From the NCBI RefSeq assembly GCF_014646055.1, contig NZ_BMMS01000005.1:124001-188000 (forward strand): 64,000 bases of DNA, read 5' to 3'. Source of the DNA: Wenjunlia tyrosinilytica (GTDB taxonomy: Bacteria; Actinomycetota; Actinomycetes; Streptomycetales; Streptomycetaceae). Shown here one piece after another: positions 1 to 64,000 of this stretch. A program made the translations under genes and the position numbers. Within the stretch, counting starts at the first letter, position 1; each line of letters begins with the position of its first letter. Below the pieces are notes generated by a model. It ran no database searches. It saw nothing but the letters and a program-made list of their open reading frames with translations, and was not told the origin of the DNA.

Positions 1-19
1 CGCGGGTCGCGAACCGCGA

Positions 20-68
20 GACTTCCTGTACAGCTGTCCATAACTTCCTGTACAGTCGTCCAGGAAGT
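20..68. promoter_or_regulatory. Candidate TetR operator: repeated ACTTCCTGTACAG with inverted arm
   Basis: The 13-mer ACTTCCTGTACAG occurs twice, at about 21-33 and 43-55. ACTTCCTG at 43-50 is mirrored by CAGGAAGT at 61-68 with a 10-bp gap, and CTGTACAG is itself an 8-bp palindrome. The block lies just upstream of the DUF1304 gene and a TetR-family gene that follows it by 4 bp, the usual place for an autoregulatory operator. That TetR binds here is inference. Confidence 0.55.
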
Positions 69-113
69 CGGCGTGGAGTCGAGTGGAGAAGCCGGGTGAA
101 GGAGTTGGCGGCC

Positions 114-476
114 ATGCAGGTGGCGGCGCAGGTGCTGGTGGGTGCGGTCGCGGTGATCCATACGTACTTCCTGATATTGGAGATGTTCCTCTGGGACACC
201 CCGCGCGGCAGGAAGGTGTTCGCGACCACGCCGGAGTTCTCCCGCGAGAGCGCGCCGCTGGCCGCCAACCAGGGCCTCTACAACGGGTTTCTGGCCGCCG
301 GCCTGGTCTGGGGCCTGGTGTCGGACGACCCCGTGGCGTTCGGGGCGCAGGTGTTCTTCCTGGTCTGCGTGATCGTCGCCGGGCTCTACGGCGCCGCCAC
401 GGTCAACAAGCGCATCCTCGCCGTCCAGGCGGTCCCGGCCGCGGTCGCCCTGGCGCTCGTCGTGGCGGCGGGGTGA
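114..476 (+). CDS. DUF1304 family small membrane protein
   Basis: This 120-residue, very hydrophobic protein begins MQVAAQVLVGAVAVIHTYF and shows the pattern of DUF1304 proteins: a first helix ending in HTYFxxLExFLW, then two or three further membrane helices. The biochemical role of the family is not known. The ATG at 114 is preferred because AAGGAG lies about 9 bases upstream; a GTG at 96 would add six residues. A TetR regulator starts 4 bp after the stop, so the two are probably co-transcribed from the repeat-containing promoter. Such pairs often respond to small toxic compounds, but no substrate can be read from the sequence. Confidence 0.85.
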   Translation: MQVAAQVLVGAVAVIHTYFLILEMFLWDTPRGRKVFATTPEFSRESAPLAANQGLYNGFLAAGLVWGLVSDDPVAFGAQVFFLVCVIVAGLYGAATVNKRILAVQAVPAAVALALVVAAG

Positions 477-480
477 GGCG

Positions 481-1050
481 ATGGCCGCGAGTGGAGACCC
501 CCGGGCGGCGAGGACCCGCGGGCGGTTGAGGCAGGCGCTGCTGGCGGCCTGCGAGGAACAGCCGCTGGAGGACGTCAGCGTCTTGGAGGTGGTCCGGCGC
601 GCCGGAGTCGGCCGGGCCACGTTCTATCTGCACTACGAGGATCTGCACGGGCTGGCCGTGGACGCTTGCGCGGAGCTGGTGCGCACGGCGGTGGACGCCC
701 TGCACGCGTGGGAGGCGCTGCCGGATCCGGCGAGCCCGCCGAGCGCCTTGAACGAACTCCTCGAGTCGGCGCGGGAGCGGGCGGCGCTGTACCGGAGCCT
801 GTTGCGCCCGGGCGGCGGCGGGCCGCTGGGCGAACTGCTGCACAGGGAGCTGATGGAGCGCAGCCTCGCCGAGCGCGGACGCAGGCTGCCGGGAGGCAAC
901 GCCGACGAGGTGGCGGCGAGCGCGGTCGCCGCGGCGTTCACCGGGGTGCTCGCGGATTGGCTGCACGAGCGGATTCCGGGGAGCCCGGCCGAGCTGTCCG
1001 GCCGGGTGTGGCGACTGCTCGGCGCGATCCACGCGGCATTCCGCCCCTGA
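481..1050 (+). CDS. TetR/AcrR family transcriptional regulator
   Basis: The 189-residue protein has an N-terminal TetR helix-turn-helix. Residues about 15-60 include the recognition helix GVGRATFYLHYEDLHGL, followed by an all-helical ligand-binding and dimerisation half with no recognisable ligand signature. It probably represses itself and the upstream DUF1304 gene through the repeated ACTTCCTGTACAG elements. The coupling is inferred from the 4-bp spacing and the operator-like repeats. Length is normal for the family. Confidence 0.9.
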   Translation: MAASGDPRAARTRGRLRQALLAACEEQPLEDVSVLEVVRRAGVGRATFYLHYEDLHGLAVDACAELVRTAVDALHAWEALPDPASPPSALNELLESARERAALYRSLLRPGGGGPLGELLHRELMERSLAERGRRLPGGNADEVAASAVAAAFTGVLADWLHERIPGSPAELSGRVWRLLGAIHAAFRP

Positions 1051-1125
1051 CGTGCGAACCCCGCCCCTCCCGCTTCGACGGGGGAGGGATCACTCAGCGG
1101 CCGACCTGGAGCCCTCAGCCGTTCC

Positions 1126-1187
1126 CCGGGGCTCTCAGGCTGCCGTCCGGGGCTCTCAGGCTGCCGTCCGGGGCTCCCGGCTGCCGC
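1126..1187. repeat. 21-bp tandem repeat, about three copies
   Basis: The unit CCGGGGCTCTCAGGCTGCCGT occurs exactly twice (1126-1146 and 1147-1167), followed by a third copy that is one base shorter and diverged. It lies between the convergent TetR and thioesterase genes. No hairpin big enough for a classic terminator is evident. Confidence 0.8.
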
Positions 1188-1196
1188 CCGGGGCCG

Positions 1197-1649
1197 TCAG
1201 GAGTTGGGGCGCAGGGTCCAGACGACGGTCATCTCGCCGGTCGTCGCGCCGTCGTCACGGGTGATGGCGATGGCGACCGGGAACTCCGGCCGCAGGCCCG
1301 CGTCGAGTTCGGCGACGACCTCGGCGACCGGGCGGCCGAGGGTGGCCGTTGCGGTGACCGGGCCCATGGCCAGCTTCTTGTAGCCGATCTCGGCACGCAC
1401 CGCGAGCGGAACGGCGCGCGAGAGCTGCTCGCCGAACGCGCTGAGCACGATCGCGCCGCTGGCGGACTCGGCGAGCGTGAACATCGCGCCCGCGTGCGGG
1501 CCGCCCACGTGGTTGTGGAAGTCGGGCTGGTCCGGAAGGCGCACGACGGCGCGTTCCGGCGTGGTCTCCACGAACTCCAGGTTCAGGGTGCGAGCCATGG
1601 GCACGGTGGCCGCGAGAAGCTCGCCGATCGACATCGTCGCATCGGTCAT
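1197..1649 (-). CDS. Hotdog-fold thioesterase, DUF4442/PaaI-like
   Basis: This 150-residue protein has the single hotdog-domain layout. An HNHVGGPHAGAMFTLAE segment (about residues 45-61) resembles the family helix-start motif of PaaI/YiiD-type acyl-CoA thioesterases. A later segment GYKKLAMGPVTATATL fits the DUF4442 subgroup. It would hydrolyse, or merely bind, an acyl-CoA in the cytoplasm; the substrate cannot be told. It stands alone on the minus strand, 59 bp beyond the start of the phosphodiesterase gene. Confidence 0.8.
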   Translation of the reverse strand: MTDATMSIGELLAATVPMARTLNLEFVETTPERAVVRLPDQPDFHNHVGGPHAGAMFTLAESASGAIVLSAFGEQLSRAVPLAVRAEIGYKKLAMGPVTATATLGRPVAEVVAELDAGLRPEFPVAIAITRDDGATTGEMTVVWTLRPNS

Positions 1650-1708
1650 GAGCAGATGTTACCAGCAAGTAGCTTATGTTCGGCAAGGGCCCCTCGGTCG
1701 GTGGGAGG

Positions 1709-2404
1709 TCAGGAGGACCGGCGGGCCTTGCGATGGCGGCCCGGCAGCAGACGGTGCAGGGTCTCGATGCGATTCGTCGTGATGGCGTCGACGCCCATGC
1801 CGAGCATCCGCCGCATGTTCAGTCCGGTGTCCACCGTCCACACCCCGGCCAGCAGCCCCGCCGCGTGGATGCGCGACACCAGGCGCCGGTCGACCAGGCC
1901 GAACGGCATATTGATCCAGCGCGGGCGCACCTGGTCCATCAGATGGCGCGGCGGGATACCGGCCCGCTTCCACGTGAGCGCGATCTCCGCCTCCGGATCG
2001 CTGCGGCGCACGGCGGTCATCGGGGTCACGCCTCCGCAGTAGTACACCCGGTCGGCCGCCCCGGACCCATGGACCTCGGCGACGGCCGCCCGGGCGCTCT
2101 CGGCGTCCATGACATCGATCATCGCCCGGGCGCCGATCGCCGCCAGCGCCTCGCGCAACGTCGGAACGCCGAGGCCGCGGGCATGCTTCGACTCCGTCTC
2201 GGCGATCGGCCGCTCCACCTCCCACAGCCGTTCCAGGGTCCGGTCGTGGAGGAGGACCGGGACGCCGTCCCTGGTGGTCCGCACATCGATCTCCACGGCG
2301 TCGGCGCCCGCGAGCACCGCCGAGCGCAGGGAGGGCAGGGTGTTCTCCCGGTGCCGGTAGGGGTCACCTCGGTGCGCGATGGCAAGGGGCCTGGAGTTGC
2401 TCAT
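1709..2404 (-). CDS. Glycerophosphodiester phosphodiesterase family protein
   Basis: The 231-residue protein is a single GDPD TIM-barrel domain. The catalytic and metal-binding set is visible: H11-R12, E20-N21, E38-I-D40 and H53-D54, then the family ending VDAITTNRIETL. It would hydrolyse glycerophosphodiesters to glycerol-3-phosphate and an alcohol. No signal peptide is present, so the enzyme is cytoplasmic, which fits the bacterial UgpQ-like branch. Length is normal for that branch. Confidence 0.9.
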   Translation of the reverse strand: MSNSRPLAIAHRGDPYRHRENTLPSLRSAVLAGADAVEIDVRTTRDGVPVLLHDRTLERLWEVERPIAETESKHARGLGVPTLREALAAIGARAMIDVMDAESARAAVAEVHGSGAADRVYYCGGVTPMTAVRRSDPEAEIALTWKRAGIPPRHLMDQVRPRWINMPFGLVDRRLVSRIHAAGLLAGVWTVDTGLNMRRMLGMGVDAITTNRIETLHRLLPGRHRKARRSS

Positions 2405-2583
2405 GGCCCCATGATCGCCCGATGGGCCCGGAGGAATACACCTACGGGCCCACCTGTCCCCCGAAGGGGGCGGACGCCGGCCGGTCGGGGCGCCTTCCGT
2501 CGGGCCGTTGGTCAGGGCACGAGTGCGCGGACCGTTCCGGCGCCGACCGCGCGCCGCCTTCCCTCAAGCCCCCGTGGCCGCCG

Positions 2584-3450
2584 TCAGCCGACGGCGAACG
2601 CGCCCGCGGGTGGCTCGGGCGACTCGGCCGCGAAGGAGTCGTCGACCGGCTCGGCGCCGGCCGCGAACACCTCGATCCGGTCGTCGTGCTCGACCCGCGC
2701 CGGGAAGGGGTCGGCGGCCAGGCGCCGCACCAGTTCGGCGACGGGCAGATCGCGATGGGAGGCGAGCAGGACGACATTGCCGAATCTGCGGCCCCGCAGG
2801 ACGGAGGCCTCGGCGAGCAGGCAGACCTGGGGGAACACCGCCCGCACCGTGGCCACTTGGGCCCGGGCGAAGGCCAACGGCGGCCCGTCCGCGAGGTTCG
2901 CCGCGTAGAGCCCGTCCGGCTTGATCAACTGGGCTGCCTCACGAACGAATTGAACGGACGTCAGATGAGCGGGCACCCGAGCCCCGCCGAAGACGTCGGC
3001 CACCACCAGGTCGGCCCCAGCGCGCGGCAGGTCCGCCAGCGCCGCCCGGGCGTCCTGTGCGCGGATGCGGATCCCCGTGCCGGCCCGCAGCGGCAGATGT
3101 TCCAGGACGAGCTCGATCAGCGCCTTGTCCGCCTCCACCACGTCCTGCCGGGACCCCGGCCGTGTCGCCGCCACGTACCGGGCGAGCGTGCACGCCCCAC
3201 CGCCGAGGTGCACCACGTCCAAGGGCGCGCCCGAGGCGGCGGCGGTGTCCACGATGTGCCCCAGGCGCCGTACGTACTCGAACTCCAGATACTCCGGGTC
3301 GTCGAGATCCACATAGGACTGCGGAGCCCCGTTCACGGTCAGCAGCCAAGCACGGTCACGGTCCACATCCGGCAGGAGCCTGGCAAACCCGAACCCGACC
3401 CCCCTGCCCACCGGCACCGGCTCACCCCCGCCGCCCACGTCAGAGCTCAC
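2584..3450 (-). CDS. Spermidine synthase-like (fused-type) methyltransferase-fold protein
   Basis: The 288-residue protein has the Rossmann core of spermidine synthases: VVHLGGGACTLARY is the nucleotide-loop region, VVEADKALIELV the following acidic residue, and DLVVADVFGGA the active-site strand that in true synthases reads D-x-x-D-P. The usual second Asp/Pro is replaced here, as in many actinobacterial spermidine-synthase-like proteins of unknown substrate. I chose the GTG at 3450 because a longer frame would run into the ABC-F gene, which stops 23 bp upstream. The two are probably one transcript. True polyamine synthesis is doubtful because no decarboxylase is nearby. Confidence 0.8.
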   Translation of the reverse strand: MSSDVGGGGEPVPVGRGVGFGFARLLPDVDRDRAWLLTVNGAPQSYVDLDDPEYLEFEYVRRLGHIVDTAAASGAPLDVVHLGGGACTLARYVAATRPGSRQDVVEADKALIELVLEHLPLRAGTGIRIRAQDARAALADLPRAGADLVVADVFGGARVPAHLTSVQFVREAAQLIKPDGLYAANLADGPPLAFARAQVATVRAVFPQVCLLAEASVLRGRRFGNVVLLASHRDLPVAELVRRLAADPFPARVEHDDRIEVFAAGAEPVDDSFAAESPEPPAGAFAVG

Positions 3451-3473
3451 ACGTCCATTGTCCGCCCCGGCCG

Positions 3474-5129
3474 CTACGGCAGGCGGTCGGTGACCCGGCC
3501 CGCGGTGAGTTCCAGGCGCCGGGTGGTGTGGACCGCCTCGAGCATGCGGCGGTCGTGGGTGACGAGCAGGAGCGTGCCGGGGTAGGAGGAGAGCGCCGAC
3601 TCGAGCTGTTCGATCGCGGCCAGGTCGAGGTGGTTCGTCGGCTCGTCGAGGACGAGAAGGTTCACCCCGCGGGCCTGGAGCAGGGCCAGCGCCGCCCTGG
3701 TCCGCTCCCCCGGCGACAGCGAGGCGGCCGGGCGCAGGACATGGTCGGCACGCAGTCCGAACTTCGCCAGCAGGGTGCGCACCTCGGCCGGTGCCCACTC
3801 GGGGACGGCGGCCCCGAAGGCGTCCAGCAGGGCCTCGTCACCGAGGAACAGCCCGCGGGCCTGGTCCACCTCGCCGACGACGACGCCGGGGCCCAGCGCG
3901 CTGTGCCCCTCGTCCAGCGCCGCCCGCCCGAGCAGCGCCGCGAGCAGTGTCGTCTTCCCCGAGCCATTGGCGCCGGTGATCGCGATCCGCTCGGCCCAGC
4001 CGACCTCCAGGTTCACCGGGCCGAGGGTGAACGAGCCCCGCTTCACCACCGCTGCGCGCAGCGTCGCCACGACCGCGCCCGCCCGGGGCGCGGCGGCGAT
4101 CTCCATCCGGAGCTCCCACTCCTTGCGGGGCTCCTCGACGGTCTCGAGGCGTTCGATCATCCGCTCCGTCTGGCGGGCCTTCGCCGCTTGCTTCTCACTC
4201 GCCTCGGACCGGAACTTCCGGCCGATCTTGTCGTTGTCGGGGGCCTTGCGGCGGGCGTTCTTGACGCCCTTGTCCATCCAGGCACGCTGCGTTCTGCCGC
4301 GCTCCTCCAACGAGGAGCGCCTGTCGGCGTACTCCTCGTACTCCTCCCTGGCGTGGCGGCGGGCGACCTCACGCTCGGCGAGGTAGGCCTCGTAGCCGCC
4401 CCCGTAGCCGCGCACCTGCTGCTGTGCCAGATCGAGCTCGAGCACCCGGTTGACCGTCCGGGCCAGGAACTCGCGGTCGTGGCTGACCAGCACCGTTCCC
4501 GCGCGCAGCCCGGTGACGAAGTCCTCCAGGCGGGCGAGTCCGTCGAGGTCGAGGTCGTTGGTGGGCTCGTCCAGGAGGAAGACGTCGTAGCGGCTGAGCA
4601 GGAGCGAGGCCAGTCCGGCGCGTGCGGCCTGCCCGCCGGAGAGCGAGGCCATGGGCTGTTCGAGGTCCACCGCCAGGCCGAGGTCCGCGGCGACCTCCTC
4701 GGAACGCTCCTCCAGGTCCGCGCCGCCGAGCGAGAGCCAGCGCTCCAGGCCCACGGCGTAGGCGTCGTCCGCGCCCGGCAGCCCTTCGACGAGTGCCTGA
4801 GTCGCCGCGTCGAGCTCGGTCTGCGCCGCCGCGACCCCGGTGCGCCGGGACAGGAACGCGCGGACGGTCTCGCCCTCGCGCCGCTCCGGCTCCTGCGGGA
4901 GGTGTCCGACGGTGGCGGTGGGCGGGCTGAGCCGGACCGTGCCCTGCTCGGGGGCGGCAAGCCCGGCGAGCAGGCGCAGGAGGGTGGACTTCCCGGCGCC
5001 GTTGACCCCGACGAGCCCGACGACGTCCCCGGGGGCGACGACGAGTTCGAGTCCGGAGAACAGCACGCGGTCGCCATGTCCGGCGGCGAGGTCCTTGGCG
5101 ACGATCGTGGCACTCATATCGCTGGTCAT
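3474..5129 (-). CDS. ABC-F family ATP-binding protein
   Basis: This 551-residue soluble protein has two ABC cassettes joined by a charged linker and no membrane segment, which defines ABC-F. Cassette one has GVNGAGKST, LSGGQ and LLDEPTNDLDL. Cassette two has GANGSGKTT, LSPGERTR and LVLDEPTNHLDL. The linker (about 230-320) is rich in Arg, Lys and Glu as in ribosome-binding members. Family members act on the ribosome, as translation factors or antibiotic-protection proteins; which applies here cannot be decided. ATG at 5129 and ATG at 5117 are both possible starts. The spermidine-synthase-like gene follows after 23 bp. Confidence 0.9.
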   Translation of the reverse strand: MTSDMSATIVAKDLAAGHGDRVLFSGLELVVAPGDVVGLVGVNGAGKSTLLRLLAGLAAPEQGTVRLSPPTATVGHLPQEPERREGETVRAFLSRRTGVAAAQTELDAATQALVEGLPGADDAYAVGLERWLSLGGADLEERSEEVAADLGLAVDLEQPMASLSGGQAARAGLASLLLSRYDVFLLDEPTNDLDLDGLARLEDFVTGLRAGTVLVSHDREFLARTVNRVLELDLAQQQVRGYGGGYEAYLAEREVARRHAREEYEEYADRRSSLEERGRTQRAWMDKGVKNARRKAPDNDKIGRKFRSEASEKQAAKARQTERMIERLETVEEPRKEWELRMEIAAAPRAGAVVATLRAAVVKRGSFTLGPVNLEVGWAERIAITGANGSGKTTLLAALLGRAALDEGHSALGPGVVVGEVDQARGLFLGDEALLDAFGAAVPEWAPAEVRTLLAKFGLRADHVLRPAASLSPGERTRAALALLQARGVNLLVLDEPTNHLDLAAIEQLESALSSYPGTLLLVTHDRRMLEAVHTTRRLELTAGRVTDRLP

Positions 5130-5149
5130 GCTAGCGGGCCCGGGCGGCG

Positions 5150-5638
5150 GCCCGGCCGGTCCGCGGGCGCACGCGGTCGGCCACGTCCGGCCTCACGCTG
5201 TGCGCTCCCGCCAGGCGGTCTCGCGCCGCTGGAGCCGCGGCGCCGCCTCAAGCCGTGCCGTCCGCGAAACGCCCGCCGGTGTTCGCGGGGCGAGACCCCC
5301 ACGTGGCGGGCGAAGTGCCGGCGCGGTGACACCGCGGAGCCGAAGCCGCACCGGCGGACGATCTCCTCCACCGTCAGATCACCGTCCTCCACCGGCCCTT
5401 GCGCGGCCAGGACCCGCTGTTCGATGAGCCGAGGCAGCGGATTGCTGCCGGTGGCATCGGTGAATCCGCGGGCGAAAGCCCGCCCCGGCATCGCCGCCTC
5501 ACGGGCCGGCCGGGCCAGGGTCAGCGGCTGGTCCAGCTCGGGCGGTGCGCCCGCTGGCGCACCCGGGTGATCGGGTCGTCCTCGGCCCCCTTCTCGTACG
5601 GCACGGCCGCCGCGATGAACCGGAGCCGTTAGGCTCAC
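5150..5638 (-). pseudogene. Decayed AraC-family regulator (C-terminal DNA-binding half)
   Basis: Reading the minus strand from about 5524 gives the two helix-turn-helices of an AraC regulator, with RCGFGSAVSPRRHFARHVGV as the second one. No start codon or effector domain belongs to this frame. The preceding 100 bp read in a different phase (AAAVPYEKGAEDDPITRVRQ). The tail runs into an Arg/Gly/Pro-rich out-of-frame stretch. I read this as the remains of a GlxA-like AraC regulator that lost its N-terminal domain. Boundaries are approximate. Confidence 0.6.
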
Positions 5639-5641
5639 GGG

Positions 5642-6361
5642 ATGCTCGAACAACCGCTGGCGCCAACTCGGCCGACGGGACGGGGCGAACGCGCTTCCCG
5701 TGCGCTGCTCTCCCCTTGGGGCCGATGCTCCGTCCTCGTCGTGCTGCTGGCCGCCGCGGGATCGTGCGTGGTGGTCTGGGAGCCGCAGCGGCTGCTCTCC
5801 TCGGGGTGGCCCCAGCAGCTGACGGGGGCCGGGGCGGCGCTGGCCTTCCTCGCCGTCTTCGCGGCGTGCACGCTGGCGTTCGTCCCCAAGCCGCTGCTGA
5901 ACGCCGCCGCCGGGGCCCTCTTCGGCATCCAGCAAGGACTCGTCCTGGCGGTGGCCGGCACCACGCTCGGCGCGGTGGCGGCGTTTTCGCTCGGCAGGGC
6001 ACTGGGCCGCGACGCCCTGCGATCGCTGCTGCGGGCGAAGGCCCTCAACGCCATGGACCGCCGGCTCAGCGAGCACGGCTTCCGCAGTGTGCTGCTGATG
6101 CGGCTGGTGCCCGGGGTGCCGTTCGCGGTGGCGAACTACAGCGCCGCGATCTCCCGGATGCGTACCTCGCCGTTCGTCGCCGCCACGGCGCTGGGCGTCG
6201 TACCCAACACGGTGGCCTACGTCGTGGCGGGCAGCCGGGCCGCCGACCCGCACTCGCCGGTCCTCCTGATCGCCCTGGCCGCCATCGCCGCCATGGGAGC
6301 GCTGAGCGCCGCCGGAGCGGTACGGCGGGCCCGCGTCCGCAGGCGCGCCGCCACCGCGTGA
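5642..6361 (+). CDS. TVP38/TMEM64 (VTT domain) membrane protein
   Basis: The 239-residue protein has about five or six hydrophobic segments. The VTT/SNARE-associated signature is spread through the middle: FVPKPLLNAAAGALFG, the glycine-rich TTLGAVAAFSLGRALGRDAL and RLVPGVPFAVANYSAA. DedA/TVP38 proteins are implicated in lipid or small-molecule movement across membranes; the substrate here is unknown. The ATG lies about 6 bases after a TAGGCT element with no ribosome-binding site, so the message may be leaderless. Confidence 0.85.
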   Translation: MLEQPLAPTRPTGRGERASRALLSPWGRCSVLVVLLAAAGSCVVVWEPQRLLSSGWPQQLTGAGAALAFLAVFAACTLAFVPKPLLNAAAGALFGIQQGLVLAVAGTTLGAVAAFSLGRALGRDALRSLLRAKALNAMDRRLSEHGFRSVLLMRLVPGVPFAVANYSAAISRMRTSPFVAATALGVVPNTVAYVVAGSRAADPHSPVLLIALAAIAAMGALSAAGAVRRARVRRRAATA

Positions 6362-6385
6362 GCGGGGCGGCGCCGGGTAATCCCC

Positions 6386-6415
6386 TTGGGCCGGGCAGCC
6401 GCCGCTGCCTACCCT
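6386..6415 (+). promoter_or_regulatory. Candidate promoter for leaderless sir2 transcript
   Basis: TTGGGC at 6386-6391 and TACCCT at 6410-6415 are 18 bp apart, 7 bases before the ATG at 6422. No ribosome-binding site is visible, so transcription may start at or next to the start codon. Confidence 0.35.
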
Positions 6416-6421
6416 GCGTCC

Positions 6422-7162
6422 ATGGGCGAGAACAACGCGCGGCTGGTCGCGGTCCTCACCGGGGCCGGCGTCTCGACGGAGAGCGGCATTCCGGACTACC
6501 GCGGGCCGCAGGGCGTGTGGCGCAAGAACCCCGGCGCCGAGCGGCTGGTGACCTACCGGGCCTACATGGACGACCCCGAGGTGCGCCGCGAGTCCTGGCG
6601 GATGCGGATGACCAGCCCCGTGTGGCGCGCGGAGCCCAACGCCGGGCACCGCGCGCTGGTGGACCTGGAGCGCTCGGGGACGCCCATGCGGATCATCACG
6701 CAGAACATCGACGGACTGCACCAGAAGGCGGGATCCACCCCGCGCAAGGTCCTCGAGCTGCACGGCACGGCGTCCACGGTGGTGTGCACCGGCTGCGGTG
6801 ACCGCGGCCCCATGGAGGGGGCGCTGGCCCGCGTCGAGGCCGGGGAGGCGGATCCACCGTGTCTGAGCTGCGGCGGGATCCTCAAGTCCGCGACCGTGAT
6901 GTTCGGGCAGGCACTGGACAGCGGGACGATCCAGCAGGCGGCGAAGATCGCGCGGGTCTGCGATCTCTTCCTCGCCGTCGGCACCTCGCTCCAGGTGGAA
7001 CCGGCGGCCTCGCTGTGCCGGGTCGCCGTCGAGTCGGGCGCCCGCCTGGTGATCGTGAACGCCGAGCCGACCCCTTACGACGCGCTGGCGGACCAACTGA
7101 TCCGCGAGCCCATCGGCACCGCGCTGCCCGGACTCGTCTCGGAGATCACGGACAGCGCTTGA
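6422..7162 (+). CDS. Sir2-family NAD-dependent protein deacylase
   Basis: The 246-residue protein has all sirtuin marks: GAGVSTESGIPDYRG near residue 14 for NAD binding, TQNIDGLH at 93-100, catalytic His114 in LELHGT, zinc ligands C122-x-x-C125 and C147-x-x-C150, and GTSLQVEPAASL. It removes acetyl or other acyl groups from lysines, using NAD, in the cytoplasm. The upstream in-frame ATG at 6386 lies inside the likely promoter, so 6422 is preferred. It faces the flavin-reductase-like gene, ending 23 bp from it. Confidence 0.93.
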   Translation: MGENNARLVAVLTGAGVSTESGIPDYRGPQGVWRKNPGAERLVTYRAYMDDPEVRRESWRMRMTSPVWRAEPNAGHRALVDLERSGTPMRIITQNIDGLHQKAGSTPRKVLELHGTASTVVCTGCGDRGPMEGALARVEAGEADPPCLSCGGILKSATVMFGQALDSGTIQQAAKIARVCDLFLAVGTSLQVEPAASLCRVAVESGARLVIVNAEPTPYDALADQLIREPIGTALPGLVSEITDSA

Positions 7163-7185
7163 GGGGACGGGGAGCCGCGGGTGGC

Positions 7186-7800
7186 TCAGGACTTCTGGGC
7201 GTCCGGCCAGTCCGCGTAACGGATGCGGGAGATCTCCAGCACCTCGCCGAGCGTCCCCCACTCGTCCTTGCCGAGCCTGGTCAGGGGCCGCATCCTGTCC
7301 ACCTCGGGATGCCCGTCCACCAGCACCGCGTCGGAGACGGCCGCGTGCACGACCTCCCCGAACACAACCGTGGAGTCCCCGAGCAGGACCGTGCTGTGCA
7401 GCCGGCACTCCAGCGCCACGGGCGAGGCGGCGACCCGCGGAGGCTTGACCCGCGTGCTGGGCTCACGTGCGATACCGACGGCATCGAACTCACTCAGCCG
7501 GTGCGGGAAGTCGGTGCCGGTGGCATTGATCTGCTCGAAGAGCTGCTCCGGCGCGAGATTGACGACGAACTCCCCGGTCGCCTCGACATTGCGCAGACTG
7601 TCCTTGCGCCCGACCGAGGTGAACTGCACCATCGGCGGACTCACACAGGCGACCGTGAAGAAGGAATGGGGCGCCAGGTTGTCCACGCCGTCGGCGGAGG
7701 TGGTGGAGACCCAGGCAATGGGCCGGGGCACCACGGAGGCGGTAAGCAGGCGGTAGAAGGTGTTCCGGTCGTGCTGGGCGGGATCCAGTTCGATGCGCAT
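7186..7800 (-). CDS. Flavin reductase family protein (split-barrel FMN-binding)
   Basis: The 204-residue protein matches the flavin reductase-like split-barrel family. TASVVPRPIAWVSTTSADG begins the FMN-binding barrel, and APHSFFTVACVSPPMVQF and the later VFGEVVHAAV are typical strands. Members bind FMN and either reduce it for a partner oxygenase or act as flavoproteins of unknown substrate. No partner monooxygenase is adjacent. ATG at 7800 is the start; longer readings run into a region without coding character. Confidence 0.87.
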   Translation of the reverse strand: MRIELDPAQHDRNTFYRLLTASVVPRPIAWVSTTSADGVDNLAPHSFFTVACVSPPMVQFTSVGRKDSLRNVEATGEFVVNLAPEQLFEQINATGTDFPHRLSEFDAVGIAREPSTRVKPPRVAASPVALECRLHSTVLLGDSTVVFGEVVHAAVSDAVLVDGHPEVDRMRPLTRLGKDEWGTLGEVLEISRIRYADWPDAQKS

Positions 7801-7952
7801 GCGGCCAGTATCCAGGTCGCCGACTCGGGGGGAGGGCCGACCGGTGCCCGTCCGGGGCGGCGAGCCGAGCCGGGGCGGCACCACCGCCCGGGTGATCGCA
7901 CGGCAGTCGCCCTGCTCGGCACCCTTCCGGGCAGGGCAGTGAGGCTGCCGGG

Positions 7953-8462
7953 TCAGTCGACGCAGGCGCACCCGGCGGCGGCCTTGGCTTCCGCCGGGGT
8001 CCGGGTGGGGTCGAGGGCCTGTTCGTCGGGGGTGCAGCAGGCGGTGGTGCCGCAGCAGGCGTCGGGGGCGCCTTCGGCGGACTTGCCGAGCGTGCCGGCG
8101 TCGGCCTTGACCACGTACACCTCCCAGGGCTCCTTGCCCGGGCCGGTCACCCACACCTTGTCCTGCAGGGCGTAGCAGCAGGAGGTGTTGTTCTCCTCGA
8201 AGGTGGCAAGGCCCGCCTCCTTGAGGCGGTCGGTGGCGGCGGCGACCTGTTCGGTGGTGGTGACTTCGACGCCGAGGTGGTCCAGGCGGGTGTCCTCGTC
8301 GGCCTTGCCCTCGATGAGGACGAGCTTGAGGGGCGGTTCGGTGACGGCGAAGTTGGCGTAGCCGTCGCGGCGTTTGGCGGGGGCGGTGCCGAAGAGCTTG
8401 GAGTAGAAGGCGATGGAGCCTTCGAGGTCGGCGACGCGCAGGGCGAGCTGGACGCGGGACAT
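7953..8462 (-). CDS. ArsI/CadI family VOC metalloenzyme
   Basis: This 169-residue protein is a single vicinal-oxygen-chelate domain close to CadI/ArsI: SRVQLALRVADLEGSI at the start, H62 in LDHLGVEV, the family vicinal pair C95-C96 in NTSCCYALQDKVW, and E114 in PWEVYVV as a metal ligand. ArsI enzymes cleave the C-As bond of trivalent organoarsenicals; CadI is named for cadmium induction. The C-terminal tail is unusually Cys-rich (ACCGTTACC and a final GCACVD) and may bind metal. It is divergent from an arsR gene with an inverted repeat between them, so it is probably controlled by that repressor. Confidence 0.88.
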   Translation of the reverse strand: MSRVQLALRVADLEGSIAFYSKLFGTAPAKRRDGYANFAVTEPPLKLVLIEGKADEDTRLDHLGVEVTTTEQVAAATDRLKEAGLATFEENNTSCCYALQDKVWVTGPGKEPWEVYVVKADAGTLGKSAEGAPDACCGTTACCTPDEQALDPTRTPAEAKAAAGCACVD

Positions 8463-8488
8463 GGCGGTCTCCTCCGGGATCGAGCTGC

Positions 8489-8504
8489 ATCGACGTCTGT
8501 CGAT
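8489..8504. promoter_or_regulatory. Candidate ArsR operator, ATCGAC-N4-GTCGAT
   Basis: A perfect 6-bp inverted repeat with a 4-bp spacer lies in the 87-bp divergent region, 26 bp before the CadI/ArsI-like start and 45 bp before the arsR start. One ArsR dimer could control both directions. Function is inferred from position and symmetry. Confidence 0.5.
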
Positions 8505-8549
8505 ACAGCCGAGGTTGCCACTCGGTTAGATGGATGTCAACATAGAGGA

Positions 8550-8930
8550 ATGTCGAAACAAGGTGGTCTGCTGCCGGTGCTCGGCCCCGACTCCGCGTGC
8601 TGCGCGCCGATGGTCCGCGAGCCGCTGGGTGAGGAGGCGGCGGCCGAGCTGTCGCGGATGTTCAAGGCGCTGTCGGACCCGGTCCGGCTGCGGCTGCTGT
8701 CGCTGATCGCCTCCCACGAGGGCGGTGAGGCGTGCGTGTGCGACCTGATCGGCCCGTTCGAGGTGTCCCAGCCGACGATCTCCCACCATCTGAAGGTGCT
8801 GCGCGAGACCGGACTCGTCGGCTCGGAGCGGCGCGGGACCTGGGTGTACTACTGGGTACTCCCCGCCGCCCTGGAGAAGCTGTCCGCCCTGCTCCGGACC
8901 CCCACCGTTCCCGCGCAGGCCGGAGCGTGA
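8550..8930 (+). CDS. arsR: ArsR/SmtB family metalloregulator
   Basis: This 126-residue winged-helix repressor has the full ArsR core (FKALSDPVRLRLLSLI). The metal-sensing C62-V-C64-D motif sits at the start of the recognition region, which continues SQPTISHHLKVL. An extra C17-C18 pair lies in the N-terminal arm. As(III), Sb(III) or another soft metal should release it from DNA. ATG at 8550 follows AGAGGA; an upstream in-frame extension crosses the operator and is not credible. It is divergent from the CadI/ArsI-like gene. Confidence 0.92.
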   Translation: MSKQGGLLPVLGPDSACCAPMVREPLGEEAAAELSRMFKALSDPVRLRLLSLIASHEGGEACVCDLIGPFEVSQPTISHHLKVLRETGLVGSERRGTWVYYWVLPAALEKLSALLRTPTVPAQAGA

Positions 8931-8994
8931 GCGGGCAGGCGCCTGCGCGAGGCAGCCGAGGCCGCTGAGGCGGGCGTGAGCGGGCAGGCGCCTG
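8925..8994. repeat. 21-bp direct repeat downstream of arsR, within a non-coding 322-bp gap
   Basis: GCGTGAGCGGGCAGGCGCCTG occurs at 8925-8945 and again at 8974-8994, a 49-bp period. The first copy contains the arsR stop codon. The rest of the gap to 9252 is rich in GCCGAGGC-like triplets and short frames of Ala/Glu/Arg-rich sequence with no recognisable product. I see no convincing gene in 8931-9252. Confidence 0.75.
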
Positions 8995-9252
8995 ACGAGG
9001 CTGTGCCGGCTGAGGCGGCTGAAGCTGCCGAGGCGGCCGGGCAGGCGGCGGTCATGGCCCACCCGGGCGTTTCACTCCCGCACGGGCTGTCGGACAGCAT
9101 GCACGGCATCGCGCCGCGGCTGACCCTCCTGCCGCCCCCGCGGCAGCGCGCCCGTCCCGGTCGTCCTCACCGACGGCTGGACCATCGATCCGACGGATGA
9201 GCGCGCGCAGACGCGGCGCTGGATGCCGGTGGCACGCTCGGCCCCGCAGTGG

Positions 9253-9963
9253 CTACGCCCTGCGGGCCAGAACCAGTCGGCACCGCGGGCTGCCGTCCTC
9301 ACGCCGCCCGTAGTCCTCCAGGGCCACCGTCGCCACGCCGAAGCCGACTGCCGCGAGGTCCGCGCGCACGGCCTCCAGCGGGAAAGTGCGGTAGTACATG
9401 ACGAAGGGCGGCCGCCACACCGCGTTCCGCAGGCGCATCAGCGCATCGAATCCCGCAAGCCGCCAGTACCAGCGCGAGGTGACGCGCGGCGGCGCGGCGA
9501 CCGGGAAGGCGAAGAGGCCGCCGGGCCGCAGCGCGCGGTGCACCCCCGCGAAGAACGTGGGCCGCTCGGCGGGAAGGAAATGCCCGAAGGCGCCGAAGCT
9601 CACGGCCAGGTCGAACTCCCCGACGAAGGGCAGCGCCCGCACATCGGCCCGTACCAACTCCGCATCCGGGTACGCCTCACGCGCCTCGTCCAGCATCCCG
9701 GCACTGAAGTCGACACCGGCGATCCGCCCTCGGCACAAGGGCTTGAGCACCCGCATCCCGGCGCCCGTGCCGCAGCACACATCGAGTCCGTCGCCGAAGG
9801 GCCCGTACGCGCGCAGCGCCTCGGCGGTCGCATCGAGGAGGCGGTCCGACGTGCGGTAGGGCGTGCGGTCGAACCTCGGGGCCAGCAGGTCGTACCCCCG
9901 CTCGACGGAGGACAGCACCTGAACGGCCAAGTCGCGAAGGGACGGACCCTCGGAAGAGCGCAC
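9253..9963 (-). CDS. Class I SAM-dependent methyltransferase
   Basis: The 236-residue protein has motif I as LDVCCGTGAGMRVL (about 60-73), the acidic residue after strand two in GVDFSAGMLDEA, motif II/III as FDLAVSFGAFGHF and the post-motif LRPGGLFAFPV. It is a small-molecule-type methyltransferase of the Methyltransf_11/25 group. Although close to the ars genes it lacks the Cys triad of arsenite methyltransferases, so I do not call it ArsM. The start is a GTG at 9963 preceded by a GGGGG stretch. Confidence 0.85.
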   Translation of the reverse strand: MRSSEGPSLRDLAVQVLSSVERGYDLLAPRFDRTPYRTSDRLLDATAEALRAYGPFGDGLDVCCGTGAGMRVLKPLCRGRIAGVDFSAGMLDEAREAYPDAELVRADVRALPFVGEFDLAVSFGAFGHFLPAERPTFFAGVHRALRPGGLFAFPVAAPPRVTSRWYWRLAGFDALMRLRNAVWRPPFVMYYRTFPLEAVRADLAAVGFGVATVALEDYGRREDGSPRCRLVLARRA

Positions 9964-10104
9964 GCCCCCAGCCTAGAGCCGTCCACTCCGGAGCCGCCGG
10001 CGCCGTTCCTCCCGAGAGGTCGGCGCCCATGGAGTCGGCGCGCGCGACGCACATGGAAGGGCACACAAGGGCACCCGCGGAAGGACACACGCGGAGGACA
10101 CCCG

Positions 10105-10170
10105 TGGACGACACACATGGACGACACACATGGACGACGCACGTGGACCACACTCACGGACGACACACAT
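10105..10170. repeat. 13-bp tandem repeat array TGGACGACACACA, about five units
   Basis: Two exact units (10105-10117 and 10118-10130) are followed by three diverged ones ending at 10170; related ACACAC/GGACAC words extend back to about 10050. The array fills part of the 424-bp gap (9964-10387) before the first CHAT gene. Frames across it are only repetitive peptides (Cys-Val-Val-His in one), so it is not coding. The remainder of the gap, 10171-10387, should hold the promoter of the CHAT gene; I could not pick convincing -35/-10 boxes. Confidence 0.8.
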
Positions 10171-10387
10171 CGAAACAGCCATGCACCTCGGGCATAGCGG
10201 AACGTTTCCGCAGCCGCCCGGGTTCGATGAAGCCACCTGATTGCACAGGAACAGGCCTGAAAAGGGCGCGTTCCGCGCCATACTGGTCGCCCCCACATAC
10301 GACCGGCGTCCGGGTTCCGCTCACCCGTGCACGGGCGAGGCTGCCCCGACGGCGGACGGCAGGAGAGCACAGCGGTACGGGAGCGTG

Positions 10388-12310
10388 ATGGCGCAGCGGT
10401 ACATGTACATCAGGCGCAGGGACTGTGAGAAGGACACCGGCAACCCACCGAGGTCCTGGCAATGGATTCTCTCGGATGTCCCCGGTGGCCACGAAGAGGA
10501 CGACTACGTGGAACTGCGCGCCGACGACCGGGCCTTCCACGATCTGTGGGAACTGGACCAGACGAAATGGCGCGACCTGGCAGCAAGCGGACCCGACGAG
10601 CTCGAGCGGTATCTGCGCCCGATCAGCAAGTGGCTGGCCTGCCGGGGCCTGCCGCACATAGCCGAGAGGCTCAGGCGGCAGGCCGTCCTGCAGCTGTCGG
10701 GGCCGGAGGACATGTGGAGGATGACCCAACTGCCCTGGATGCTGGCGGACCTGGGCGAGGGCCCCTTGGCCCTGCGCGGGATCACCTGCGTCCAGCGGCC
10801 GTTGCGGCCCCCGGAGCCGCGCCGAGTGAGGTCCGCTTCCTCCAAGGCCCTGCGCATCCTGGCCGTGTTCGCCCAGCCGGTCACGGCCGAGCCGCTGGAC
10901 CTGCGCGCGGAGCGCATCATGATGGCGCGTCTGCCGGACCTCGGGGCCAGGCACGGCCGGTCGGTCGAGGTCCACACCCTCCAGTACGGAGTCACCCGCA
11001 GGGCGCTCAGGCAGGCCCTGAACCAGGGGGACGGCTGGGACGTGGTGCACTTCTCCGCCCATGGTGAGCCCGGGGCCCTCCACCTGGAGGACCCGGACGG
11101 CGGAGTCGACCCGATCGGCGCGCAGGATCTGACGGAACTGCTCGCGGATACCTACGACACCCTCAAACTCGTCACGCTCTCCTCGTGCTGGTCGGCGGCC
11201 GACTCCTCCGACTCCGCCGGGTCGCGGTCCGCCGTGGCGTCCGCCGCGGCCCCGGACGCGGGCTCCTTGGCCGCCGTGATCGCCCAGGAGCTGGGCTGCG
11301 ACACCGTGGGCATGCGGTTTCCGATGGGCGACGCGTTCACCCGCACGTTCAACCTCGCGCTGTACCACTCGATGATCTCGGACGAGCAGGACGTGGGGAG
11401 GGCGGTGGGCTCCGCACTCACCGCCGTGATGGAGGACCCCGGGTTGCCCGAGCACCGGTACCCGCTCACCGTGGCAGGTGTCCACACCGTGATGTCCGCC
11501 TCGAGCGAGCCGGTCCGCCTGACGCCTCCCCCTTACCGGTGGATCGCACAGGACTCGGGTGAGATCGACCTGTTCGCCACCGCGCCCCCGGAGAGCGCCC
11601 ACTTCGTGGGCCGCTGCGGTGAAATGGCCAAGGCCGCCCATGTGCTGGGCGAGGTCTCGCTTGGCCGCACCGGCGTGGTGCTTCACGGAGAGCCCGGCGT
11701 CGGCACCACCGCCTGCGCCAACGAACTCGCCCGCACCCGGCGCCGGTTCTTCCGGAACATTCTGTGGTTCGAGGTGCAGGACGACTCGCACTCGGTCCTG
11801 AGCCTGGCCGAAGCCATCAACGGGCTCGAACTGCGCGTGGAACTGCCGACGGCGCCGACCACCGCACCCGACGTCTGGGCGCGTGCCTGCGCGAGATTGA
11901 GGGAGGTGTGGAGCAGGAACTACGGACTGCTCGTACTCGACCGCCTCGACCGCCAGCTTCTGGAGCCGGGCCTGTGGCGCCACCCGTTCTGGGAGGCTCT
12001 GCTGTCCTCGCTGACCGACCACCAGGGCGACAGCCGGGTGCTGATCACGAGCCGGACCGACTTCGGCCCAGAGCCGTTGAGGAGGCTGCTGCCCATCCAT
12101 GTCGAGCGCCTGACGGACAAGGAGTCCCTTCTCCTGGCCCGGCAGCTGCCGAATCTCACTCCGCTGCTGGACGACGCACAGGCCGACGAAGCGGACCACC
12201 GGCTGGCGGACGACGTACTGCGCCGGGCTGCGGGCCTGCCGGCGCTGCTCATGGAGGCCGAGGAAAGGGCAGCGGATCGCGAGGAACTGGCCCAGTGGCC
12301 CCGGGGGTGA
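10388..12310 (+). CDS. CHAT-domain (caspase-like) protease fused to STAND-like NTPase domain
   Basis: In this 640-residue protein, residues 1-150 form a domain with a WQWIL strand that recurs in the next gene. Residues about 155-385 are a CHAT protease with dyad His225 in VVHFSAHGEPG and Cys267 in LVTLSSCWSA. Residues about 410-640 resemble a STAND/NB-ARC ATPase, with GEPGVGTT at 434-441, LLVLDRLDRQ (Walker B) and VLITSRTDFG (sensor). The Walker A lysine is replaced by Thr440, so nucleotide binding may be weak or lost. CHAT proteases typically cleave a partner once a sensor is triggered. GTG/ATG triplets are tandem at 10385-10390; ATG 10388 follows GGGAG. It leads four + strand genes of similar architecture. 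Confidence 0.8.
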   Translation: MAQRYMYIRRRDCEKDTGNPPRSWQWILSDVPGGHEEDDYVELRADDRAFHDLWELDQTKWRDLAASGPDELERYLRPISKWLACRGLPHIAERLRRQAVLQLSGPEDMWRMTQLPWMLADLGEGPLALRGITCVQRPLRPPEPRRVRSASSKALRILAVFAQPVTAEPLDLRAERIMMARLPDLGARHGRSVEVHTLQYGVTRRALRQALNQGDGWDVVHFSAHGEPGALHLEDPDGGVDPIGAQDLTELLADTYDTLKLVTLSSCWSAADSSDSAGSRSAVASAAAPDAGSLAAVIAQELGCDTVGMRFPMGDAFTRTFNLALYHSMISDEQDVGRAVGSALTAVMEDPGLPEHRYPLTVAGVHTVMSASSEPVRLTPPPYRWIAQDSGEIDLFATAPPESAHFVGRCGEMAKAAHVLGEVSLGRTGVVLHGEPGVGTTACANELARTRRRFFRNILWFEVQDDSHSVLSLAEAINGLELRVELPTAPTTAPDVWARACARLREVWSRNYGLLVLDRLDRQLLEPGLWRHPFWEALLSSLTDHQGDSRVLITSRTDFGPEPLRRLLPIHVERLTDKESLLLARQLPNLTPLLDDAQADEADHRLADDVLRRAAGLPALLMEAEERAADREELAQWPRG

Positions 12311-12360
12311 GGTTCCTTCGCGAATCTCGCCCTGTGACCATTTGGATTCTGTCGGTCACC

Positions 12361-12389
12361 TGCACACCACCTCCACTTTTCCCTAGACT
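12361..12389 (+). promoter_or_regulatory. Candidate promoter TGCACA-N17-TAGACT
   Basis: TGCACA at 12361-12366 and TAGACT at 12384-12389 are 17 bp apart in an unusually AT-rich pocket 80 bp before the GTG of the second CHAT-like gene. A GTGACC/GGTCAC inverted repeat (12334-12359 region) lies just upstream. The 158-bp gap suggests that the second gene has its own promoter. Confidence 0.35.
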
Positions 12390-12468
12390 TCCCTTGCTCG
12401 GATTTTGCGCCCGCGCCGCCGTCAGTGCGGCGTGCGGCCCGCATACGCGAACCACCCATGGGGGGCAA

Positions 12469-15400
12469 GTGGTCGCGCACGATCATGCGGTGCTCAGCAC
12501 CAAGGACTACCGGGACCAGGCCCACTGGAAATGGACGCTTCGCGTTCCGGGCGGCCCCGAAATCGAACACGATGTGGACCTGTCGGCGGACTGCGACCTT
12601 GTCTCCTCACTCGCAGCTCCCTATTCCCGTCTCGCCGCGGAGGGCACGGCACGGGGAACCCCCTCGTGGTCCGCTGCCGAGCGACAGCTGGGGCGGGAGA
12701 TCGGCGAGCGGGTGCTGGGTGAGGCGATCTGCGAGCGGCTGCTGCAATGGGCGAGCAACCGCCCCAAGGACCGGGTTTCGCCCGTTCTGCTGGAACTGGC
12801 TCCGGACACGCGGGAGTTAGCCGGCTTACCGTTGTCCCTGGCCACGACCGGCCCCTCGCCGTCCGCTCCCGGCCGGTCCGAGCAGATGCTCGCGGATCGG
12901 CGGATCCGGTTCATCCACTGCCCTCCCCCGGTGGCCGGACCCTCGCAGGACCTGTCCGACGGTTCGGCCGCTGACGGGCAGGCCCTGCCCGTCTGCCTGG
13001 TGGGGGTGTTCTCCTCCGGCTCGCACGCCAGGGCGGACGCCGCGCAGCACGAGGAGTACATCCTTCGCCGGCGGCTCCTCGGGGTGGCCGTAGGCGACAG
13101 GATGAGGCTCACCCTGCGCAATCTCGTCCATGAGGTCGGCGAACCGGACTTCAGACGATCCCTCTCCCCCGCGGGTGCGCACTCCCCCACCGACCCCAGC
13201 GCCCTTGTGCTGCACATCGCGGGGCGGACCGCAGCGGGGCCGGGACCGCTCACCGACACCATCGGCGGCAAGCATCTGCTGGCCGCGGACAAGGTCGCCC
13301 AAGCGCTGGGACGCGGCCGCGACCGCCTCGGACTCGTCGTGCTGTCCTCTCCGCCCCCGGGAACCCCCGGCATGCGGGAGCGGCTGGCGCGGCTGGGCAT
13401 CGAACCGGGCGGCCGCGACGTCGACGCGGACACCCCGGAGCCCGCCGCCGTGGATCTGCCCTGGCAGCTGGCCGAGACGCTGGAGTGCCCCGTCCTGTCC
13501 TTCCGCTACCCGATCCCTGAGGGGGTCATCGCGGAGATCTGCGGCGGCCTCTACACAACTCTCCTGACGGGCCAGGACTGCCTTCCCGACGCGCTGGAGC
13601 AAGTGCTCGACGGCCTGAAGCTGTCCGGTCTCGACCGCTGCTCACCGACCCTGTACCACCCCAAGGCCCTCGGCCTGCGCCTGCGGTGCGCGCGGGGGGA
13701 CCACGGCGTCAGCGGCAGACTCGACTTCGTCAGCCATCCGGACGTCCTGCGTAAGGCGGGCGCGGTGCTCGACGCCGGTTCCCCCCACCGCGGCGTGCTG
13801 CTCCACGGAATCGAGAGCATCGGCAAACGCGCGTGTGTGCATGCCCTGCGCGATCGGTACGAGCACCTCTTCCATCTCTGTGTTCCCTTCGACGCCGCCC
13901 GCACGGCGATGGGCGTGCAATCGGCCCTCTTCGCGTTCTACGCGGGACTCAGCGAGAAATTCGGCCTCCTCCCGGAGTGGACGGCCACCAAGAAGCGCCT
14001 CGACTCCAGTCGTTCACTCCAGGATTTCGACCGCGAGCTCGACGTGTTCAACCGGATGCTCAACGTCCGCTGCGCCAACCGACGCGCACTCATCGCCCTG
14101 CTCAACGCGGACTGGCTGACGGACGGGTACAGAGCGGCGGGGCAGTGGCGCTATCCGCCGTGGGGGCGGCTCATCAGAGCCCTGGTCGACCACGAGGGGC
14201 TGTCCCGTCTGGTCATCACGAGCGCGCGCGCCATCGAATTCGCCGGGCGGCGGCCAGGTGAAACCCCTCGCGGCGACCGGATAAAGAGCGTCGCGGTGCA
14301 CCCGTTGACCGCCGGCCAGTCCCTCACTCTGGCCGGGACCGAGAGCATGCGGAATCTGAGCGGTTTCGTGCTGCCGGGAGCGGCCGGGCATGTGCCGGGA
14401 TGGCCGGACGAGGAGCGCAGGTCGCTGGTCAGACGGCTGATCGAGAGCGCCGACGGGCACCCAGGTCTGCTGCGGCTGGCGGAGAAGGAGGCGGGCTCCG
14501 CCGAGAGCCTCGACGCCTTCCTGAAGAGCGTCGGGCGCAACGGCGAGGATTCGCGCAAGCTGACGGAGTGGACGAAGGCGTTCACGGAGAATGCCCTGGG
14601 CGGACAGGTCGAGGCCGACGCGGCAAGACTCCTGCTCTGGCTCCTGTGCGCCCTGGAGGACAACGAGCGGTTCATTCCCGGCCCGAGCCGCTCCTCCGGC
14701 CGCGCCCCGGCGGCGGGCCCCGCACGGGGGTCGGGAACGGTGCTGGCACGGCTCTGGGCGGGGATCTGCACCGAACCGGTACCCCGGCTGCGACCACTCC
14801 TTTCGAACGGCGGATGGACGGTCCCCCCGGATCCACCCGGCGGCGAGGCGTCCGACGACTTCGCGCGCTGGCCCGAACTGGCCGTCCTCACCGTCGGCAC
14901 CCCGCCCCTGGACTGGCTCCTGAACACGGCTCTGGTCAGATGCGCCGAGGACGCGCACGGCGGGACGCGGCTGACGATCCAGCGAACGGTCGCCGAGGCG
15001 GCTCTCGAGACGGCGCCCGAGGAGTACGTGAGGGAACTTCGCTCGCGAGCGGCGGCCGCGTTGACCTGGGCCCTTCAGGACGCCCTCAGAAGCGAGTCCT
15101 ACGACGGACGCCAGACCGTCCTTCGGCACGCGCGGGCGCTGGTCCCCTACCTGGTCCACGGGAGTCGGTCGTCCGCACTCGTCGACGTCGCCGAGGTCAT
15201 CCTCGAACGGGACCCGCGGATCCTCACCAACGAGACGGTCAGGCTCGCACTTCGGGACGCCTTTCCCGAGCAGATGCGGGAGATCGAGGAGGCCTCGGAC
15301 GAAAGGCCCCCGCTGAGCCCGGGCCGCGGACCGACCGGACGGTGGCACAGGAACAGCGAGCGGATCACCTGGTTCGAGCGTCTGCGTGACCGACTGGAGA

Positions 15401-16479
15401 TCCCACCGCGGAGCGAGGGCCAGGGATCGGCTCAGGGCGCCGACCTGATGGCCGCACACCGCATCGGTGAACTCCGCGCCCAGGGAGACCTCGCGGGTGC
15501 CCTGGCCGAGGCGGACCGATGTCTGGGGCAGGCCAGGGAGGGCGGCGCCGACACGTGGCGTCTGGCGTCCCTGCGCGCCCTGCGCGCCCGGGTAGGAATC
15601 GACGCCGGGGACTACAAGGCGGCCGCCGAGGAGGCCGAGGACGTGCTCTTGGACTCCCACAGCTGGGACGGCTCGGGACGCGGTGCCCGCACGACCGACT
15701 TCCTTCGCGCCGTACTTCGCGACGCGACCGCGCTGTGCGCGCGGTACTGCGACGACGCCGTCACGCGGCAGGACTGCGTCCACGACTGCCTCGACGTCTC
15801 CCGGCGCGCCGCCAAGAAACTGACCAAGCGCCTCGAATACCAGGACGCTTTGGAGTCGGAGCAGCTCAGGGCCTACGTCCACGGCTGCGCCGTGCTGATG
15901 GATCCGCCGTGCGACCAGTCGCGTCAGCATGTCCTGCGCCACATACAGGAGTGCTACGACCTCGCCGAGGGGGACGGCGACTGGGCATTGATGGGCCAGG
16001 CCCTGTCTGCCAAGGCCGAGGTGCTGCGCGGCCGGAATCCCGGCAGCGCCCTGACGAGCGAGTTGGGGGCACTGCGCTTCCACTACCTCGGCGGCACTCC
16101 CATGGACATCGCCCGATGCCACGAGAACATCGGGCGGGGGTTGGGCCCGGACGTGGCGGGGGACCAGGTGCGGCCGAGCGGGGCTCTCGTCCACCACCTC
16201 GCGGCAGCGCTGATCAGGAGGCTCACCGGCGACGGCCGTCTTCCGGACAGTCTGAGCAGCCTCGACGAACTGCTGCTGGCCTCGGCCCCGAGCCTTCCCC
16301 GCGCCGTCCGGGACCTGGAGGCGGCCATCGGGAAGTCCGCCACCGGTCCTGGGGAACTGGGACTGGAGGAGATGGTCACGTTCCTGGCGAAGGAGGAGTC
16401 GGCGGACGCCGCTCTCGCCGCACTGGTCGACGAACTGCTCCGGCGTCAGGAGGGGACCGATGATCCACCGGTGACATGA
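12469..16479 (+). CDS. Large pseudo-CHAT / P-loop / TPR-like protein
   Basis: This 1336-residue protein starts with the WKWTL strand also seen in the preceding gene. Residues about 110-400 follow the CHAT layout, but the His loop reads LVLHIAGRT (H249 kept, catalytic His replaced by Arg253) and the Cys loop LGLVVLSSPPP (no Cys). It therefore looks catalytically dead. A P-loop HGIESIGKR at 446-454 keeps Lys453 but ends in Arg, and RALIALLNADWL and RLVITSARAIEF are the Walker B/sensor-like strands. The last 400 residues are helical, with TPR-like pairs. The GTG at 12469 follows a run of G. It probably works as a sensor or scaffold for the active CHAT protease. No close family name is recognised. 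Confidence 0.7.
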   Translation: MVAHDHAVLSTKDYRDQAHWKWTLRVPGGPEIEHDVDLSADCDLVSSLAAPYSRLAAEGTARGTPSWSAAERQLGREIGERVLGEAICERLLQWASNRPKDRVSPVLLELAPDTRELAGLPLSLATTGPSPSAPGRSEQMLADRRIRFIHCPPPVAGPSQDLSDGSAADGQALPVCLVGVFSSGSHARADAAQHEEYILRRRLLGVAVGDRMRLTLRNLVHEVGEPDFRRSLSPAGAHSPTDPSALVLHIAGRTAAGPGPLTDTIGGKHLLAADKVAQALGRGRDRLGLVVLSSPPPGTPGMRERLARLGIEPGGRDVDADTPEPAAVDLPWQLAETLECPVLSFRYPIPEGVIAEICGGLYTTLLTGQDCLPDALEQVLDGLKLSGLDRCSPTLYHPKALGLRLRCARGDHGVSGRLDFVSHPDVLRKAGAVLDAGSPHRGVLLHGIESIGKRACVHALRDRYEHLFHLCVPFDAARTAMGVQSALFAFYAGLSEKFGLLPEWTATKKRLDSSRSLQDFDRELDVFNRMLNVRCANRRALIALLNADWLTDGYRAAGQWRYPPWGRLIRALVDHEGLSRLVITSARAIEFAGRRPGETPRGDRIKSVAVHPLTAGQSLTLAGTESMRNLSGFVLPGAAGHVPGWPDEERRSLVRRLIESADGHPGLLRLAEKEAGSAESLDAFLKSVGRNGEDSRKLTEWTKAFTENALGGQVEADAARLLLWLLCALEDNERFIPGPSRSSGRAPAAGPARGSGTVLARLWAGICTEPVPRLRPLLSNGGWTVPPDPPGGEASDDFARWPELAVLTVGTPPLDWLLNTALVRCAEDAHGGTRLTIQRTVAEAALETAPEEYVRELRSRAAAALTWALQDALRSESYDGRQTVLRHARALVPYLVHGSRSSALVDVAEVILERDPRILTNETVRLALRDAFPEQMREIEEASDERPPLSPGRGPTGRWHRNSERITWFERLRDRLEIPPRSEGQGSAQGADLMAAHRIGELRAQGDLAGALAEADRCLGQAREGGADTWRLASLRALRARVGIDAGDYKAAAEEAEDVLLDSHSWDGSGRGARTTDFLRAVLRDATALCARYCDDAVTRQDCVHDCLDVSRRAAKKLTKRLEYQDALESEQLRAYVHGCAVLMDPPCDQSRQHVLRHIQECYDLAEGDGDWALMGQALSAKAEVLRGRNPGSALTSELGALRFHYLGGTPMDIARCHENIGRGLGPDVAGDQVRPSGALVHHLAAALIRRLTGDGRLPDSLSSLDELLLASAPSLPRAVRDLEAAIGKSATGPGELGLEEMVTFLAKEESADAALAALVDELLRRQEGTDDPPVT

Positions 16480-16552
16480 CCGAAGGCACGCGGTCGCCAC
16501 GACCCCGTGCTCAGCGACAAGCAGCAAGTAACAGAGAACGACGCGAGACCCC

Positions 16553-18928
16553 GTGGCCCGGCTGTCGAAGCCCGACCACCGCCCGAGCCGAGCGCACAGC
16601 GCCGCCTCGGCCGCGGGTTCTCGTCGGGGGAAGGTGGCATCAGCTGTGGGAGTGTTCAGCAAGGGCGACGGCCACGGGGACCACGGTCCCACGTCGGAGT
16701 CCGTCATCGTGCGGATCGGTGAGGGCCTGCGAGGGGAACGCAGCCATCCGATCACCGTGACCCGGCTGCGTCCGGGACGCGAGCCCGAGGAATACAGGAG
16801 TGGCAGAGCCTTCATCCCCCCGGACACCCCGGTCCCTTGGCACAGGGCCGAGGGCGCCACGGTCGCCGAGGCGGCGGCGTACGGAGACGAGCTCTTCCAG
16901 CGGATGGCGGCCTGCGGCCTCCCCGAGTGGTATGTGCCTTCCGACGCCGAGGGCCCGCTCATGGTCTATCTGCACCTGGAGGCACGGTCCCTGCGCGGAC
17001 TCGCCTGGGAGGCGCTGCGGGTGCCCGCCGTGGAGCCGGGGCAGCCGCCCAACGAGCTGTTCCGGTCCCCGCTCTACCGGGCGGTGCGCGGCAGAGTGCC
17101 GCAACGGGGCTTCAGCGGAACCCGCCGCCTGCTCACTCCCCACCTTCCTCCGCGTGTGCTCTTACTGGGAGTGGACGCCCGGACACGCGACGACGAGTAC
17201 ACGGACGCCGCCGTCCACCTCGCGCTCTCGAAACCGTGCACGGGCTGGGAGGTGGAGATGCACCCGGACCCCGGAGGCTTCGAGGCCCTCTGCAAACTGG
17301 TGAAGTCCTGCAAGCCGACCGTGCTGCACCTGCTCAACGGGGCGGTGCGCCATCTGCTGGACGGGGGGGCCGACCGCCGCCTCGCGGTCAGGGAGTTCGA
17401 CTCCAACGGGGTGGAGCTGGTCGTCCTCGGCTCCTCCCCGGCCAGCCCCCACAGCGAGGCCCACTGCCGCCCCCAGATCTCCGCCGATCTCGCCGACGTG
17501 GTCGTGGGGCCGGGAGTACCCGCGGTCGTCACCCTGTGCGTCTACGGCGGCCTCGCGGCGCTCGCCGACCAGAGCCGGCAGCTCTACGAAGGCCTCAGCG
17601 CGGGCCTGGCCGTGGACGAGGCGGTCCGGGCGATCAACGTGTCCGTGGCGGACGACGCGGACAGGGGCGAGCCGCCCGCGGACGGCGAGGCAAGGGGTGA
17701 CACGACGGGCGTCGTGACGGGCGGCGCAGCGCCGGACGGAACCCGATCGGAACGGCCCTGGAGCTGGCGCAGCGTCACGGTGGCGGCGGAGCCCATCCGT
17801 TTCCCCATCAGCACCCCGGCCCCCGGTGAGAACGCGGCCCCGGCGGCAGTCGGCCGAGCGCCCGAGCAGGCAGCGGAGGAGGACGGCGCGGGAGACAGCG
17901 GTGAGGATGGCTGCGGGGAAGCCGTCGAGGACCGCGGTCTCGACGGTGCCCGGCGTGTCTCGGTCGACCGGGTGCAGCAACGGCGCCTGATCCAGGACTG
18001 GTTCCAGGCCTCCGAAGGCGCCAGTGGCGCCTACTTCCTTCGGGGGACGGGCAGGCCGGCCTCTCGTGTCCGTTCCGGGGGCCTGTCCGCCCCGGCCCAT
18101 CAGGACGGGACCACGGATCTGCTGCTGTTCGCCCTGCGCAGTTGGGAGGCGCTCGGCAACACCGGACTCCATGTGGACTTCGGCAATCCTCCGGGCCCGG
18201 GATTCTCCGCCCGTCCCTTCGGGGTGCTCGAGGCCCTGCGGACCCTGGCGCACGCTCCCGTGCGGCGCCCGACAGCGCCGTCGGCGAGCGGCCGACCGGG
18301 CGGTGCCGTCCATCTGCGGGCCAAGTTCGACCAGTTGCTCGGCTCCGCGGAATCGGGCGAGTTGCTCGGTTCGACCGAGGCGCGGGACGGCACCTCTCCG
18401 GAGCGCAACAGCATAGTGGTCGGGAAAGCGACCGAGTTGTGCCTGGACATCCTCCTGGACCACTCCCAGTCCTCGGAGCGGCTGCTGCTCGCTCTCGATC
18501 ACAGCGACAAGGCTCTCAAGGACGGTGTGATGGACGACTGGCTCGTTCGGCACGTCCTCCAGCCGCTGCTGGACAAAACGTCCTCGGTGGCCGTCGTGGT
18601 GGCCGTCGGGGGGGCCTCGGGGGACCGGAACTACGGCTTCACCCGAATCAGGGATTCAGTGGACGTGGAGCCCTGGCCGCTGGACTACGCTGCTCCGCTG
18701 CTGAGGGAGGTGGGCGCAAGGATGGGCGAATCGTTCAAGTCGTGTCCTGCCTGGAAACAGCAAGTTGTCCAGCTCGTCGACGACGCCAGGCTGCACCCTA
18801 GGGTCGAGGACAGCACAGGGCTTCCCGCCTTCGGTCCGAGCCTGCTGGTCGACGCCCAGCGGTTGCTGGAGGCCCAACTCGGTCGTAGCAGGAACGGCGG
18901 TGGATCCCCGTGGAAGCAGCAGGTCTGA
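16553..18928 (+). CDS. Pseudo-CHAT protein with degenerate NTPase region
   Basis: This protein of about 791 residues has a CHAT-type first half: WEALRVP strand, PRVLLLGVDARTRDDEY opening strand, VLHLLNGAV at 257-265 where the catalytic His is replaced, and VELVVLGSSPAS at 287-298 where the Cys is missing. The second half aligns in layout with the NTPase regions of its neighbours, but the expected P-loop reads YFLRGTGRPAS and lacks the GK[ST] end. LLLALDHSDKAL is a Walker-B-like strand. It overlaps the next gene by 19 bp, indicating translational coupling. The start is uncertain: GTG codons at 16553, 16634 and 16652 all lack a good ribosome-binding site. Confidence 0.65.
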   Translation: MARLSKPDHRPSRAHSAASAAGSRRGKVASAVGVFSKGDGHGDHGPTSESVIVRIGEGLRGERSHPITVTRLRPGREPEEYRSGRAFIPPDTPVPWHRAEGATVAEAAAYGDELFQRMAACGLPEWYVPSDAEGPLMVYLHLEARSLRGLAWEALRVPAVEPGQPPNELFRSPLYRAVRGRVPQRGFSGTRRLLTPHLPPRVLLLGVDARTRDDEYTDAAVHLALSKPCTGWEVEMHPDPGGFEALCKLVKSCKPTVLHLLNGAVRHLLDGGADRRLAVREFDSNGVELVVLGSSPASPHSEAHCRPQISADLADVVVGPGVPAVVTLCVYGGLAALADQSRQLYEGLSAGLAVDEAVRAINVSVADDADRGEPPADGEARGDTTGVVTGGAAPDGTRSERPWSWRSVTVAAEPIRFPISTPAPGENAAPAAVGRAPEQAAEEDGAGDSGEDGCGEAVEDRGLDGARRVSVDRVQQRRLIQDWFQASEGASGAYFLRGTGRPASRVRSGGLSAPAHQDGTTDLLLFALRSWEALGNTGLHVDFGNPPGPGFSARPFGVLEALRTLAHAPVRRPTAPSASGRPGGAVHLRAKFDQLLGSAESGELLGSTEARDGTSPERNSIVVGKATELCLDILLDHSQSSERLLLALDHSDKALKDGVMDDWLVRHVLQPLLDKTSSVAVVVAVGGASGDRNYGFTRIRDSVDVEPWPLDYAAPLLREVGARMGESFKSCPAWKQQVVQLVDDARLHPRVEDSTGLPAFGPSLLVDAQRLLEAQLGRSRNGGGSPWKQQV

Positions 18929-21900
18929 CCGGCCCGACCGATCCGCCGGACGATGGTGCCCACGGCACCGGCGTACGGTCCGCGTCCTTCGAGACGCACG
19001 CGTTCGAGTACGTCGGGACGATGCCGGACGGACTTCGGGAGCTCGTTCAGCGGTGCGCCGTGCCCGGCTGGTTCACCGAGGACATCTACAACGCCGAGCT
19101 CGCCGGGACGGCTGCCGAGCAGTGGCCGCTCGCGACACTGGAGAGCTGGGGATGGGTCTCGCGCAACGTGGGTCCGGGAGCGGCACCGCCGGGCAGCTAC
19201 CGGCTCACGGACACCCTGGTCCAGCGCGGCGGCTGGGCGGCGTGGTGGCTGCGTGAGGAGAAGCACCGCTCACCGGGCTCCCGGCCCGTTCCGGCCGATC
19301 TGAAGTTGTTCGCGCGGGGCCTGGCCGAGTGCTACCGGGCGCTGGACGGGGGTTCGGGCGTGACCCAGGCGCTGTCGCTGCTCGCCCTCTCCGACAGCGC
19401 GGACGCGGCTCTTGTCCTCTTCGACTCCCGTTACCGTTCGGCCGAGGCCCTCCGGGACCTGGACGAGTGCGCGGCTCTGGTCGGGGCGCTGGCGCCGGCC
19501 GCGCTCCACGCCCTCGTGCCGCAGCCCCTGCTGGACACGGCCGCCGCCTATCAGGAACGCCTCCATCTGCTCCGGGGACGCGGTCAGGACTGGAGCCAGC
19601 TGCGCCACTACCTTCCCCGGCCCAAGCTGCACGACGTGCTGGACCTGCTCCTGGCGCCGGACAGCGACGTCAGGGCCGTCCACCTCCACGCCGTGGGGGG
19701 CAGCGGGAAGACCATGCTGCTGAACTGGTTCCGCAACGACCACTGTGCCCGGCGCACACCCGCCGTGCGCTCGGCTCTGCAGGATCTCGCCATCCTCGCC
19801 CCCCACGCGGTGATCCGGCGTCCGTGGGCCCTTCTGCCGGGCATGGCCGAGGAACTGGCGGAGCAGTTCGGCTCGGGCGGCCCTTTGCGCTCGTTCGCCG
19901 ACGAACACCGCGACCTGATCGCGGAGATCGCCAGGACCGACCCGCAGGCACGTACGATGGCCCGCACGCCCGGACGTGACGGTGAAGCGGTCGTCTCCGG
20001 ATTCCTCAGGGCCCTGGCCGAGACCGTGCGGGAGCGGGAGGCCCCCGTTCTGCTGGCGGTCGACACCATGGAGGACCTGCTGGATGTCGGCATGAGCGAC
20101 CTGTCGGACTTCTTCCAGCTCTTCGGGCGGCTGTTGCGGGAGAACCGCCACCTCAGACTCGCCCTGCTGTGCCGCACGGACCTGCGCCTGGTCGTCAACG
20201 AGGTCGACGCCTACTTTCCCGGAAGGGGCCTGCGCACCGAACAGGTGCCTCCGTTCTCCCACGACGAGGCGTTCGCCTACCTGGTCCGGCACCGGAATGT
20301 CCAGGAAGAGACCGCCCGGACGATCCTCAAGTCCGGTGACCACGACGTCGAGGAAGCCGCCGCCCACCGCATGCCCATCCACCTGGCCCTTGTGGCCGAC
20401 GAGGCCCGTGAGCTGGACCCGCGGCAGATCACACTGAAGGGCGACCCCTGGCTCGTCGTGGCGATAAAGCGGGAGCTCGACAAAGTGGGCGGCTCCGCAG
20501 CCTGCAATCTGCTGTTCTGCTGCGCCGTCACCCGCAAGCCGTCCGAGCGGTTCGTCCTCGACGTGCTGGCTCCGCTGGCCAATCGGCACGACGGCGAACT
20601 GAGAACGATCATGGCCGGATCGCAGAAGTCCGTCCTGAAATCGGTCAACCTCGTCCAGGCCATGCAGGGGCGGCCCGTCGAAGAGTGGGGTGAGCGGGGC
20701 AGATCCAGCGCTGCCCTGTGGGAGTCCCTGTACCTCTACGCCCAGCGCACCGCGTGGATGAAGTGGAACAGCAACGCCCATCAGATCGAGATCCATCCCC
20801 ATGTCCGGCGGGCCCTGGTCGACCGATTGCGCACAGCCGACGACCAGAGCGCCAGCGACCTGTGGAAGAACCTCCACCACGAGGCGTACACCTGGCATCG
20901 ACGGCAGGCGGAGAAGGCGACGGAGGACCACCGAATCGGCTCGGCCCTCGAAGCCCTGGGACGGGCCTACTACCACCAGCTGCACATGATCGGATCCACC
21001 CCGCCGGTGAAGGGCGACACCGCCCGGACCGTCAGCGACAAGTGGTCCGCCGACGTGCACAACGCCTGGCACCAGGGCGGAGCCGCCCTCGCTTCGATCC
21101 TCGTCGACAACCTCCTGAGCACCGACTTCCTCGACAGCAGGAGCAGAAACCTGGACACGCGGGTCATGCCCGCCCGGCTCTGGTACCGAGTGCTCCTCGA
21201 GAAGGCCTCCGTGCTCCTCCACGAGTGCCTGTACCGACGTGACGAGAGCTGGGGGGAGCTGCGGCGGTTCCTGAGTATGAGCCAGTACCACGCGAAGCAG
21301 TACGAGCACTCCGTCGTGGTCGACACGGCGCGGACCGATCTGTTGCGGGCGGCGGAGATGATCGACCGGGCCCGGCATCTTCTCGGGGCGGCCTCTCCCG
21401 GAGCCGCGGCGGCGACCGAGCCGGGCAGGCCTGACCTCGCCATGACGGCGGCCCGGCTGCTGACCAACGCGTACCGGGTGCTCGAGGAGCAGACGAGCGG
21501 TCGGGCCCGGCGAGAGCCCACGCCGTGGAGCCGTGTCGCCCTGCTCCTGATGGGCCGCTGCCGGCTCATCGAGGGCCTCGGCAACGCCGATGAGCACTTC
21601 CGGCGCGCCTTCGACGAAGCCTCCCTCCCCGCCGCGCCCTCACCGGCCGCCAGGGCCGAGATCGCGCTGTTCGCCCTGTGGGAATGGGCTCGGGCCGGTC
21701 GCGCCGACAAGGTGCTCCAGTGGATGGACCGGTACGCCGAGGCCGGTACGCGGGCCGGCTCCTCCTCGGAGGACGGTGTGGAACGCGCGACGGCCGAGGA
21801 GGACGAGGACGAGGCAGCGCTCCTTGCCGCCCGTGCCGCGCTGGACCTGCGGGAGCCGGCGCGGGCCCTCGCCCTTCTGGATCGCGCCTCCTGGGCCAAG

Positions 21901-23688
21901 GCGTTGTGGCTGAAGGCGCTGGCCAACCGGCTGACCGGTGCGCACGAGACCGCTCTGCTCCAGCTCCGCGACATCGTCTCCCGCCCTGGATGGGAGAGCG
22001 GAGGGGGCCTGGACTACCGGGTGGAGATCGAACTCGCCTTCGTGGCGGTCTTCTCCGACCTGCGCGACGACGCCCTGGTGGACAAGCACACCCAAGCGGC
22101 CATGGCCGCGGCGTACAGCGACGAGGAACTGCTCGCCGTCCTCACCGCGCGGGTCCGCCATGAGCTGGTGAACACCGGAGATCTCTCGCGCGCGAGGGAA
22201 TGGGTGGAGCTGGCACGGCCCCTCCACGCGGCGGGCGGCCGGTGGCGGACCGCCGGGGTCTGCGCCGAGGCGGCGGTCCTCCACCGGCTGGGCGGCCCGG
22301 GCCGGTCCGCGCGTCTGCTGGAGGAACTGGCGGCCGCGCACGCACTCGCCACCCAGCCCGACGGAGCGGTCTTCGCGCCGTCGGCCGAGGAACGGGCCAT
22401 GGTGGCCCTGCACTTGGTCTACGCGGCGGAACCCGGGCAACAGCTCCCCCGCGCGCATGCCGCCGCCCGGCAGCTCGCCAGGGTGCCCGGCGCGGGCGCG
22501 CGGGCGGCGCTGCTGGCCCGGGAGAGCGCCTGCTATCCGGGCACTGTGCTGGGGGGCCGCATCTGCGCGGTACTCCTGCACGCGGCGACCTCCGGGGAGC
22601 AGACGCGGACGGGAAGCGAGGAGGGCACACCGACCGATCGGGCCGTGCGCCATCTGGCACTCGCCCTCGCGGCGGGTTCTCTCAGCGGTGACGCACGCGA
22701 GGGCGCCGCATGGCTCGCCCAGGCCGAACCAGTGCTCCAGAAGCTGACACCGGGTGCGGAGAACCCCCTGCTGCGCGGCGCCCGGCTGCGGTTGAACCGC
22801 TTGCCGGACGCGGCGGGCCACCTCACCGCGTCCACGGTCGGCCGGGAACGGATCCGCAATCGCCAGTTGGCCCTGCTCAGCCTGGGCCACTACAGCGGCC
22901 CGCTCGACGGGGCGGAGCACCCGCAGTGGACATCGTGCTGGCAGACGTACGCGGACGGCAGGTCCGCTGAGCACACCCACGCCGCTCTGCGGGAGGAACT
23001 GCCGGCCGTCGGTGAGGGAACCCGCGTGCACCGCGTCGGCGCATGGCTGCCCGCACTGCCCGGCCGAGGCACGGTTCCCCGGCTGCCCTCCATGGCACCC
23101 GAGGCGGCGGGAGCCGGGCCTTCGCTGGTCGACCTGCGAGTGACCGAGGACGCGTTGTCCGCCGCGGGAGCCCTCGTCGGCCTGGAACCCGGCCGCGTCG
23201 ATGTGCTCCACCTGCGGGGAACCATGGAACGGCACGGCCGGCGGACCGCTCTGAGAGTGCCCGAAGGAGTCCGGGCCATCACCGCGCAGGACGTCGTCGC
23301 CGCTTTGGACGCACTGCCCCAGCCCGCGCGTCCCCTGGTGATCGTGGAGGTCACGGACGCCCGCTGGACCAGGGAGGTCGACGACCAGCAGCGGATGCGG
23401 GACCGCTTCGGCTATGACATCTTCCGGCTCGCCTCGGCGACGGTGCTGGCCACCGGACTGGTGGACACCAGGGAAAGGAGTGGGTGGGAACGGCACCTGG
23501 AGGAAGCGCTGCGCCCGTGCAGCACCGCGGCGGACATCCTTCGCCTGATCTCCCCCGAGGCCACGCAGATCGAACGGCAGGTGGCCGCGCGGCACGAGGA
23601 GACCGACCTCAGGAGGGCGAAGGACCGTCTCTACAGTCCGGTCCCCGAGGGGGAGATGCTGGGCGTGGGCGCGATGGCCGGGGAATGA
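18910..23688 (+). CDS. Giant STAND NTPase with TPR-like repeats and C-terminal pseudo-CHAT domain
   Basis: This 1592-residue protein is the only one of the four with a textbook P-loop, GGSGKT at 263-268, plus Walker B VLLAVDTMED (Asp385) and a sensor-like LRLALLCRTDLRL. A winged-helix-like segment follows, then about 700 residues of Ala/Leu/Arg-rich helix pairs typical of TPR sensors. The last 170 residues resemble a CHAT core with VDVLHLRGT (His1434) and PLVIVEVTDARW, but neither catalytic residue is in place. The start GTG overlaps the upstream gene. As STAND proteins go, it should be a nucleotide-gated switch that senses through its repeats. It ends 15 bp from the convergent operon. Confidence 0.72.
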   Translation: MEAAGLTGPTDPPDDGAHGTGVRSASFETHAFEYVGTMPDGLRELVQRCAVPGWFTEDIYNAELAGTAAEQWPLATLESWGWVSRNVGPGAAPPGSYRLTDTLVQRGGWAAWWLREEKHRSPGSRPVPADLKLFARGLAECYRALDGGSGVTQALSLLALSDSADAALVLFDSRYRSAEALRDLDECAALVGALAPAALHALVPQPLLDTAAAYQERLHLLRGRGQDWSQLRHYLPRPKLHDVLDLLLAPDSDVRAVHLHAVGGSGKTMLLNWFRNDHCARRTPAVRSALQDLAILAPHAVIRRPWALLPGMAEELAEQFGSGGPLRSFADEHRDLIAEIARTDPQARTMARTPGRDGEAVVSGFLRALAETVREREAPVLLAVDTMEDLLDVGMSDLSDFFQLFGRLLRENRHLRLALLCRTDLRLVVNEVDAYFPGRGLRTEQVPPFSHDEAFAYLVRHRNVQEETARTILKSGDHDVEEAAAHRMPIHLALVADEARELDPRQITLKGDPWLVVAIKRELDKVGGSAACNLLFCCAVTRKPSERFVLDVLAPLANRHDGELRTIMAGSQKSVLKSVNLVQAMQGRPVEEWGERGRSSAALWESLYLYAQRTAWMKWNSNAHQIEIHPHVRRALVDRLRTADDQSASDLWKNLHHEAYTWHRRQAEKATEDHRIGSALEALGRAYYHQLHMIGSTPPVKGDTARTVSDKWSADVHNAWHQGGAALASILVDNLLSTDFLDSRSRNLDTRVMPARLWYRVLLEKASVLLHECLYRRDESWGELRRFLSMSQYHAKQYEHSVVVDTARTDLLRAAEMIDRARHLLGAASPGAAAATEPGRPDLAMTAARLLTNAYRVLEEQTSGRARREPTPWSRVALLLMGRCRLIEGLGNADEHFRRAFDEASLPAAPSPAARAEIALFALWEWARAGRADKVLQWMDRYAEAGTRAGSSSEDGVERATAEEDEDEAALLAARAALDLREPARALALLDRASWAKALWLKALANRLTGAHETALLQLRDIVSRPGWESGGGLDYRVEIELAFVAVFSDLRDDALVDKHTQAAMAAAYSDEELLAVLTARVRHELVNTGDLSRAREWVELARPLHAAGGRWRTAGVCAEAAVLHRLGGPGRSARLLEELAAAHALATQPDGAVFAPSAEERAMVALHLVYAAEPGQQLPRAHAAARQLARVPGAGARAALLARESACYPGTVLGGRICAVLLHAATSGEQTRTGSEEGTPTDRAVRHLALALAAGSLSGDAREGAAWLAQAEPVLQKLTPGAENPLLRGARLRLNRLPDAAGHLTASTVGRERIRNRQLALLSLGHYSGPLDGAEHPQWTSCWQTYADGRSAEHTHAALREELPAVGEGTRVHRVGAWLPALPGRGTVPRLPSMAPEAAGAGPSLVDLRVTEDALSAAGALVGLEPGRVDVLHLRGTMERHGRRTALRVPEGVRAITAQDVVAALDALPQPARPLVIVEVTDARWTREVDDQQRMRDRFGYDIFRLASATVLATGLVDTRERSGWERHLEEALRPCSTAADILRLISPEATQIERQVAARHEETDLRRAKDRLYSPVPEGEMLGVGAMAGE

Positions 23689-23703
23689 CCACCGGCCCAC
23701 CGG

Positions 23704-27661
<3,958 letters not shown>

Positions 27662-27665
<4 letters not shown>

Positions 27666-28885
27666 CCGCGTCCACCTTCTGTCCAGGGATCCTCGGCGTT
27701 GCGGCTGTCCGTCCCGCGGGCCCACCAGCGGCGCCTGGGGCTGTCGCCACCGCTGATCCGGGAACTCGCGCCTCCCGGGGTCGTCCAGCCGTCGGCCGCC
27801 TCGTAGCCGCCCCACGTCGCGCCCGCTCCCTCGCGCTCCCCCGGATCGCGCGGATAGCCGTTGGGACCGGTGCCGCGGTAGCCGTCGTCCGCAGGCCCCG
27901 CGCGTCCGTCCCTGGCCGCAGCGCGTCCCCACGCGTCGCCGCGGTCCTCCCCGCCCCGCCGACCCGACGCGGTGTCGGAACCGGGAAACGGCGGCCAGGC
28001 CCCCTGGCCCTTGCTGCGCAGCAGCCGGTCGAACATCGCCCGTCCCTCGGCGAGTTCGTCCGTGGGACGCAGGAGCTCGTCGCAGGGGTCGGGTGCCGAG
28101 ATGCGGGCGAGGAGGGTACGGGCCTCGGGGCGCTGGTGCGCCCGGGGCTCGAAGACCCGCTCCAGCAGGTCCTCGAGGCCGCCGCCGAGGTCGTTCGTGT
28201 ACCTGGGCGGGCCGGAGTCGCTGCCCGGCTGCGATGTGACGACGTGGTGGATGAGCTGTCCCACACTCCAGATGTCGTCGCGCGGATCGACCACGCCGAC
28301 GGCTTCCCGCTGCTCGGGCGAGGCCCACGGGGCGCCTCCGACGCGGCGGCGGGGCCTTCCTACGACTTCGGCGTGGCCGAACGACGTCAGCTGGACCCGG
28401 TCACCGTTCCACAGCACCGTGCTCGGGTTGATCGCCCGGTGGACCAGTCCCGCCCAGCCGAGCAGCCGGACCGACCGGATCAGGCTGTGCTCGAACATCC
28501 GCTGCTCGGCGGTCAGCAGTTTTCCGACGACCCTCGACACCGGACGGTCGTTCTCCCCTCCCTGCTGGAGCAGCACGAACGGCTCGTCGGCCGCCAGGTC
28601 GTAGGCGGCCAGTCGGGCGAACTCGGGCGGATAGGAGTCCCGCCCGAAGGCACGCGCCAAGGCCAGTCCCACCCGCACCTCGTCCTCGAGCGTCTCCATG
28701 AGCTCGCGCTGGGACGCCCGCGAGGCGGGCAGCCGGCGCTGGAGGTACGGACGCCTGTCGGCGGACAGGCGCACGCCCCGCACCAGGAGGGGCGACCCGG
28801 GTACCGGTGGCGCGTCGGGGCCGTATTCGACCCGGTGGCTGGCCAACGCACCCGACGAGTCGAAGAACGTCAGCTCGTCAGCCAT
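27662..28885 (-). CDS. Catalytically dead protein-kinase-like protein (pseudokinase)
   Basis: This 407-residue protein has a Ser/Thr-kinase fold (residues about 40-280): the catalytic loop reads H149-R-A151-I-N153-P where active kinases have HRDxKP, the DFG triplet is S168-F-G, and the activation/APE region is GGAPWASPEQ followed by DDIWSVGQLIHHVV. Loss of the catalytic Asp, the loop Lys and the DFG Asp means no phosphotransfer is expected. The C-terminal 130 residues are Gly/Arg/Asp-rich and disordered. It sits between the two-TM protein and the GTPase, overlapping the latter by 4 bp, so it is probably a scaffold or nucleotide-free sensor in that complex. Confidence 0.8.
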
Positions 28886-28930
28886 CGGTGGTCCTTCCGT
28901 GCATGTGGTGCCGTCGCATGGCGCGGGCCC

Positions 28931-31420
28931 TCATCCCTCCGGGGTCCGCGTACCACGGCGGCCGCCCTGGTCCGATCCCGGGCGGCGCTCGTGCGAGCCG
29001 GGGTCACGGCCGTTCCCGGCGGGGCCGTCCGGCTCCCCGACCCGGACGGCCCCGAGGGCCAGCGGTACCAGCCTGAGAAGGCCCGCGCAGCGTCCCGAGG
29101 CGGTCCACAGCGTACGGGTCCGCTCGCCCGGTCCCGGGCCGTCCGCCCCGGGACTGTCGGCGGCCAGGAACGACTTCTGCATCGCGTGCGGCACGAATCC
29201 GAACGTCCGGATCGCGGAGGGCTGGCGGTCCAGCATGCGCAGTTGGTCGACGGAGCACAGCTGGAGGGGTCCCTGGCTGTCCCTCAGCAGGTCCACGACG
29301 TGCCGGATGTCCGCCCCCACGAGCGTGGCCGGATCGGGCCGCCGCTCCGGTTCACGGGCGAACGGGGGCGGCGGCGCCGTTCCCGCATGCACCAGGTGCG
29401 CCTGGTAGGCGTCGACCAGCGCCTGGGTGCGCTCGGCCACCGGCAGGCGGGTGGCGGCGGCCGGGTCGGCGAAGATCACCGACCAGAAGGGACTCAGGAC
29501 CTCGACGGCCAGGTCCTCCAAGTCGTCGAGCAGGGTCTCCCGCAGCGGGGTTCCCGCCTGTCCCACGAAGTGGACCACCGGCGAGAGCAGTTCGAGGTGG
29601 GAGTCGTCGACCCCGGTCACCGCCTCGCTGCTGAGCTCCAGCCGCTGGGAGAACGCCTGGAGAGTGTCCGCCACCTCGGTGAGCGCGGTCGCCAGGGCCC
29701 TGGCCCGGTCGGAGGCGGCAACCCGTGCGTCCGCCAGCAGCCAGTGCCCCACGACGCAGTCGTCCAGTAGTTCGCGCAGTCGCTCCGCGGCGGTCGAGGC
29801 GGCGTCGAGGGCCAGCACCGACCTCCAGGCGGCCACCCGGCGGCGCCACCCCACGGCCACCGTGCCGACCACCGTCGCGACGGCCACTGCCAGAGCCAGC
29901 GGGACCAGCAGGGTGGGCGCCCTGCCCAGGTCCGCCGCGACGGCGCCGAGGGCGGACCCGGCGCCGACACTGCCGAACAGCAGGGACAGCCGGGTCGCCG
30001 GGTGGTCGGCGAGCGGGTGGCCGGCGAGCCCGCCGGGCCGCTCCCGTCCCGGCCTTTCCCCCGCCGGGCCCATAAGGGTGCGCAGGCCGACCGCCAGAAC
30101 GAACAGCAGCGCCACCACGCCCGTGATGACGCCGGGAACCGCCCACTGCGCCAGGGCGGACGCCGCGGCCGCGGCCGCGGCCACCGCTGAAGCGTTCGCG
30201 GTCACACGGGGAAACGGCGCCGGGCCGAGCAGCGACTCGACCAGCCTGGGCGGGCAGACGCTGTCGAGTCGCCTGCGGCTCGACAGACTTCCGGTCGGCT
30301 GGGTCCGGTCGGCGAACCCGCGCAGCCCGTCCGCCAGCGCGCGCAGGGACCGGCGACGGCTCGTGGCGGTGAGGACCTGTTCGCGCAGGGCCGCACCGAT
30401 CTCTTCGGATCCCGTCCCCGGCAGGGCCGGGATGCGGATGCCGACGTCTCCCAGGGTGTCCCGCTGCGCCGCGTCCAGGCCCACCCGCCCGTCGACCGTG
30501 TCCAGGACATGGGCGAGCAGTTCGCGGTGGGCACCGAGCGCCAGCGCGGCCTGTCTGCGGTGGTCCACGATGTCCGCGACCAGGGCCGACGCGTCCCCGC
30601 GCAGCACCGTCGAGAACGCGGCCAGCTCCTCCAGCCGGTCGGCCGCCTCGTGAACGAGGTCGACGCACTTCCAGTACCCGGCCCGCAGTTGGCCGTCCTC
30701 GGCGACGCACGACGCCGCGGTGACATGCTCCGGAAGGTTGTCCGGGTCGAGCACGACCGGACCGGCGACGACATCGGCCGCGTGCTCGTCACGCTGCCCG
30801 GACAGCCACTTCATCACATCGATCTGCGTACGGATCAGCTGGTCGTCGGGAACCTCCTGGACCAGCAGGCGCAGTGCGGGCGAGGCCACCGCGGACGGCA
30901 TGGACGACACCTCGCGCACGGTCTCGTCGTACACCTCGGGGATCCGCAGGGTCTCGATCAGCGGTTCGATCCCGCGGGTGTCGTCGGGCCGCAGGCCGTT
31001 GTCCGTCAGGCCGGCGGGACCGGTCTGTCCGGGGTCCCAGCGCACGCCGCGCACATCGCCCACCCACAGCGTCACGGCGTTGGGCGAATGGAGGCTGACC
31101 GGGCGCAGGAACACATGGGGGTCGTGGTACCGCTCACCGGTCTCGGTGCGGTGGACGAGGCCGAGCGCGGATCCCACGACGAGGCACAGCAGCGAGGACA
31201 CACTGCGGTGGGAGTAGACGGCCCGGTGGATCGCGTGGTGACGCAGCAGTCCCTCGGGCGTGTCGAGCACGAGCACACGCGAGACGTCGGCGGAGCTGAC
31301 CCCCGCCTCGCGCATGGCGGTGCGGCCGAGTTCCTCGAAGGGGAGGGCGGCGAATCCCTCGGCGCCGTTGCGCAGGTCGATCAGTACGACGATGCGCGGG
31401 TGCTCCTTGGGGGCGGTCAC
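28931..31420 (-). CDS. Two-transmembrane conflict-operon protein of unknown family
   Basis: The 829-residue protein has a soluble N-terminal alpha/beta domain opening with RIVVLIDLRNGAEGF, a helical middle, and two hydrophobic hairpin regions (about 405-445 and 480-520, the second with LLVPLALAVAVATVVGTVAV). A cytoplasmic helical C-terminal half then ends in a charged disordered tail. I do not recognise the domains. The GTG at 31420 is chosen because GGAAGGA lies 6 bases upstream and the codon overlaps the tubulin-like stop by 4 bp; an ATG at 31435 is also in frame. Coupled translation implies stoichiometric expression with the tubulin-like protein. Confidence 0.68.
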   Translation of the reverse strand: MTAPKEHPRIVVLIDLRNGAEGFAALPFEELGRTAMREAGVSSADVSRVLVLDTPEGLLRHHAIHRAVYSHRSVSSLLCLVVGSALGLVHRTETGERYHDPHVFLRPVSLHSPNAVTLWVGDVRGVRWDPGQTGPAGLTDNGLRPDDTRGIEPLIETLRIPEVYDETVREVSSMPSAVASPALRLLVQEVPDDQLIRTQIDVMKWLSGQRDEHAADVVAGPVVLDPDNLPEHVTAASCVAEDGQLRAGYWKCVDLVHEAADRLEELAAFSTVLRGDASALVADIVDHRRQAALALGAHRELLAHVLDTVDGRVGLDAAQRDTLGDVGIRIPALPGTGSEEIGAALREQVLTATSRRRSLRALADGLRGFADRTQPTGSLSSRRRLDSVCPPRLVESLLGPAPFPRVTANASAVAAAAAAASALAQWAVPGVITGVVALLFVLAVGLRTLMGPAGERPGRERPGGLAGHPLADHPATRLSLLFGSVGAGSALGAVAADLGRAPTLLVPLALAVAVATVVGTVAVGWRRRVAAWRSVLALDAASTAAERLRELLDDCVVGHWLLADARVAASDRARALATALTEVADTLQAFSQRLELSSEAVTGVDDSHLELLSPVVHFVGQAGTPLRETLLDDLEDLAVEVLSPFWSVIFADPAAATRLPVAERTQALVDAYQAHLVHAGTAPPPPFAREPERRPDPATLVGADIRHVVDLLRDSQGPLQLCSVDQLRMLDRQPSAIRTFGFVPHAMQKSFLAADSPGADGPGPGERTRTLWTASGRCAGLLRLVPLALGAVRVGEPDGPAGNGRDPGSHERRPGSDQGGRRGTRTPEG

Positions 31421-34400
31421 CGCTCGTCCTTCCATGCCTCGTCGTCCGCCACGGGGCCGCGGGATATCGCGCCCTCGTGCCACGGAGCGGGAGGACGTCC
31501 GCCGCGAGCCGGCCCCGTGCCGCGGCCCGCTTCGGCCCAGTTGTCGCGCTCGATGTCCCAGGTGGTGTCGTCGGCGCCCATGGGCGGCGGCGGTCCGGCG
31601 CGGGGCGGCTGCGGCTCCCCGGCCGATTCGGGCTCCCAGAAGGTCTCGTCCAGTTCCTTCAGGGTGTGCCGGACCGGGCGCCGCGCCCTGGGGAAGGGCA
31701 GTTCCAGGGCGGCGGGCAGGGTGCGGGTCCAGAAGTGCCGCAGCTGCACATGGCCGTCGTGCGCGCCGCCGCGGGCCTCGGCGTCGAGTTCCCGCAGTCG
31801 TCTGGCCTGGCGCGGCGCGATCTCGTGGACGAATCTGATGAACAGGCCCGAGGGCGGACGGGGGTTGCCGTCGACCCCGTTGGGGGCGGCGGACATCAAC
31901 TGCTCGCAGAAGGCCCCCCGGATACCTCCGGCGTCGTCGACGAGTGTCCACTCCTCATAGGCGTGCAGCAGGCTCCCCCAGCTGGACAGGGTGGGCTCGT
32001 ACGGCTCCAGGGCACAGATCATCGCCGCGGAGTCCCGGTCCTGGAGCCGGACCCTGATCTGCCGCGGCGAGCGGACGTCGCCGAGCACGTCGACCTGGTT
32101 GTTCCACATCGCGCACAGCAGCCGGTGCAGGATGTGCACCCGATCGCGCTCGGTGCTGGCCAGGGAGTCGAAGGCGTGGCCGAGGCGCTGCCGCCACATC
32201 AGGTAGTCCTCGGCCCGCTCGTCGATGAGGGCACCGGCCCACTGCGAGAGGGTCTCCCTCACCTCCGGAACCTCGATGAGGCTCATGGAGCTGCGGAAGA
32301 GCACCACCGTGACCGATTCGGTGGCCACGGGGCGGAATTCGATGCTGCGGTCGCTCTCGCGCGGAAGCGCCAGTTCCCGGGCGAGGAAGCGCCGCACCAC
32401 CGGATCGGAGCTGGTCGCCGGGTAGACGATGAGGACCTTCAGCCGGCCGGTGCCCTCCGGGGAGAAGCCCGCGGGGATCATCGAGGCGAGCTTGTGCCGG
32501 TACTGCTCCACCGCCTCGTCCCCGACGGTGGTGCCCTGCCCCGAGGCCGCCTCCGAGAGCAGGGCTCCCAACGACGGGAGGAGGGGACGCTCGCCCACTC
32601 CGCCGCTCTCCACGAAGAGCTGCTTGATGCGCTGCTGGAGGTGCTCCTTGACCAGCCCGACAGCCGCCCGGGGGGTCGCGGAGCGGGCCGCCGCGAACGC
32701 CGCGCGCCACTGATCCGCCCCGATCAGGCGGGAGAGCAGCGCTGTCTCGCCGTCGGTGGGCCGAAGTCCCTCGGCCGCCAGGAGCCGCTGGACGACCGCG
32801 TCGTAGAACGCCAGGAGGTCGGTCTGCGGCGGAAGCAGGTAGGACACACCCGTCCTGGGCCGGTACAACTGACGGGTCCGCTGCGCGAACTGGGTCTCCT
32901 CCTCCACCGCGTACTCGCGGAACTCCTCGACCAGCGCGCCCAGTTCCGCCCGGAGCTGACTCATCCCGCGGTCCCAGCGCGGCGCCTGGTCGGCCCAGTG
33001 CCGGTGCCAGATCCGCCGCGCCTCCCAGGCGTACCACTCGTCCTGCTGCTGAAGGAAGGCGATCACCTCGGGGTCGGTCCACTTGGCCTTGACCAGACGG
33101 GCCATCCGGTCCCGGATGCCCTGCGGCTGCGGGGCCGAGGCCGGAAGACCCCCGGGGCGCTCGGGCTCGCGCCTGCGGCTCTCGAGCATTCCGGCGAAGC
33201 CGGCCCGCTCGACCCGGTCCTCGGCGCCCGGGTTCCCCACCACCACGCGGTTGACCTGGAACAGATCGCCGTGAGTGAGCAGTTCCCGCACTCCGCGCAC
33301 CGGGTCGAACCCGGCCGCGAGCTCCGCCGCGAGCTGCCGCATCCCGCGGTCGAGGTCGCCGAGGGCGTCCTCCATGGCCTGCTGCCGGCCCGCCAGCGCG
33401 TCGACGATCTGGCGGGCACCGGTGGCGGGGCGGGGCTCGGCGAACTTCAGCGGCGTGCGGCTCCACAGGGGGTCCAGGTTGGACGCCCCGAAGAGCTCCT
33501 TCACCAGGGCGCGGGCGTCGCCGTTGCCGTTCCACCGCGGCTGCTCGTGGTCCTGCCGTACGGCCGCGGCCATCAGCCGGCCGGCCACGACCTCGGTCAG
33601 CTCGTCCACGGGGACCGTCATGGAGGCGACCAGGCTGGTGGACACCCCTCGGTGCCCTATGCCGCTGGGGGCGGCGGCGGCCCGGTGGACACCGTCGTTG
33701 ATGAAGCTGTCCGCGAAGGACTGGAAGAGGTCGCCGGTGTCCCTGCGGCCGTCGTCGTCGGCGAGTTCGGTGCCCAGCAGGGAGAGCACGAGGGAGACGA
33801 CGGAGCGGTGCAGGTCCTCCCGCTCGATCCCCGAGGTGCGGCTGAACAGGAACGCCGTCTGCATCGTCGAGGGCCGCATAGTGACGGTGCCGATGGTCGG
33901 GTAGCGCACCCCCACGCGCCCGCCGAGCCCGATGTCGTCCAGGTCGTCGTCGACATCGGGCACGTTCTGGTCGTCGACCAGGCGGAACAGGTCGATCAGG
34001 GCGCGTCCGGCGTTGAGCTGCGCGGCGCGCCCGCCACCGCGGTCCTCGTCGAAGGCGGACGGCATCAGCACCAGCGGATAGATCTTGACGCGGTAGCGGG
34101 CCTCCTCGAAGGCGTGCGCGATCAGATGCAGGTAGTCGTAGAAGATGCCCGCGCCGGTCCCGCCCGCCACGGAGAAGGCGACGAAGACATCGCAGGTGTC
34201 GTGCAGGGTCCCGCCCAGGGAGGCCAGGTCGCCACCGGACCGGCTGATCATGTCTATCGCCTCTTGCAGGGGCGCCAGGGCGGGGCTGAGCCCGCCCCGG
34301 AACGTCTCGAACAACGCCGCGCGGCCGACGGTCGGCAGTTGCCCCGCGCCGCGGATCAGCGGGGCGATACGCGGCTCACCGAGCCTGGGAGGAACCCAGG

Positions 34401-34755
34401 CCCGCATCTGGTCGGGCAGATTGGTGCGCAGGCTGCGGGCGACCTCCGGATAGGAGTCGTACCGCGGCAGCAGGTCGAAGGTCGCCCGCGAGGTGCGCCC
34501 GTACGCGGCCTTGAGCCGGCCTTCGGCCCTCAGGTAGGGCAACCGGTTGAGTTCGCTCTCGTTGAGGTCCGCGTAGACGAACTGGAGGCAATCCGGCAGT
34601 TGGAACGGCAGAAGCTGCCGGCCGCGCAGCACCGTGCCGAGGGAGGTGCCGTCGGGCCCGCACAGCGCGTCGCGCAGCCGTCGTTCGAGTTCGGCGCCTA
34701 TCAGGCACCCGGTACCACCCAGTCCAACGAACACCATGGGCTGGTAGATCTTCAC
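31417..34755 (-). CDS. Tubulin-like GTPase-fold protein
   Basis: This 1112-residue protein opens with a Rossmann phosphate loop G11-L-G-G-T-G16. It also carries the tubulin/FtsZ signature loop as AFSVAGGTGAG (GGTGAG at 198-203), preceded by the strand DVFVAF. This is the layout of the tubulin-like family found in bacterial conflict operons. The remaining 700 residues are helical, with a DRD-rich C-terminal tail of low complexity. It may polymerise or form a GTP-dependent scaffold. GTG at 34755 follows GAGGGGG at good spacing. Neighbours are the vWA protein (50 bp upstream) and the two-TM protein (4-bp overlap). Confidence 0.8.
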   Translation of the reverse strand: MKIYQPMVFVGLGGTGCLIGAELERRLRDALCGPDGTSLGTVLRGRQLLPFQLPDCLQFVYADLNESELNRLPYLRAEGRLKAAYGRTSRATFDLLPRYDSYPEVARSLRTNLPDQMRAWVPPRLGEPRIAPLIRGAGQLPTVGRAALFETFRGGLSPALAPLQEAIDMISRSGGDLASLGGTLHDTCDVFVAFSVAGGTGAGIFYDYLHLIAHAFEEARYRVKIYPLVLMPSAFDEDRGGGRAAQLNAGRALIDLFRLVDDQNVPDVDDDLDDIGLGGRVGVRYPTIGTVTMRPSTMQTAFLFSRTSGIEREDLHRSVVSLVLSLLGTELADDDGRRDTGDLFQSFADSFINDGVHRAAAAPSGIGHRGVSTSLVASMTVPVDELTEVVAGRLMAAAVRQDHEQPRWNGNGDARALVKELFGASNLDPLWSRTPLKFAEPRPATGARQIVDALAGRQQAMEDALGDLDRGMRQLAAELAAGFDPVRGVRELLTHGDLFQVNRVVVGNPGAEDRVERAGFAGMLESRRREPERPGGLPASAPQPQGIRDRMARLVKAKWTDPEVIAFLQQQDEWYAWEARRIWHRHWADQAPRWDRGMSQLRAELGALVEEFREYAVEEETQFAQRTRQLYRPRTGVSYLLPPQTDLLAFYDAVVQRLLAAEGLRPTDGETALLSRLIGADQWRAAFAAARSATPRAAVGLVKEHLQQRIKQLFVESGGVGERPLLPSLGALLSEAASGQGTTVGDEAVEQYRHKLASMIPAGFSPEGTGRLKVLIVYPATSSDPVVRRFLARELALPRESDRSIEFRPVATESVTVVLFRSSMSLIEVPEVRETLSQWAGALIDERAEDYLMWRQRLGHAFDSLASTERDRVHILHRLLCAMWNNQVDVLGDVRSPRQIRVRLQDRDSAAMICALEPYEPTLSSWGSLLHAYEEWTLVDDAGGIRGAFCEQLMSAAPNGVDGNPRPPSGLFIRFVHEIAPRQARRLRELDAEARGGAHDGHVQLRHFWTRTLPAALELPFPRARRPVRHTLKELDETFWEPESAGEPQPPRAGPPPPMGADDTTWDIERDNWAEAGRGTGPARGGRPPAPWHEGAISRGPVADDEAWKDER

Positions 34756-34805
34756 GGAAGGCCCCCTCGTTCCGGCGACGCCTGAAAGCGGCGCGCCGGG
34801 GCAGT

Positions 34806-37244
34806 TCAGAACGCATCGTCGTAGGACTGGTCGGCGGACGGATCGACCCGCGCCTGGGAAGGGGCCGTCCTCCGACCCGACCCGGCACTCCTGCCGGTGG
34901 TGGAGTCCCGGCCGCGTCCAGCGCGCCGTTCCTGCGGCCGACGGCCGGCGGTGCCGGGCGCACGCCGCGGTTTCGGACCCGGCTGAACGCCACGGGTGTC
35001 GGTGAAGGACAGTGCCAGCCCGCCGCCGAGGGGGACCGACCCATTGCGCGGGATGTACAGCGGCCTGCCCTCCGGCCGGCGGACCTCGATCCGCCCGTCG
35101 AGCAGTCTTCGCACACGGTGACGTGGGCCGCTGTCGGCGTTCACCAACTGGCTGCTCGAACCGCGGGAGGAGATGACCGCGAAGGAGAACTCACGGGACC
35201 TGCCGGGCGGCGCCCGCAACCGGCTCACCTCGGCGCCGTCCTGGTTCAGGACGAGGGTCAGGCCGGCGGTCTCCAGCTGCCTCGACCGGTCCCGGCGCCG
35301 GACGACCACGAGGAAGACGAGGAACGCCAGCGCCGCCACGCCCACCCCGATGGGCCAGGCGTACCGCTCCCACCACGGCGGTGGCGTGGTCAGCTTGACA
35401 CCGAGGAAGGACTCGGTCACCACGGCACCCGCGTCGTCCCGCACCCTGATCCGGCCGGGCACCAGGCCCGTCGGGGCGTGCTCGCCGAAGGCCATGGTGA
35501 AGGTCAGCGAGGTCTGCGCTCCGGCGGCCACGCGAACCCGCTGAGGTGTGAGGACGAAGTGCGTGGCGAAGGGTACGTCGACGGCCGTCAGGTGCAGTGT
35601 CCGGGCCGCGCTGCCGGTGTTCGTGACCTGCACACTGCCCGTGATCGACTGGCCGGGGTGGGCCGCGCGCGACCCGAGCACGATCGACGCCTTGAGGGAG
35701 GGAGCGCCCTGCTGCACGCTGGTGGAGTACGGGCGGCGGTCGCCGACGACACCGGGGCTGGACATCGACCCGTACACACGCAGTTTGCCGGAAGCGTCCG
35801 CCGGGACGGCCATCCGGGCGGTGAACTCGCCGTCACCCGAGGTGCGGTCGCCTCCCCTTCCGTCGTCCCGGGCACCGACGATGACGTCGTTCCCGATACC
35901 GTCGCCGCTCATCCGGAACGAGGCCCGGACACCCGAGAGGTCTTTGGCGCCGAGCACGGTGCCCGCCCTCGTCATCAGCCTCATCCGGGCGACCACCCGC
36001 TGGCCGGGCCGCGGCGACGGCGGGTCGAGCACGAGGGCGGTGCGCAGCACCCCCTGCCACAGAGCGACGGCGCTGACCCGCTGAGAGCCCCTGGTGGTCT
36101 CCACATGGACGCGCCAGGTGCCGGGCAGGGGATCGCGGATGCGCAGTGACTCCACGCGCCCGCTCTGACCGGAGAGCTGGAACGACGTGCCCGCCGCCGC
36201 GCCCAGCCGGACCTCGTGGCCCTTGGGGTCGAAGTAGGTGACCCGCACGGACCGCGGGTCCTGCTTGACGACGGAGATGGAGCCGTCGGTCGCGATGGGG
36301 GGGATCGTCACCTCGAGATCGGCGTTGCCGTCCACCGTCTCGGTGACCATCTGCCCGACACGGGCGCAGCGCGCCCGCCCGAAGGCGAGGAGCAGGGCCT
36401 GGTTGACATCCTCGGCCGAGGAGACGGAGGCGAACGCGGGCGTGGTGGAGGAGTCCGCGCAGCCGCCCTGGAAGCCTCCGGCGGCGATGCGCTTCAACTG
36501 CGCCTGGTCCAGGGACTTGCCGAACCCCAGGGGCCACAGCTGCACGCCGTTGCGCCGTGCCGAGGCCAGCTCCTCCGTGAGCGCCCGTTCACTGGCACGC
36601 TTGCGCGACCCGGCGTCGGGCCCGTAGGCGACGTCGTCGGAGACGTCCAGCTTGCCGTCGGTCAGCAGGAAGACGAGTTTGGGCCGGTCGCCGTGCGCGG
36701 AGTTGAGCAGATCGACGGCCGAGGCGATGGCGGCGGGAAAGTCCGTCCCCTGCCCCTGCGCCTTCGTCCGCTTCGCCAGCCGGTCCGTGCAGCCGTCCAC
36801 CGTGTCCCGGCCCGTGCCGTTCAGCTCCGTGAGCCCGCACACGACGTCCACGGGGCCGGCTCCTCCGGGCGCCGAGCTGCCGAACCCGACGACGGCGGCC
36901 CGGGAGTTGTCCGACACCTCGCCCAGGGCGAGCAGCGAGGCGGCCTCCTTCTCCCGCCGCACATCCTCGGTGGACAGACTGCCGGACTCGTCCACCAGGA
37001 CCACGAAGTCGACGGGTCGAGGCGCCAGACCCCGGCCGGACGCCGTCTCGGCGACGGCGCCGGACAGGGCGGTGTCCGTCCTCACGGCGTGCTCGGAGGA
37101 GAACCCCGGCGTCGCGGCGAGCAGGACCGCGCATAACAGGGCGCACAGGCAGGCTCGAGGGACCAGTGCCCGTAAGAGAGCTGTCACGGCGTCCCGAACT
37201 GCGCCGGGATCCCGCCGCTGAGATCGTCGACGATCGGTCCGCAT
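34806..37244 (-). CDS. Membrane-anchored vWA-domain protein with signal peptide
   Basis: The 812-residue protein has an N-terminal signal sequence (Arg-rich start, then CLCALLCAVLLAATPG). A vWA domain carries an intact MIDAS, D85-E-S87-G-S89, with FLLTDGKLD further on. Beta-sandwich modules resembling von Willebrand-associated Ig-like folds follow, then one transmembrane helix (PIGVGVAALAFLVFLVVV) and a cytoplasmic beta domain with an Arg-rich tail. The vWA would face outside and bind a ligand through a divalent metal. ATG at 37244 follows GGGGGA; the longer frame adds 33 residues without a signal-like start. It is the only clearly extracytoplasmic member of the operon. Confidence 0.82.
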   Translation of the reverse strand: MRTDRRRSQRRDPGAVRDAVTALLRALVPRACLCALLCAVLLAATPGFSSEHAVRTDTALSGAVAETASGRGLAPRPVDFVVLVDESGSLSTEDVRREKEAASLLALGEVSDNSRAAVVGFGSSAPGGAGPVDVVCGLTELNGTGRDTVDGCTDRLAKRTKAQGQGTDFPAAIASAVDLLNSAHGDRPKLVFLLTDGKLDVSDDVAYGPDAGSRKRASERALTEELASARRNGVQLWPLGFGKSLDQAQLKRIAAGGFQGGCADSSTTPAFASVSSAEDVNQALLLAFGRARCARVGQMVTETVDGNADLEVTIPPIATDGSISVVKQDPRSVRVTYFDPKGHEVRLGAAAGTSFQLSGQSGRVESLRIRDPLPGTWRVHVETTRGSQRVSAVALWQGVLRTALVLDPPSPRPGQRVVARMRLMTRAGTVLGAKDLSGVRASFRMSGDGIGNDVIVGARDDGRGGDRTSGDGEFTARMAVPADASGKLRVYGSMSSPGVVGDRRPYSTSVQQGAPSLKASIVLGSRAAHPGQSITGSVQVTNTGSAARTLHLTAVDVPFATHFVLTPQRVRVAAGAQTSLTFTMAFGEHAPTGLVPGRIRVRDDAGAVVTESFLGVKLTTPPPWWERYAWPIGVGVAALAFLVFLVVVRRRDRSRQLETAGLTLVLNQDGAEVSRLRAPPGRSREFSFAVISSRGSSSQLVNADSGPRHRVRRLLDGRIEVRRPEGRPLYIPRNGSVPLGGGLALSFTDTRGVQPGPKPRRAPGTAGRRPQERRAGRGRDSTTGRSAGSGRRTAPSQARVDPSADQSYDDAF

Positions 37245-37358
37245 CGGACATCCCCCATCAATGTCCTCGGAGCCGAGCTGCCCCTTGGTTCTTTGTAGCA
37301 CTTCGGCCATGTATCCGATGATGAAACAGGAAGATCGGCGCACAGTGAAGCCCTGCGG

Positions 37359-37712
37359 TCACCGCTGGTTCGTCGGCTGGTAGTCGGATGTGCCGACCGG
37401 CGCGATTCCGGCCGCGCCGGCGTCCTTGTCCCCCATGACGTCGCCGTACCCCTTCTTGCCGTGGGTGTACGAGTAGAGGCCCGCGTAGCCGGCAAGACCC
37501 GCGAGCAGGCCCATGCCGTACCACCCGAACGCGTCGGTCTCCTGCGGATCGAACAGCGCCGTCACCGTTGCGCCGCCCACGGCGGCGACGACGACCGCAA
37601 GGTCCGAGACGCCTCGGGACTCGGAACGCACCAGCGTCCGGTAGGTGATGAACCCGATCACCACACCGAAACAGAACGCCCCGGCACTCATCACCCATGG
37701 GTTCGAGCTCAT
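37359..37712 (-). CDS. Small membrane protein, three predicted helices
   Basis: This 117-residue protein has three hydrophobic segments (about 8-24, 36-53 and 60-78), then a polar C-terminus ending SDYQPTNQR. No family is recognised. The ATG at 37712 overlaps the stop of the HEAT-CHAT gene as ATGA and follows GGAGGAG, so it is translationally coupled to the protease. A membrane partner or target of the protease is a reasonable guess only. Confidence 0.75.
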   Translation of the reverse strand: MSSNPWVMSAGAFCFGVVIGFITYRTLVRSESRGVSDLAVVVAAVGGATVTALFDPQETDAFGWYGMGLLAGLAGYAGLYSYTHGKKGYGDVMGDKDAGAAGIAPVGTSDYQPTNQR

Positions 37713-40700
37713 CCGCCATCTCCTCCGGCTGTGGATCGCGCGGCCCGCACGGGCTCCGGCTCGAAGCCGGGCACCAGACCGCTGTGGCAATAGGGCGTGT
37801 AGGCGAGTCCCATGAGGTTGCCCATCCGCAGGAGCAGCCAGCGCATGGTGCGCACCGCCTCCACCACCGGCCGTCCGCGGGCGAGTTCACCGATCATCAG
37901 TTCCGCCGCCCGGCCGGCCACGGACTGCTCCAGGGCGATCTCCGTCGCGACACAGCCGGCGGCGCCCAGGTGCTGGAAGACCGTGACGAAGTCGACCAGC
38001 GTGTGCGGAGTCAGCTCGCCGGTGTGGCAGCCGTTCATGACCACGAGCGGCCGGTTGTCCCCCCAGTGCTCGCGGGGCCACGACTGCGCCCACGTGTACA
38101 GATCGTCCGGGGCGAACTCCTCGTCCCTGCCTATCTCGAGGGTCGGCTCCGGATAGCCGCTCCCGGGCAGCGGACGGCGGCGGCCATGGCAGTAGAAGTA
38201 GACGACGTCCCGGCTCGTCGAGGCGAGCGACGCACGCAGGCCCGGGATGGTCGGGCACTTCTCGACCGGGTCCAGCCGCCCGTTGAGCCGGTCCAGATGG
38301 CCTTGCCTCAGCGTGGCGTCGAGCGTGGTGCTGAACGCCACCACGGCGTCCGGGCGCCCGCCCCTCGCCCCGAACTCCAAGGCCCCGCTGGCCGTTGGCC
38401 CCCACACCGGCGCCGCCACCTCGTGGGCGAAGCCCCAGAAGCCGGACGGGCACAGTGTGTTCTCCGGGTGGGGGTGCGGGCAGGACGCGGGCGGCTTGTC
38501 GCCCAGCCGGCCCGCCAGCCAGTCGCCGAGCAGCGGGCAGTCCTGGAGCGCCGTTTCCCCTCCCGCGCAGGGGATGTCGTAGACGAGCTGCCACGGAAAC
38601 GCGGCGAGCCTGGTCTCCTCGCCGGTGATCTGGATCCGCGCCGGCCGGCCGGTGACCCTGGCGGTGTCACGCAGCATCGCGTCGAGTTCCGCGCCGCGCC
38701 CGATGCTGAGGACCACCATGGTGTACAGCCGCCGTCCGAGGCGGGCGAGCCGGGCCAGATCGTCGCGGGCCGCGGCGGGCGGCAGCGCACCGGTCGGACC
38801 GTAGCGGCTGTGGACGCGGCCGTCGCGGGCGGTGGTGAAGTGCGCGGCGACGAGCGCGGTGCGCGCGATCTTGAGCGCCTCGAGGGCTCTGGCGTCGTTC
38901 AAGGACGCCGCGAACCGGTGCCCCGGTCCCCCGTAGACGGCTATCCGGTGCTCCCCGTCGCGGCCGATTCCGGAGTGGACGAGCACGTCGGTGCCGTGCG
39001 AGGGCCGCGCGGGGCCCAGGGGGTCGGCGCCGAGCGTGTGGCCGACGACGACGTGGTAGCCGTGGCCCTCGGCGCCCACACCGGCCCGCAGGACAGCGGC
39101 GACCAGGAGAGTGCGATCGGCGAACAGCCATAAGTGCAGCAGCGCCGAACGCGGCCCCACGGGTGTGCGGACGGGGATGCGCGCGGTGGCGCTCGGCCCC
39201 GACACCGGGATGTCGAGCGGCCACGGTTCGTCGGGAACGTCGAAGTCGTCGCTCAGCAGCAGGACATGCAGACGGGAGCCTGCCACGGAGGGGGTGTCGG
39301 GGAGGGGACTCTCCCGGGAGTTGAGCACGGCGCTGTCGTCCATGAGGGGACCGATGTTCAGGGCGAGTTCGTACGGCGTGCCGCACCGCAGAGGGGCGCT
39401 GCGGGCAACGCGTTCCGATGTGCCCGCCTCGCACAGCCAGGTGTTCAGGTGGCGCCTGTCCGCCGGCGGCTTTCCTCGGGAGTGGAACGCGTCGCGGTGG
39501 GCCCGCCAGACCTCGGCGAAGGGCCCGCTCGCTTCCGTGAGCCTTCGGCCGTAGCCCTCGCCGGGTTCGATCGCGCCGACCGTCGCCGGATGCGGCCGCG
39601 TCGCGTACGGGATCTCCGCCCGCTCCTGGTCGCGCTTGGGGGGCGCCGCTCTCGTGGTCCGCAGGCGCCTTTCGTACGCGGCCTGGAGACGCACCACAGC
39701 GCTGCCGTCGTGGAGCAGTTCCTCGATCACCTCCGGCGCGCGCCGGTCCCCTCGCCAGTCCGCTCGGCGGCCGAGCGCTCGCAGCGCGGCGACGCGCACC
39801 TGGGGCATGGGATCCCGCAGGGCGGCCTCCAGACGGACCGGCAGCGCGAGATCGGTGGCCGCGTCGGCGCACGCGTCCTCCGCCGCGGTCCTGACCCCGG
39901 CGTCCGGCCGGACGAGCGCGAACAGCAGCGCCTCATGGGCGAACGGGCTGCCGCAGGCCGCCAACGACGCCGCCGCGGCCCGGCGGACGGCGCTGTCGTC
40001 GTCGTCCAGCGCCACGGCGACCTCCTCGACCGCTTCCTCGGGCGCGGGGCACAGGCACAGCGCCGCGGTGAGCCTGCGTTCCGCGTCGGGGTGGCGCAGC
40101 AGTGCGGTCAGCGCGTTCAGCTCCGCGCCGGTCTCCCGTCCACTCCGCTCCCAGGCACCACACAGCAGTGCGGCTGCCCACTCCCACTCACCGGCCCCGC
40201 CGGCCACGGCTGTCACCGCGGCCCGGACCGCCTCCGGGGTGGCGCTGCCCCGAAGCCACAGCCCTCTGAACGCGGCGGCGCGGACGGTGGGTGCCGGGTC
40301 GGCGATCCCCGAGACCAGCGCCGCGTCGGCCACCGCCGCGGGCGCGTCGGGCGCGGAGCCCAGAGCGGCCATCGCCGCCGTCCGGAGTTCGACGCCGCCG
40401 TCCGTCGTGTCGGCCTCCGGGGCGGCCTCGGCGTCCGCGTCGAGTGCGCGGGCCAGTGCCGTCAGCACCCGCTGACGCGCGGGCGCCGCCCCGGACCCCG
40501 GGCACGCACGGGCGTCCTGGAAGTCCTCGGGGGTGGCGTGAAGATGCGGACCGAGCAGCCACACCAGCGTTTCGGCGGCGCCGCGGGCAGGCAGCCCGCC
40601 CCGCTCGAGGTGGTCGAGCAACCGCGGCAGCCTCGCCAGTGCGGCATGCCGCTCAAGGCCCTTGGCCGCACCCTCCCGCACCACCGGCTCGGCGTCGTCC

Positions 40701-41347
40701 GCCGCCGAGGCCAGCGCCTCGCCCGCTCCCTCGTTCCAACTCTGCGACAGTGCTTCGACAGCGGCCGCGCGGGTCTCGGTGTCGACGTCGGCCACCAATC
40801 GGCCCAGCCCGGCGACCGCGCCGTCGTGCGCGGTGCCCACCAGTGCCCGCGCCGCCGCGCGGCGCACCCCGGGCCGCCGATCGCGCAGGGCCTCGCTCAG
40901 GGCGGTGACGACGGCAGGCTCCACACACCCGCGCAGCGCGTCCGCCGCCGTGGCCCGCACCGCGGAAGTCCGATGGAGCAGTGCCGAGGCCAGGCGGCGG
41001 CGCCCCGGTGCCCCGCCGCTGTATCGCAGGATCAGCCCGGCCGTCAGCGCCACGGTCCGGTCGGAATCGAGCAGAGCCCCCTCCAGCACGGATAAGAGAG
41101 TCCGCTCGTCGGCCAGTGTCCGCACCAGATCGGCCCGGCGTCCCGCCAAAGCATCCGCCGCGCTCGCCCGCACCTGTGCGGAGGAATCGCCGACCATCCG
41201 CACCAGCGCACCGAGCACGGCTCGGTCACGGGACCGGGCCGCGACCCCGGCGGCAGCGCACCGCCGCTCCACACGTTCGCTTCCCAGGGCCGCGAGCAGT
41301 CCGGCCGCCGCGTCCGACGCGTCCGCACCCCGCCTGCCACGCTGCAT
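37709..41347 (-). CDS. HEAT-repeat CHAT-domain protease with intact His/Cys dyad
   Basis: In this 1212-residue protein, residues 1-600 are HEAT/Armadillo-type helix pairs with repeated VRxAAAxAL patterns. A middle linker domain follows, then a CHAT protease at about 880-1180. The dyad is clear: His1054 in VVYFYCHGRRRP and Cys1107 in VVMNGCHTGELTP. The architecture, a helical sensor plus caspase-like effector, suggests cleavage of a host or partner protein on activation. ATG at 41347 follows a GGGGGG stretch; ATG 41368 is an alternative adding seven residues. It is the promoter-proximal gene of the eight-gene minus-strand operon. Confidence 0.87.
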   Translation of the reverse strand: MQRGRRGADASDAAAGLLAALGSERVERRCAAAGVAARSRDRAVLGALVRMVGDSSAQVRASAADALAGRRADLVRTLADERTLLSVLEGALLDSDRTVALTAGLILRYSGGAPGRRRLASALLHRTSAVRATAADALRGCVEPAVVTALSEALRDRRPGVRRAAARALVGTAHDGAVAGLGRLVADVDTETRAAAVEALSQSWNEGAGEALASAADDAEPVVREGAAKGLERHAALARLPRLLDHLERGGLPARGAAETLVWLLGPHLHATPEDFQDARACPGSGAAPARQRVLTALARALDADAEAAPEADTTDGGVELRTAAMAALGSAPDAPAAVADAALVSGIADPAPTVRAAAFRGLWLRGSATPEAVRAAVTAVAGGAGEWEWAAALLCGAWERSGRETGAELNALTALLRHPDAERRLTAALCLCPAPEEAVEEVAVALDDDDSAVRRAAAASLAACGSPFAHEALLFALVRPDAGVRTAAEDACADAATDLALPVRLEAALRDPMPQVRVAALRALGRRADWRGDRRAPEVIEELLHDGSAVVRLQAAYERRLRTTRAAPPKRDQERAEIPYATRPHPATVGAIEPGEGYGRRLTEASGPFAEVWRAHRDAFHSRGKPPADRRHLNTWLCEAGTSERVARSAPLRCGTPYELALNIGPLMDDSAVLNSRESPLPDTPSVAGSRLHVLLLSDDFDVPDEPWPLDIPVSGPSATARIPVRTPVGPRSALLHLWLFADRTLLVAAVLRAGVGAEGHGYHVVVGHTLGADPLGPARPSHGTDVLVHSGIGRDGEHRIAVYGGPGHRFAASLNDARALEALKIARTALVAAHFTTARDGRVHSRYGPTGALPPAAARDDLARLARLGRRLYTMVVLSIGRGAELDAMLRDTARVTGRPARIQITGEETRLAAFPWQLVYDIPCAGGETALQDCPLLGDWLAGRLGDKPPASCPHPHPENTLCPSGFWGFAHEVAAPVWGPTASGALEFGARGGRPDAVVAFSTTLDATLRQGHLDRLNGRLDPVEKCPTIPGLRASLASTSRDVVYFYCHGRRRPLPGSGYPEPTLEIGRDEEFAPDDLYTWAQSWPREHWGDNRPLVVMNGCHTGELTPHTLVDFVTVFQHLGAAGCVATEIALEQSVAGRAAELMIGELARGRPVVEAVRTMRWLLLRMGNLMGLAYTPYCHSGLVPGFEPEPVRAARSTAGGDGG

Positions 41348-41508
41348 ACGGTGGCCCCCCAGCCCCATTGCGACGGTCCGAAATGTCGAGCGGACCCGTG
41401 CAAGGCCGCGATGTCAGTGCTTCGTTGTACCGCATCCGGGGACGGGGGAACGGCGTTTTGCCGGAAGCCGGGTGGCAAGGCCCCGGCCGACGCCATGAGG
41501 AGTCCCGG

Positions 41509-41645
41509 CCCGGCGGGCGGGGGACCGCAGCGGGCCGCAGGGAGACCGGGTCGTCGCCCGGCGGGGGGACCGCAGCCGGTCGCAGGGCTCGACCGGGTCG
41601 TCGTCCTCGCGCCGTCCTCGTCCTCGCGCCGTCCTCGCCGTCTCC
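41509..41645. repeat. Imperfect 47-bp tandem repeat plus TCCTCGCGCCG repeats
   Basis: Two diverged copies of a 47-bp unit that begins CCCGGCGGG and ends GACCGGGTCGTCG lie at about 41509-41556 and 41557-41603. They are followed by two copies of GTCCTCGCGCC before 41645. The whole 313-bp gap upstream of the HEAT-CHAT gene (41348-41660) has no coding character. It should contain the promoter of the minus-strand operon, but no clear boxes were found. Confidence 0.7.
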
Positions 41646-41660
41646 CGATCCGGCGTGGGC

Positions 41661-42125
41661 TCAACGCGCCCGCGCTCCCGCAGACGACATCAGCGCCTCC
41701 AGCTTGTCGAGGCTCTGCGTCCAGCCTTCCTCGTGGAGAGCCTGGCGGCGCTGCGTGGCGAAGTCGCCCTGGGTCAGACGCAGTTCGGTCGACCGGCCGT
41801 CGATGTCGTGGAGCGACAGCGTCGCCACCGTCTCCCGGTCCTCCGGGTCGGGGGGCTCCCAGCGGAAGGTGCGGGACAGGCGTTCCGGAGGGGTCACCTC
41901 GACGTACTCCCCCACCAGGTGGAAGAGTTCGCCCTCCGGCGGCCGCATTGCGATCCGGTACGCGCCACCCGGCCGCAGGTCGCTTTCCACGCTCGCGGTG
42001 GTGAAGCCCTCGGGGCCCCACCACTTGACCAGTTCCCCCGGTTCGGTGAGGGCGCGGAAGACCACTGAGCGGGGTGCGCGCAGCACTCGCAGGAGGTGCA
42101 GTCTCAGCCCGGCGTCGTGAGTCAT
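41661..42125 (-). CDS. SRPBCC/AHSA1-like domain protein
   Basis: The 154-residue protein has the START-like AHSA1 pattern: VLRAPRSVVFRALTEPGEL at the start, VKWWGPEGFTT, and the ending GWTQSLDKLEALM. Such proteins bind hydrophobic ligands or assist chaperones; many streptomycete copies sit beside ArsR regulators, but none is adjacent here. ATG at 42125 has GGAGGAGG six bases upstream. Function is unknown beyond the fold. Confidence 0.88.
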   Translation of the reverse strand: MTHDAGLRLHLLRVLRAPRSVVFRALTEPGELVKWWGPEGFTTASVESDLRPGGAYRIAMRPPEGELFHLVGEYVEVTPPERLSRTFRWEPPDPEDRETVATLSLHDIDGRSTELRLTQGDFATQRRQALHEEGWTQSLDKLEALMSSAGARAR

Positions 42126-42239
42126 CACAAGCCTCCTCCGCGCTCCATTTTAGTCCGTGACCCGCGACCCCGGCGGCCAGGGCCGTCCGGCCCGCCTGAG
42201 CGCGCCCCGTCCCCCGCGCCGTCCGTCGCGCGCCACCGC

Positions 42240-42665
42240 CTATCGGCGGACGGGGACCTTGGCGGGAGGGGCCGTGGTGGCGGCCGGCTCGACGGGGCTC
42301 AGGCCGAGCCAGGCGGCGAAGGCGAAGAGCAGGACCACCTCCGCGATCACGGACACGGTGCCGTAGGGCGGCTCCCAGCCGACCTCCTGGTAGCCGCCGG
42401 GCAGTCCGACGGTGCGCGACAGCGTGAAGCCGACGATCATGCCGGCGCTGAGCAGGGCGCCGGCCACCCAGGCCGGTGCCGCGTTGCGCCGGAACAGGCC
42501 GAGGGCGACGAGGATCAGGGCCGCGCCGCCGATCAGGAACAGGACTCCGATGTAGGGCATCTCCTCCAGATGGGCCGGGACGAGCATCAGGTGGAGCACA
42601 GCGCTGGTGAGGGCGCACAGCGCACCGACTCCTACCAGCACGATCTCCTTCGCACGCGTGGTCAT
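42240..42665 (-). CDS. Four-helix small membrane protein
   Basis: This 141-residue protein has four hydrophobic segments (about 8-27, 38-58, 66-84 and 103-124) and a Pro/Ala-rich tail ending VPVRR. It resembles generic actinobacterial integral membrane proteins of unknown function. It stands alone, 114 bp upstream of the SRPBCC gene on the same strand. Confidence 0.75.
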   Translation of the reverse strand: MTTRAKEIVLVGVGALCALTSAVLHLMLVPAHLEEMPYIGVLFLIGGAALILVALGLFRRNAAPAWVAGALLSAGMIVGFTLSRTVGLPGGYQEVGWEPPYGTVSVIAEVVLLFAFAAWLGLSPVEPAATTAPPAKVPVRR

Positions 42666-43004
42666 CAGCTCTCCAGAGGCACGTGGGGGCTATGGATCAG
42701 GTGTCTCCCAAGGGATACGGATCACGGCGCGATACGGCTTGTGATCGAGTCCACGGACTGAAACGGGGGACCAGGCAGTGGCCACTGCGGGACCGGTGGT
42801 CCCGGGCGCCGGGCGGTGCCGTGGTCACCCCCACCGGCGGATTCGGTGGGTGCGCGCCACGTCGTCACCGGTCGTTGCGCGCCGCGGGGGGCTGGGCGGC
42901 CTGTGCCGGGAGACGGTGATGGGCGGCGACCAGCTTCTCGGCCTTGGACCGGTCCCGGCCGCGGTTCCCGGCGACGCGGTTGACCTGTTCCCGCGCGTGG
43001 GCCT
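42666..43004. other. 339-bp gap without a supported gene
   Basis: Several short frames cross this stretch, none with a start site plus family resemblance. A minus-strand frame directly after the SRPBCC gene reads HAREQVNRVAGNRGRDRSKA and on to a stop near 42872. It may be the tail of a decayed small gene, but it has no start and is not recognised. Confidence 0.5.
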
Positions 43005-43451
43005 TCAGGACGCCTCCACGGCCGCCTTGATGCGGCGGGCGAAGGCGTCGGCGTCCTTGCGGGCCGCGCTCACGGCGAAGCCCGCGATGAGCTTGCCCAG
43101 GCCATGGCCCTCGAGGTCGTTGAAGACCCTCAGACGCGTCCTGCCCTCGGCGGTCGGCTCGAGGTCGTAGCCGCCCTCGCTCGCGGTCACCAGGTTCTTC
43201 GAGATCTCCGTCCAGCGGATCGTCGTGGGCGCCCGGAACTCGCTGATGCGGAACTCCCGGTTCGATTTCATCCCGGCGTCCTTGACCGTGCTCCTGTAGA
43301 CGGTGCCCACCGCGGTCGGGCCGTCCGTCGTCTTCGCGATCTCCAGCACCCTGGGGCTGAACTTGGGATCGTTCTCCCCGTCGGCCAGGAAGGCGAACAC
43401 CTCTTCAACAGGGCGGTCGATCTCGACCGTTGCCTCGAACCGACCGGCCAT
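43005..43451 (-). CDS. SRPBCC family protein (polyketide cyclase/dehydrase-like)
   Basis: The 148-residue protein begins MAGRFEATVEIDRPVEEVFA, the standard opening of the polyketide-cyclase-2/SRPBCC group, and continues VLEIAKTTDGPTAVGTVY with an amphipathic C-terminal helix. It would bind a hydrophobic ligand in a deep cavity. ATG at 43451 is preceded by GAGGAGG. It is not closely linked to a biosynthetic cluster, so its role is open. Confidence 0.85.
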   Translation of the reverse strand: MAGRFEATVEIDRPVEEVFAFLADGENDPKFSPRVLEIAKTTDGPTAVGTVYRSTVKDAGMKSNREFRISEFRAPTTIRWTEISKNLVTASEGGYDLEPTAEGRTRLRVFNDLEGHGLGKLIAGFAVSAARKDADAFARRIKAAVEAS

Positions 43452-43583
43452 TGGTTCCTCCTCTGATCGCCCGCCGCTGCGGGGTGCGGGCATCAACGCT
43501 TATCACCCCGGGCGGGCGATTGCGGGGAGCCGCGCCCCGGCCGATCAGCGCGCTGCCTGCCGAGCGCGGCCCGCACCGGCACC

Positions 43584-44465
43584 TCACTCGGCGGTCCAGG
43601 CCGCCATCCAGGCCTCGTTCTGAATGGAGATCACATGCTCGCACTGCCCGACGAAAGCGTCCTCATCGGCAGGGCTGCCCGCCGTGGACCTTCCCAGGAG
43701 GAGACGGTCCAGCTCCTCAGCCGTGCGGGTGAACTCCAACTCCTGGTAGCCGTACTTCACCGCCGCGGCATGAGCGGTCACGGCGGCGGCGACGGTCGCG
43801 GCGACGGCCACCCACGCGCTCGCCTGCTCCACCCCGAAGACACCGGACACCGCGCCCAGGATCGCTCCGGTGATGCCGAGCACGGTCTCGATCCTCTGGA
43901 CGACGGCGACCTTGCGGGCCATCTCCACGGCCTTGGGCCGGTAGTAGCCGTCGAGTTGTGCCTTGACACGCAGGTCGGCGTACGAGTCGACGTCGTACAC
44001 GGCGGGCACCGCGCGCCGGACCGGGGCGATCCCCGCGAGGTAGCGGGTCAGATCCGACGCGGACGCACGGAGCCTGTCGATCCGGGCGACGAGTTCGGAC
44101 TCGGCGTTCGGCCCCCGGTACGGTCCCGCCTGCGCGAGGAAGGTGTACGTCTCCTTCTTGACCGCCTCGCTCACCGAGCGAAGACGGGTCCAGTCGCGTG
44201 TCCGGCGCGGACCGGCACCCTTGGCCGCGATCGGCACGAGCCCGGCGGCGACGGCGGCGCCGAAGGCCAGGGCCTTGCCGGCCATTCCGTTCCAACTCAT
44301 CACCTGGGACGAGGCGGTGCCCAGGACAGCCGCCGCGATCCCCAGCATCAGGGAGACCGTCCTGGCCCTGCCCATGGACGCCTTCAACCGGTTCGCCGCC
44401 TGCGACCAGACACTCTGCCGGTCCCACACGCCGGCCACGGCCGCACTACCCCCCACAACGCTCAC
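43584..44465 (-). CDS. SLATT/DUF4231-like membrane protein
   Basis: This 293-residue protein has two hydrophobic hairpins (about 35-75 and 200-240). A middle helical region SDLTRYLAGIAPVRRAVPAVYDVDSY lies between them, and a C-terminal helix contains QNEAWMAAW. This 2TM-linker-2TM-helix layout fits DUF4231 and related SLATT proteins, membrane effectors found beside nucleotide-sensing conflict genes. It lies divergently 92 bp from a NACHT gene, which supports an effector/sensor pairing. GTG 44465 is the likeliest start, but the ribosome-binding site is weak. Membrane disruption on activation is inferred from the family. Confidence 0.7.
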   Translation of the reverse strand: MSVVGGSAAVAGVWDRQSVWSQAANRLKASMGRARTVSLMLGIAAAVLGTASSQVMSWNGMAGKALAFGAAVAAGLVPIAAKGAGPRRTRDWTRLRSVSEAVKKETYTFLAQAGPYRGPNAESELVARIDRLRASASDLTRYLAGIAPVRRAVPAVYDVDSYADLRVKAQLDGYYRPKAVEMARKVAVVQRIETVLGITGAILGAVSGVFGVEQASAWVAVAATVAAAVTAHAAAVKYGYQELEFTRTAEELDRLLLGRSTAGSPADEDAFVGQCEHVISIQNEAWMAAWTAE

Positions 44466-44557
44466 CCCGCGATTCTGACGCTCTCTCCGATCCGCGCGCA
44501 ACGCCCCGCGGTCGGCCGCGGCTGCGGCATTCTGGATCCGTCGTCGGAGGGGTGCGG

Positions 44558-47221
44558 GTGGAAGTCCTACTGATCACCGAGATCGTCCGAATCGCGATCG
44601 ACGCCGCGCTCAACGCGCTCGACAAGCGGCGGGCGCGGTCTCGTTCCCAGCCGCTTCGGCTCTCGCAGCTGCTCCGGATGAGGGATGTGAACGCACCTGA
44701 GTGGGCTCGCCATCTCGTGACCCGGGCGGTCGCCAAAGGCCAGTACGGCCACACGGTGACCGACACCGAGGCGGACGCGGTCACCCAGGTGCTCACCGCG
44801 GCCCTGCTGACCCTCGGAACCCTGTCCGTGGCCGAAACCGACGCTGTCGACATGGGACCGCAGGAACTCAGCCGCCGTGTCGTGGAAGCCCTGCCGCCGG
44901 ACACGCCGAACCTTTCCGACGAGGGCACCGCTTTGCTGGTCGCCCTGCTGGACCAGTTCTGCCTCCATGTCCTGCACGGCCTCGTCAACCGGTGGGAAGC
45001 CGTTCCCGACGGTCTGCGTCCGCAGGCCGAGCGCATCGCCCGGATGGTCTTCGAAGAGCAGTACCGGGACCACGTCGCCGAGGCGCACAACAGGATGGAG
45101 CTGTTCGGCCTCGACATCGTGCGCGACCCCATGGCACTGACCCTCGACACCGCCTACCTCGCCCCCATGGCCGAGATCGGCGGCGACAGCGGCCATGGGG
45201 TGCGCGCCGAGCAGGCGCTGACGGGGGAAGCGCGTCTTCTCGTACGCGGCTCCGCGGGATCGGGCAAGACGACGCTGCTCTCATGGCTCGCCGTGTCGGC
45301 GGCCCGCCGCTCCTTGGAGCTGTCGACGGGATTCGGCGACCCCGTCCCCTTTCTCCTGCCGGTTCGTACCATCGTCCGCCACGGGGAGCTGCCCGGCCCG
45401 GACGAGTTCCTGTCCTGCGTCGGCTCTCCGCTCGCCGACCGGGCTCCGGACCGCTGGGCGCACCATCTCCTGGCAGAGGGAAGCGGCCTGGTACTGCTCG
45501 ACGGCATCGACGAGGTCCGGCCGACGGAGCGTGCCCGGGTGCGGCGCTGGCTGGAGGAGTTGCTCAGCGCGTACCCGCACTCGTCCTACGTGGTGACGTC
45601 CAGGCCGTCGGCGGTGCCCGAGGGATGGCTGCACCGCGCCGGGTTCGGCGAGCTGGCCCTGCTGCCGCTCGACCGCGCGGACATCGAGCGCTTTGTCTCC
45701 CTCTGGCACACGGCCGCCGGGGTCGCCCAGCCCACGGCGCACGACCAGGCTCGTCTGGGGGAGTACGAGAACGCGCTCCTGCACTCGATTCGCGCGAGGC
45801 GCGACCTCCAGGGGCTGATGAAGAACCCGCTGATGTGCGCCCTGATCTGCGCGCTGCACAGGGTGCGCGTCGGCCATCTTCCCACCCAGCGTGTCCAGTT
45901 GTACGACGCGGCCCTGTCGATGCTGCTCGGGCGGCGGGACCGCGAACGCTCGATCGCCGCTCCCGAGGGTGTGAGGCTCAGCGAGGAGGACCAGCGTTTC
46001 CTGCTGGGGCACATCGCCTACTGGATGCTGCGCAACGGCAGGGTGGAGGCAGCCGGCACGGAACTGCTCGCCGTGCTCTCCGACGCGCTTCGGGCACTGC
46101 CCCCCTTCTCGGCGGACTCGCGGGAGGTCTACCAGCACCTGCTGGCACGAAGCGGCCTGCTGAGGGAGACGGCCGTCACGAGAGTGGAGTTCGTCCACGG
46201 CCCGCTCATGCAGTACCTGGCGGCACAGCGGATCGTGGAGGCGGGCGACCTCGACCTCCTGGTGGACAACGCCCACGACGACTGGTGGCGCGAATGCGTC
46301 ATCCTGGCCGTGGCCTACGCCCGTCCGTGGGAGGGGCGGAGGGTGCTGCTCGGTCTGCTCGAGCGTGCGCGGCGGGCCGTTGCGCACGCCGAGCATGTGC
46401 AACTGGTTCTGATCGCCGCCACGGCGATGGAGGAGTGCGCGGAGGCCGACCCCGAGGTCCGAGCGCGGGTGGAGGAGAAGGCGGCGGAGCTTGTCCCGCC
46501 GCAGCGGCCCGAGGACGTCCACCCGCTGGCCCAGGCGGGGGAGATGATCCTGCGGCTGTTTCCCCATCCGGCGTACGTGTCGGAGTCCGAGGCCGCTCTC
46601 ATGGTCCGCACCGCCGAGTTGATCGGCGGAGACGTGGCCCAGGCCTTCATCCGCGACTTCGAACGGCAGCGTGCGGAGCTGGCCCGGCACACCAGCACCT
46701 GGAATCCCCAACGGCCCCCCGCTCAGCATCTGTTCGTCGCGTCCTGGACCGACGACGGGGCGAGCGGCGAGGCGGGGGCCGCCGTGCGCTCCGCGATGGA
46801 GGTGCGCAGCGACCCGGACCTCGCCCGGCTCGCGGGCGCCGCGCATGTCCACCAACTCACCTGCCGCGGCGGCATCACCGACTACGGTCCGCTGCGGCAC
46901 CTGCCCGGCCTCAGGAAGCTCACGATCGCCGGAAATCCGGGCCTCACCGGCCTGGATGCCCTGTCCGGCTGCCGCAAGCTGCGCTTCCTCTCCGTGTCCG
47001 ACTGCCCCCTCCTCGACGACCTGTCCGCGGTGGCCGGCACGGATGTCACCTTCCTGGAACTCGCGCCGCTGCCGTCCGCCGACCGGCTCGGCGGCCTGGC
47101 CGGTGCGCTGTGGCTGCGCGCTCTCCATCTGCCCACCGCCACGGGCGCATTCGACCTGGAGCCGCTGCGCCGTACGCTTCCCCGTGTGGAGATCGTTCCC
47201 GGCCCGGCGCCCTGGCACTGA
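44558..47221 (+). CDS. NACHT NTPase with C-terminal leucine-rich repeats
   Basis: The 887-residue protein starts with a helical domain (1-200) like the N-terminal helical domains of bacterial NACHT proteins. A NACHT module follows: P-loop GSAGSGKTT at 231-239, LVLLDGIDEV at 311-320 (Walker B with the NACHT Asp/Glu pair), SYVVTSRPSAVP as sensor and a KNPLMCALICAL helix. A winged-helix/ARM-like region precedes short leucine-rich repeats at about 775-870 (LRKLTIAGNPGLTGLDAL, LRFLSVSDCPLLDDL). Bacterial NACHT proteins are antiphage sensors. GTG 44558 has GGAGG seven bases upstream. The divergent SLATT-like gene is a candidate effector. Confidence 0.85.
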   Translation: MEVLLITEIVRIAIDAALNALDKRRARSRSQPLRLSQLLRMRDVNAPEWARHLVTRAVAKGQYGHTVTDTEADAVTQVLTAALLTLGTLSVAETDAVDMGPQELSRRVVEALPPDTPNLSDEGTALLVALLDQFCLHVLHGLVNRWEAVPDGLRPQAERIARMVFEEQYRDHVAEAHNRMELFGLDIVRDPMALTLDTAYLAPMAEIGGDSGHGVRAEQALTGEARLLVRGSAGSGKTTLLSWLAVSAARRSLELSTGFGDPVPFLLPVRTIVRHGELPGPDEFLSCVGSPLADRAPDRWAHHLLAEGSGLVLLDGIDEVRPTERARVRRWLEELLSAYPHSSYVVTSRPSAVPEGWLHRAGFGELALLPLDRADIERFVSLWHTAAGVAQPTAHDQARLGEYENALLHSIRARRDLQGLMKNPLMCALICALHRVRVGHLPTQRVQLYDAALSMLLGRRDRERSIAAPEGVRLSEEDQRFLLGHIAYWMLRNGRVEAAGTELLAVLSDALRALPPFSADSREVYQHLLARSGLLRETAVTRVEFVHGPLMQYLAAQRIVEAGDLDLLVDNAHDDWWRECVILAVAYARPWEGRRVLLGLLERARRAVAHAEHVQLVLIAATAMEECAEADPEVRARVEEKAAELVPPQRPEDVHPLAQAGEMILRLFPHPAYVSESEAALMVRTAELIGGDVAQAFIRDFERQRAELARHTSTWNPQRPPAQHLFVASWTDDGASGEAGAAVRSAMEVRSDPDLARLAGAAHVHQLTCRGGITDYGPLRHLPGLRKLTIAGNPGLTGLDALSGCRKLRFLSVSDCPLLDDLSAVAGTDVTFLELAPLPSADRLGGLAGALWLRALHLPTATGAFDLEPLRRTLPRVEIVPGPAPWH

Positions 47222-47335
47222 GCCGGACCGCCGAAGTTCGCGAAGGCGGCCCGCGGCCCAACGGCCGCACGGTAGAAAGAAGACGACGAGGACACGGGCT
47301 CACAGGGCTCACCACGGGATACGCCGGAGGATGAC

Positions 47336-48232
47336 GTGCTCCAGTACGACAAGGAGTTCGACCCCGACGCCCCCGGGGACGTGACCGCGGGCGGTCACGG
47401 CGACGGTACGGCCGAGCGGGACGGCTACGCCGCCGACGACGAGGTGTACGTCTTCGACGACGAACGGCTGGTGCTCGCCGTCAATGTCGCCCTCAAGACC
47501 GGTCGGCCCCTTCTCGTCTTCGGCCCACCGGGATCGGGCAAGTCGTCGCTCGCGCCCAATGTCGCGCGGATCCTGCGCTGGCGTACCCACACGCATGTCG
47601 TGACCGCCCGCACCGAGCCGGAGGACCTGCTGTGGCGGTTCGACGCGCTGCGGCGGCTCAACGACGCCCAGGCGCACAACCTCAACGAGGACATCTCGCA
47701 CTACTACGCCCGCGGCCCGCTGTGGGAGGCGTTCGCCGACGCGAGCACGCACCGGTCCGTCGTGCTCATCGACGAGATCGACAAGGCCGACCCCGATCTG
47801 CCCAACAGCCTGCTGGGACCGCTGGGTTCGCACTCCTTCCGCCTGCCCTGGGGTGACATGGTGGAGGTCGCCGAGGAGGACGCCCCACTCGTCGTCATCA
47901 CGACCAACGACGAGCGTGAACTGCCGCGCCCCTTCCTGCGGCGGTGCATCATCGTGGAACTCGACCCGCCCGGCAAGGAACACCTGATGAGCGTGGCGGC
48001 CACCCACCTGGGCGCCCACTACGACGGGGAGCTCGCCGCCCAGGTGGCGGACCATCTCATCGGTGTGCGGGACCGGCTGGAGGACAGCTCGGGGGGGCCG
48101 AGCACCGCCGAGTACCTCGACGCGCTGAAGGCGAGCCACCGCCTCGGCGTGGTACCGGGCACGGGCGAGTGGAAGGTCCTGGCGGACGTCACCTTGCGCA
48201 AGCGGCGTGAAGGGCTGGAGCACACGGCGTGA
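47336..48232 (+). CDS. MoxR-type AAA+ ATPase
   Basis: This 298-residue protein has Walker A GPPGSGKSS at 63-71, Walker B VVLIDEIDKAD at 142-152, sensor 1 in VITTNDERELP and FLRRCIIVELD, typical of small MoxR AAA+ ATPases. The family works as hexameric chaperones paired with vWA-domain proteins. It is followed with a 4-bp overlap (GTGA) by a vWA-like protein, then by a propeller/GH13-like protein and a TIR protein. GTG 47336 has GGAGGA upstream. It is the ATP-driven part of a presumed MoxR/vWA ternary system. Confidence 0.88.
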   Translation: MLQYDKEFDPDAPGDVTAGGHGDGTAERDGYAADDEVYVFDDERLVLAVNVALKTGRPLLVFGPPGSGKSSLAPNVARILRWRTHTHVVTARTEPEDLLWRFDALRRLNDAQAHNLNEDISHYYARGPLWEAFADASTHRSVVLIDEIDKADPDLPNSLLGPLGSHSFRLPWGDMVEVAEEDAPLVVITTNDERELPRPFLRRCIIVELDPPGKEHLMSVAATHLGAHYDGELAAQVADHLIGVRDRLEDSSGGPSTAEYLDALKASHRLGVVPGTGEWKVLADVTLRKRREGLEHTA

Positions 48233-49368
48233 GCGCGCGGGGGGAGGTCTCCCTCGGAGACATGGTCCGGGCGCTGGCCGCCCTGCGTCCGACGGACCGG
48301 CGGACCGCGGCCGAGATCGCCCGGTTGCTCGGCCTCGACGTCACCGAGGCCCCGTCGCCCGGAATCGGTGCAGGCGCCGTTTTCTCCGGGCACCGCCTCC
48401 GCCACTCCCCCGCGCCGGACTCCGGGCCGCGGCCGACCGCCGTGGGCCGGCCCCGTGAGCCCGGTGGCCCGGGGGTGACCGCCACCACCGGTCCCGTCCC
48501 CACGAGGCCCTGGCCCGGCCGGCCGCGGGCGGCCCGCGGGGACCACGAGGGCGGTCGGCCCGACGAGTGGAGCGGGCACACGGCCGCGCGGGCCACCGGA
48601 CCCGCGGAAGGGCCCTTGGGGTTCTCGCTGACCGTCGTCGCCCCCTCGACCCGGCCGGGCGCTCTCCCGCGGCTCGGGGCGGGATCGCGTTCGGGCCCAC
48701 CGGAACTCCTCGACGACGGCGGGTCCGCCCCGCCCCCGCCGTACGTGCCGCCGTGGCGGCCCGACTGGGCGCGGGGGATCGTCTTCGGCGCGGTCTCCAC
48801 CCCTGTCCGGGGGACCGAGTTGGACCAACGGGCACTGGTGCGCAAGGTTGCCGGACAGCACGTGGTGCGGACCGTGCCGCGGCGCAGTCGGCTCAGCACC
48901 AGGCATGGTGCCCAGCTCCTGCTGGACCACGGAGACGGCATGGCGCCCTTCCGCGCCGACCGCGGCTGGCTGGAGGAACTGGTGCGCAGCGTCACCGGAC
49001 GGGACCGGGTCGAGGTGCTGCGGTTCCGCGGCTCCCCGCTGCGGGGGGTCGTCCGGAACACGCCGACTCGCCTCGAGATGTACGAGCCGCCGTCTCCGGG
49101 GACCCCCGTGGTGCTGGTCTCCGACCTCGGCCGCACTCGGCCTCCCTTCGGTGGGAACGCGGTGGCCGACCCCGCCGAGTGGGAGCTGTTCATCCGCGTG
49201 GTGCGGCACAACGGCTGCCCCGCGGTCTGCCTGACGCCGTACGCGGCCGGCGCGTATGCGCGGCGGTTGCGGGCCGACGTCGCCTTCATTCCGCTCGACC
49301 GGCGGATCTCCCTGAGACACGCCAGGGAAGCGACCCGCCGGATCCGGCGGCCACTGGGTCGGCCATGA
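48229..49368 (+). CDS. vWA-like protein with degenerate MIDAS, SAV_2336-like
   Basis: The 379-residue protein has a short N-terminal helical domain (DMVRALAALRPTDRRTAAEI). A Pro/Gly/Arg-rich linker (60-185) follows, then a Rossmann-like domain: LLLDHGDGMAPF at the position of a vWA MIDAS strand, VEVLRFRG, PVVLVSDLGRT and HNGCPAVCLTPY. DHGDG in place of DxSxS means no classic metal site. The layout resembles streptomycete proteins annotated as SAV_2336-related. It overlaps the MoxR stop and the next start, so it is translationally coupled to both. It is probably the vWA partner of the MoxR ATPase. Confidence 0.7.
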   Translation: MSARGEVSLGDMVRALAALRPTDRRTAAEIARLLGLDVTEAPSPGIGAGAVFSGHRLRHSPAPDSGPRPTAVGRPREPGGPGVTATTGPVPTRPWPGRPRAARGDHEGGRPDEWSGHTAARATGPAEGPLGFSLTVVAPSTRPGALPRLGAGSRSGPPELLDDGGSAPPPPYVPPWRPDWARGIVFGAVSTPVRGTELDQRALVRKVAGQHVVRTVPRRSRLSTRHGAQLLLDHGDGMAPFRADRGWLEELVRSVTGRDRVEVLRFRGSPLRGVVRNTPTRLEMYEPPSPGTPVVLVSDLGRTRPPFGGNAVADPAEWELFIRVVRHNGCPAVCLTPYAAGAYARRLRADVAFIPLDRRISLRHAREATRRIRRPLGRP

Positions 49369-52300
49369 GCCCGGGCACGGACGCGGGGACCGGCCGGGAC
49401 ATGGCCGCCCTGGTGGAGGCGCTCGCGCGGCGCAGCCATGACCTCGTCCGTCTCGCCGAGTGCGTTTCGCTGGCGGCGGCGGTGGAGCCGGCGTTCCTTC
49501 GCCGGGCCAGGCTGCGCTTCCTGCCCCGTTCGACGGCCGCGCTCGAAGCGGAGCTGTGGTTCTCGCCGCTGGTCGAGGCGGCCGGGGAGCACGCCCTGCT
49601 CCTGGACCCCGAGGCCTCGCGGGCCCTGTGGTCGCGGCTCGCCCGCCGCCCCGAGCACGCGGCCGCGGTCCGCCGGTTCACCCGGGAGGCGCACGCCCAC
49701 GCTCCCCGGACCACCCGGCTCTACGAGGAACTGCTCTGGGCGCCGCTGGACCCCGACGGCGACCAGGGGAAAGCCGATCACGAACTGGGCCGCCTGCTGC
49801 GCGCCGTCGCCTCGGACGGCCGGGCGGCCGACGACCTGGGGCGCTGGGCACTGCACTACCTGCCCCGGCTGCCCGAGGCGCTGCGGGAGAAGGAGAACGC
49901 CTGGCGCGTGCGGGTGGCCTCGGCGGAACGTCTCGGCCTGCCCGTGCCGGAGGACACCGAGGCCCCGGACGGCGACGCGACCCACACGGCCCGTGCGCTG
50001 GTGCAGCGGAGCATCCCCTTCGGAGTGGCCGCCCAGGGCGACGGCATCGTCATCAGCCGACCGCCGGACGCGGAAGCCGCGGTCCTCAGGGCGGCGGGCG
50101 GCCGCAAGGTGCGGCTGGACCTGTCCAGCACGCTGAGCCACACCGGCGAGCCCGTACGGCTCGAACTGGAGGAAGGGCAGGTGCTGCACCTGCCGTTCAC
50201 CGTCGTGCAGCGGCGCGCCCGCGACGGGACGCTCCTGGCGAGCACGGCGCATCCGGGAGAGGCGACGGACCTCGTCGCGGCGCCGGAGGCGGACGACCGC
50301 TCGATCGGCTGGGCCGTACTCCTGGCCGACGGCACGGTGGTGCTGCACGCGCTCGACGGACGGGAGACCGGCCGCGTCGCACCCGAGGAGGGCGGCCCGC
50401 CGCGGCGGCGCATCGCCCTGTCCTCCGGCGGCCACATCTGGCTGACCTTCCTCGAAGGGGACCGGGTGCGGCAGATCGTGCTGAGGTCGGGCGAGGAGCG
50501 GGCCGGGCCCAGCCTGTACCAGCGTGTGTCGGCGGATCCGAGGTGGGTGCAACTCGTCGGCGACCGTGGCTCGGACGTCTACTGGACCGATCGGGAGGGT
50601 GACTCGGCGCTGCTCCTCCGGGGGAACGCCACGGGACGTGTGCACCGTATGGCCGTGGCGGGCGGGCCCATCCGTGTGCTGTGGACCACCACCGGCTTCG
50701 CGGGCTCGGCGACCGTCGCGGCGATCGACGAGCACGGTGTGCTGAGGGTCTGGGAAGCGGCCGGCGACAGGCCCGCGCTCACTTTGGCGTCAGCGGCGAC
50801 CGCGCTGACCGGTGATCCGGGCGGAGGCCTCGTGGCGTGGGCGGATCCGGACGGCGGGGTCTGGGGGTGGCGCAAGCCGGACGGCGGCGCCGCCTCGCCC
50901 CGCAGTTGGGAGGACTCCCGGCGCTTTCTCATCGGACAGGCGCCCTGGCCGGTGACGTCGCTCGCGCTCGGTCCCGACGGGCGGCTCGCGGCGGCGGGCG
51001 GCGACTCGCACATCCTGCTGTGGCCGACATCCGCGCCGGACCCCGACCGGTTGCCCCTCCGGATCCGGCTTCCCTTCCGCGCGAGCAAGGTCTGCGCGGT
51101 TCCCGACGGCACCTGGACGATCGCGGGTGTCGGCGGCCCCGTCGAAGTGCGCACGGAGGACGGCAGCCGCTACCTCATGACTCCGGACACGGAGCCGGCC
51201 TCCGACGTGGGGCGGCTTCCGACGTGGATCCGCGGATGCGTGCTGGCGTTGGCGGGACCCGCCGCGTTGGGAAGCGGTCCTGGCAGCGGCCTGCGGGGCT
51301 TCGCCGAACGGCTCGCAGGGATCGCGAACGCAGGCGTCACCTGCGTGGTCGTCGGCCCCGCCGATCCGATTCCGCGCTCGCACCGGCTCCACGCGCCGCC
51401 GCTCGGCGCGGAACCGATGCTGCCGTTGGGCTTCGAGCGGGACTTCGCACAGTTGATGACCGACGTTCGCCGCCACGGCATGCGCCTGGTCGTGGACCTC
51501 GATCTGTCGTCGGTGAGTGGGGCGGGCACCGGCTTTCCGGGCATCGAAGTGCTGGACTCGGTCCGGCGGTGGCTCGATGTGGGGGTCGACGGCATCCGGC
51601 TCGTGGGCGGCTTCGGCCCGGAGGACTCCCTGCTGACAGACCTGCGGCATCTCATCGACGGCTACGACGACCGCGCCCTGATCGGCACGACACGGCAGTT
51701 CGAGGCGGCGCACCGGCTCTTCGCTCCCCAGGGGTCGGGTGAACAGGGATGCCATGTCGTGGTGGTGAGCGGACTCGGTGGCGAACTCACGGGCCGTCCG
51801 AGCCCGCAGGGCCATGGGGAAGGCAGCGATGGGGAGGACGGCCATGGGGAGGACGGCCGGGCTGAGGGCGTTGGGACGGGGATTCAGTGGCTACCGCTGG
51901 GAGCGATCGGTCCGCAGTGGGGTGACTCACTGCCGGAAGGGCTCACTCCGGGTGCGAAGACGCTCCTCGCCGGTCTCCTCCTCTGCCTCCCGGGCTGCCC
52001 CGTGCTCCCGTTGCCGCTGATCCAGGGGGGGCAGGACCCGGCGGGTGTCCCTCTGCGGCGGATGGTCGAACAGCGACGCAATCAACTGGCCCTCACGCGA
52101 GGCGACTGCCGCTTCCTCCATGCCGGTCATGAATCCGTCCTGGCGGTCCTGCGCCGTCACGGCGGCGAAGTGGTGCTCTGCCTGGCGAACACGGCGGGTC
52201 AGGAGGTCGGCGTCGCCTTCACGGCCGAACAGCTCGGGTGGGCCGGGCCCCTGGGGCTGCTCGACCTGCTCGGTGGCGACGGCGTGAGGCACGACGGCGA

Positions 52301-52376
52301 GAGAGAGGTGGCATTCCGGCTCGCCCCCGGCGCCATGCGCTGGTTCCGGCTGCACGGTCCTCCCGGAACCGGCTGA
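49365..52376 (+). CDS. Propeller protein with C-terminal inactive GH13 (alpha-amylase-like) domain
   Basis: In this 1003-residue protein, residues 1-190 are helical (LVRLAECVSLAAAVEPAFL onward). Residues about 200-610 hold WD-like blades such as SVAALGPDGRLAAAGGDSHILLW-type strands (seen as VTSLALGPDGRLAAAGGD). Residues about 620-1003 match an alpha-amylase barrel: HGMRLVVDLDLSS, GVDGIRLVGG at 740-749, AGLLLCLPGCPVLPL and LRRHGGEVVLCLAN. The nucleophile Asp expected after RL is Val747, and the acid/base and third Asp positions are also lost, so it is probably a glycan- or ligand-binding pseudoenzyme. The start overlaps the upstream gene as ATGA. Confidence 0.75.
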   Translation: MSPGTDAGTGRDMAALVEALARRSHDLVRLAECVSLAAAVEPAFLRRARLRFLPRSTAALEAELWFSPLVEAAGEHALLLDPEASRALWSRLARRPEHAAAVRRFTREAHAHAPRTTRLYEELLWAPLDPDGDQGKADHELGRLLRAVASDGRAADDLGRWALHYLPRLPEALREKENAWRVRVASAERLGLPVPEDTEAPDGDATHTARALVQRSIPFGVAAQGDGIVISRPPDAEAAVLRAAGGRKVRLDLSSTLSHTGEPVRLELEEGQVLHLPFTVVQRRARDGTLLASTAHPGEATDLVAAPEADDRSIGWAVLLADGTVVLHALDGRETGRVAPEEGGPPRRRIALSSGGHIWLTFLEGDRVRQIVLRSGEERAGPSLYQRVSADPRWVQLVGDRGSDVYWTDREGDSALLLRGNATGRVHRMAVAGGPIRVLWTTTGFAGSATVAAIDEHGVLRVWEAAGDRPALTLASAATALTGDPGGGLVAWADPDGGVWGWRKPDGGAASPRSWEDSRRFLIGQAPWPVTSLALGPDGRLAAAGGDSHILLWPTSAPDPDRLPLRIRLPFRASKVCAVPDGTWTIAGVGGPVEVRTEDGSRYLMTPDTEPASDVGRLPTWIRGCVLALAGPAALGSGPGSGLRGFAERLAGIANAGVTCVVVGPADPIPRSHRLHAPPLGAEPMLPLGFERDFAQLMTDVRRHGMRLVVDLDLSSVSGAGTGFPGIEVLDSVRRWLDVGVDGIRLVGGFGPEDSLLTDLRHLIDGYDDRALIGTTRQFEAAHRLFAPQGSGEQGCHVVVVSGLGGELTGRPSPQGHGEGSDGEDGHGEDGRAEGVGTGIQWLPLGAIGPQWGDSLPEGLTPGAKTLLAGLLLCLPGCPVLPLPLIQGGQDPAGVPLRRMVEQRRNQLALTRGDCRFLHAGHESVLAVLRRHGGEVVLCLANTAGQEVGVAFTAEQLGWAGPLGLLDLLGGDGVRHDGEREVAFRLAPGAMRWFRLHGPPGTG

Positions 52377-52418
52377 ACCACCCGCTCACCGCCGCTGCTT
52401 TCTCCAGGAGTGCCGCCC

Positions 52419-53669
52419 ATGGCCAAGCCCCGCGTTTTCGTCAGCCACAGTTCCAACTCCTGTGACTGCGCGGGGAACCGGTGCGGCGACTACCGGGACG
52501 CCGTCGTCGAACTGGTCCGTGACTGCGGCTGCGTACCGGTCCACGACGGGCATCTGCTGGACGTCGGGGACGACTGGCACGCCAAGGTCATGGCGGAGCT
52601 GCTGGGCTGCGAGGGCGCGGCCATCGTCCTGTCTCCGCACGCTCTGAAGTCGCCCAATGTCATGGAGGAGGCCCTGGTCGCGATCGCGCTCCACGAGGCG
52701 ACCGGGGGCAGGTTCCGTGTCATGGTCGTCACGCTCCCCTCCACGAGCCGCCGCGATCTGAAGGGATCCCTTCTCGAGAGACTGAACCTGCGCAGGTTCG
52801 ACATGGCCGACTGGAAGCGGGATGCCGGGCCCGGCCGACCACCGCAGCGGCTGCGCAACCTCCTCGAGCCGCTGGCCGAGGAGTACGGTGCGCTGCCCTT
52901 CCCCCGTGTCACCGAATTCATCGCCGAGCTGATCAAGGGGCTGGCGCCACCCGTCCTGCTCGAGACCGCGCAGCTGCTGAAGGTGGCCGCACCCACCTCC
53001 ATGAAGGAGCATCTGCGGTATGTGGTCTCAGCGGGACTGCTCAGCGAACGGCCCGTCGAGGGCCTGGGCGCGGAGTGTGCCCTCCGGGAGGCCCTGGGCC
53101 GTTTTCTGTACCTGCTCACCGAGCGCGAGCGCCGCCAGGAGATCGTCGACGTCGTCGTGCCCTTCGCCCGGGTGCCGACCGCGGCGGCCCGTCAGCTCCA
53201 CGCCCTGGTGGAGGCGTCGCGCCCGCAGGGCCGGGTCGCGCTGCTGTCGGCGCAGTGGCCCGCCACCGCCGACATGTATGTCCGCCGGGCCAGTGAGATG
53301 CCGACGCGCTGGGTGATGCACAAGCCGGTGGCGCTGTCCGGGGCGCGTTTCACGGAGGAACTGGTCGAGGACATAGCGGGCTTCCTGTCGGACAAGCTCT
53401 GCCACGGGATGCCTTGCGGGGCCGAGGATCTGCGCCGAGTGATGGCCCGGCACGAGAAGGAGAAGGGGCCCATCACGATCGTCCTGCACCTCCAGCCGGA
53501 TCCCGAGCTGCTGCGCACACTCGTGGCGGAGTTCCCCGGGCTGCTGTTCGTCTTCGTCCACAGCCGACTCGGTCCTGGCGAGGCGGCGACGGCGGCCACC
53601 CACCTCCAGTCGATGCCGCTCGGCCAGGAGCAGGACATGCTCATGACCCATCACGACTTCAGCGGATGA
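52419..53669 (+). CDS. TIR-domain protein, probable effector
   Basis: This 416-residue protein opens with a TIR domain: RVFVSHSSN, then YRDAVVELVRDCGCVPVHDG, and AAIVLSPHALKSPNVMEEAL. Glu83/Glu84 is at the position of the catalytic glutamate of NAD-hydrolysing TIRs. Extra cysteines (CDCAGNRC) are inserted in the first loop. The remaining 270 residues form an alpha/beta domain with a second Rossmann-like part (ITIVLHLQPDPELL), not recognised. ATG 52419 follows AGGAG; GTG 52410 is in frame. It is 42 bp downstream of the propeller gene and ends before a strong hairpin, so it closes the MoxR operon. NAD depletion on activation is inferred. Confidence 0.8.
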   Translation: MAKPRVFVSHSSNSCDCAGNRCGDYRDAVVELVRDCGCVPVHDGHLLDVGDDWHAKVMAELLGCEGAAIVLSPHALKSPNVMEEALVAIALHEATGGRFRVMVVTLPSTSRRDLKGSLLERLNLRRFDMADWKRDAGPGRPPQRLRNLLEPLAEEYGALPFPRVTEFIAELIKGLAPPVLLETAQLLKVAAPTSMKEHLRYVVSAGLLSERPVEGLGAECALREALGRFLYLLTERERRQEIVDVVVPFARVPTAAARQLHALVEASRPQGRVALLSAQWPATADMYVRRASEMPTRWVMHKPVALSGARFTEELVEDIAGFLSDKLCHGMPCGAEDLRRVMARHEKEKGPITIVLHLQPDPELLRTLVAEFPGLLFVFVHSRLGPGEAATAATHLQSMPLGQEQDMLMTHHDFSG

Positions 53670-53721
53670 CTTCGGGCTCCGGACCACCCGGACGTGGCGG
53701 GCGGCCGCGCGAAGCACACGG

Positions 53722-53760
53722 CCTTGTGCCCGGCGGACGGGGGTACCGCCGGGCACAAGG
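53722..53760 (+). terminator. Strong hairpin terminator after the TIR gene
   Basis: Fifteen-base perfect arms CCTTGTGCCCGGCGG (53722-53736) and CCGCCGGGCACAAGG (53746-53760) enclose a 9-base loop. There is no T-tract, as is usual in streptomycetes. It lies 52 bp after the TIR stop. Confidence 0.75.
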
Positions 53761-54091
53761 GCACCGAGGGCTGCCCACTTCTCGCGGGCCCTGATTGCAC
53801 GGTGCGCGGACGCGCTCCGCTTTCGCGGATGCGTTCCGCTTCCCCGTGTCTTCGGCCTGTCCTCGGTGCCAGGTCCAGGACATCACCTCGGCGGGTGGGG
53901 CCATAGGGCCGACAGGCCGGTCATGGGGGCCGACCGGCCCTGGCGTCGGCGGACGGGCCCCTGTAGGCGCGCGCACTGTCCCGGCCCGGGGCGGGAGACG
54001 AGGTGATGACATGCCGCGTGCTGCCGCTCACCGAGGGGTCCCCGCGCTCTCGCGTGCGGCGCCCAACGCGCGGGCGGCTCAACGCGGTTCA
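53761..54091. other. 331-bp gap with a second hairpin
   Basis: No gene is supported here. An 8-base inverted repeat GGCCGGTC/GACCGGCC lies at 53915-53939 and could terminate the minus-strand polyprenyl-synthetase transcript. Short frames crossing the gap are Arg/Pro-rich and look like chance. Confidence 0.5.
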
Positions 54092-55177
54092 TCAGCGCAG
54101 TTCGTCGGCGATCATCCCCAGGAATCCGGCGAACTCGGCCTGGGCGAGGGGATCGGGCACCGCTTCCGGCAGCGCGCGCCCCGCCAGGACGATGTGCTCC
54201 CTGATCCGGTCCTCGAGCCAGGTCCGGCCGCCGCACTCCTCGATCAGACCCGCGATGCCTTCGAGTTGTTCGAGGCTCGACTCCGCGCAGTCGTCGTAGT
54301 AGGCGGCCAACTGGTCGCGGGCCGGTCCGCCCGACTGGAGGGCGAAGGCCACGAACGATCGGCTCTTGCGCCGTCGCAGGTCCGCGAAGGGATCCTCCAG
54401 CGACTCCCGCGAGGTGCCCCAGACACCCTCCCAGTCGTCGAAGTACGCCATCGCCATACCCGCGTGGTAGCCAAAGCTCTCCGCCGCCGCGATCTCCCTG
54501 TCCGTGGCGCCTCTCACCAGCGCGCCCGCCATGGCCACGCCCGCGGTGGGGAACGCGATGGTGCTCTCCAGCAGGTCCACCGACTCCTTGAGGTCGGCCC
54601 GCGAGGAGCCCTCGGACCGCAGGTCGCGGATCTGGCCCGAGCAGCATTCCCGGATCGCGTACGCCGCTCGGCGGCTCAGTTCGACCGCGACACGCGGCGG
54701 CTCCTCGGCCAGCAGTTCGAAGGCCAGGCAGTGGAGCGCGACTCCGACCTGTACGGCCGACGGCACTCCGAAGACGGTCCACACCGTCGCACGCCCCTTG
54801 CGGATCATCTCCTGGTCGACCACGTCGTCGTGCACGGTGCCCGCTGCCGACATCAGCGTCCCCGCCAGGGCCGCATTGCGCGCGCCGTCCCAGTCCTGCT
54901 TGCCACTGCCCGCGCACAGCAGCGTCACCAGCGCGGGCCGCCGCCGGAAGCCGACCGGCACGGAGGGCCGCCCGTCGGCGTCGACCCAGCCGAAGTGGTA
55001 CTCCGCCATATGCCTGACGGGCTCGCTCAGCCTGGCGACCGCCTCGCGCAGCGCGGGCTCCATATAGGCGATGACCTCTTCGGTGACCTGCTGTGACGTA
55101 CGTTCGGTCCGCAATGCGGCCTCCGGCAGTGTGAGGCGGGAACGAGTGGCGGACGCGGCCGGACGCCCGCTGAGCAC
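54092..55177 (-). CDS. Polyprenyl synthetase-like protein with altered second Asp motif
   Basis: This 361-residue protein is of the isoprenyl diphosphate synthase fold. The first aspartate-rich motif is intact, HDDVVD at 116-121. The second reads DDWEG at 247-251 instead of DDxxD, and the usual KKxS-type basic residues are replaced by RRRKSRS. With one good Asp motif, it could be a chain-elongating synthase with altered chemistry or an IDS-like terpene synthase. GTG 55177 lacks a clear ribosome-binding site; ATG 55063 would drop 38 residues. No other isoprenoid gene is near. It is divergent from the AlkB-like gene. Confidence 0.78.
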   Translation of the reverse strand: MLSGRPAASATRSRLTLPEAALRTERTSQQVTEEVIAYMEPALREAVARLSEPVRHMAEYHFGWVDADGRPSVPVGFRRRPALVTLLCAGSGKQDWDGARNAALAGTLMSAAGTVHDDVVDQEMIRKGRATVWTVFGVPSAVQVGVALHCLAFELLAEEPPRVAVELSRRAAYAIRECCSGQIRDLRSEGSSRADLKESVDLLESTIAFPTAGVAMAGALVRGATDREIAAAESFGYHAGMAMAYFDDWEGVWGTSRESLEDPFADLRRRKSRSFVAFALQSGGPARDQLAAYYDDCAESSLEQLEGIAGLIEECGGRTWLEDRIREHIVLAGRALPEAVPDPLAQAEFAGFLGMIADELR

Positions 55178-55296
55178 GAGCAGCGGGGGGCCGCGTCGGC
55201 GCGGTCACACTCTGTTCCCCACGAGGGCGCCGTCCCAGTCCTGGATTCACCCATAGGGACGGCCCCGGACCGCCACGGGCCGCATCAGGGCGGCGG

Positions 55297-55327
55297 TGAG
55301 CGATAACCCATCCGAAGTAATCGCTCA
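55297..55327. promoter_or_regulatory. 8-bp inverted repeat TGAGCGAT-N15-ATCGCTCA upstream of alkB
   Basis: The arms lie at 55297-55304 and 55320-55327, 32 bp before the AlkB-like start and in the divergent region shared with the polyprenyl synthetase gene. The wide spacing suits a dimeric regulator, but none is known here. Confidence 0.35.
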
Positions 55328-55358
55328 GACGTTCGAGCAATCACGTATCCTGAAGGTC

Positions 55359-55988
55359 ATGACCCTTCACCTTCAGGCTTCCCTCTTCGGCGGCGCCGAA
55401 GAGGCCGGCCTGGGTGGGCTTGATCACCTCCAGCGCAGGACACTCGCCGACGGCGCGTGGATCGACGTCCTTCCCGGCTGGCTGAGCGGCGCGGACACGC
55501 TGTTCGAGCAGCTGGCCAACGATGTGCCGTGGCATGCCGAGGAGCGCAGGATGTACGACCGCGTCGTGGCGGTGCCGCGGCTGCTGGCCTTCTACAAGGA
55601 GGACGACCCCCTGCCGCACCCGGTCCTGACCGACGCGCGCTCCATGCTGAGCGAGCACTACCGCGCCGAACTGGGAGAACCGTTTCGCACGGCGGGCCTG
55701 TGCCTCTACCGGGACGGCGGAGACAGCGTGGCCTGGCACGGCGACAGGATCGGCCGGGGCGACAAGGAGGACACGATGGTCGCCATCCTCTCCGTCGGAG
55801 AGCCACGTGTCCTGGCGCTGCGGCCGCGAGCGGGCGGCGGCCCGACGATCCGGCAGGCGCTCGGGCATGGCGATCTGATCGTGATGGGCGGATCGTGCCA
55901 GCGCACCTGGGACCATTCGATCCCCAAGACGGCCAAGCCCGTCGGCCCGCGCATCAGCGTCCAGTTCCGCCCCTCGGGCGTCGGCTGA
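55359..55988 (+). CDS. alkB: AlkB-like 2-oxoglutarate/Fe(II) dioxygenase
   Basis: This 209-residue protein has the AlkB layout: RMYDRVVAVPRLLAFY, SVAWHGDRIGRG with the iron ligands His and Asp (HxD), GDLIVMGGSCQRTW, then DHSIPKT with the second His and RISVQFRP with the 2-oxoglutarate Arg. AlkB enzymes repair alkylated DNA and RNA by oxidative demethylation. ATG 55359 is chosen because the family starts MTLHLQASLF; an upstream GTG at 55296 would put the inverted repeat inside the gene. Confidence 0.9.
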   Translation: MTLHLQASLFGGAEEAGLGGLDHLQRRTLADGAWIDVLPGWLSGADTLFEQLANDVPWHAEERRMYDRVVAVPRLLAFYKEDDPLPHPVLTDARSMLSEHYRAELGEPFRTAGLCLYRDGGDSVAWHGDRIGRGDKEDTMVAILSVGEPRVLALRPRAGGGPTIRQALGHGDLIVMGGSCQRTWDHSIPKTAKPVGPRISVQFRPSGVG

Positions 55989-56006
55989 CGCGGCTCGCCC
56001 GGCGCT

Positions 56007-56549
56007 TCAGTCGGCCAGGGCGAAGGGCTCGGCGTACGCGAAGCGGCCGACCAATGAGGGCCTGTACGCGGTCAGCGGCCGGACCTGGAAGTACTCACCC
56101 CACGCGGGGTCCGGCGCGGTGATGCCGTACTCCGTGCTCGCCCGGAACCCGTACCGGCCGTAGTACGCGGGGCTGCCGAGAAGGGCCACCAGTGGCTCGT
56201 CCCGTGCGTCCGCCGCCCCCAGCACGGAGTGGACGAGCGCCAGGCCGACGCCGCGCCGCTGGTGGTCGGGGTGCACGCTGAGCGGGCCGAGCCCCAGGAC
56301 CGGGGCACCGTCGATGTGCGCGCGGGTGCAGACCACATGCCCGACGACCTCACCATGCCCGACGGCGTCACCGTCGCCGCCCACGGCCACCATCGACAGC
56401 GAGGGCAGCCACCCGTCGCAGGTGCGCAGCGCGTCGAGGACGGCGACTTCGACGGGTACCGGAGTCCGCGGCCGGGCGAAGGCCGCCGCGGTGACGGCAC
56501 GGACGGCGGGGACGTCGGCGGGGGCTTCACGTCGGATCAGCACCGGCAC
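56007..56549 (-). CDS. GNAT-family N-acetyltransferase
   Basis: The 180-residue protein carries the GNAT acetyl-CoA motif PLSVHPDHQRRGVGLALVHS (motif A, R-R-G-V-G) and SPAYYGRYGFR, then the YFQVRPL ending typical of the YhbS-like branch. The substrate is unknown. The start is unclear: GTG 56549 is used because the sequence before it has no GNAT character. A longer reading to 56648 exists, and no good ribosome-binding site is visible for either. Confidence 0.85.
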   Translation of the reverse strand: MPVLIRREAPADVPAVRAVTAAAFARPRTPVPVEVAVLDALRTCDGWLPSLSMVAVGGDGDAVGHGEVVGHVVCTRAHIDGAPVLGLGPLSVHPDHQRRGVGLALVHSVLGAADARDEPLVALLGSPAYYGRYGFRASTEYGITAPDPAWGEYFQVRPLTAYRPSLVGRFAYAEPFALAD

Positions 56550-56716
56550 AGTCTTGGGCTGCGGACGGTGGCGCCGCAAAGGGATTTCGGCTCCGGCCAC
56601 CCCCGGCACGCGCAGGTGTCCGCCCCCGATGGCTTCGGGGGCGGACACCTGCGTCAGATCGTCGCCGCGGGCACCGGATCGGCGCTCACGTCATCGCCGC
56701 GGGCAGCGGGGCGGCG

Positions 56717-57448
56717 TCAGCACGTCTTGTAGCCGTGGCCGTAGCGGTCCCAGCGGCACTCGTCCAGCCTGGAGCCGCGGTCGTTGCGCAGGACCACCTG
56801 ACCGCGCTGGTTGTCGTACAGGTGCCGGTTGCTGCCCTGATAGACGTCACTGCGGTTGTCGCGTCCGGACCCGGTGTGGACCACGACCTCTTCGCCCGTG
56901 CGCAGCCGCAGCCGGTCGAAGGTGTACGTGTGTCCCTGGCGGTCGGTGATGGTGTAGTCCTCCAGTTGCACGGAGCGGCGGCCGTTGTTGACCAGGGAGA
57001 CCCATTCGCCGTTCAGGCTCCGGTTGCGCTGCAGGTCGACTCCGCGGGCGTCGTACTGGATGGCCTCGAACACGACGGCGCCCCGCCTGCCGCGGCCCCA
57101 GCCGTCACCGCGGCCGCGGTCCCAGCCGTCGTCACGGGGGTCGCGGTCCCAGCCGTCGCCACGGCCGCGGTCCCAGCCGTCGTCACGGGGGTCGCGGTCC
57201 CAGCCGTCGTCACGGGGGTCGCGGCCCCGGCCGTCGTCACCGCGGTCCCGGCCGGCTTCGCCGCGGTCGCGCCCCCGGCTGTCGTCGCCGCGGTCGCGGT
57301 CGTGGTTCCAGGCGTGGCGGCCGCCCTCGCCGCGTTCGCGGCTGTGGTAGCCGTGGTCACGGCCGTCGGCGGTCGCGGGCAGCGCCGCGGCGCCGAGCAG
57401 GGCGCCGGCGGCCAGGAGGATGGCGCTGATTCGACGAGTACGGGACAT
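56717..57448 (-). CDS. Secreted lamin-tail-domain protein with Asp/Arg/Gly repeat linker
   Basis: This 243-residue protein has a signal peptide (ISAILLAAGALLGAAALPATA). A repetitive linker (about 30-125) built on RDPRDDGWDRGRGDGWDR units follows, then a C-terminal lamin-tail domain: VFEAIQYDARGVDL, GEWVSLVNNGRRSVQLEDY, YTFDRLRLRTGEEVVVHTGS and QGSNRHLYDNQRGQVVLRN. Bacterial LTDs are extracellular and often attach to nucleases or the cell surface. ATG 57448 is preferred because the signal peptide starts there. Confidence 0.88.
   Translation of the reverse strand: MSRTRRISAILLAAGALLGAAALPATADGRDHGYHSRERGEGGRHAWNHDRDRGDDSRGRDRGEAGRDRGDDGRGRDPRDDGWDRDPRDDGWDRGRGDGWDRDPRDDGWDRGRGDGWGRGRRGAVVFEAIQYDARGVDLQRNRSLNGEWVSLVNNGRRSVQLEDYTITDRQGHTYTFDRLRLRTGEEVVVHTGSGRDNRSDVYQGSNRHLYDNQRGQVVLRNDRGSRLDECRWDRYGHGYKTC
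57075..57290. repeat. Coding tandem repeats in the lamin-tail protein linker
   Basis: Units of about 24-48 bp based on CCAGCCGTC(G/A)TCACGGGGGTC repeat four or more times across this stretch. They encode alternating RDPRDDGWD and RGRGDGWD on the minus strand. Copy number probably varies between strains. Confidence 0.75.
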
Positions 57449-57958
57449 AGTGGCCCCACTTTCTTCTCCGGGACACGGCGTTGCCGGGCCCCAAGGACTG
57501 GTACTCGCTTCCTCACCCGGAGGAAGCGGAATCAGGTCTATCGCTTCCGGATCGGGCGAATCACCCAACACCGCCCCCTGTTACCGAGTCAGGACATATC
57601 CACCACACGGCCACGCGGCGGCCGGACGGCCGAACGCCCTTCGCCGTTCGGCTCGATTCCGTCGGCGGATCCACCACGAGGACAGCGATGCGGGCCCGGT
57701 CAAGGGCCGTGCGGCCCCTGGATCCGCCGCGGGGAACCTTGGCCCGATCCTGCGGGTCGCACTTCCGCCAAGGGGCCGGTGGGGATGAACTGTGCAAGCC
57801 TGTGCTGCACACGGTGCACGACACATCACAATGAGTGAGGCCGCGCCACAAGCGCGGGCCATGACTCCCCGCCGGACCACTCGGACGCAGGCGACGCCCC
57901 CGTCGGTCACCACCGGCCACCGGGTTCTCCGGCACCCACACCCCCGTAAGGAGCAGGC
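57449..57958. other. 510-bp gap with regulatory-looking elements but no gene
   Basis: No frame has family resemblance. A perfect 8-base hairpin (GCCGAACG/CGTTCGGC) lies at 57629-57652, and a cluster of GTGCAC-like words including GTGCTGCAC (57802-57810) and GTGCAC (57814-57819) precedes the winged-helix gene. These may be regulator sites. Promoters for the divergent genes on each side must lie here. Confidence 0.5.
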
Positions 57959-58354
57959 ATGCCCGTGCGCTATCTCCGGGTTCACAGCAAACACACCGTG
58001 ATACCGGACGACGCGAGCCGTCCGGCCGCGAAGCGGCAACCGATCCCCGACCCCCCGGCGAAGGGTGTTCACGTCGACGGGGAACAGCGCATCGCCTGGG
58101 TGGCCGGCCGCCGGCTCACCCTGACCTTCCTCGAGTTCGAGCTCCTCGCCTATCTCGTCGCCCACCCCCGCCGGGTCCACACCCGTGCCCAGTTGATGGC
58201 CGCCGTGTGGGGCCAGCCCCCGGTGGGGGACATCCGCACCGTCGATGTGCATGTGGCCCGCCTGAGGCGCAAGCTCGGCCCCGACCATCGAGCCACGATC
58301 GCCACGGTCCGCCAGGTCGGCTACACCTTCGACCCGCGCCTGGCGAAGTCATGA
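57959..58354 (+). CDS. Stand-alone OmpR/PhoB-type winged-helix protein
   Basis: This 131-residue protein has no receiver domain. Residues about 45-125 form an OmpR-type winged helix: [19 protein letters not shown] (alpha1-2), [20 protein letters not shown] (recognition helix) and TVRQVGYTF (wing). It probably acts as a DNA-binding regulator without phosphorylation. ATG 57959 has AAGGAG at ideal spacing. Its targets are unknown; it stands alone. Confidence 0.9.
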
Positions 58355-58401
58355 GTTGCCCGGCTTTGATAAGGGTGCGGCGCCGGTTCTAGAGTCATGG
58401 C

Positions 58402-58776
58402 ATGGCCACAGACGAGGGGACCGTCCGGATCGACAGCTGGATCTGGTCCGTGCGGCTCACGAAGACCCGCTCGATGGCCGCCTCGGCCTGCCGCGCGGGT
58501 CACGTGCGCGTCAACGGCGAACGCGTCAAGCCGGCCCACGCGGTCAGGACGGGCGACGAGGTACGGCTGCGCCACGCCGGACGCGACAGGATCGTGGTGG
58601 TCTCCCGCGTCGTGAGGAAGCGGGTCGGGGCGGCCGTCGCCGCGCAGTGCTTCGTCGACAACAGCCCGCCCCCGCCGGCGCCCGAGACCGTCGCCGCGGT
58701 CGGCCACCGCGACCGCGGCGCGGGGCGTCCGACGAAGCGCGACCGTCGGGAGATGGAGCGCCTGCGAGGCGTCTGA
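58402..58776 (+). CDS. S4-domain RNA-binding protein (Hsp15/HslR-like)
   Basis: This 124-residue protein has an S4 RNA-binding domain at 8-65 (RIDSWIWSVRLTKTRSMA, then CRAGHVRVNGERV and GDEVRL), followed by a basic tail ending TKRDRREMERLRGV. HslR proteins bind stalled 50S subunits carrying peptidyl-tRNA. ATG 58402 is the first one, 20 bases after a TCTAGAGT-like element. Length and tail fit the family. Confidence 0.9.
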   Translation: MATDEGTVRIDSWIWSVRLTKTRSMAASACRAGHVRVNGERVKPAHAVRTGDEVRLRHAGRDRIVVVSRVVRKRVGAAVAAQCFVDNSPPPPAPETVAAVGHRDRGAGRPTKRDRREMERLRGV

Positions 58777-58886
58777 GCACGCGGCGAAAGGCGTCCGGAA
58801 ACATCTGCCGAGAAAAGAGTTCAGCCGTTCTCCGCGTCCGTGCGGCGGCCCGAAGGTCCATGGGTGCGTTGGTACGGGTCGGGGCC

Positions 58887-59217
58887 ATGCCGGAGTCGAG
58901 TGGACCGAGTACGGCGCTGAACGGCCCCGTGACCGCGGACGATGCCGAACTGGCCGTGCGGCTCGCGGTGACCACCCTGCATGCGGCGAGGGACGCGGAC
59001 TGGAGCACTGCGCCGAGGGTCTCGGGCTGCCCTGGGAGCCGCCCGCCGATCCCTGCGGGCGGACACCGGCCCGCCTGTTCCCCGACGCGGCGCGGGACAC
59101 CGACCGTTGGCGCACACTGCTGTGGGCCACGGACCGCACCGAACTGCCGGGCCACCCCCGGCTGATCTCCTGGCGCTGGTACGGCGCGCCCCGCGGCCCG
59201 GCGCCGCGCCGTAGGCG
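58887..59217 (+). pseudogene. Maleylpyruvate isomerase/DinB-like gene with large internal deletion
   Basis: From 58887 the frame reads like the start of a mycothiol-dependent maleylpyruvate isomerase-type protein (TADDAELAVRLAVTTLHAAR) up to about 59010. From 59015 a different frame gives the C-terminal end of the same family (EGLGLPWEPPADP, then ELPGHPRLISWRWYGAPR). More than a hundred codons between are missing and the two parts are out of frame, so no functional protein results. The rest of 59218-59517 has no gene. Confidence 0.75.
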
Positions 59218-59517
59218 CGGAGTCCACCTCCGCGCGGGTCCGATCGTCCTGCGTCTTGAGGGATCGTCGTCAGGGACCGCCTTCACGAACCGCCTTTACC
59301 GACCGCCTCCACCGACCGCCTCCGCTGTGGGCGCATCGCCCGCGGAAATCCGCTCACTTCCCGGTCGTTGTTTGCGGTGCTGGGGTGACAGGGGACTATG
59401 CCTACAGGCACGATGGTGTATGACCGTGCGGCCTACGGTGCGTGAACGGGCAGTGTCCGTATGCCGCCGCCACCTTCGGGTTGAATACTGCGGTGCGGCA
59501 GGAGGAGGGCGCGGGCG

Positions 59518-59970
59518 ATGGCAGTGGGAAAGGTACGCCGCCTGCCGGGACTGCCGTCGGCGGTCGGACGGCTCCGCGGCACCAGACGTGCCGCCGAACC
59601 GGACAAGGCGCTGTGGCACGCCGCGTGGGGGGCTCATGTGGAGCTTTCCTGCCGGCTTCCGCTCGCGGCACCCGAGGATCTGGCCTTCTACGCCGACACC
59701 GATCTCCACGAGGACGCCGAGGCGATCGCCCTGGCCGTCGCACGTCTGCTGACAGCGGGCACACCCGGTCCGGCCCTGAGGCACGCCGCCGAGCAGGCGC
59801 AGTCGGCCCTGCGCGCCCTGGCGTCCTGCAGCGGCTCGGCGCTGGTGGCCGCGATGACGTCCGCGGCGCCCGGCCTTCGAGCGCTGAACCAGCAACTGCG
59901 TGACCATGTCGGCTCCGACGTGATCATTCCCACCAGCCCCTGGAACAGCCCGGGCAGAACCCAGTCGTAG
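59518..59970 (+). CDS. Hypothetical protein, helical, 150 residues
   Basis: This 150-residue protein is mostly helical and Ala/Leu-rich, with HAAEQAQSALRALASC and SAAPGLRALNQQL stretches, no signal peptide and no membrane segment. ATG 59518 has AGGAGGG eight bases upstream, which supports a real gene. No family is recognised. Confidence 0.7.
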   Translation: MAVGKVRRLPGLPSAVGRLRGTRRAAEPDKALWHAAWGAHVELSCRLPLAAPEDLAFYADTDLHEDAEAIALAVARLLTAGTPGPALRHAAEQAQSALRALASCSGSALVAAMTSAAPGLRALNQQLRDHVGSDVIIPTSPWNSPGRTQS

Positions 59971-60150
59971 CCTCGCGGAACTCCCACCGCCCTGCCCGCC
60001 GGCGGCCGTTCACCCCTGCCCTCCCGGTTGTGCTGTGCGTCACCAAGTGAGCACAGTCGGCCCCGAAGCCGTAATCCTGTAGGAGCGCACGGCCGTGGTG
60101 GGGCCGTGCGCACGGCTCGCAGAGAGCACCGAGAACAGGGGGGCGGGAGC

Positions 60151-60300
60151 GTGACCGGTGATCCGGATTCCCGTGGTCGACGCGTCGTCGGGCTGCGTGG
60201 CCTACGGCTGGCACGGCGTCATGCCGGGGCTCTGACACTGCTGGTACTGCTGATCGTGTGTGCGGCGGCGGCCGTGTGGCCGCTGCTCTCGTTGATGTAG
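60151..60300 (+). CDS. Single-pass small membrane protein, 49 residues
   Basis: This short protein has a basic N-terminal half (GLRGLRLARRHAG) and one C-terminal helix, ALTLLVLLIVCAAAAVWPLL, ending close to the stop. GTG 60151 follows GGGAG. It is probably a real membrane peptide; its role is unknown. The next 430 bases contain the DHFR-like remnant. Confidence 0.6.
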   Translation: MTGDPDSRGRRVVGLRGLRLARRHAGALTLLVLLIVCAAAAVWPLLSLM

Positions 60301-60354
60301 GGGTCCGGCGCGATGACGCAGCCGCATCGATGCGGGTCGTCGAGTGCCTCTGCC

Positions 60355-60560
60355 GCTCGAGGTCGAAGGAGCCGTACGTGGGCCTCCCGACCGGCTGGCA
60401 GGTGTTGAAGGCGCCTGTACCGGTACGCCTGTACCTGTACACCTGTACCGGTGGTGCTGCTGCCCGCGGGCCCTGAGCGCGGTCGGCAGGACCCCGTCGG
60501 CGAACAGGCGCTTCCCGCCGCCGAGTACGAGGTCCGGGCTTGCTTGCCGAGTGCCCTCTC
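60355..60560 (-). pseudogene. Remnant of a DHFR/RibD C-terminal-domain protein
   Basis: On the minus strand, about 60472-60537 reads DLVLGGGKRLFADGVLPTAL, the strand-loop typical of RibD-like reductases. About 60357-60425, in another frame, reads GAFNTCQPVGRPTYGSFDLE, the usual end of that family. A GTAC-rich repeat (CCTGTACCGGTACGCCTGTACC and so on, 60412-60450) separates them and carries the frameshift. The N-terminal two thirds are missing. The rest of 60561-60732 is non-coding. Confidence 0.65.
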
Positions 60561-60732
60561 GAGGGCCTTCTCGAGCCCCTCTCTCCGTCGGACTCCTTCG
60601 CGGCGTGGAACTCATCGGTCCTCGGAGCGTCGGCTCCCAAGGGGAATAATCTGAAGATTTTACGCATATCACCCATCCGCCTCCCCCTCTGATCCGTATT
60701 CCTTTGTAGTCGCCTTCAGGAAGGAGAAGATC

Positions 60733-60864
60733 ATGGGGCTCTTCAGCCACGTGACTCCGGCACACCGGCGTCACCATGACAAGGGAACCTCGAAGACCTC
60801 GAAGAGCACGGTCACCAAGCGTCGTCGTCACCGTCGTCGCACGTCGTCGCATTCGCACGGCTGA
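60733..60864 (+). CDS. Small, highly basic peptide, 43 residues
   Basis: The peptide reads MGLFSHVTPAHRRHHDKGT then a Lys/Ser-rich stretch and KRRRHRRRTSSHSHG; about 40 percent of residues are Arg, Lys or His. It has a very good AGGAAGGAGA ribosome-binding site and an unusually AT-rich upstream leader, which argue for real, strong expression. It precedes an ABC exporter and a protein-kinase gene. It has no family I recognise; a nucleic-acid-binding peptide or a peptide precursor are both possible. Confidence 0.7.
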   Translation: MGLFSHVTPAHRRHHDKGTSKTSKSTVTKRRRHRRRTSSHSHG

Positions 60865-60945
60865 TGACGTCGGGGCCGACCCGATCCGGGGCCGGGGGCC
60901 CACTCCCGGCCCCGGTTGTCACCGCGCTCTGCCAGGACACGTGAG

Positions 60946-62793
60946 ATGAAGCGCGTCGTGCGGTCCGCTCTGCGGCGGCTGCTGTACGTGGCCGAGGACC
61001 ACAACGCCGTCGTCGCGGCGGCGCCGCCCATCTCCCTGCCGGACGTCTTCCGGCGGTTCTGGCCCTACACCCGCGGTGGCCGGCGCTGGATCGTGCTGAT
61101 CATCGCCTTCAGCATGATCGGGCCGGTCATCGAGGCGGCCGAGATCTGGCTCTTCAAGATCGTCGTGGACGACATGCTCGTCCCGCACGACCTGGGGCTG
61201 TTCGTGCCGATCGCGGGCGCCTATCTCGGGCTGACCCTGCTCTCGGGCGTTTTCGCGTTCGGCGACGATGTGACATCCGGCTGGGTGAGCGAGCGCTTCC
61301 TGCTCACCCTGCGGTCGGATGTGTTCCGGCATGTCCAGGGCCTGTCGCTGGGCTTCTTCGAGCGGCGGCGGCTCGGTGACCTGCTCTCCCGCGTCACCGG
61401 GGACATCGACACGGTCGAGACCTTCCTGCTCTCCGGCATGTCGAACGCCATCTGGTACGGAACGCAACTCGCCGTCTTCCTCGGCCTGCTGTTCTACCTC
61501 CAGTGGGATCTGACGCTGCTCGCCCTCGTCATCGCGCCGATGTTCTGGTTCGCCGCACGGCGCTTCTCCCGCCTCATCAAGGCCGCCTCGCGTGAGCGCC
61601 GCCGCCGCAGCGGCTCGATCAGCGCGATCACCGAGGAGGTGCTCGGCAATGTCGCCCTGGTGCAGGCGTACAACCGTCAGGACTGGGAGCACGGACGGTT
61701 CGAGCGCGAGAACCGCGGCAGGTTCGAGGCCGCCATGGCCTCGACAAGGATCCGTGCCCTGTTCGGGCCGGTCATCGACCTCATCGAGATGATCGGCGCG
61801 CTGATCGTCATGGGCCTGGGCACATGGGAGCTGGCGCGGGGGCACCTCTCACTCGGTGGCCTGATGGTCTTCCTCGGACTGCTGAGCAGGCTGTACAGCC
61901 CGATCCGCGATCTGTCGCGCCTCAACAACACCTTCTACTCGGCGTCCGCCTCCGGGGAGCGGATCATCGAACTGCTCGACCAGCACCCGCAGGTCGTCGA
62001 GGCGGCCGACCCCGGGCTGCTGGGGCGCGCCCGCGGGGACGTGGAGTTCGACGCCGTCTCGTTCAGCTATCCGCAGACCGCGCAACCGGCGCTGCGGGGC
62101 GTCTCGTTCCGGGCGGCACCCGGTGAGACGCTCGCCGTGGTCGGGCCGAGCGGCGCCGGGAAGTCCACCGCCGCCAAGCTGCTCCTGCGCTTCTACGACC
62201 CGGACGCGGGTGCCGTACGGATCGACGGGATCGACCTGCGCGATCTGCGGCTCCGCGAACTGCGTGACAACGTCGCCGTGGTCCTCCAGGAGACCCTGGT
62301 CTTCCACGGCACGGTGCGGGACAACATCGCCTACGGCCGCCCGGACGCGAGTGAGGCGCAGATCCTCGCGGCGGCCCGCGCCGCGGACGCGGACGAGTTC
62401 ATCGGCGAACTGCCGGAGGGCTACGACACGCTGGTGGGCCAGCGCGGGCGGCTGCTGTCCGGGGGGCAGCGTCAACGCCTGGCGATAGCCCGCGCCATGA
62501 TCCGTGACGCGCCCGTCCTCATCCTGGACGAGCCGACGACCGGGCTCGACGCCGAGTCGGGGCGGCGGATCCTGGAGCCGCTGCGACGGTTGATGCACGG
62601 TCGGACGACGATCGTCATCTCGCACAACCTGCTGACCGTCCGCGACGCCACCCGGATCGTGGTGCTGGACCACGGCCGGGTGGCCGAGGACGGAACCCAC
62701 GACGAACTGCTCGCCCACCGCGCGGCGTACGCGCGGCTGTACCGGCTGCACGGACCCGCGGACGGCGCGCCCACCCTCACGGTGCTGTCATGA
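60946..62793 (+). CDS. ABC transporter, fused permease and ATPase (exporter type)
   Basis: In this 615-residue protein, residues 40-340 are the six-helix exporter domain and residues 365-600 are the ATPase. The ATPase has Walker A GPSGAGKST, the signature LSGGQRQR, Walker B PVLILDEPTTGLD and the switch VISHN. It is of the homodimeric half-transporter type, exporting lipids, peptides or drugs at ATP cost. ATG 60946 has AGGA upstream; a TTG at 60916 is in frame but unlikely. The stop overlaps the kinase start as ATGA. Confidence 0.93.
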   Translation: MKRVVRSALRRLLYVAEDHNAVVAAAPPISLPDVFRRFWPYTRGGRRWIVLIIAFSMIGPVIEAAEIWLFKIVVDDMLVPHDLGLFVPIAGAYLGLTLLSGVFAFGDDVTSGWVSERFLLTLRSDVFRHVQGLSLGFFERRRLGDLLSRVTGDIDTVETFLLSGMSNAIWYGTQLAVFLGLLFYLQWDLTLLALVIAPMFWFAARRFSRLIKAASRERRRRSGSISAITEEVLGNVALVQAYNRQDWEHGRFERENRGRFEAAMASTRIRALFGPVIDLIEMIGALIVMGLGTWELARGHLSLGGLMVFLGLLSRLYSPIRDLSRLNNTFYSASASGERIIELLDQHPQVVEAADPGLLGRARGDVEFDAVSFSYPQTAQPALRGVSFRAAPGETLAVVGPSGAGKSTAAKLLLRFYDPDAGAVRIDGIDLRDLRLRELRDNVAVVLQETLVFHGTVRDNIAYGRPDASEAQILAAARAADADEFIGELPEGYDTLVGQRGRLLSGGQRQRLAIARAMIRDAPVLILDEPTTGLDAESGRRILEPLRRLMHGRTTIVISHNLLTVRDATRIVVLDHGRVAEDGTHDELLAHRAAYARLYRLHGPADGAPTLTVLS

Positions 62794-63758
62794 CCGAGAC
62801 CAAGACCGGGACAAGGGCGGTTCAGCTGCCTCCTCTGCCCCCCGGGACGGCAGTGGCCCCCGGGTACGAGGTCCTGGCCCATCTGTCCAGGACCGGCTGG
62901 CTGGACCTGTACGACACCTGGAGCGAGGAGCGGATGTGCCGCTGCGTGGTGAAGGTGCTGCGCCCGGATCGCAGGGACGAGCCGAGGCTGCGCCGGCGCC
63001 TGGTGCGGGAGGGACGATGGCTCGAGGCGTTCGCGCACCCCCATCTGGTGCGGGCGTACGAGACGGTGGAGTCGCCGGAGCCGTTCGTCGTCCTGGAGAC
63101 GCTCACCGGGGAGACCCTCTCGCATCTCGTCCACCGCCTGCGGCACCGGATGGCCGCCCGGGACGTGGCGTTCCTCGGCCTGCATCTGTGCTCCGCGACG
63201 CACTACCTGCACAGCCGGGGGCTGCTGCACCTGGACATCAAGCCGTCGAACGTCGTGGTGGACCGCCGCCTGGCGAAGGTGCTCGACCTGAGCGTCGCGC
63301 GGGCGCCGGGGCCGGCGCCTCCCGGGGTCGGCACCTTCTGCTATCTGGCTCCCGAGCAGGCACGCGGGGGGACGCTCTCCTGCGCGGCGGACGTCTGGGG
63401 AATCGGCGTGACGATGTACGAGGTCGCCACCGGTGAGGTCCCCTTCGACGAGGGCGAGACCTACGAGGTCGGCGGCGACGTGAGCGACGGGACGTCCCTC
63501 GGATCCGCGGCCGGGGTGCCTGCCGGCCGGTCGTGGCAGTCCGCGGTCGGCGGGGACGGCTGGTATCCGCAGCTCGAGGACCGCGCCCCGCCGGTCGGGT
63601 CCCGGCGCAACCTTCCGCGCGGACTCGCCGAGGCGATCGACCGCTGCCTCGAGCCCGGCCCCGGGGACCGGCCGACGGTCGGCGAACTGGCGCAGACCCT
63701 GGACGGGCTGCTGCCGTACGGCCGGCGCGATGTTCCCCAGGAGCCGGAGGCCGACTGA
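62790..63758 (+). CDS. Serine/threonine protein kinase
   Basis: This 322-residue protein has a kinase domain at about 25-300: Lys55 in VVKVL, catalytic loop H147-L-D149-I-K151-P, Asp166 in VLDLSVAR (DLS replaces DFG) and GTFCYLAPEQARGG. The key Asp and Lys residues are kept, so it may be active, though HLD and DLS are atypical. There is no membrane segment or sensor domain. It overlaps the ABC exporter by 4 bp, so it may control or modify the exporter. Confidence 0.88.
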   Translation: MTETKTGTRAVQLPPLPPGTAVAPGYEVLAHLSRTGWLDLYDTWSEERMCRCVVKVLRPDRRDEPRLRRRLVREGRWLEAFAHPHLVRAYETVESPEPFVVLETLTGETLSHLVHRLRHRMAARDVAFLGLHLCSATHYLHSRGLLHLDIKPSNVVVDRRLAKVLDLSVARAPGPAPPGVGTFCYLAPEQARGGTLSCAADVWGIGVTMYEVATGEVPFDEGETYEVGGDVSDGTSLGSAAGVPAGRSWQSAVGGDGWYPQLEDRAPPVGSRRNLPRGLAEAIDRCLEPGPGDRPTVGELAQTLDGLLPYGRRDVPQEPEAD

Positions 63759-63845
63759 GGCGGGCAACCGTCGCGGTCACCGCTGACGTCTCCGGTGCGG
63801 GTCGTCCACGTCATCCGCGGCGGCCGGACGTCGCCGACGTGGTCA

Positions 63846-63890
63846 CCGCGCCGGGCGGGGCTCCCCTCGTCAGGGCCCAGCCCGGCGCGG
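63846..63890. terminator. Hairpin between the kinase and acyl-CoA dehydrogenase genes
   Basis: Perfect 11-base arms CCGCGCCGGGC (63846-63856) and GCCCGGCGCGG (63880-63890) flank a 23-base loop between convergent genes. It is probably bidirectional termination; the long loop lowers confidence. Confidence 0.45.
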
Positions 63891-63895
63891 CGGGT

Positions 63896-64000
63896 TCACA
63901 GGCCCATCGATTTGGCGATGACGCTCTTCATGACCTCGCTGGTGCCTCCGTAGATCCGGAAGACCCGGTTGTCGGTGTAGAGGCGGGCGATGGGGTACTC
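63896..64000 (-). CDS. Acyl-CoA dehydrogenase, 3' end only
   Basis: The last 34 codons are present before the window edge. They read EYPIARLYTDNRVFRIYGG, TSEVMKSVIAKSMGL and a stop, which is the standard C-terminus of acyl-CoA dehydrogenases (the RIYGGTSE motif binds the FAD/acyl region). The gene continues beyond 64000. It probably acts in fatty-acid or branched-chain acyl-CoA oxidation. Confidence 0.88.
   Translation of the reverse strand, partial: EYPIARLYTDNRVFRIYGGTSEVMKSVIAKSMGL

Follow-up and report, generated by a model that had tools for sequence, protein, structure and literature searches.

Genes and distribution of the cassette

The window, i.e. the whole stretch of 64,000 nucleotides analysed here, carries four consecutive + strand genes, g1 to g4, delimited by a codon-usage gene call that only estimates where g2 and g3 start. 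The first gene, g1 (10388..12310, 640 aa), encodes a CHAT protease with an intact dyad (H225, C267) and a STAND-type NTPase which has lost its Walker A Lys (GEPGVGTT). g2 (about 12469..16479, 1336 aa) combines a pseudo-CHAT domain (His replaced by Arg253, Cys by Pro), an NTPase-like domain and a long C-terminal part, which appears TPR-like from comparison with the G001 protein described below. In g3 (about 16652..18928, 758 aa), a pseudo-CHAT domain with a lost dyad accompanies an NTPase-like domain devoid of Walker A Lys, in which LALDH is kept. Finally, g4 (18910..23688, 1592 aa) contains a STAND-type NTPase (Lys267, Asp385), a long and presumably repeat-like region, and a C-terminal domain.

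Both domains of g1 are recognized by Pfam (CHAT, E 3.9e-13; AAA_16, E 2.8e-9; both over cut-off), and g1 is the single place in the window's genome that matches the Pfam CHAT model at E <= 0.001. g2 matches AAA_16 alone, g4 matches AAA_16 (E 1.4e-4) and AAA_22, all of them under cut-off, and g3 has no Pfam match.

Including the window (G000), five such cassettes were found, the other four being carried by Streptomyces genomes: S. luteolifulvus HIT-DPA4 (L028), S. populi A249 (L027/G590), Streptomyces sp. DI166 (L029/G330) and G377. These four are 28-34% identical to the window, and both gene order and the live/dead pattern are constant in all five. PADLOC returned one weak match for the window g1 (TRIP13, E 0.041) and none for the window g2 to g4; in L028, it matched g1 to SAVED_CHAT (E 1.4e-5, residues 209-358) and g2 to PDC-S73 (E 0.036).

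With g3 as query, colinear g1-g4 genes were recovered in G330 and G377, both from one genus. Counts from genome draws are lower bounds, with few candidates scored per genome: a g3 match (E <= 0.001) was detected in at least 5 of 293 genomes of the order, three of which are cassettes (G000, G330, G377), and in at least 12 of 295 Streptomyces genomes, three of which are cassettes (G330, G377, G590; weaker matches were inspected in part). In the family draw, g1 found a match in at least 11 of 200 genomes, strong in G000 and G001 only. A first contig scan, and a tblastn search of plasmids with g3, detected no relative. The cassette looks rare, and no paper describing it, or the U-CHAT pair presented below, was found by title or abstract start among the matches listed, which come mainly from open-licence literature.

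Related genes occur in two other arrangements. G001, from the same genus as the window, encodes a single CHAT-STAND-TPR protein of 1411 aa, in which dyad and P-loop are both intact and the Walker A Lys lost by g1 is kept. In addition, five Streptomyces genomes carry a B system composed of B1 (a CHAT protein, dyad present in 5/5), B2 (g4-like; tblastn E down to 3e-29) and a third gene, with no g1 or g2 match within the fetched stretches. A gene of 422-451 aa follows B2 in 5/5 B systems (L046, L047, L127, L128, L129); the two sequences read, at L046 4240-5508 (-) and L047 1776-3104 (-), display an AHETGHHIED (HExxH) motif, and neither Pfam nor NCBIfam matched the L046 copy. In L129 (G556), at about 5433-10561, B2 seems broken near its C-terminus, with two matches in different frames.

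CHAT domains and their catalytic residues

We built a CHAT profile of 31 rows, consisting of 28 Streptomyces loci (the 30 loci of the reference set minus L108 and L118, whose reading frame was not recovered), two B1 CHATs and G001. In hhalign comparisons, this profile, which is not fully independent because close relatives of g1/g2 and of g3 are among its rows, matched g1 at E 1e-18, g2 at E 3.7e-7 and g3 at E 1.1e-6, and the real score was reached by 0 of 30 column shuffles for each of the three. g2 is also directly similar to g1 (BLASTP E 2e-12 over the CHAT and NTPase parts; hhalign E 2e-25). Similarly, g3 matches the two B1 CHATs (hhalign E 9e-13; 0/30 shuffles as high), and an HMM made from three g3 orthologs pulls Streptomyces CHAT proteins, for example one in G580 (E 2e-9) whose gene matches Pfam CHAT at E 3e-26. 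The signal of g3 is clear solely in hhalign against the 31-row profile or the B1 CHATs: it was not significant in a plain hmmsearch with the CHAT profile (best E 0.026), and hhalign with thin domain alignments gave nothing for g1 versus g3, g1 versus the g4 C-terminus or g3 versus the g4 C-terminus. Judging from these comparisons, g2 and g3 carry true, catalytically dead CHAT domains.

The g4 C-terminus scored E 0.36 against the 31-row profile, with 9/30 shuffles as high, and E 0.23 (5/20 shuffles) once four B2 relatives had been added. Against the B1 CHATs only, it reached E 0.06 (0/30 shuffles as high) and, when enlarged, E 0.08 (2/20), a control region of g4 being noise-like (21/30). It resembles the B2 C-terminus (E 2.5e-5). 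AlphaFold2 models were of low pLDDT for both the g3 N-terminus (42.7, 4-row alignment) and the g4 C-terminus (45.5, 3-row alignment), and Foldseek searches of PDB with these two models returned nothing at E <= 0.001. A likeness of g4 to the MALT1 paracaspase, seen in weak Foldseek rows (E 0.18-0.71), was rejected as not being evidence. That the g4 C-terminal domain is a degenerate CHAT is possible but unproven, and the window contains one live and two dead CHAT domains, plus a possible third dead one. A previous reading of the sequence only had proposed four linked CHAT-like genes: their linkage is borne out, as is the CHAT nature of g1 to g3 by profile match, but not that of the g4 C-terminus (E 0.36, 9/30 shuffles), and one CHAT domain too many was probably counted.

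Residue states were read in joint alignments with dyad-intact relatives. The dyad that the sequence-only reading placed at His225 and Cys267 of g1 is found there, and both His and Cys are kept in 5/5 cassettes. In g2, the His is replaced by Arg in 5/5 cassettes and the Cys by Pro (window) or Arg (the other four), the dyad being retained in 0/5. In g3, the His position reads G, D, E, S, D and the Cys position S, D, A, H, E, so the dyad is lost in 5/5; the g3 gene of L028 has a Cys one residue ahead of the expected site. Both catalytic residues are present in 31/31 readable CHAT reference rows, which are best matches and biased to intact domains. The motifs quoted for the window are likewise all present (HIAGRT and LSSPPP in g2, HLLNGA and GSSPAS in g3, VLHLRGT in g4, with no Cys in LVIVEVT). 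A first His had been described as kept in each protein: this is true of g1, g2 and g3, each in 5/5 cassettes, but in g4 it concerns the window only, as Leu is found in the other three of the four readable cassettes (L027 is left out of all g4 C-terminus counts, its contig ending there). At the expected site of the g4 C-terminus, Cys is lacking in 4/4 readable cassettes. Three orthologs read LLHGEM where the window has LHLRGTM, and a His-Gly pair may be kept at this site.

The NTPase residues also differ between subunits. The Walker A Lys is replaced by Thr or Ala in 5/5 cassettes for g1 and again in 5/5 for g3, both genes keeping the Walker B Asp in 5/5, and g4 has the Walker A Lys (window K267) and the Walker B Asp (window D385) in 5/5. 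g2 has the Walker A Lys in 5/5, with R, E, T, T, T as the next residue (canonical GKT in 3/5, GKR in the window), and reads L, R, S, S, L at the aligned Walker B position (Asp in 0/5), with an Asp one residue later in 4/5 and no Walker B Asp in the window. In the four cassettes with this shifted Asp, g2 may bind or use nucleotides. The idea of a clean NTPase division over all four subunits was therefore weakened, g2 being ambiguous (Lys 5/5, shifted Asp 4/5). Because of the residue states observed in the five cassettes, proteolysis by these domains can, as far as predicted from sites, only be carried out by g1, and the intact pair of NTPase residues surely lies in g4.

In a 49-row tree, g1, g2, g3 and B1 each form one group, and these assemble into {g1,g2,G001} (support 100/99) and {g3,B1} (95/82); the window copies of g3 and g2 are flagged as long branches and the branching order of g1, g2 and G001 is not settled. 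As the tree puts g2 with g1/G001 and g3 with B1, the simplest reading would be that the dyad was lost twice, in separate lineages. Ratios of dN/dS (NG86, for one cassette pair only, L028 versus L029) are 0.33 for the live CHAT of g1, 0.35 and 0.36 for the dead CHATs of g2 and g3, 0.20 for the g4 C-terminus, and 0.36-0.43 for the four NTPase domains. The dead CHAT domains are under purifying selection and are not decaying. Profiles, tree, constant pattern and dN/dS (0.35-0.36 versus 0.33) all agree with the earlier idea of related folds with lost catalysis as regards g2 and g3, but it does not hold for the g4 C-terminus.

Convergent gene cluster and partner gene U

Only 15 bp separate the stop end of g4 from that of a convergent gene (23704..26388, -), which has no Pfam match and lies next to the DO-GTPase gene, at the spot expected for GAP1, its relatives being found in the same position. 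On the same strand lie genes for a DO-GTPase2 (26391..27665, -; Pfam PF19993, 28.1 bits for a cut-off of 27), a protein-kinase-like product (27662..28885, -; Pfam Pkinase E 2.2e-6, under cut-off; ortholog in L028), a conserved protein without known domain (28931..31420, -; no Pfam match at E 0.01; L028 ortholog E 1.7e-141), a tubulin-like protein (31417..34755, -; Pfam Tubulin_2 E 5.3e-68; orthologs about 70% identical in L028 and G377 (L130)) and a vWA protein (34806..37187, -; Pfam VWA E 4.4e-9; L130 ortholog E 6e-160). Beside the vWA gene, a large HEAT-repeat protein is encoded at 37709-41368 (-); it has no match in the G377 stretch L130 and is perhaps an addition in the window's lineage. 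Another conflict-type island is present at 43584-53669, with SLATT/DUF4231, NACHT-LRR, MoxR (bpMoxR match), weak-WD40 and TIR genes, and it resembles the MoxR-vWA-beta-propeller systems presented by Kaur et al. 2020 (PMC7159879).

The DO-GTPase gene is tail-to-tail with g4 in 4/4 testable cassettes (window, G330, G377, L028), the fifth contig ending inside g4. Among these four, the tubulin gene is found in three (the G330 contig ends before it) and the vWA gene in two (window, G377). Of 200 genomes of the family, 20 contain a DO-GTPase match at E <= 1e-20, and none of the 18 readable other DO-GTPase loci (out of 19, L077 having been dropped from this judgement as a 5.8 kb contig) shows a g1-g4 match in the fetched stretches; one of them, L079, has a distant CHAT-like match close to its end (E 1e-6). 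Moderate support (86/88) was obtained for a grouping of the four cassette-linked DO-GTPases, although the tree program flags a meeting of long branches at this point. The linkage could reflect plain inheritance of a block. A tubulin theme has been described for actinobacterial DO-GTPase/GAP1-N2 systems (Kaur et al. 2020, PMC7159879), and the convergent cluster of the window shares with them DO-GTPase2, tubulin and vWA genes. It differs from the systems presented there in that its gene in the GAP1 place has no Pfam match; the GAP1-N2 section of that paper names no caspase or CHAT part, and at none of the 18 other family DO-GTPase loci that could be read was the four-gene cassette seen.

In 4/5 cassettes (the four Streptomyces ones), a gene of 260-272 aa, hereafter U, is divergent from g1. 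No U gene was detected in the genome of the window (best E 0.7), and two profiles scanned against the window itself found none either (best E 0.4). U homologs are located directly before B1 in 5/5 B systems. Searching 295 Streptomyces genomes with a U profile yielded 16 matches in 15 genomes: 8 belong to cassettes and B systems that had been identified earlier through CHAT, and 7 of the 8 found by U alone adjoin a CHAT gene (one of these with an intervening 116-aa reading frame). As CHAT matches occur in 48 of 61 genomes, with at most ten per genome, chance U-CHAT adjacency should be rare. The eighth match found by U alone is a broken copy in L163 (G588; roughly 6.8-7.7 kb on the reversed stretch), and 15 kb of sequence there contain no match to CHAT. 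At a second place in G377, separate from the cassette (L142 8670-13566), the gene immediately after U encodes a CHAT protein of 1347 aa that also matches Clp_N.

Searches of Pfam and PADLOC with 15 U members each, of NCBIfam with three and of PDB sequences gave no significant match. The size of U, its position and some sequence features had suggested a bacterial gasdermin, which no sequence search supports: gasdermin matches are lacking in PADLOC, Pfam and NCBIfam, as well as in PDB by profile or single sequence. No Cys was observed among the first 30 residues of 9 U members; the majority of bGSDMs are described as having an N-terminal Cys for palmitoylation (PMC9612521). Like the gasdermins of the bacterial gasdermin-protease operons described in that paper, U is encoded beside a caspase-like protease gene, but it has no gasdermin match and was not found in the window's genome. 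It could still be a gasdermin whose sequence has diverged beyond the reach of such searches. The U family, the conserved neighbours and the NTPase differences all lie beyond what the sequence-only reading had covered.

A candidate protease switch and its alternatives

The arrangement is genuine, conserved and unusual, and represents a variant of the CHAT/STAND conflict systems already known. We tentatively favour, as something close to an even call, the reading in which g1-g4 would form one regulated machine with divided catalytic jobs, namely a STAND switch (g4), two pseudo-CHAT proteins (g2 and g3) and one protease (g1). The homology of g1 to g3, residue states, conservation, purifying selection, gene order and linkage, on which this reading builds, are all established at the sequence level. 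g4, in which both key NTPase residues are kept in all cassettes, would be an ATP-driven sensor or switch. g2 and g3 would be pseudo-protease subunits serving as scaffold, gate or allosteric activators. g1 would be the sole protease, and dependent on the others because it has lost its own Walker A Lys and does not have the long C-terminal part seen in its single-gene relative (G001). Upon a trigger, which the neighbouring DO-GTPase/tubulin cluster may pass on, g4 would assemble with g2 and g3 and switch g1 on, and active g1 would then cleave a target, perhaps the divergently encoded U in the Streptomyces versions. The outcome would probably be defence by self-damage; the physical complex, the trigger and the target of g1-g4 are what we infer. 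A bolder version, which we regard as unlikely, is a bacterial inflammasome-like machine of four CHAT/STAND-derived subunits with obligate allosteric pseudo-proteases, in which all proteolysis would come from one subunit and the ATP switch from another, linked to DO-GTPase and tubulin and having in Streptomyces a U effector (possibly a diverged gasdermin).

Instead of activating g1, the two dead proteins may act as inhibitors (cFLIP-like or decoys), occupying the partner face or the substrate of g1 and being removed on firing. Such a role would suit g2, a direct paralog of g1 (hhalign E 2e-25) whose dyad is lost in 5/5 cassettes, and inactive caspase-like domains of bacterial conflict systems have been suggested to act as dominant negatives or in peptide binding (Kaur et al. 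2020, PMC7159879). We nevertheless consider it somewhat unlikely, given that g3 descends from another CHAT lineage and that g2 and g3 have conserved NTPase-like parts (dN/dS 0.36-0.40), needless for a simple inhibitor. Sequence cannot tell whether pseudo-CHATs activate or inhibit.

Two further explanations do away with a single machine. Under one of them, which seems rather unlikely, g1-g4 would be separate sensors sharing ancestry and an operon, each protein working alone and the dead CHATs being structural leftovers. Each protein does have its own NTPase or NTPase-like domain and its own flanking parts, and g2 may be NTP-competent in some cassettes, but order and live/dead pattern are fixed in five cassettes, the dead domains are as constrained as the live one, and a recognizable effector site exists in g1 only, leaving the others without known output. 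Under the other, the cassette would consist of two modules that still function as separate units side by side, the ancestor of g1-g2 being a CHAT-STAND-TPR protein and that of g3-g4 a pair of the B1-B2 type, as could be expected from the tree ({g1,g2,G001} and {g3,B1}), from the similarity of g4 to B2 (tblastn E down to 3e-29) and from the five Streptomyces genomes with B1-B2 and no g1/g2 match in the fetched stretches. However, a g3-g4 unit would have no protease site, whereas B1 keeps the dyad in 5/5, and all four genes occur together in all five cassettes found, which makes this explanation improbable.

A single regulated machine would have parallels among known systems. Among CHAT proteases (PF12770), g1 is a clear member with its His/Cys dyad and g2 and g3 have homologous domains, but these are without both catalytic residues in all five cassettes. 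Dead caspase-superfamily domains have been proposed as regulators in conflict systems of multicellular bacteria (Kaur et al. 2020, PMC7159879), and the corresponding domains of g2 and g3 are also catalytically dead; the inactive domains described there sit on vWA components of MoxR-vWA systems, whereas here they belong to a four-gene CHAT-STAND cassette. Similarly, the TPR-CHAT protease of Craspase, as described in PMC9729208, is held and switched by a partner, as we propose for g1, but in the present case the partners would be STAND-type NTPases and pseudo-CHATs, with no CRISPR part among Pfam matches.

A regulated complex of one protease and its dead relatives, as the sequence-only reading had suggested, is compatible with our data. 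In animal cell death, the control of an active protease by a related pseudo-protease is well established (cFLIP). The comparison that had been drawn with caspase-8/cFLIP may serve as an analogy only, as g3 comes from another CHAT lineage than g1/g2 and NTPase sites also differ between subunits.

The cassette offers a deeply conserved bacterial case: live and dead protease sites are distributed identically in the five cassettes, which come from two genera, and g1, the live protease, is missing a key residue in its NTPase. The inactive copies, preserved in evolution, suggest parts of one molecular switch and not four separate enzymes. The U family, encoded beside CHAT genes, is a candidate substrate or effector of Streptomyces CHAT proteases. 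Finally, the live/dead set makes a simple genetic test possible, distinguishing dead caspase-like subunits that activate the live one from subunits that restrain it.
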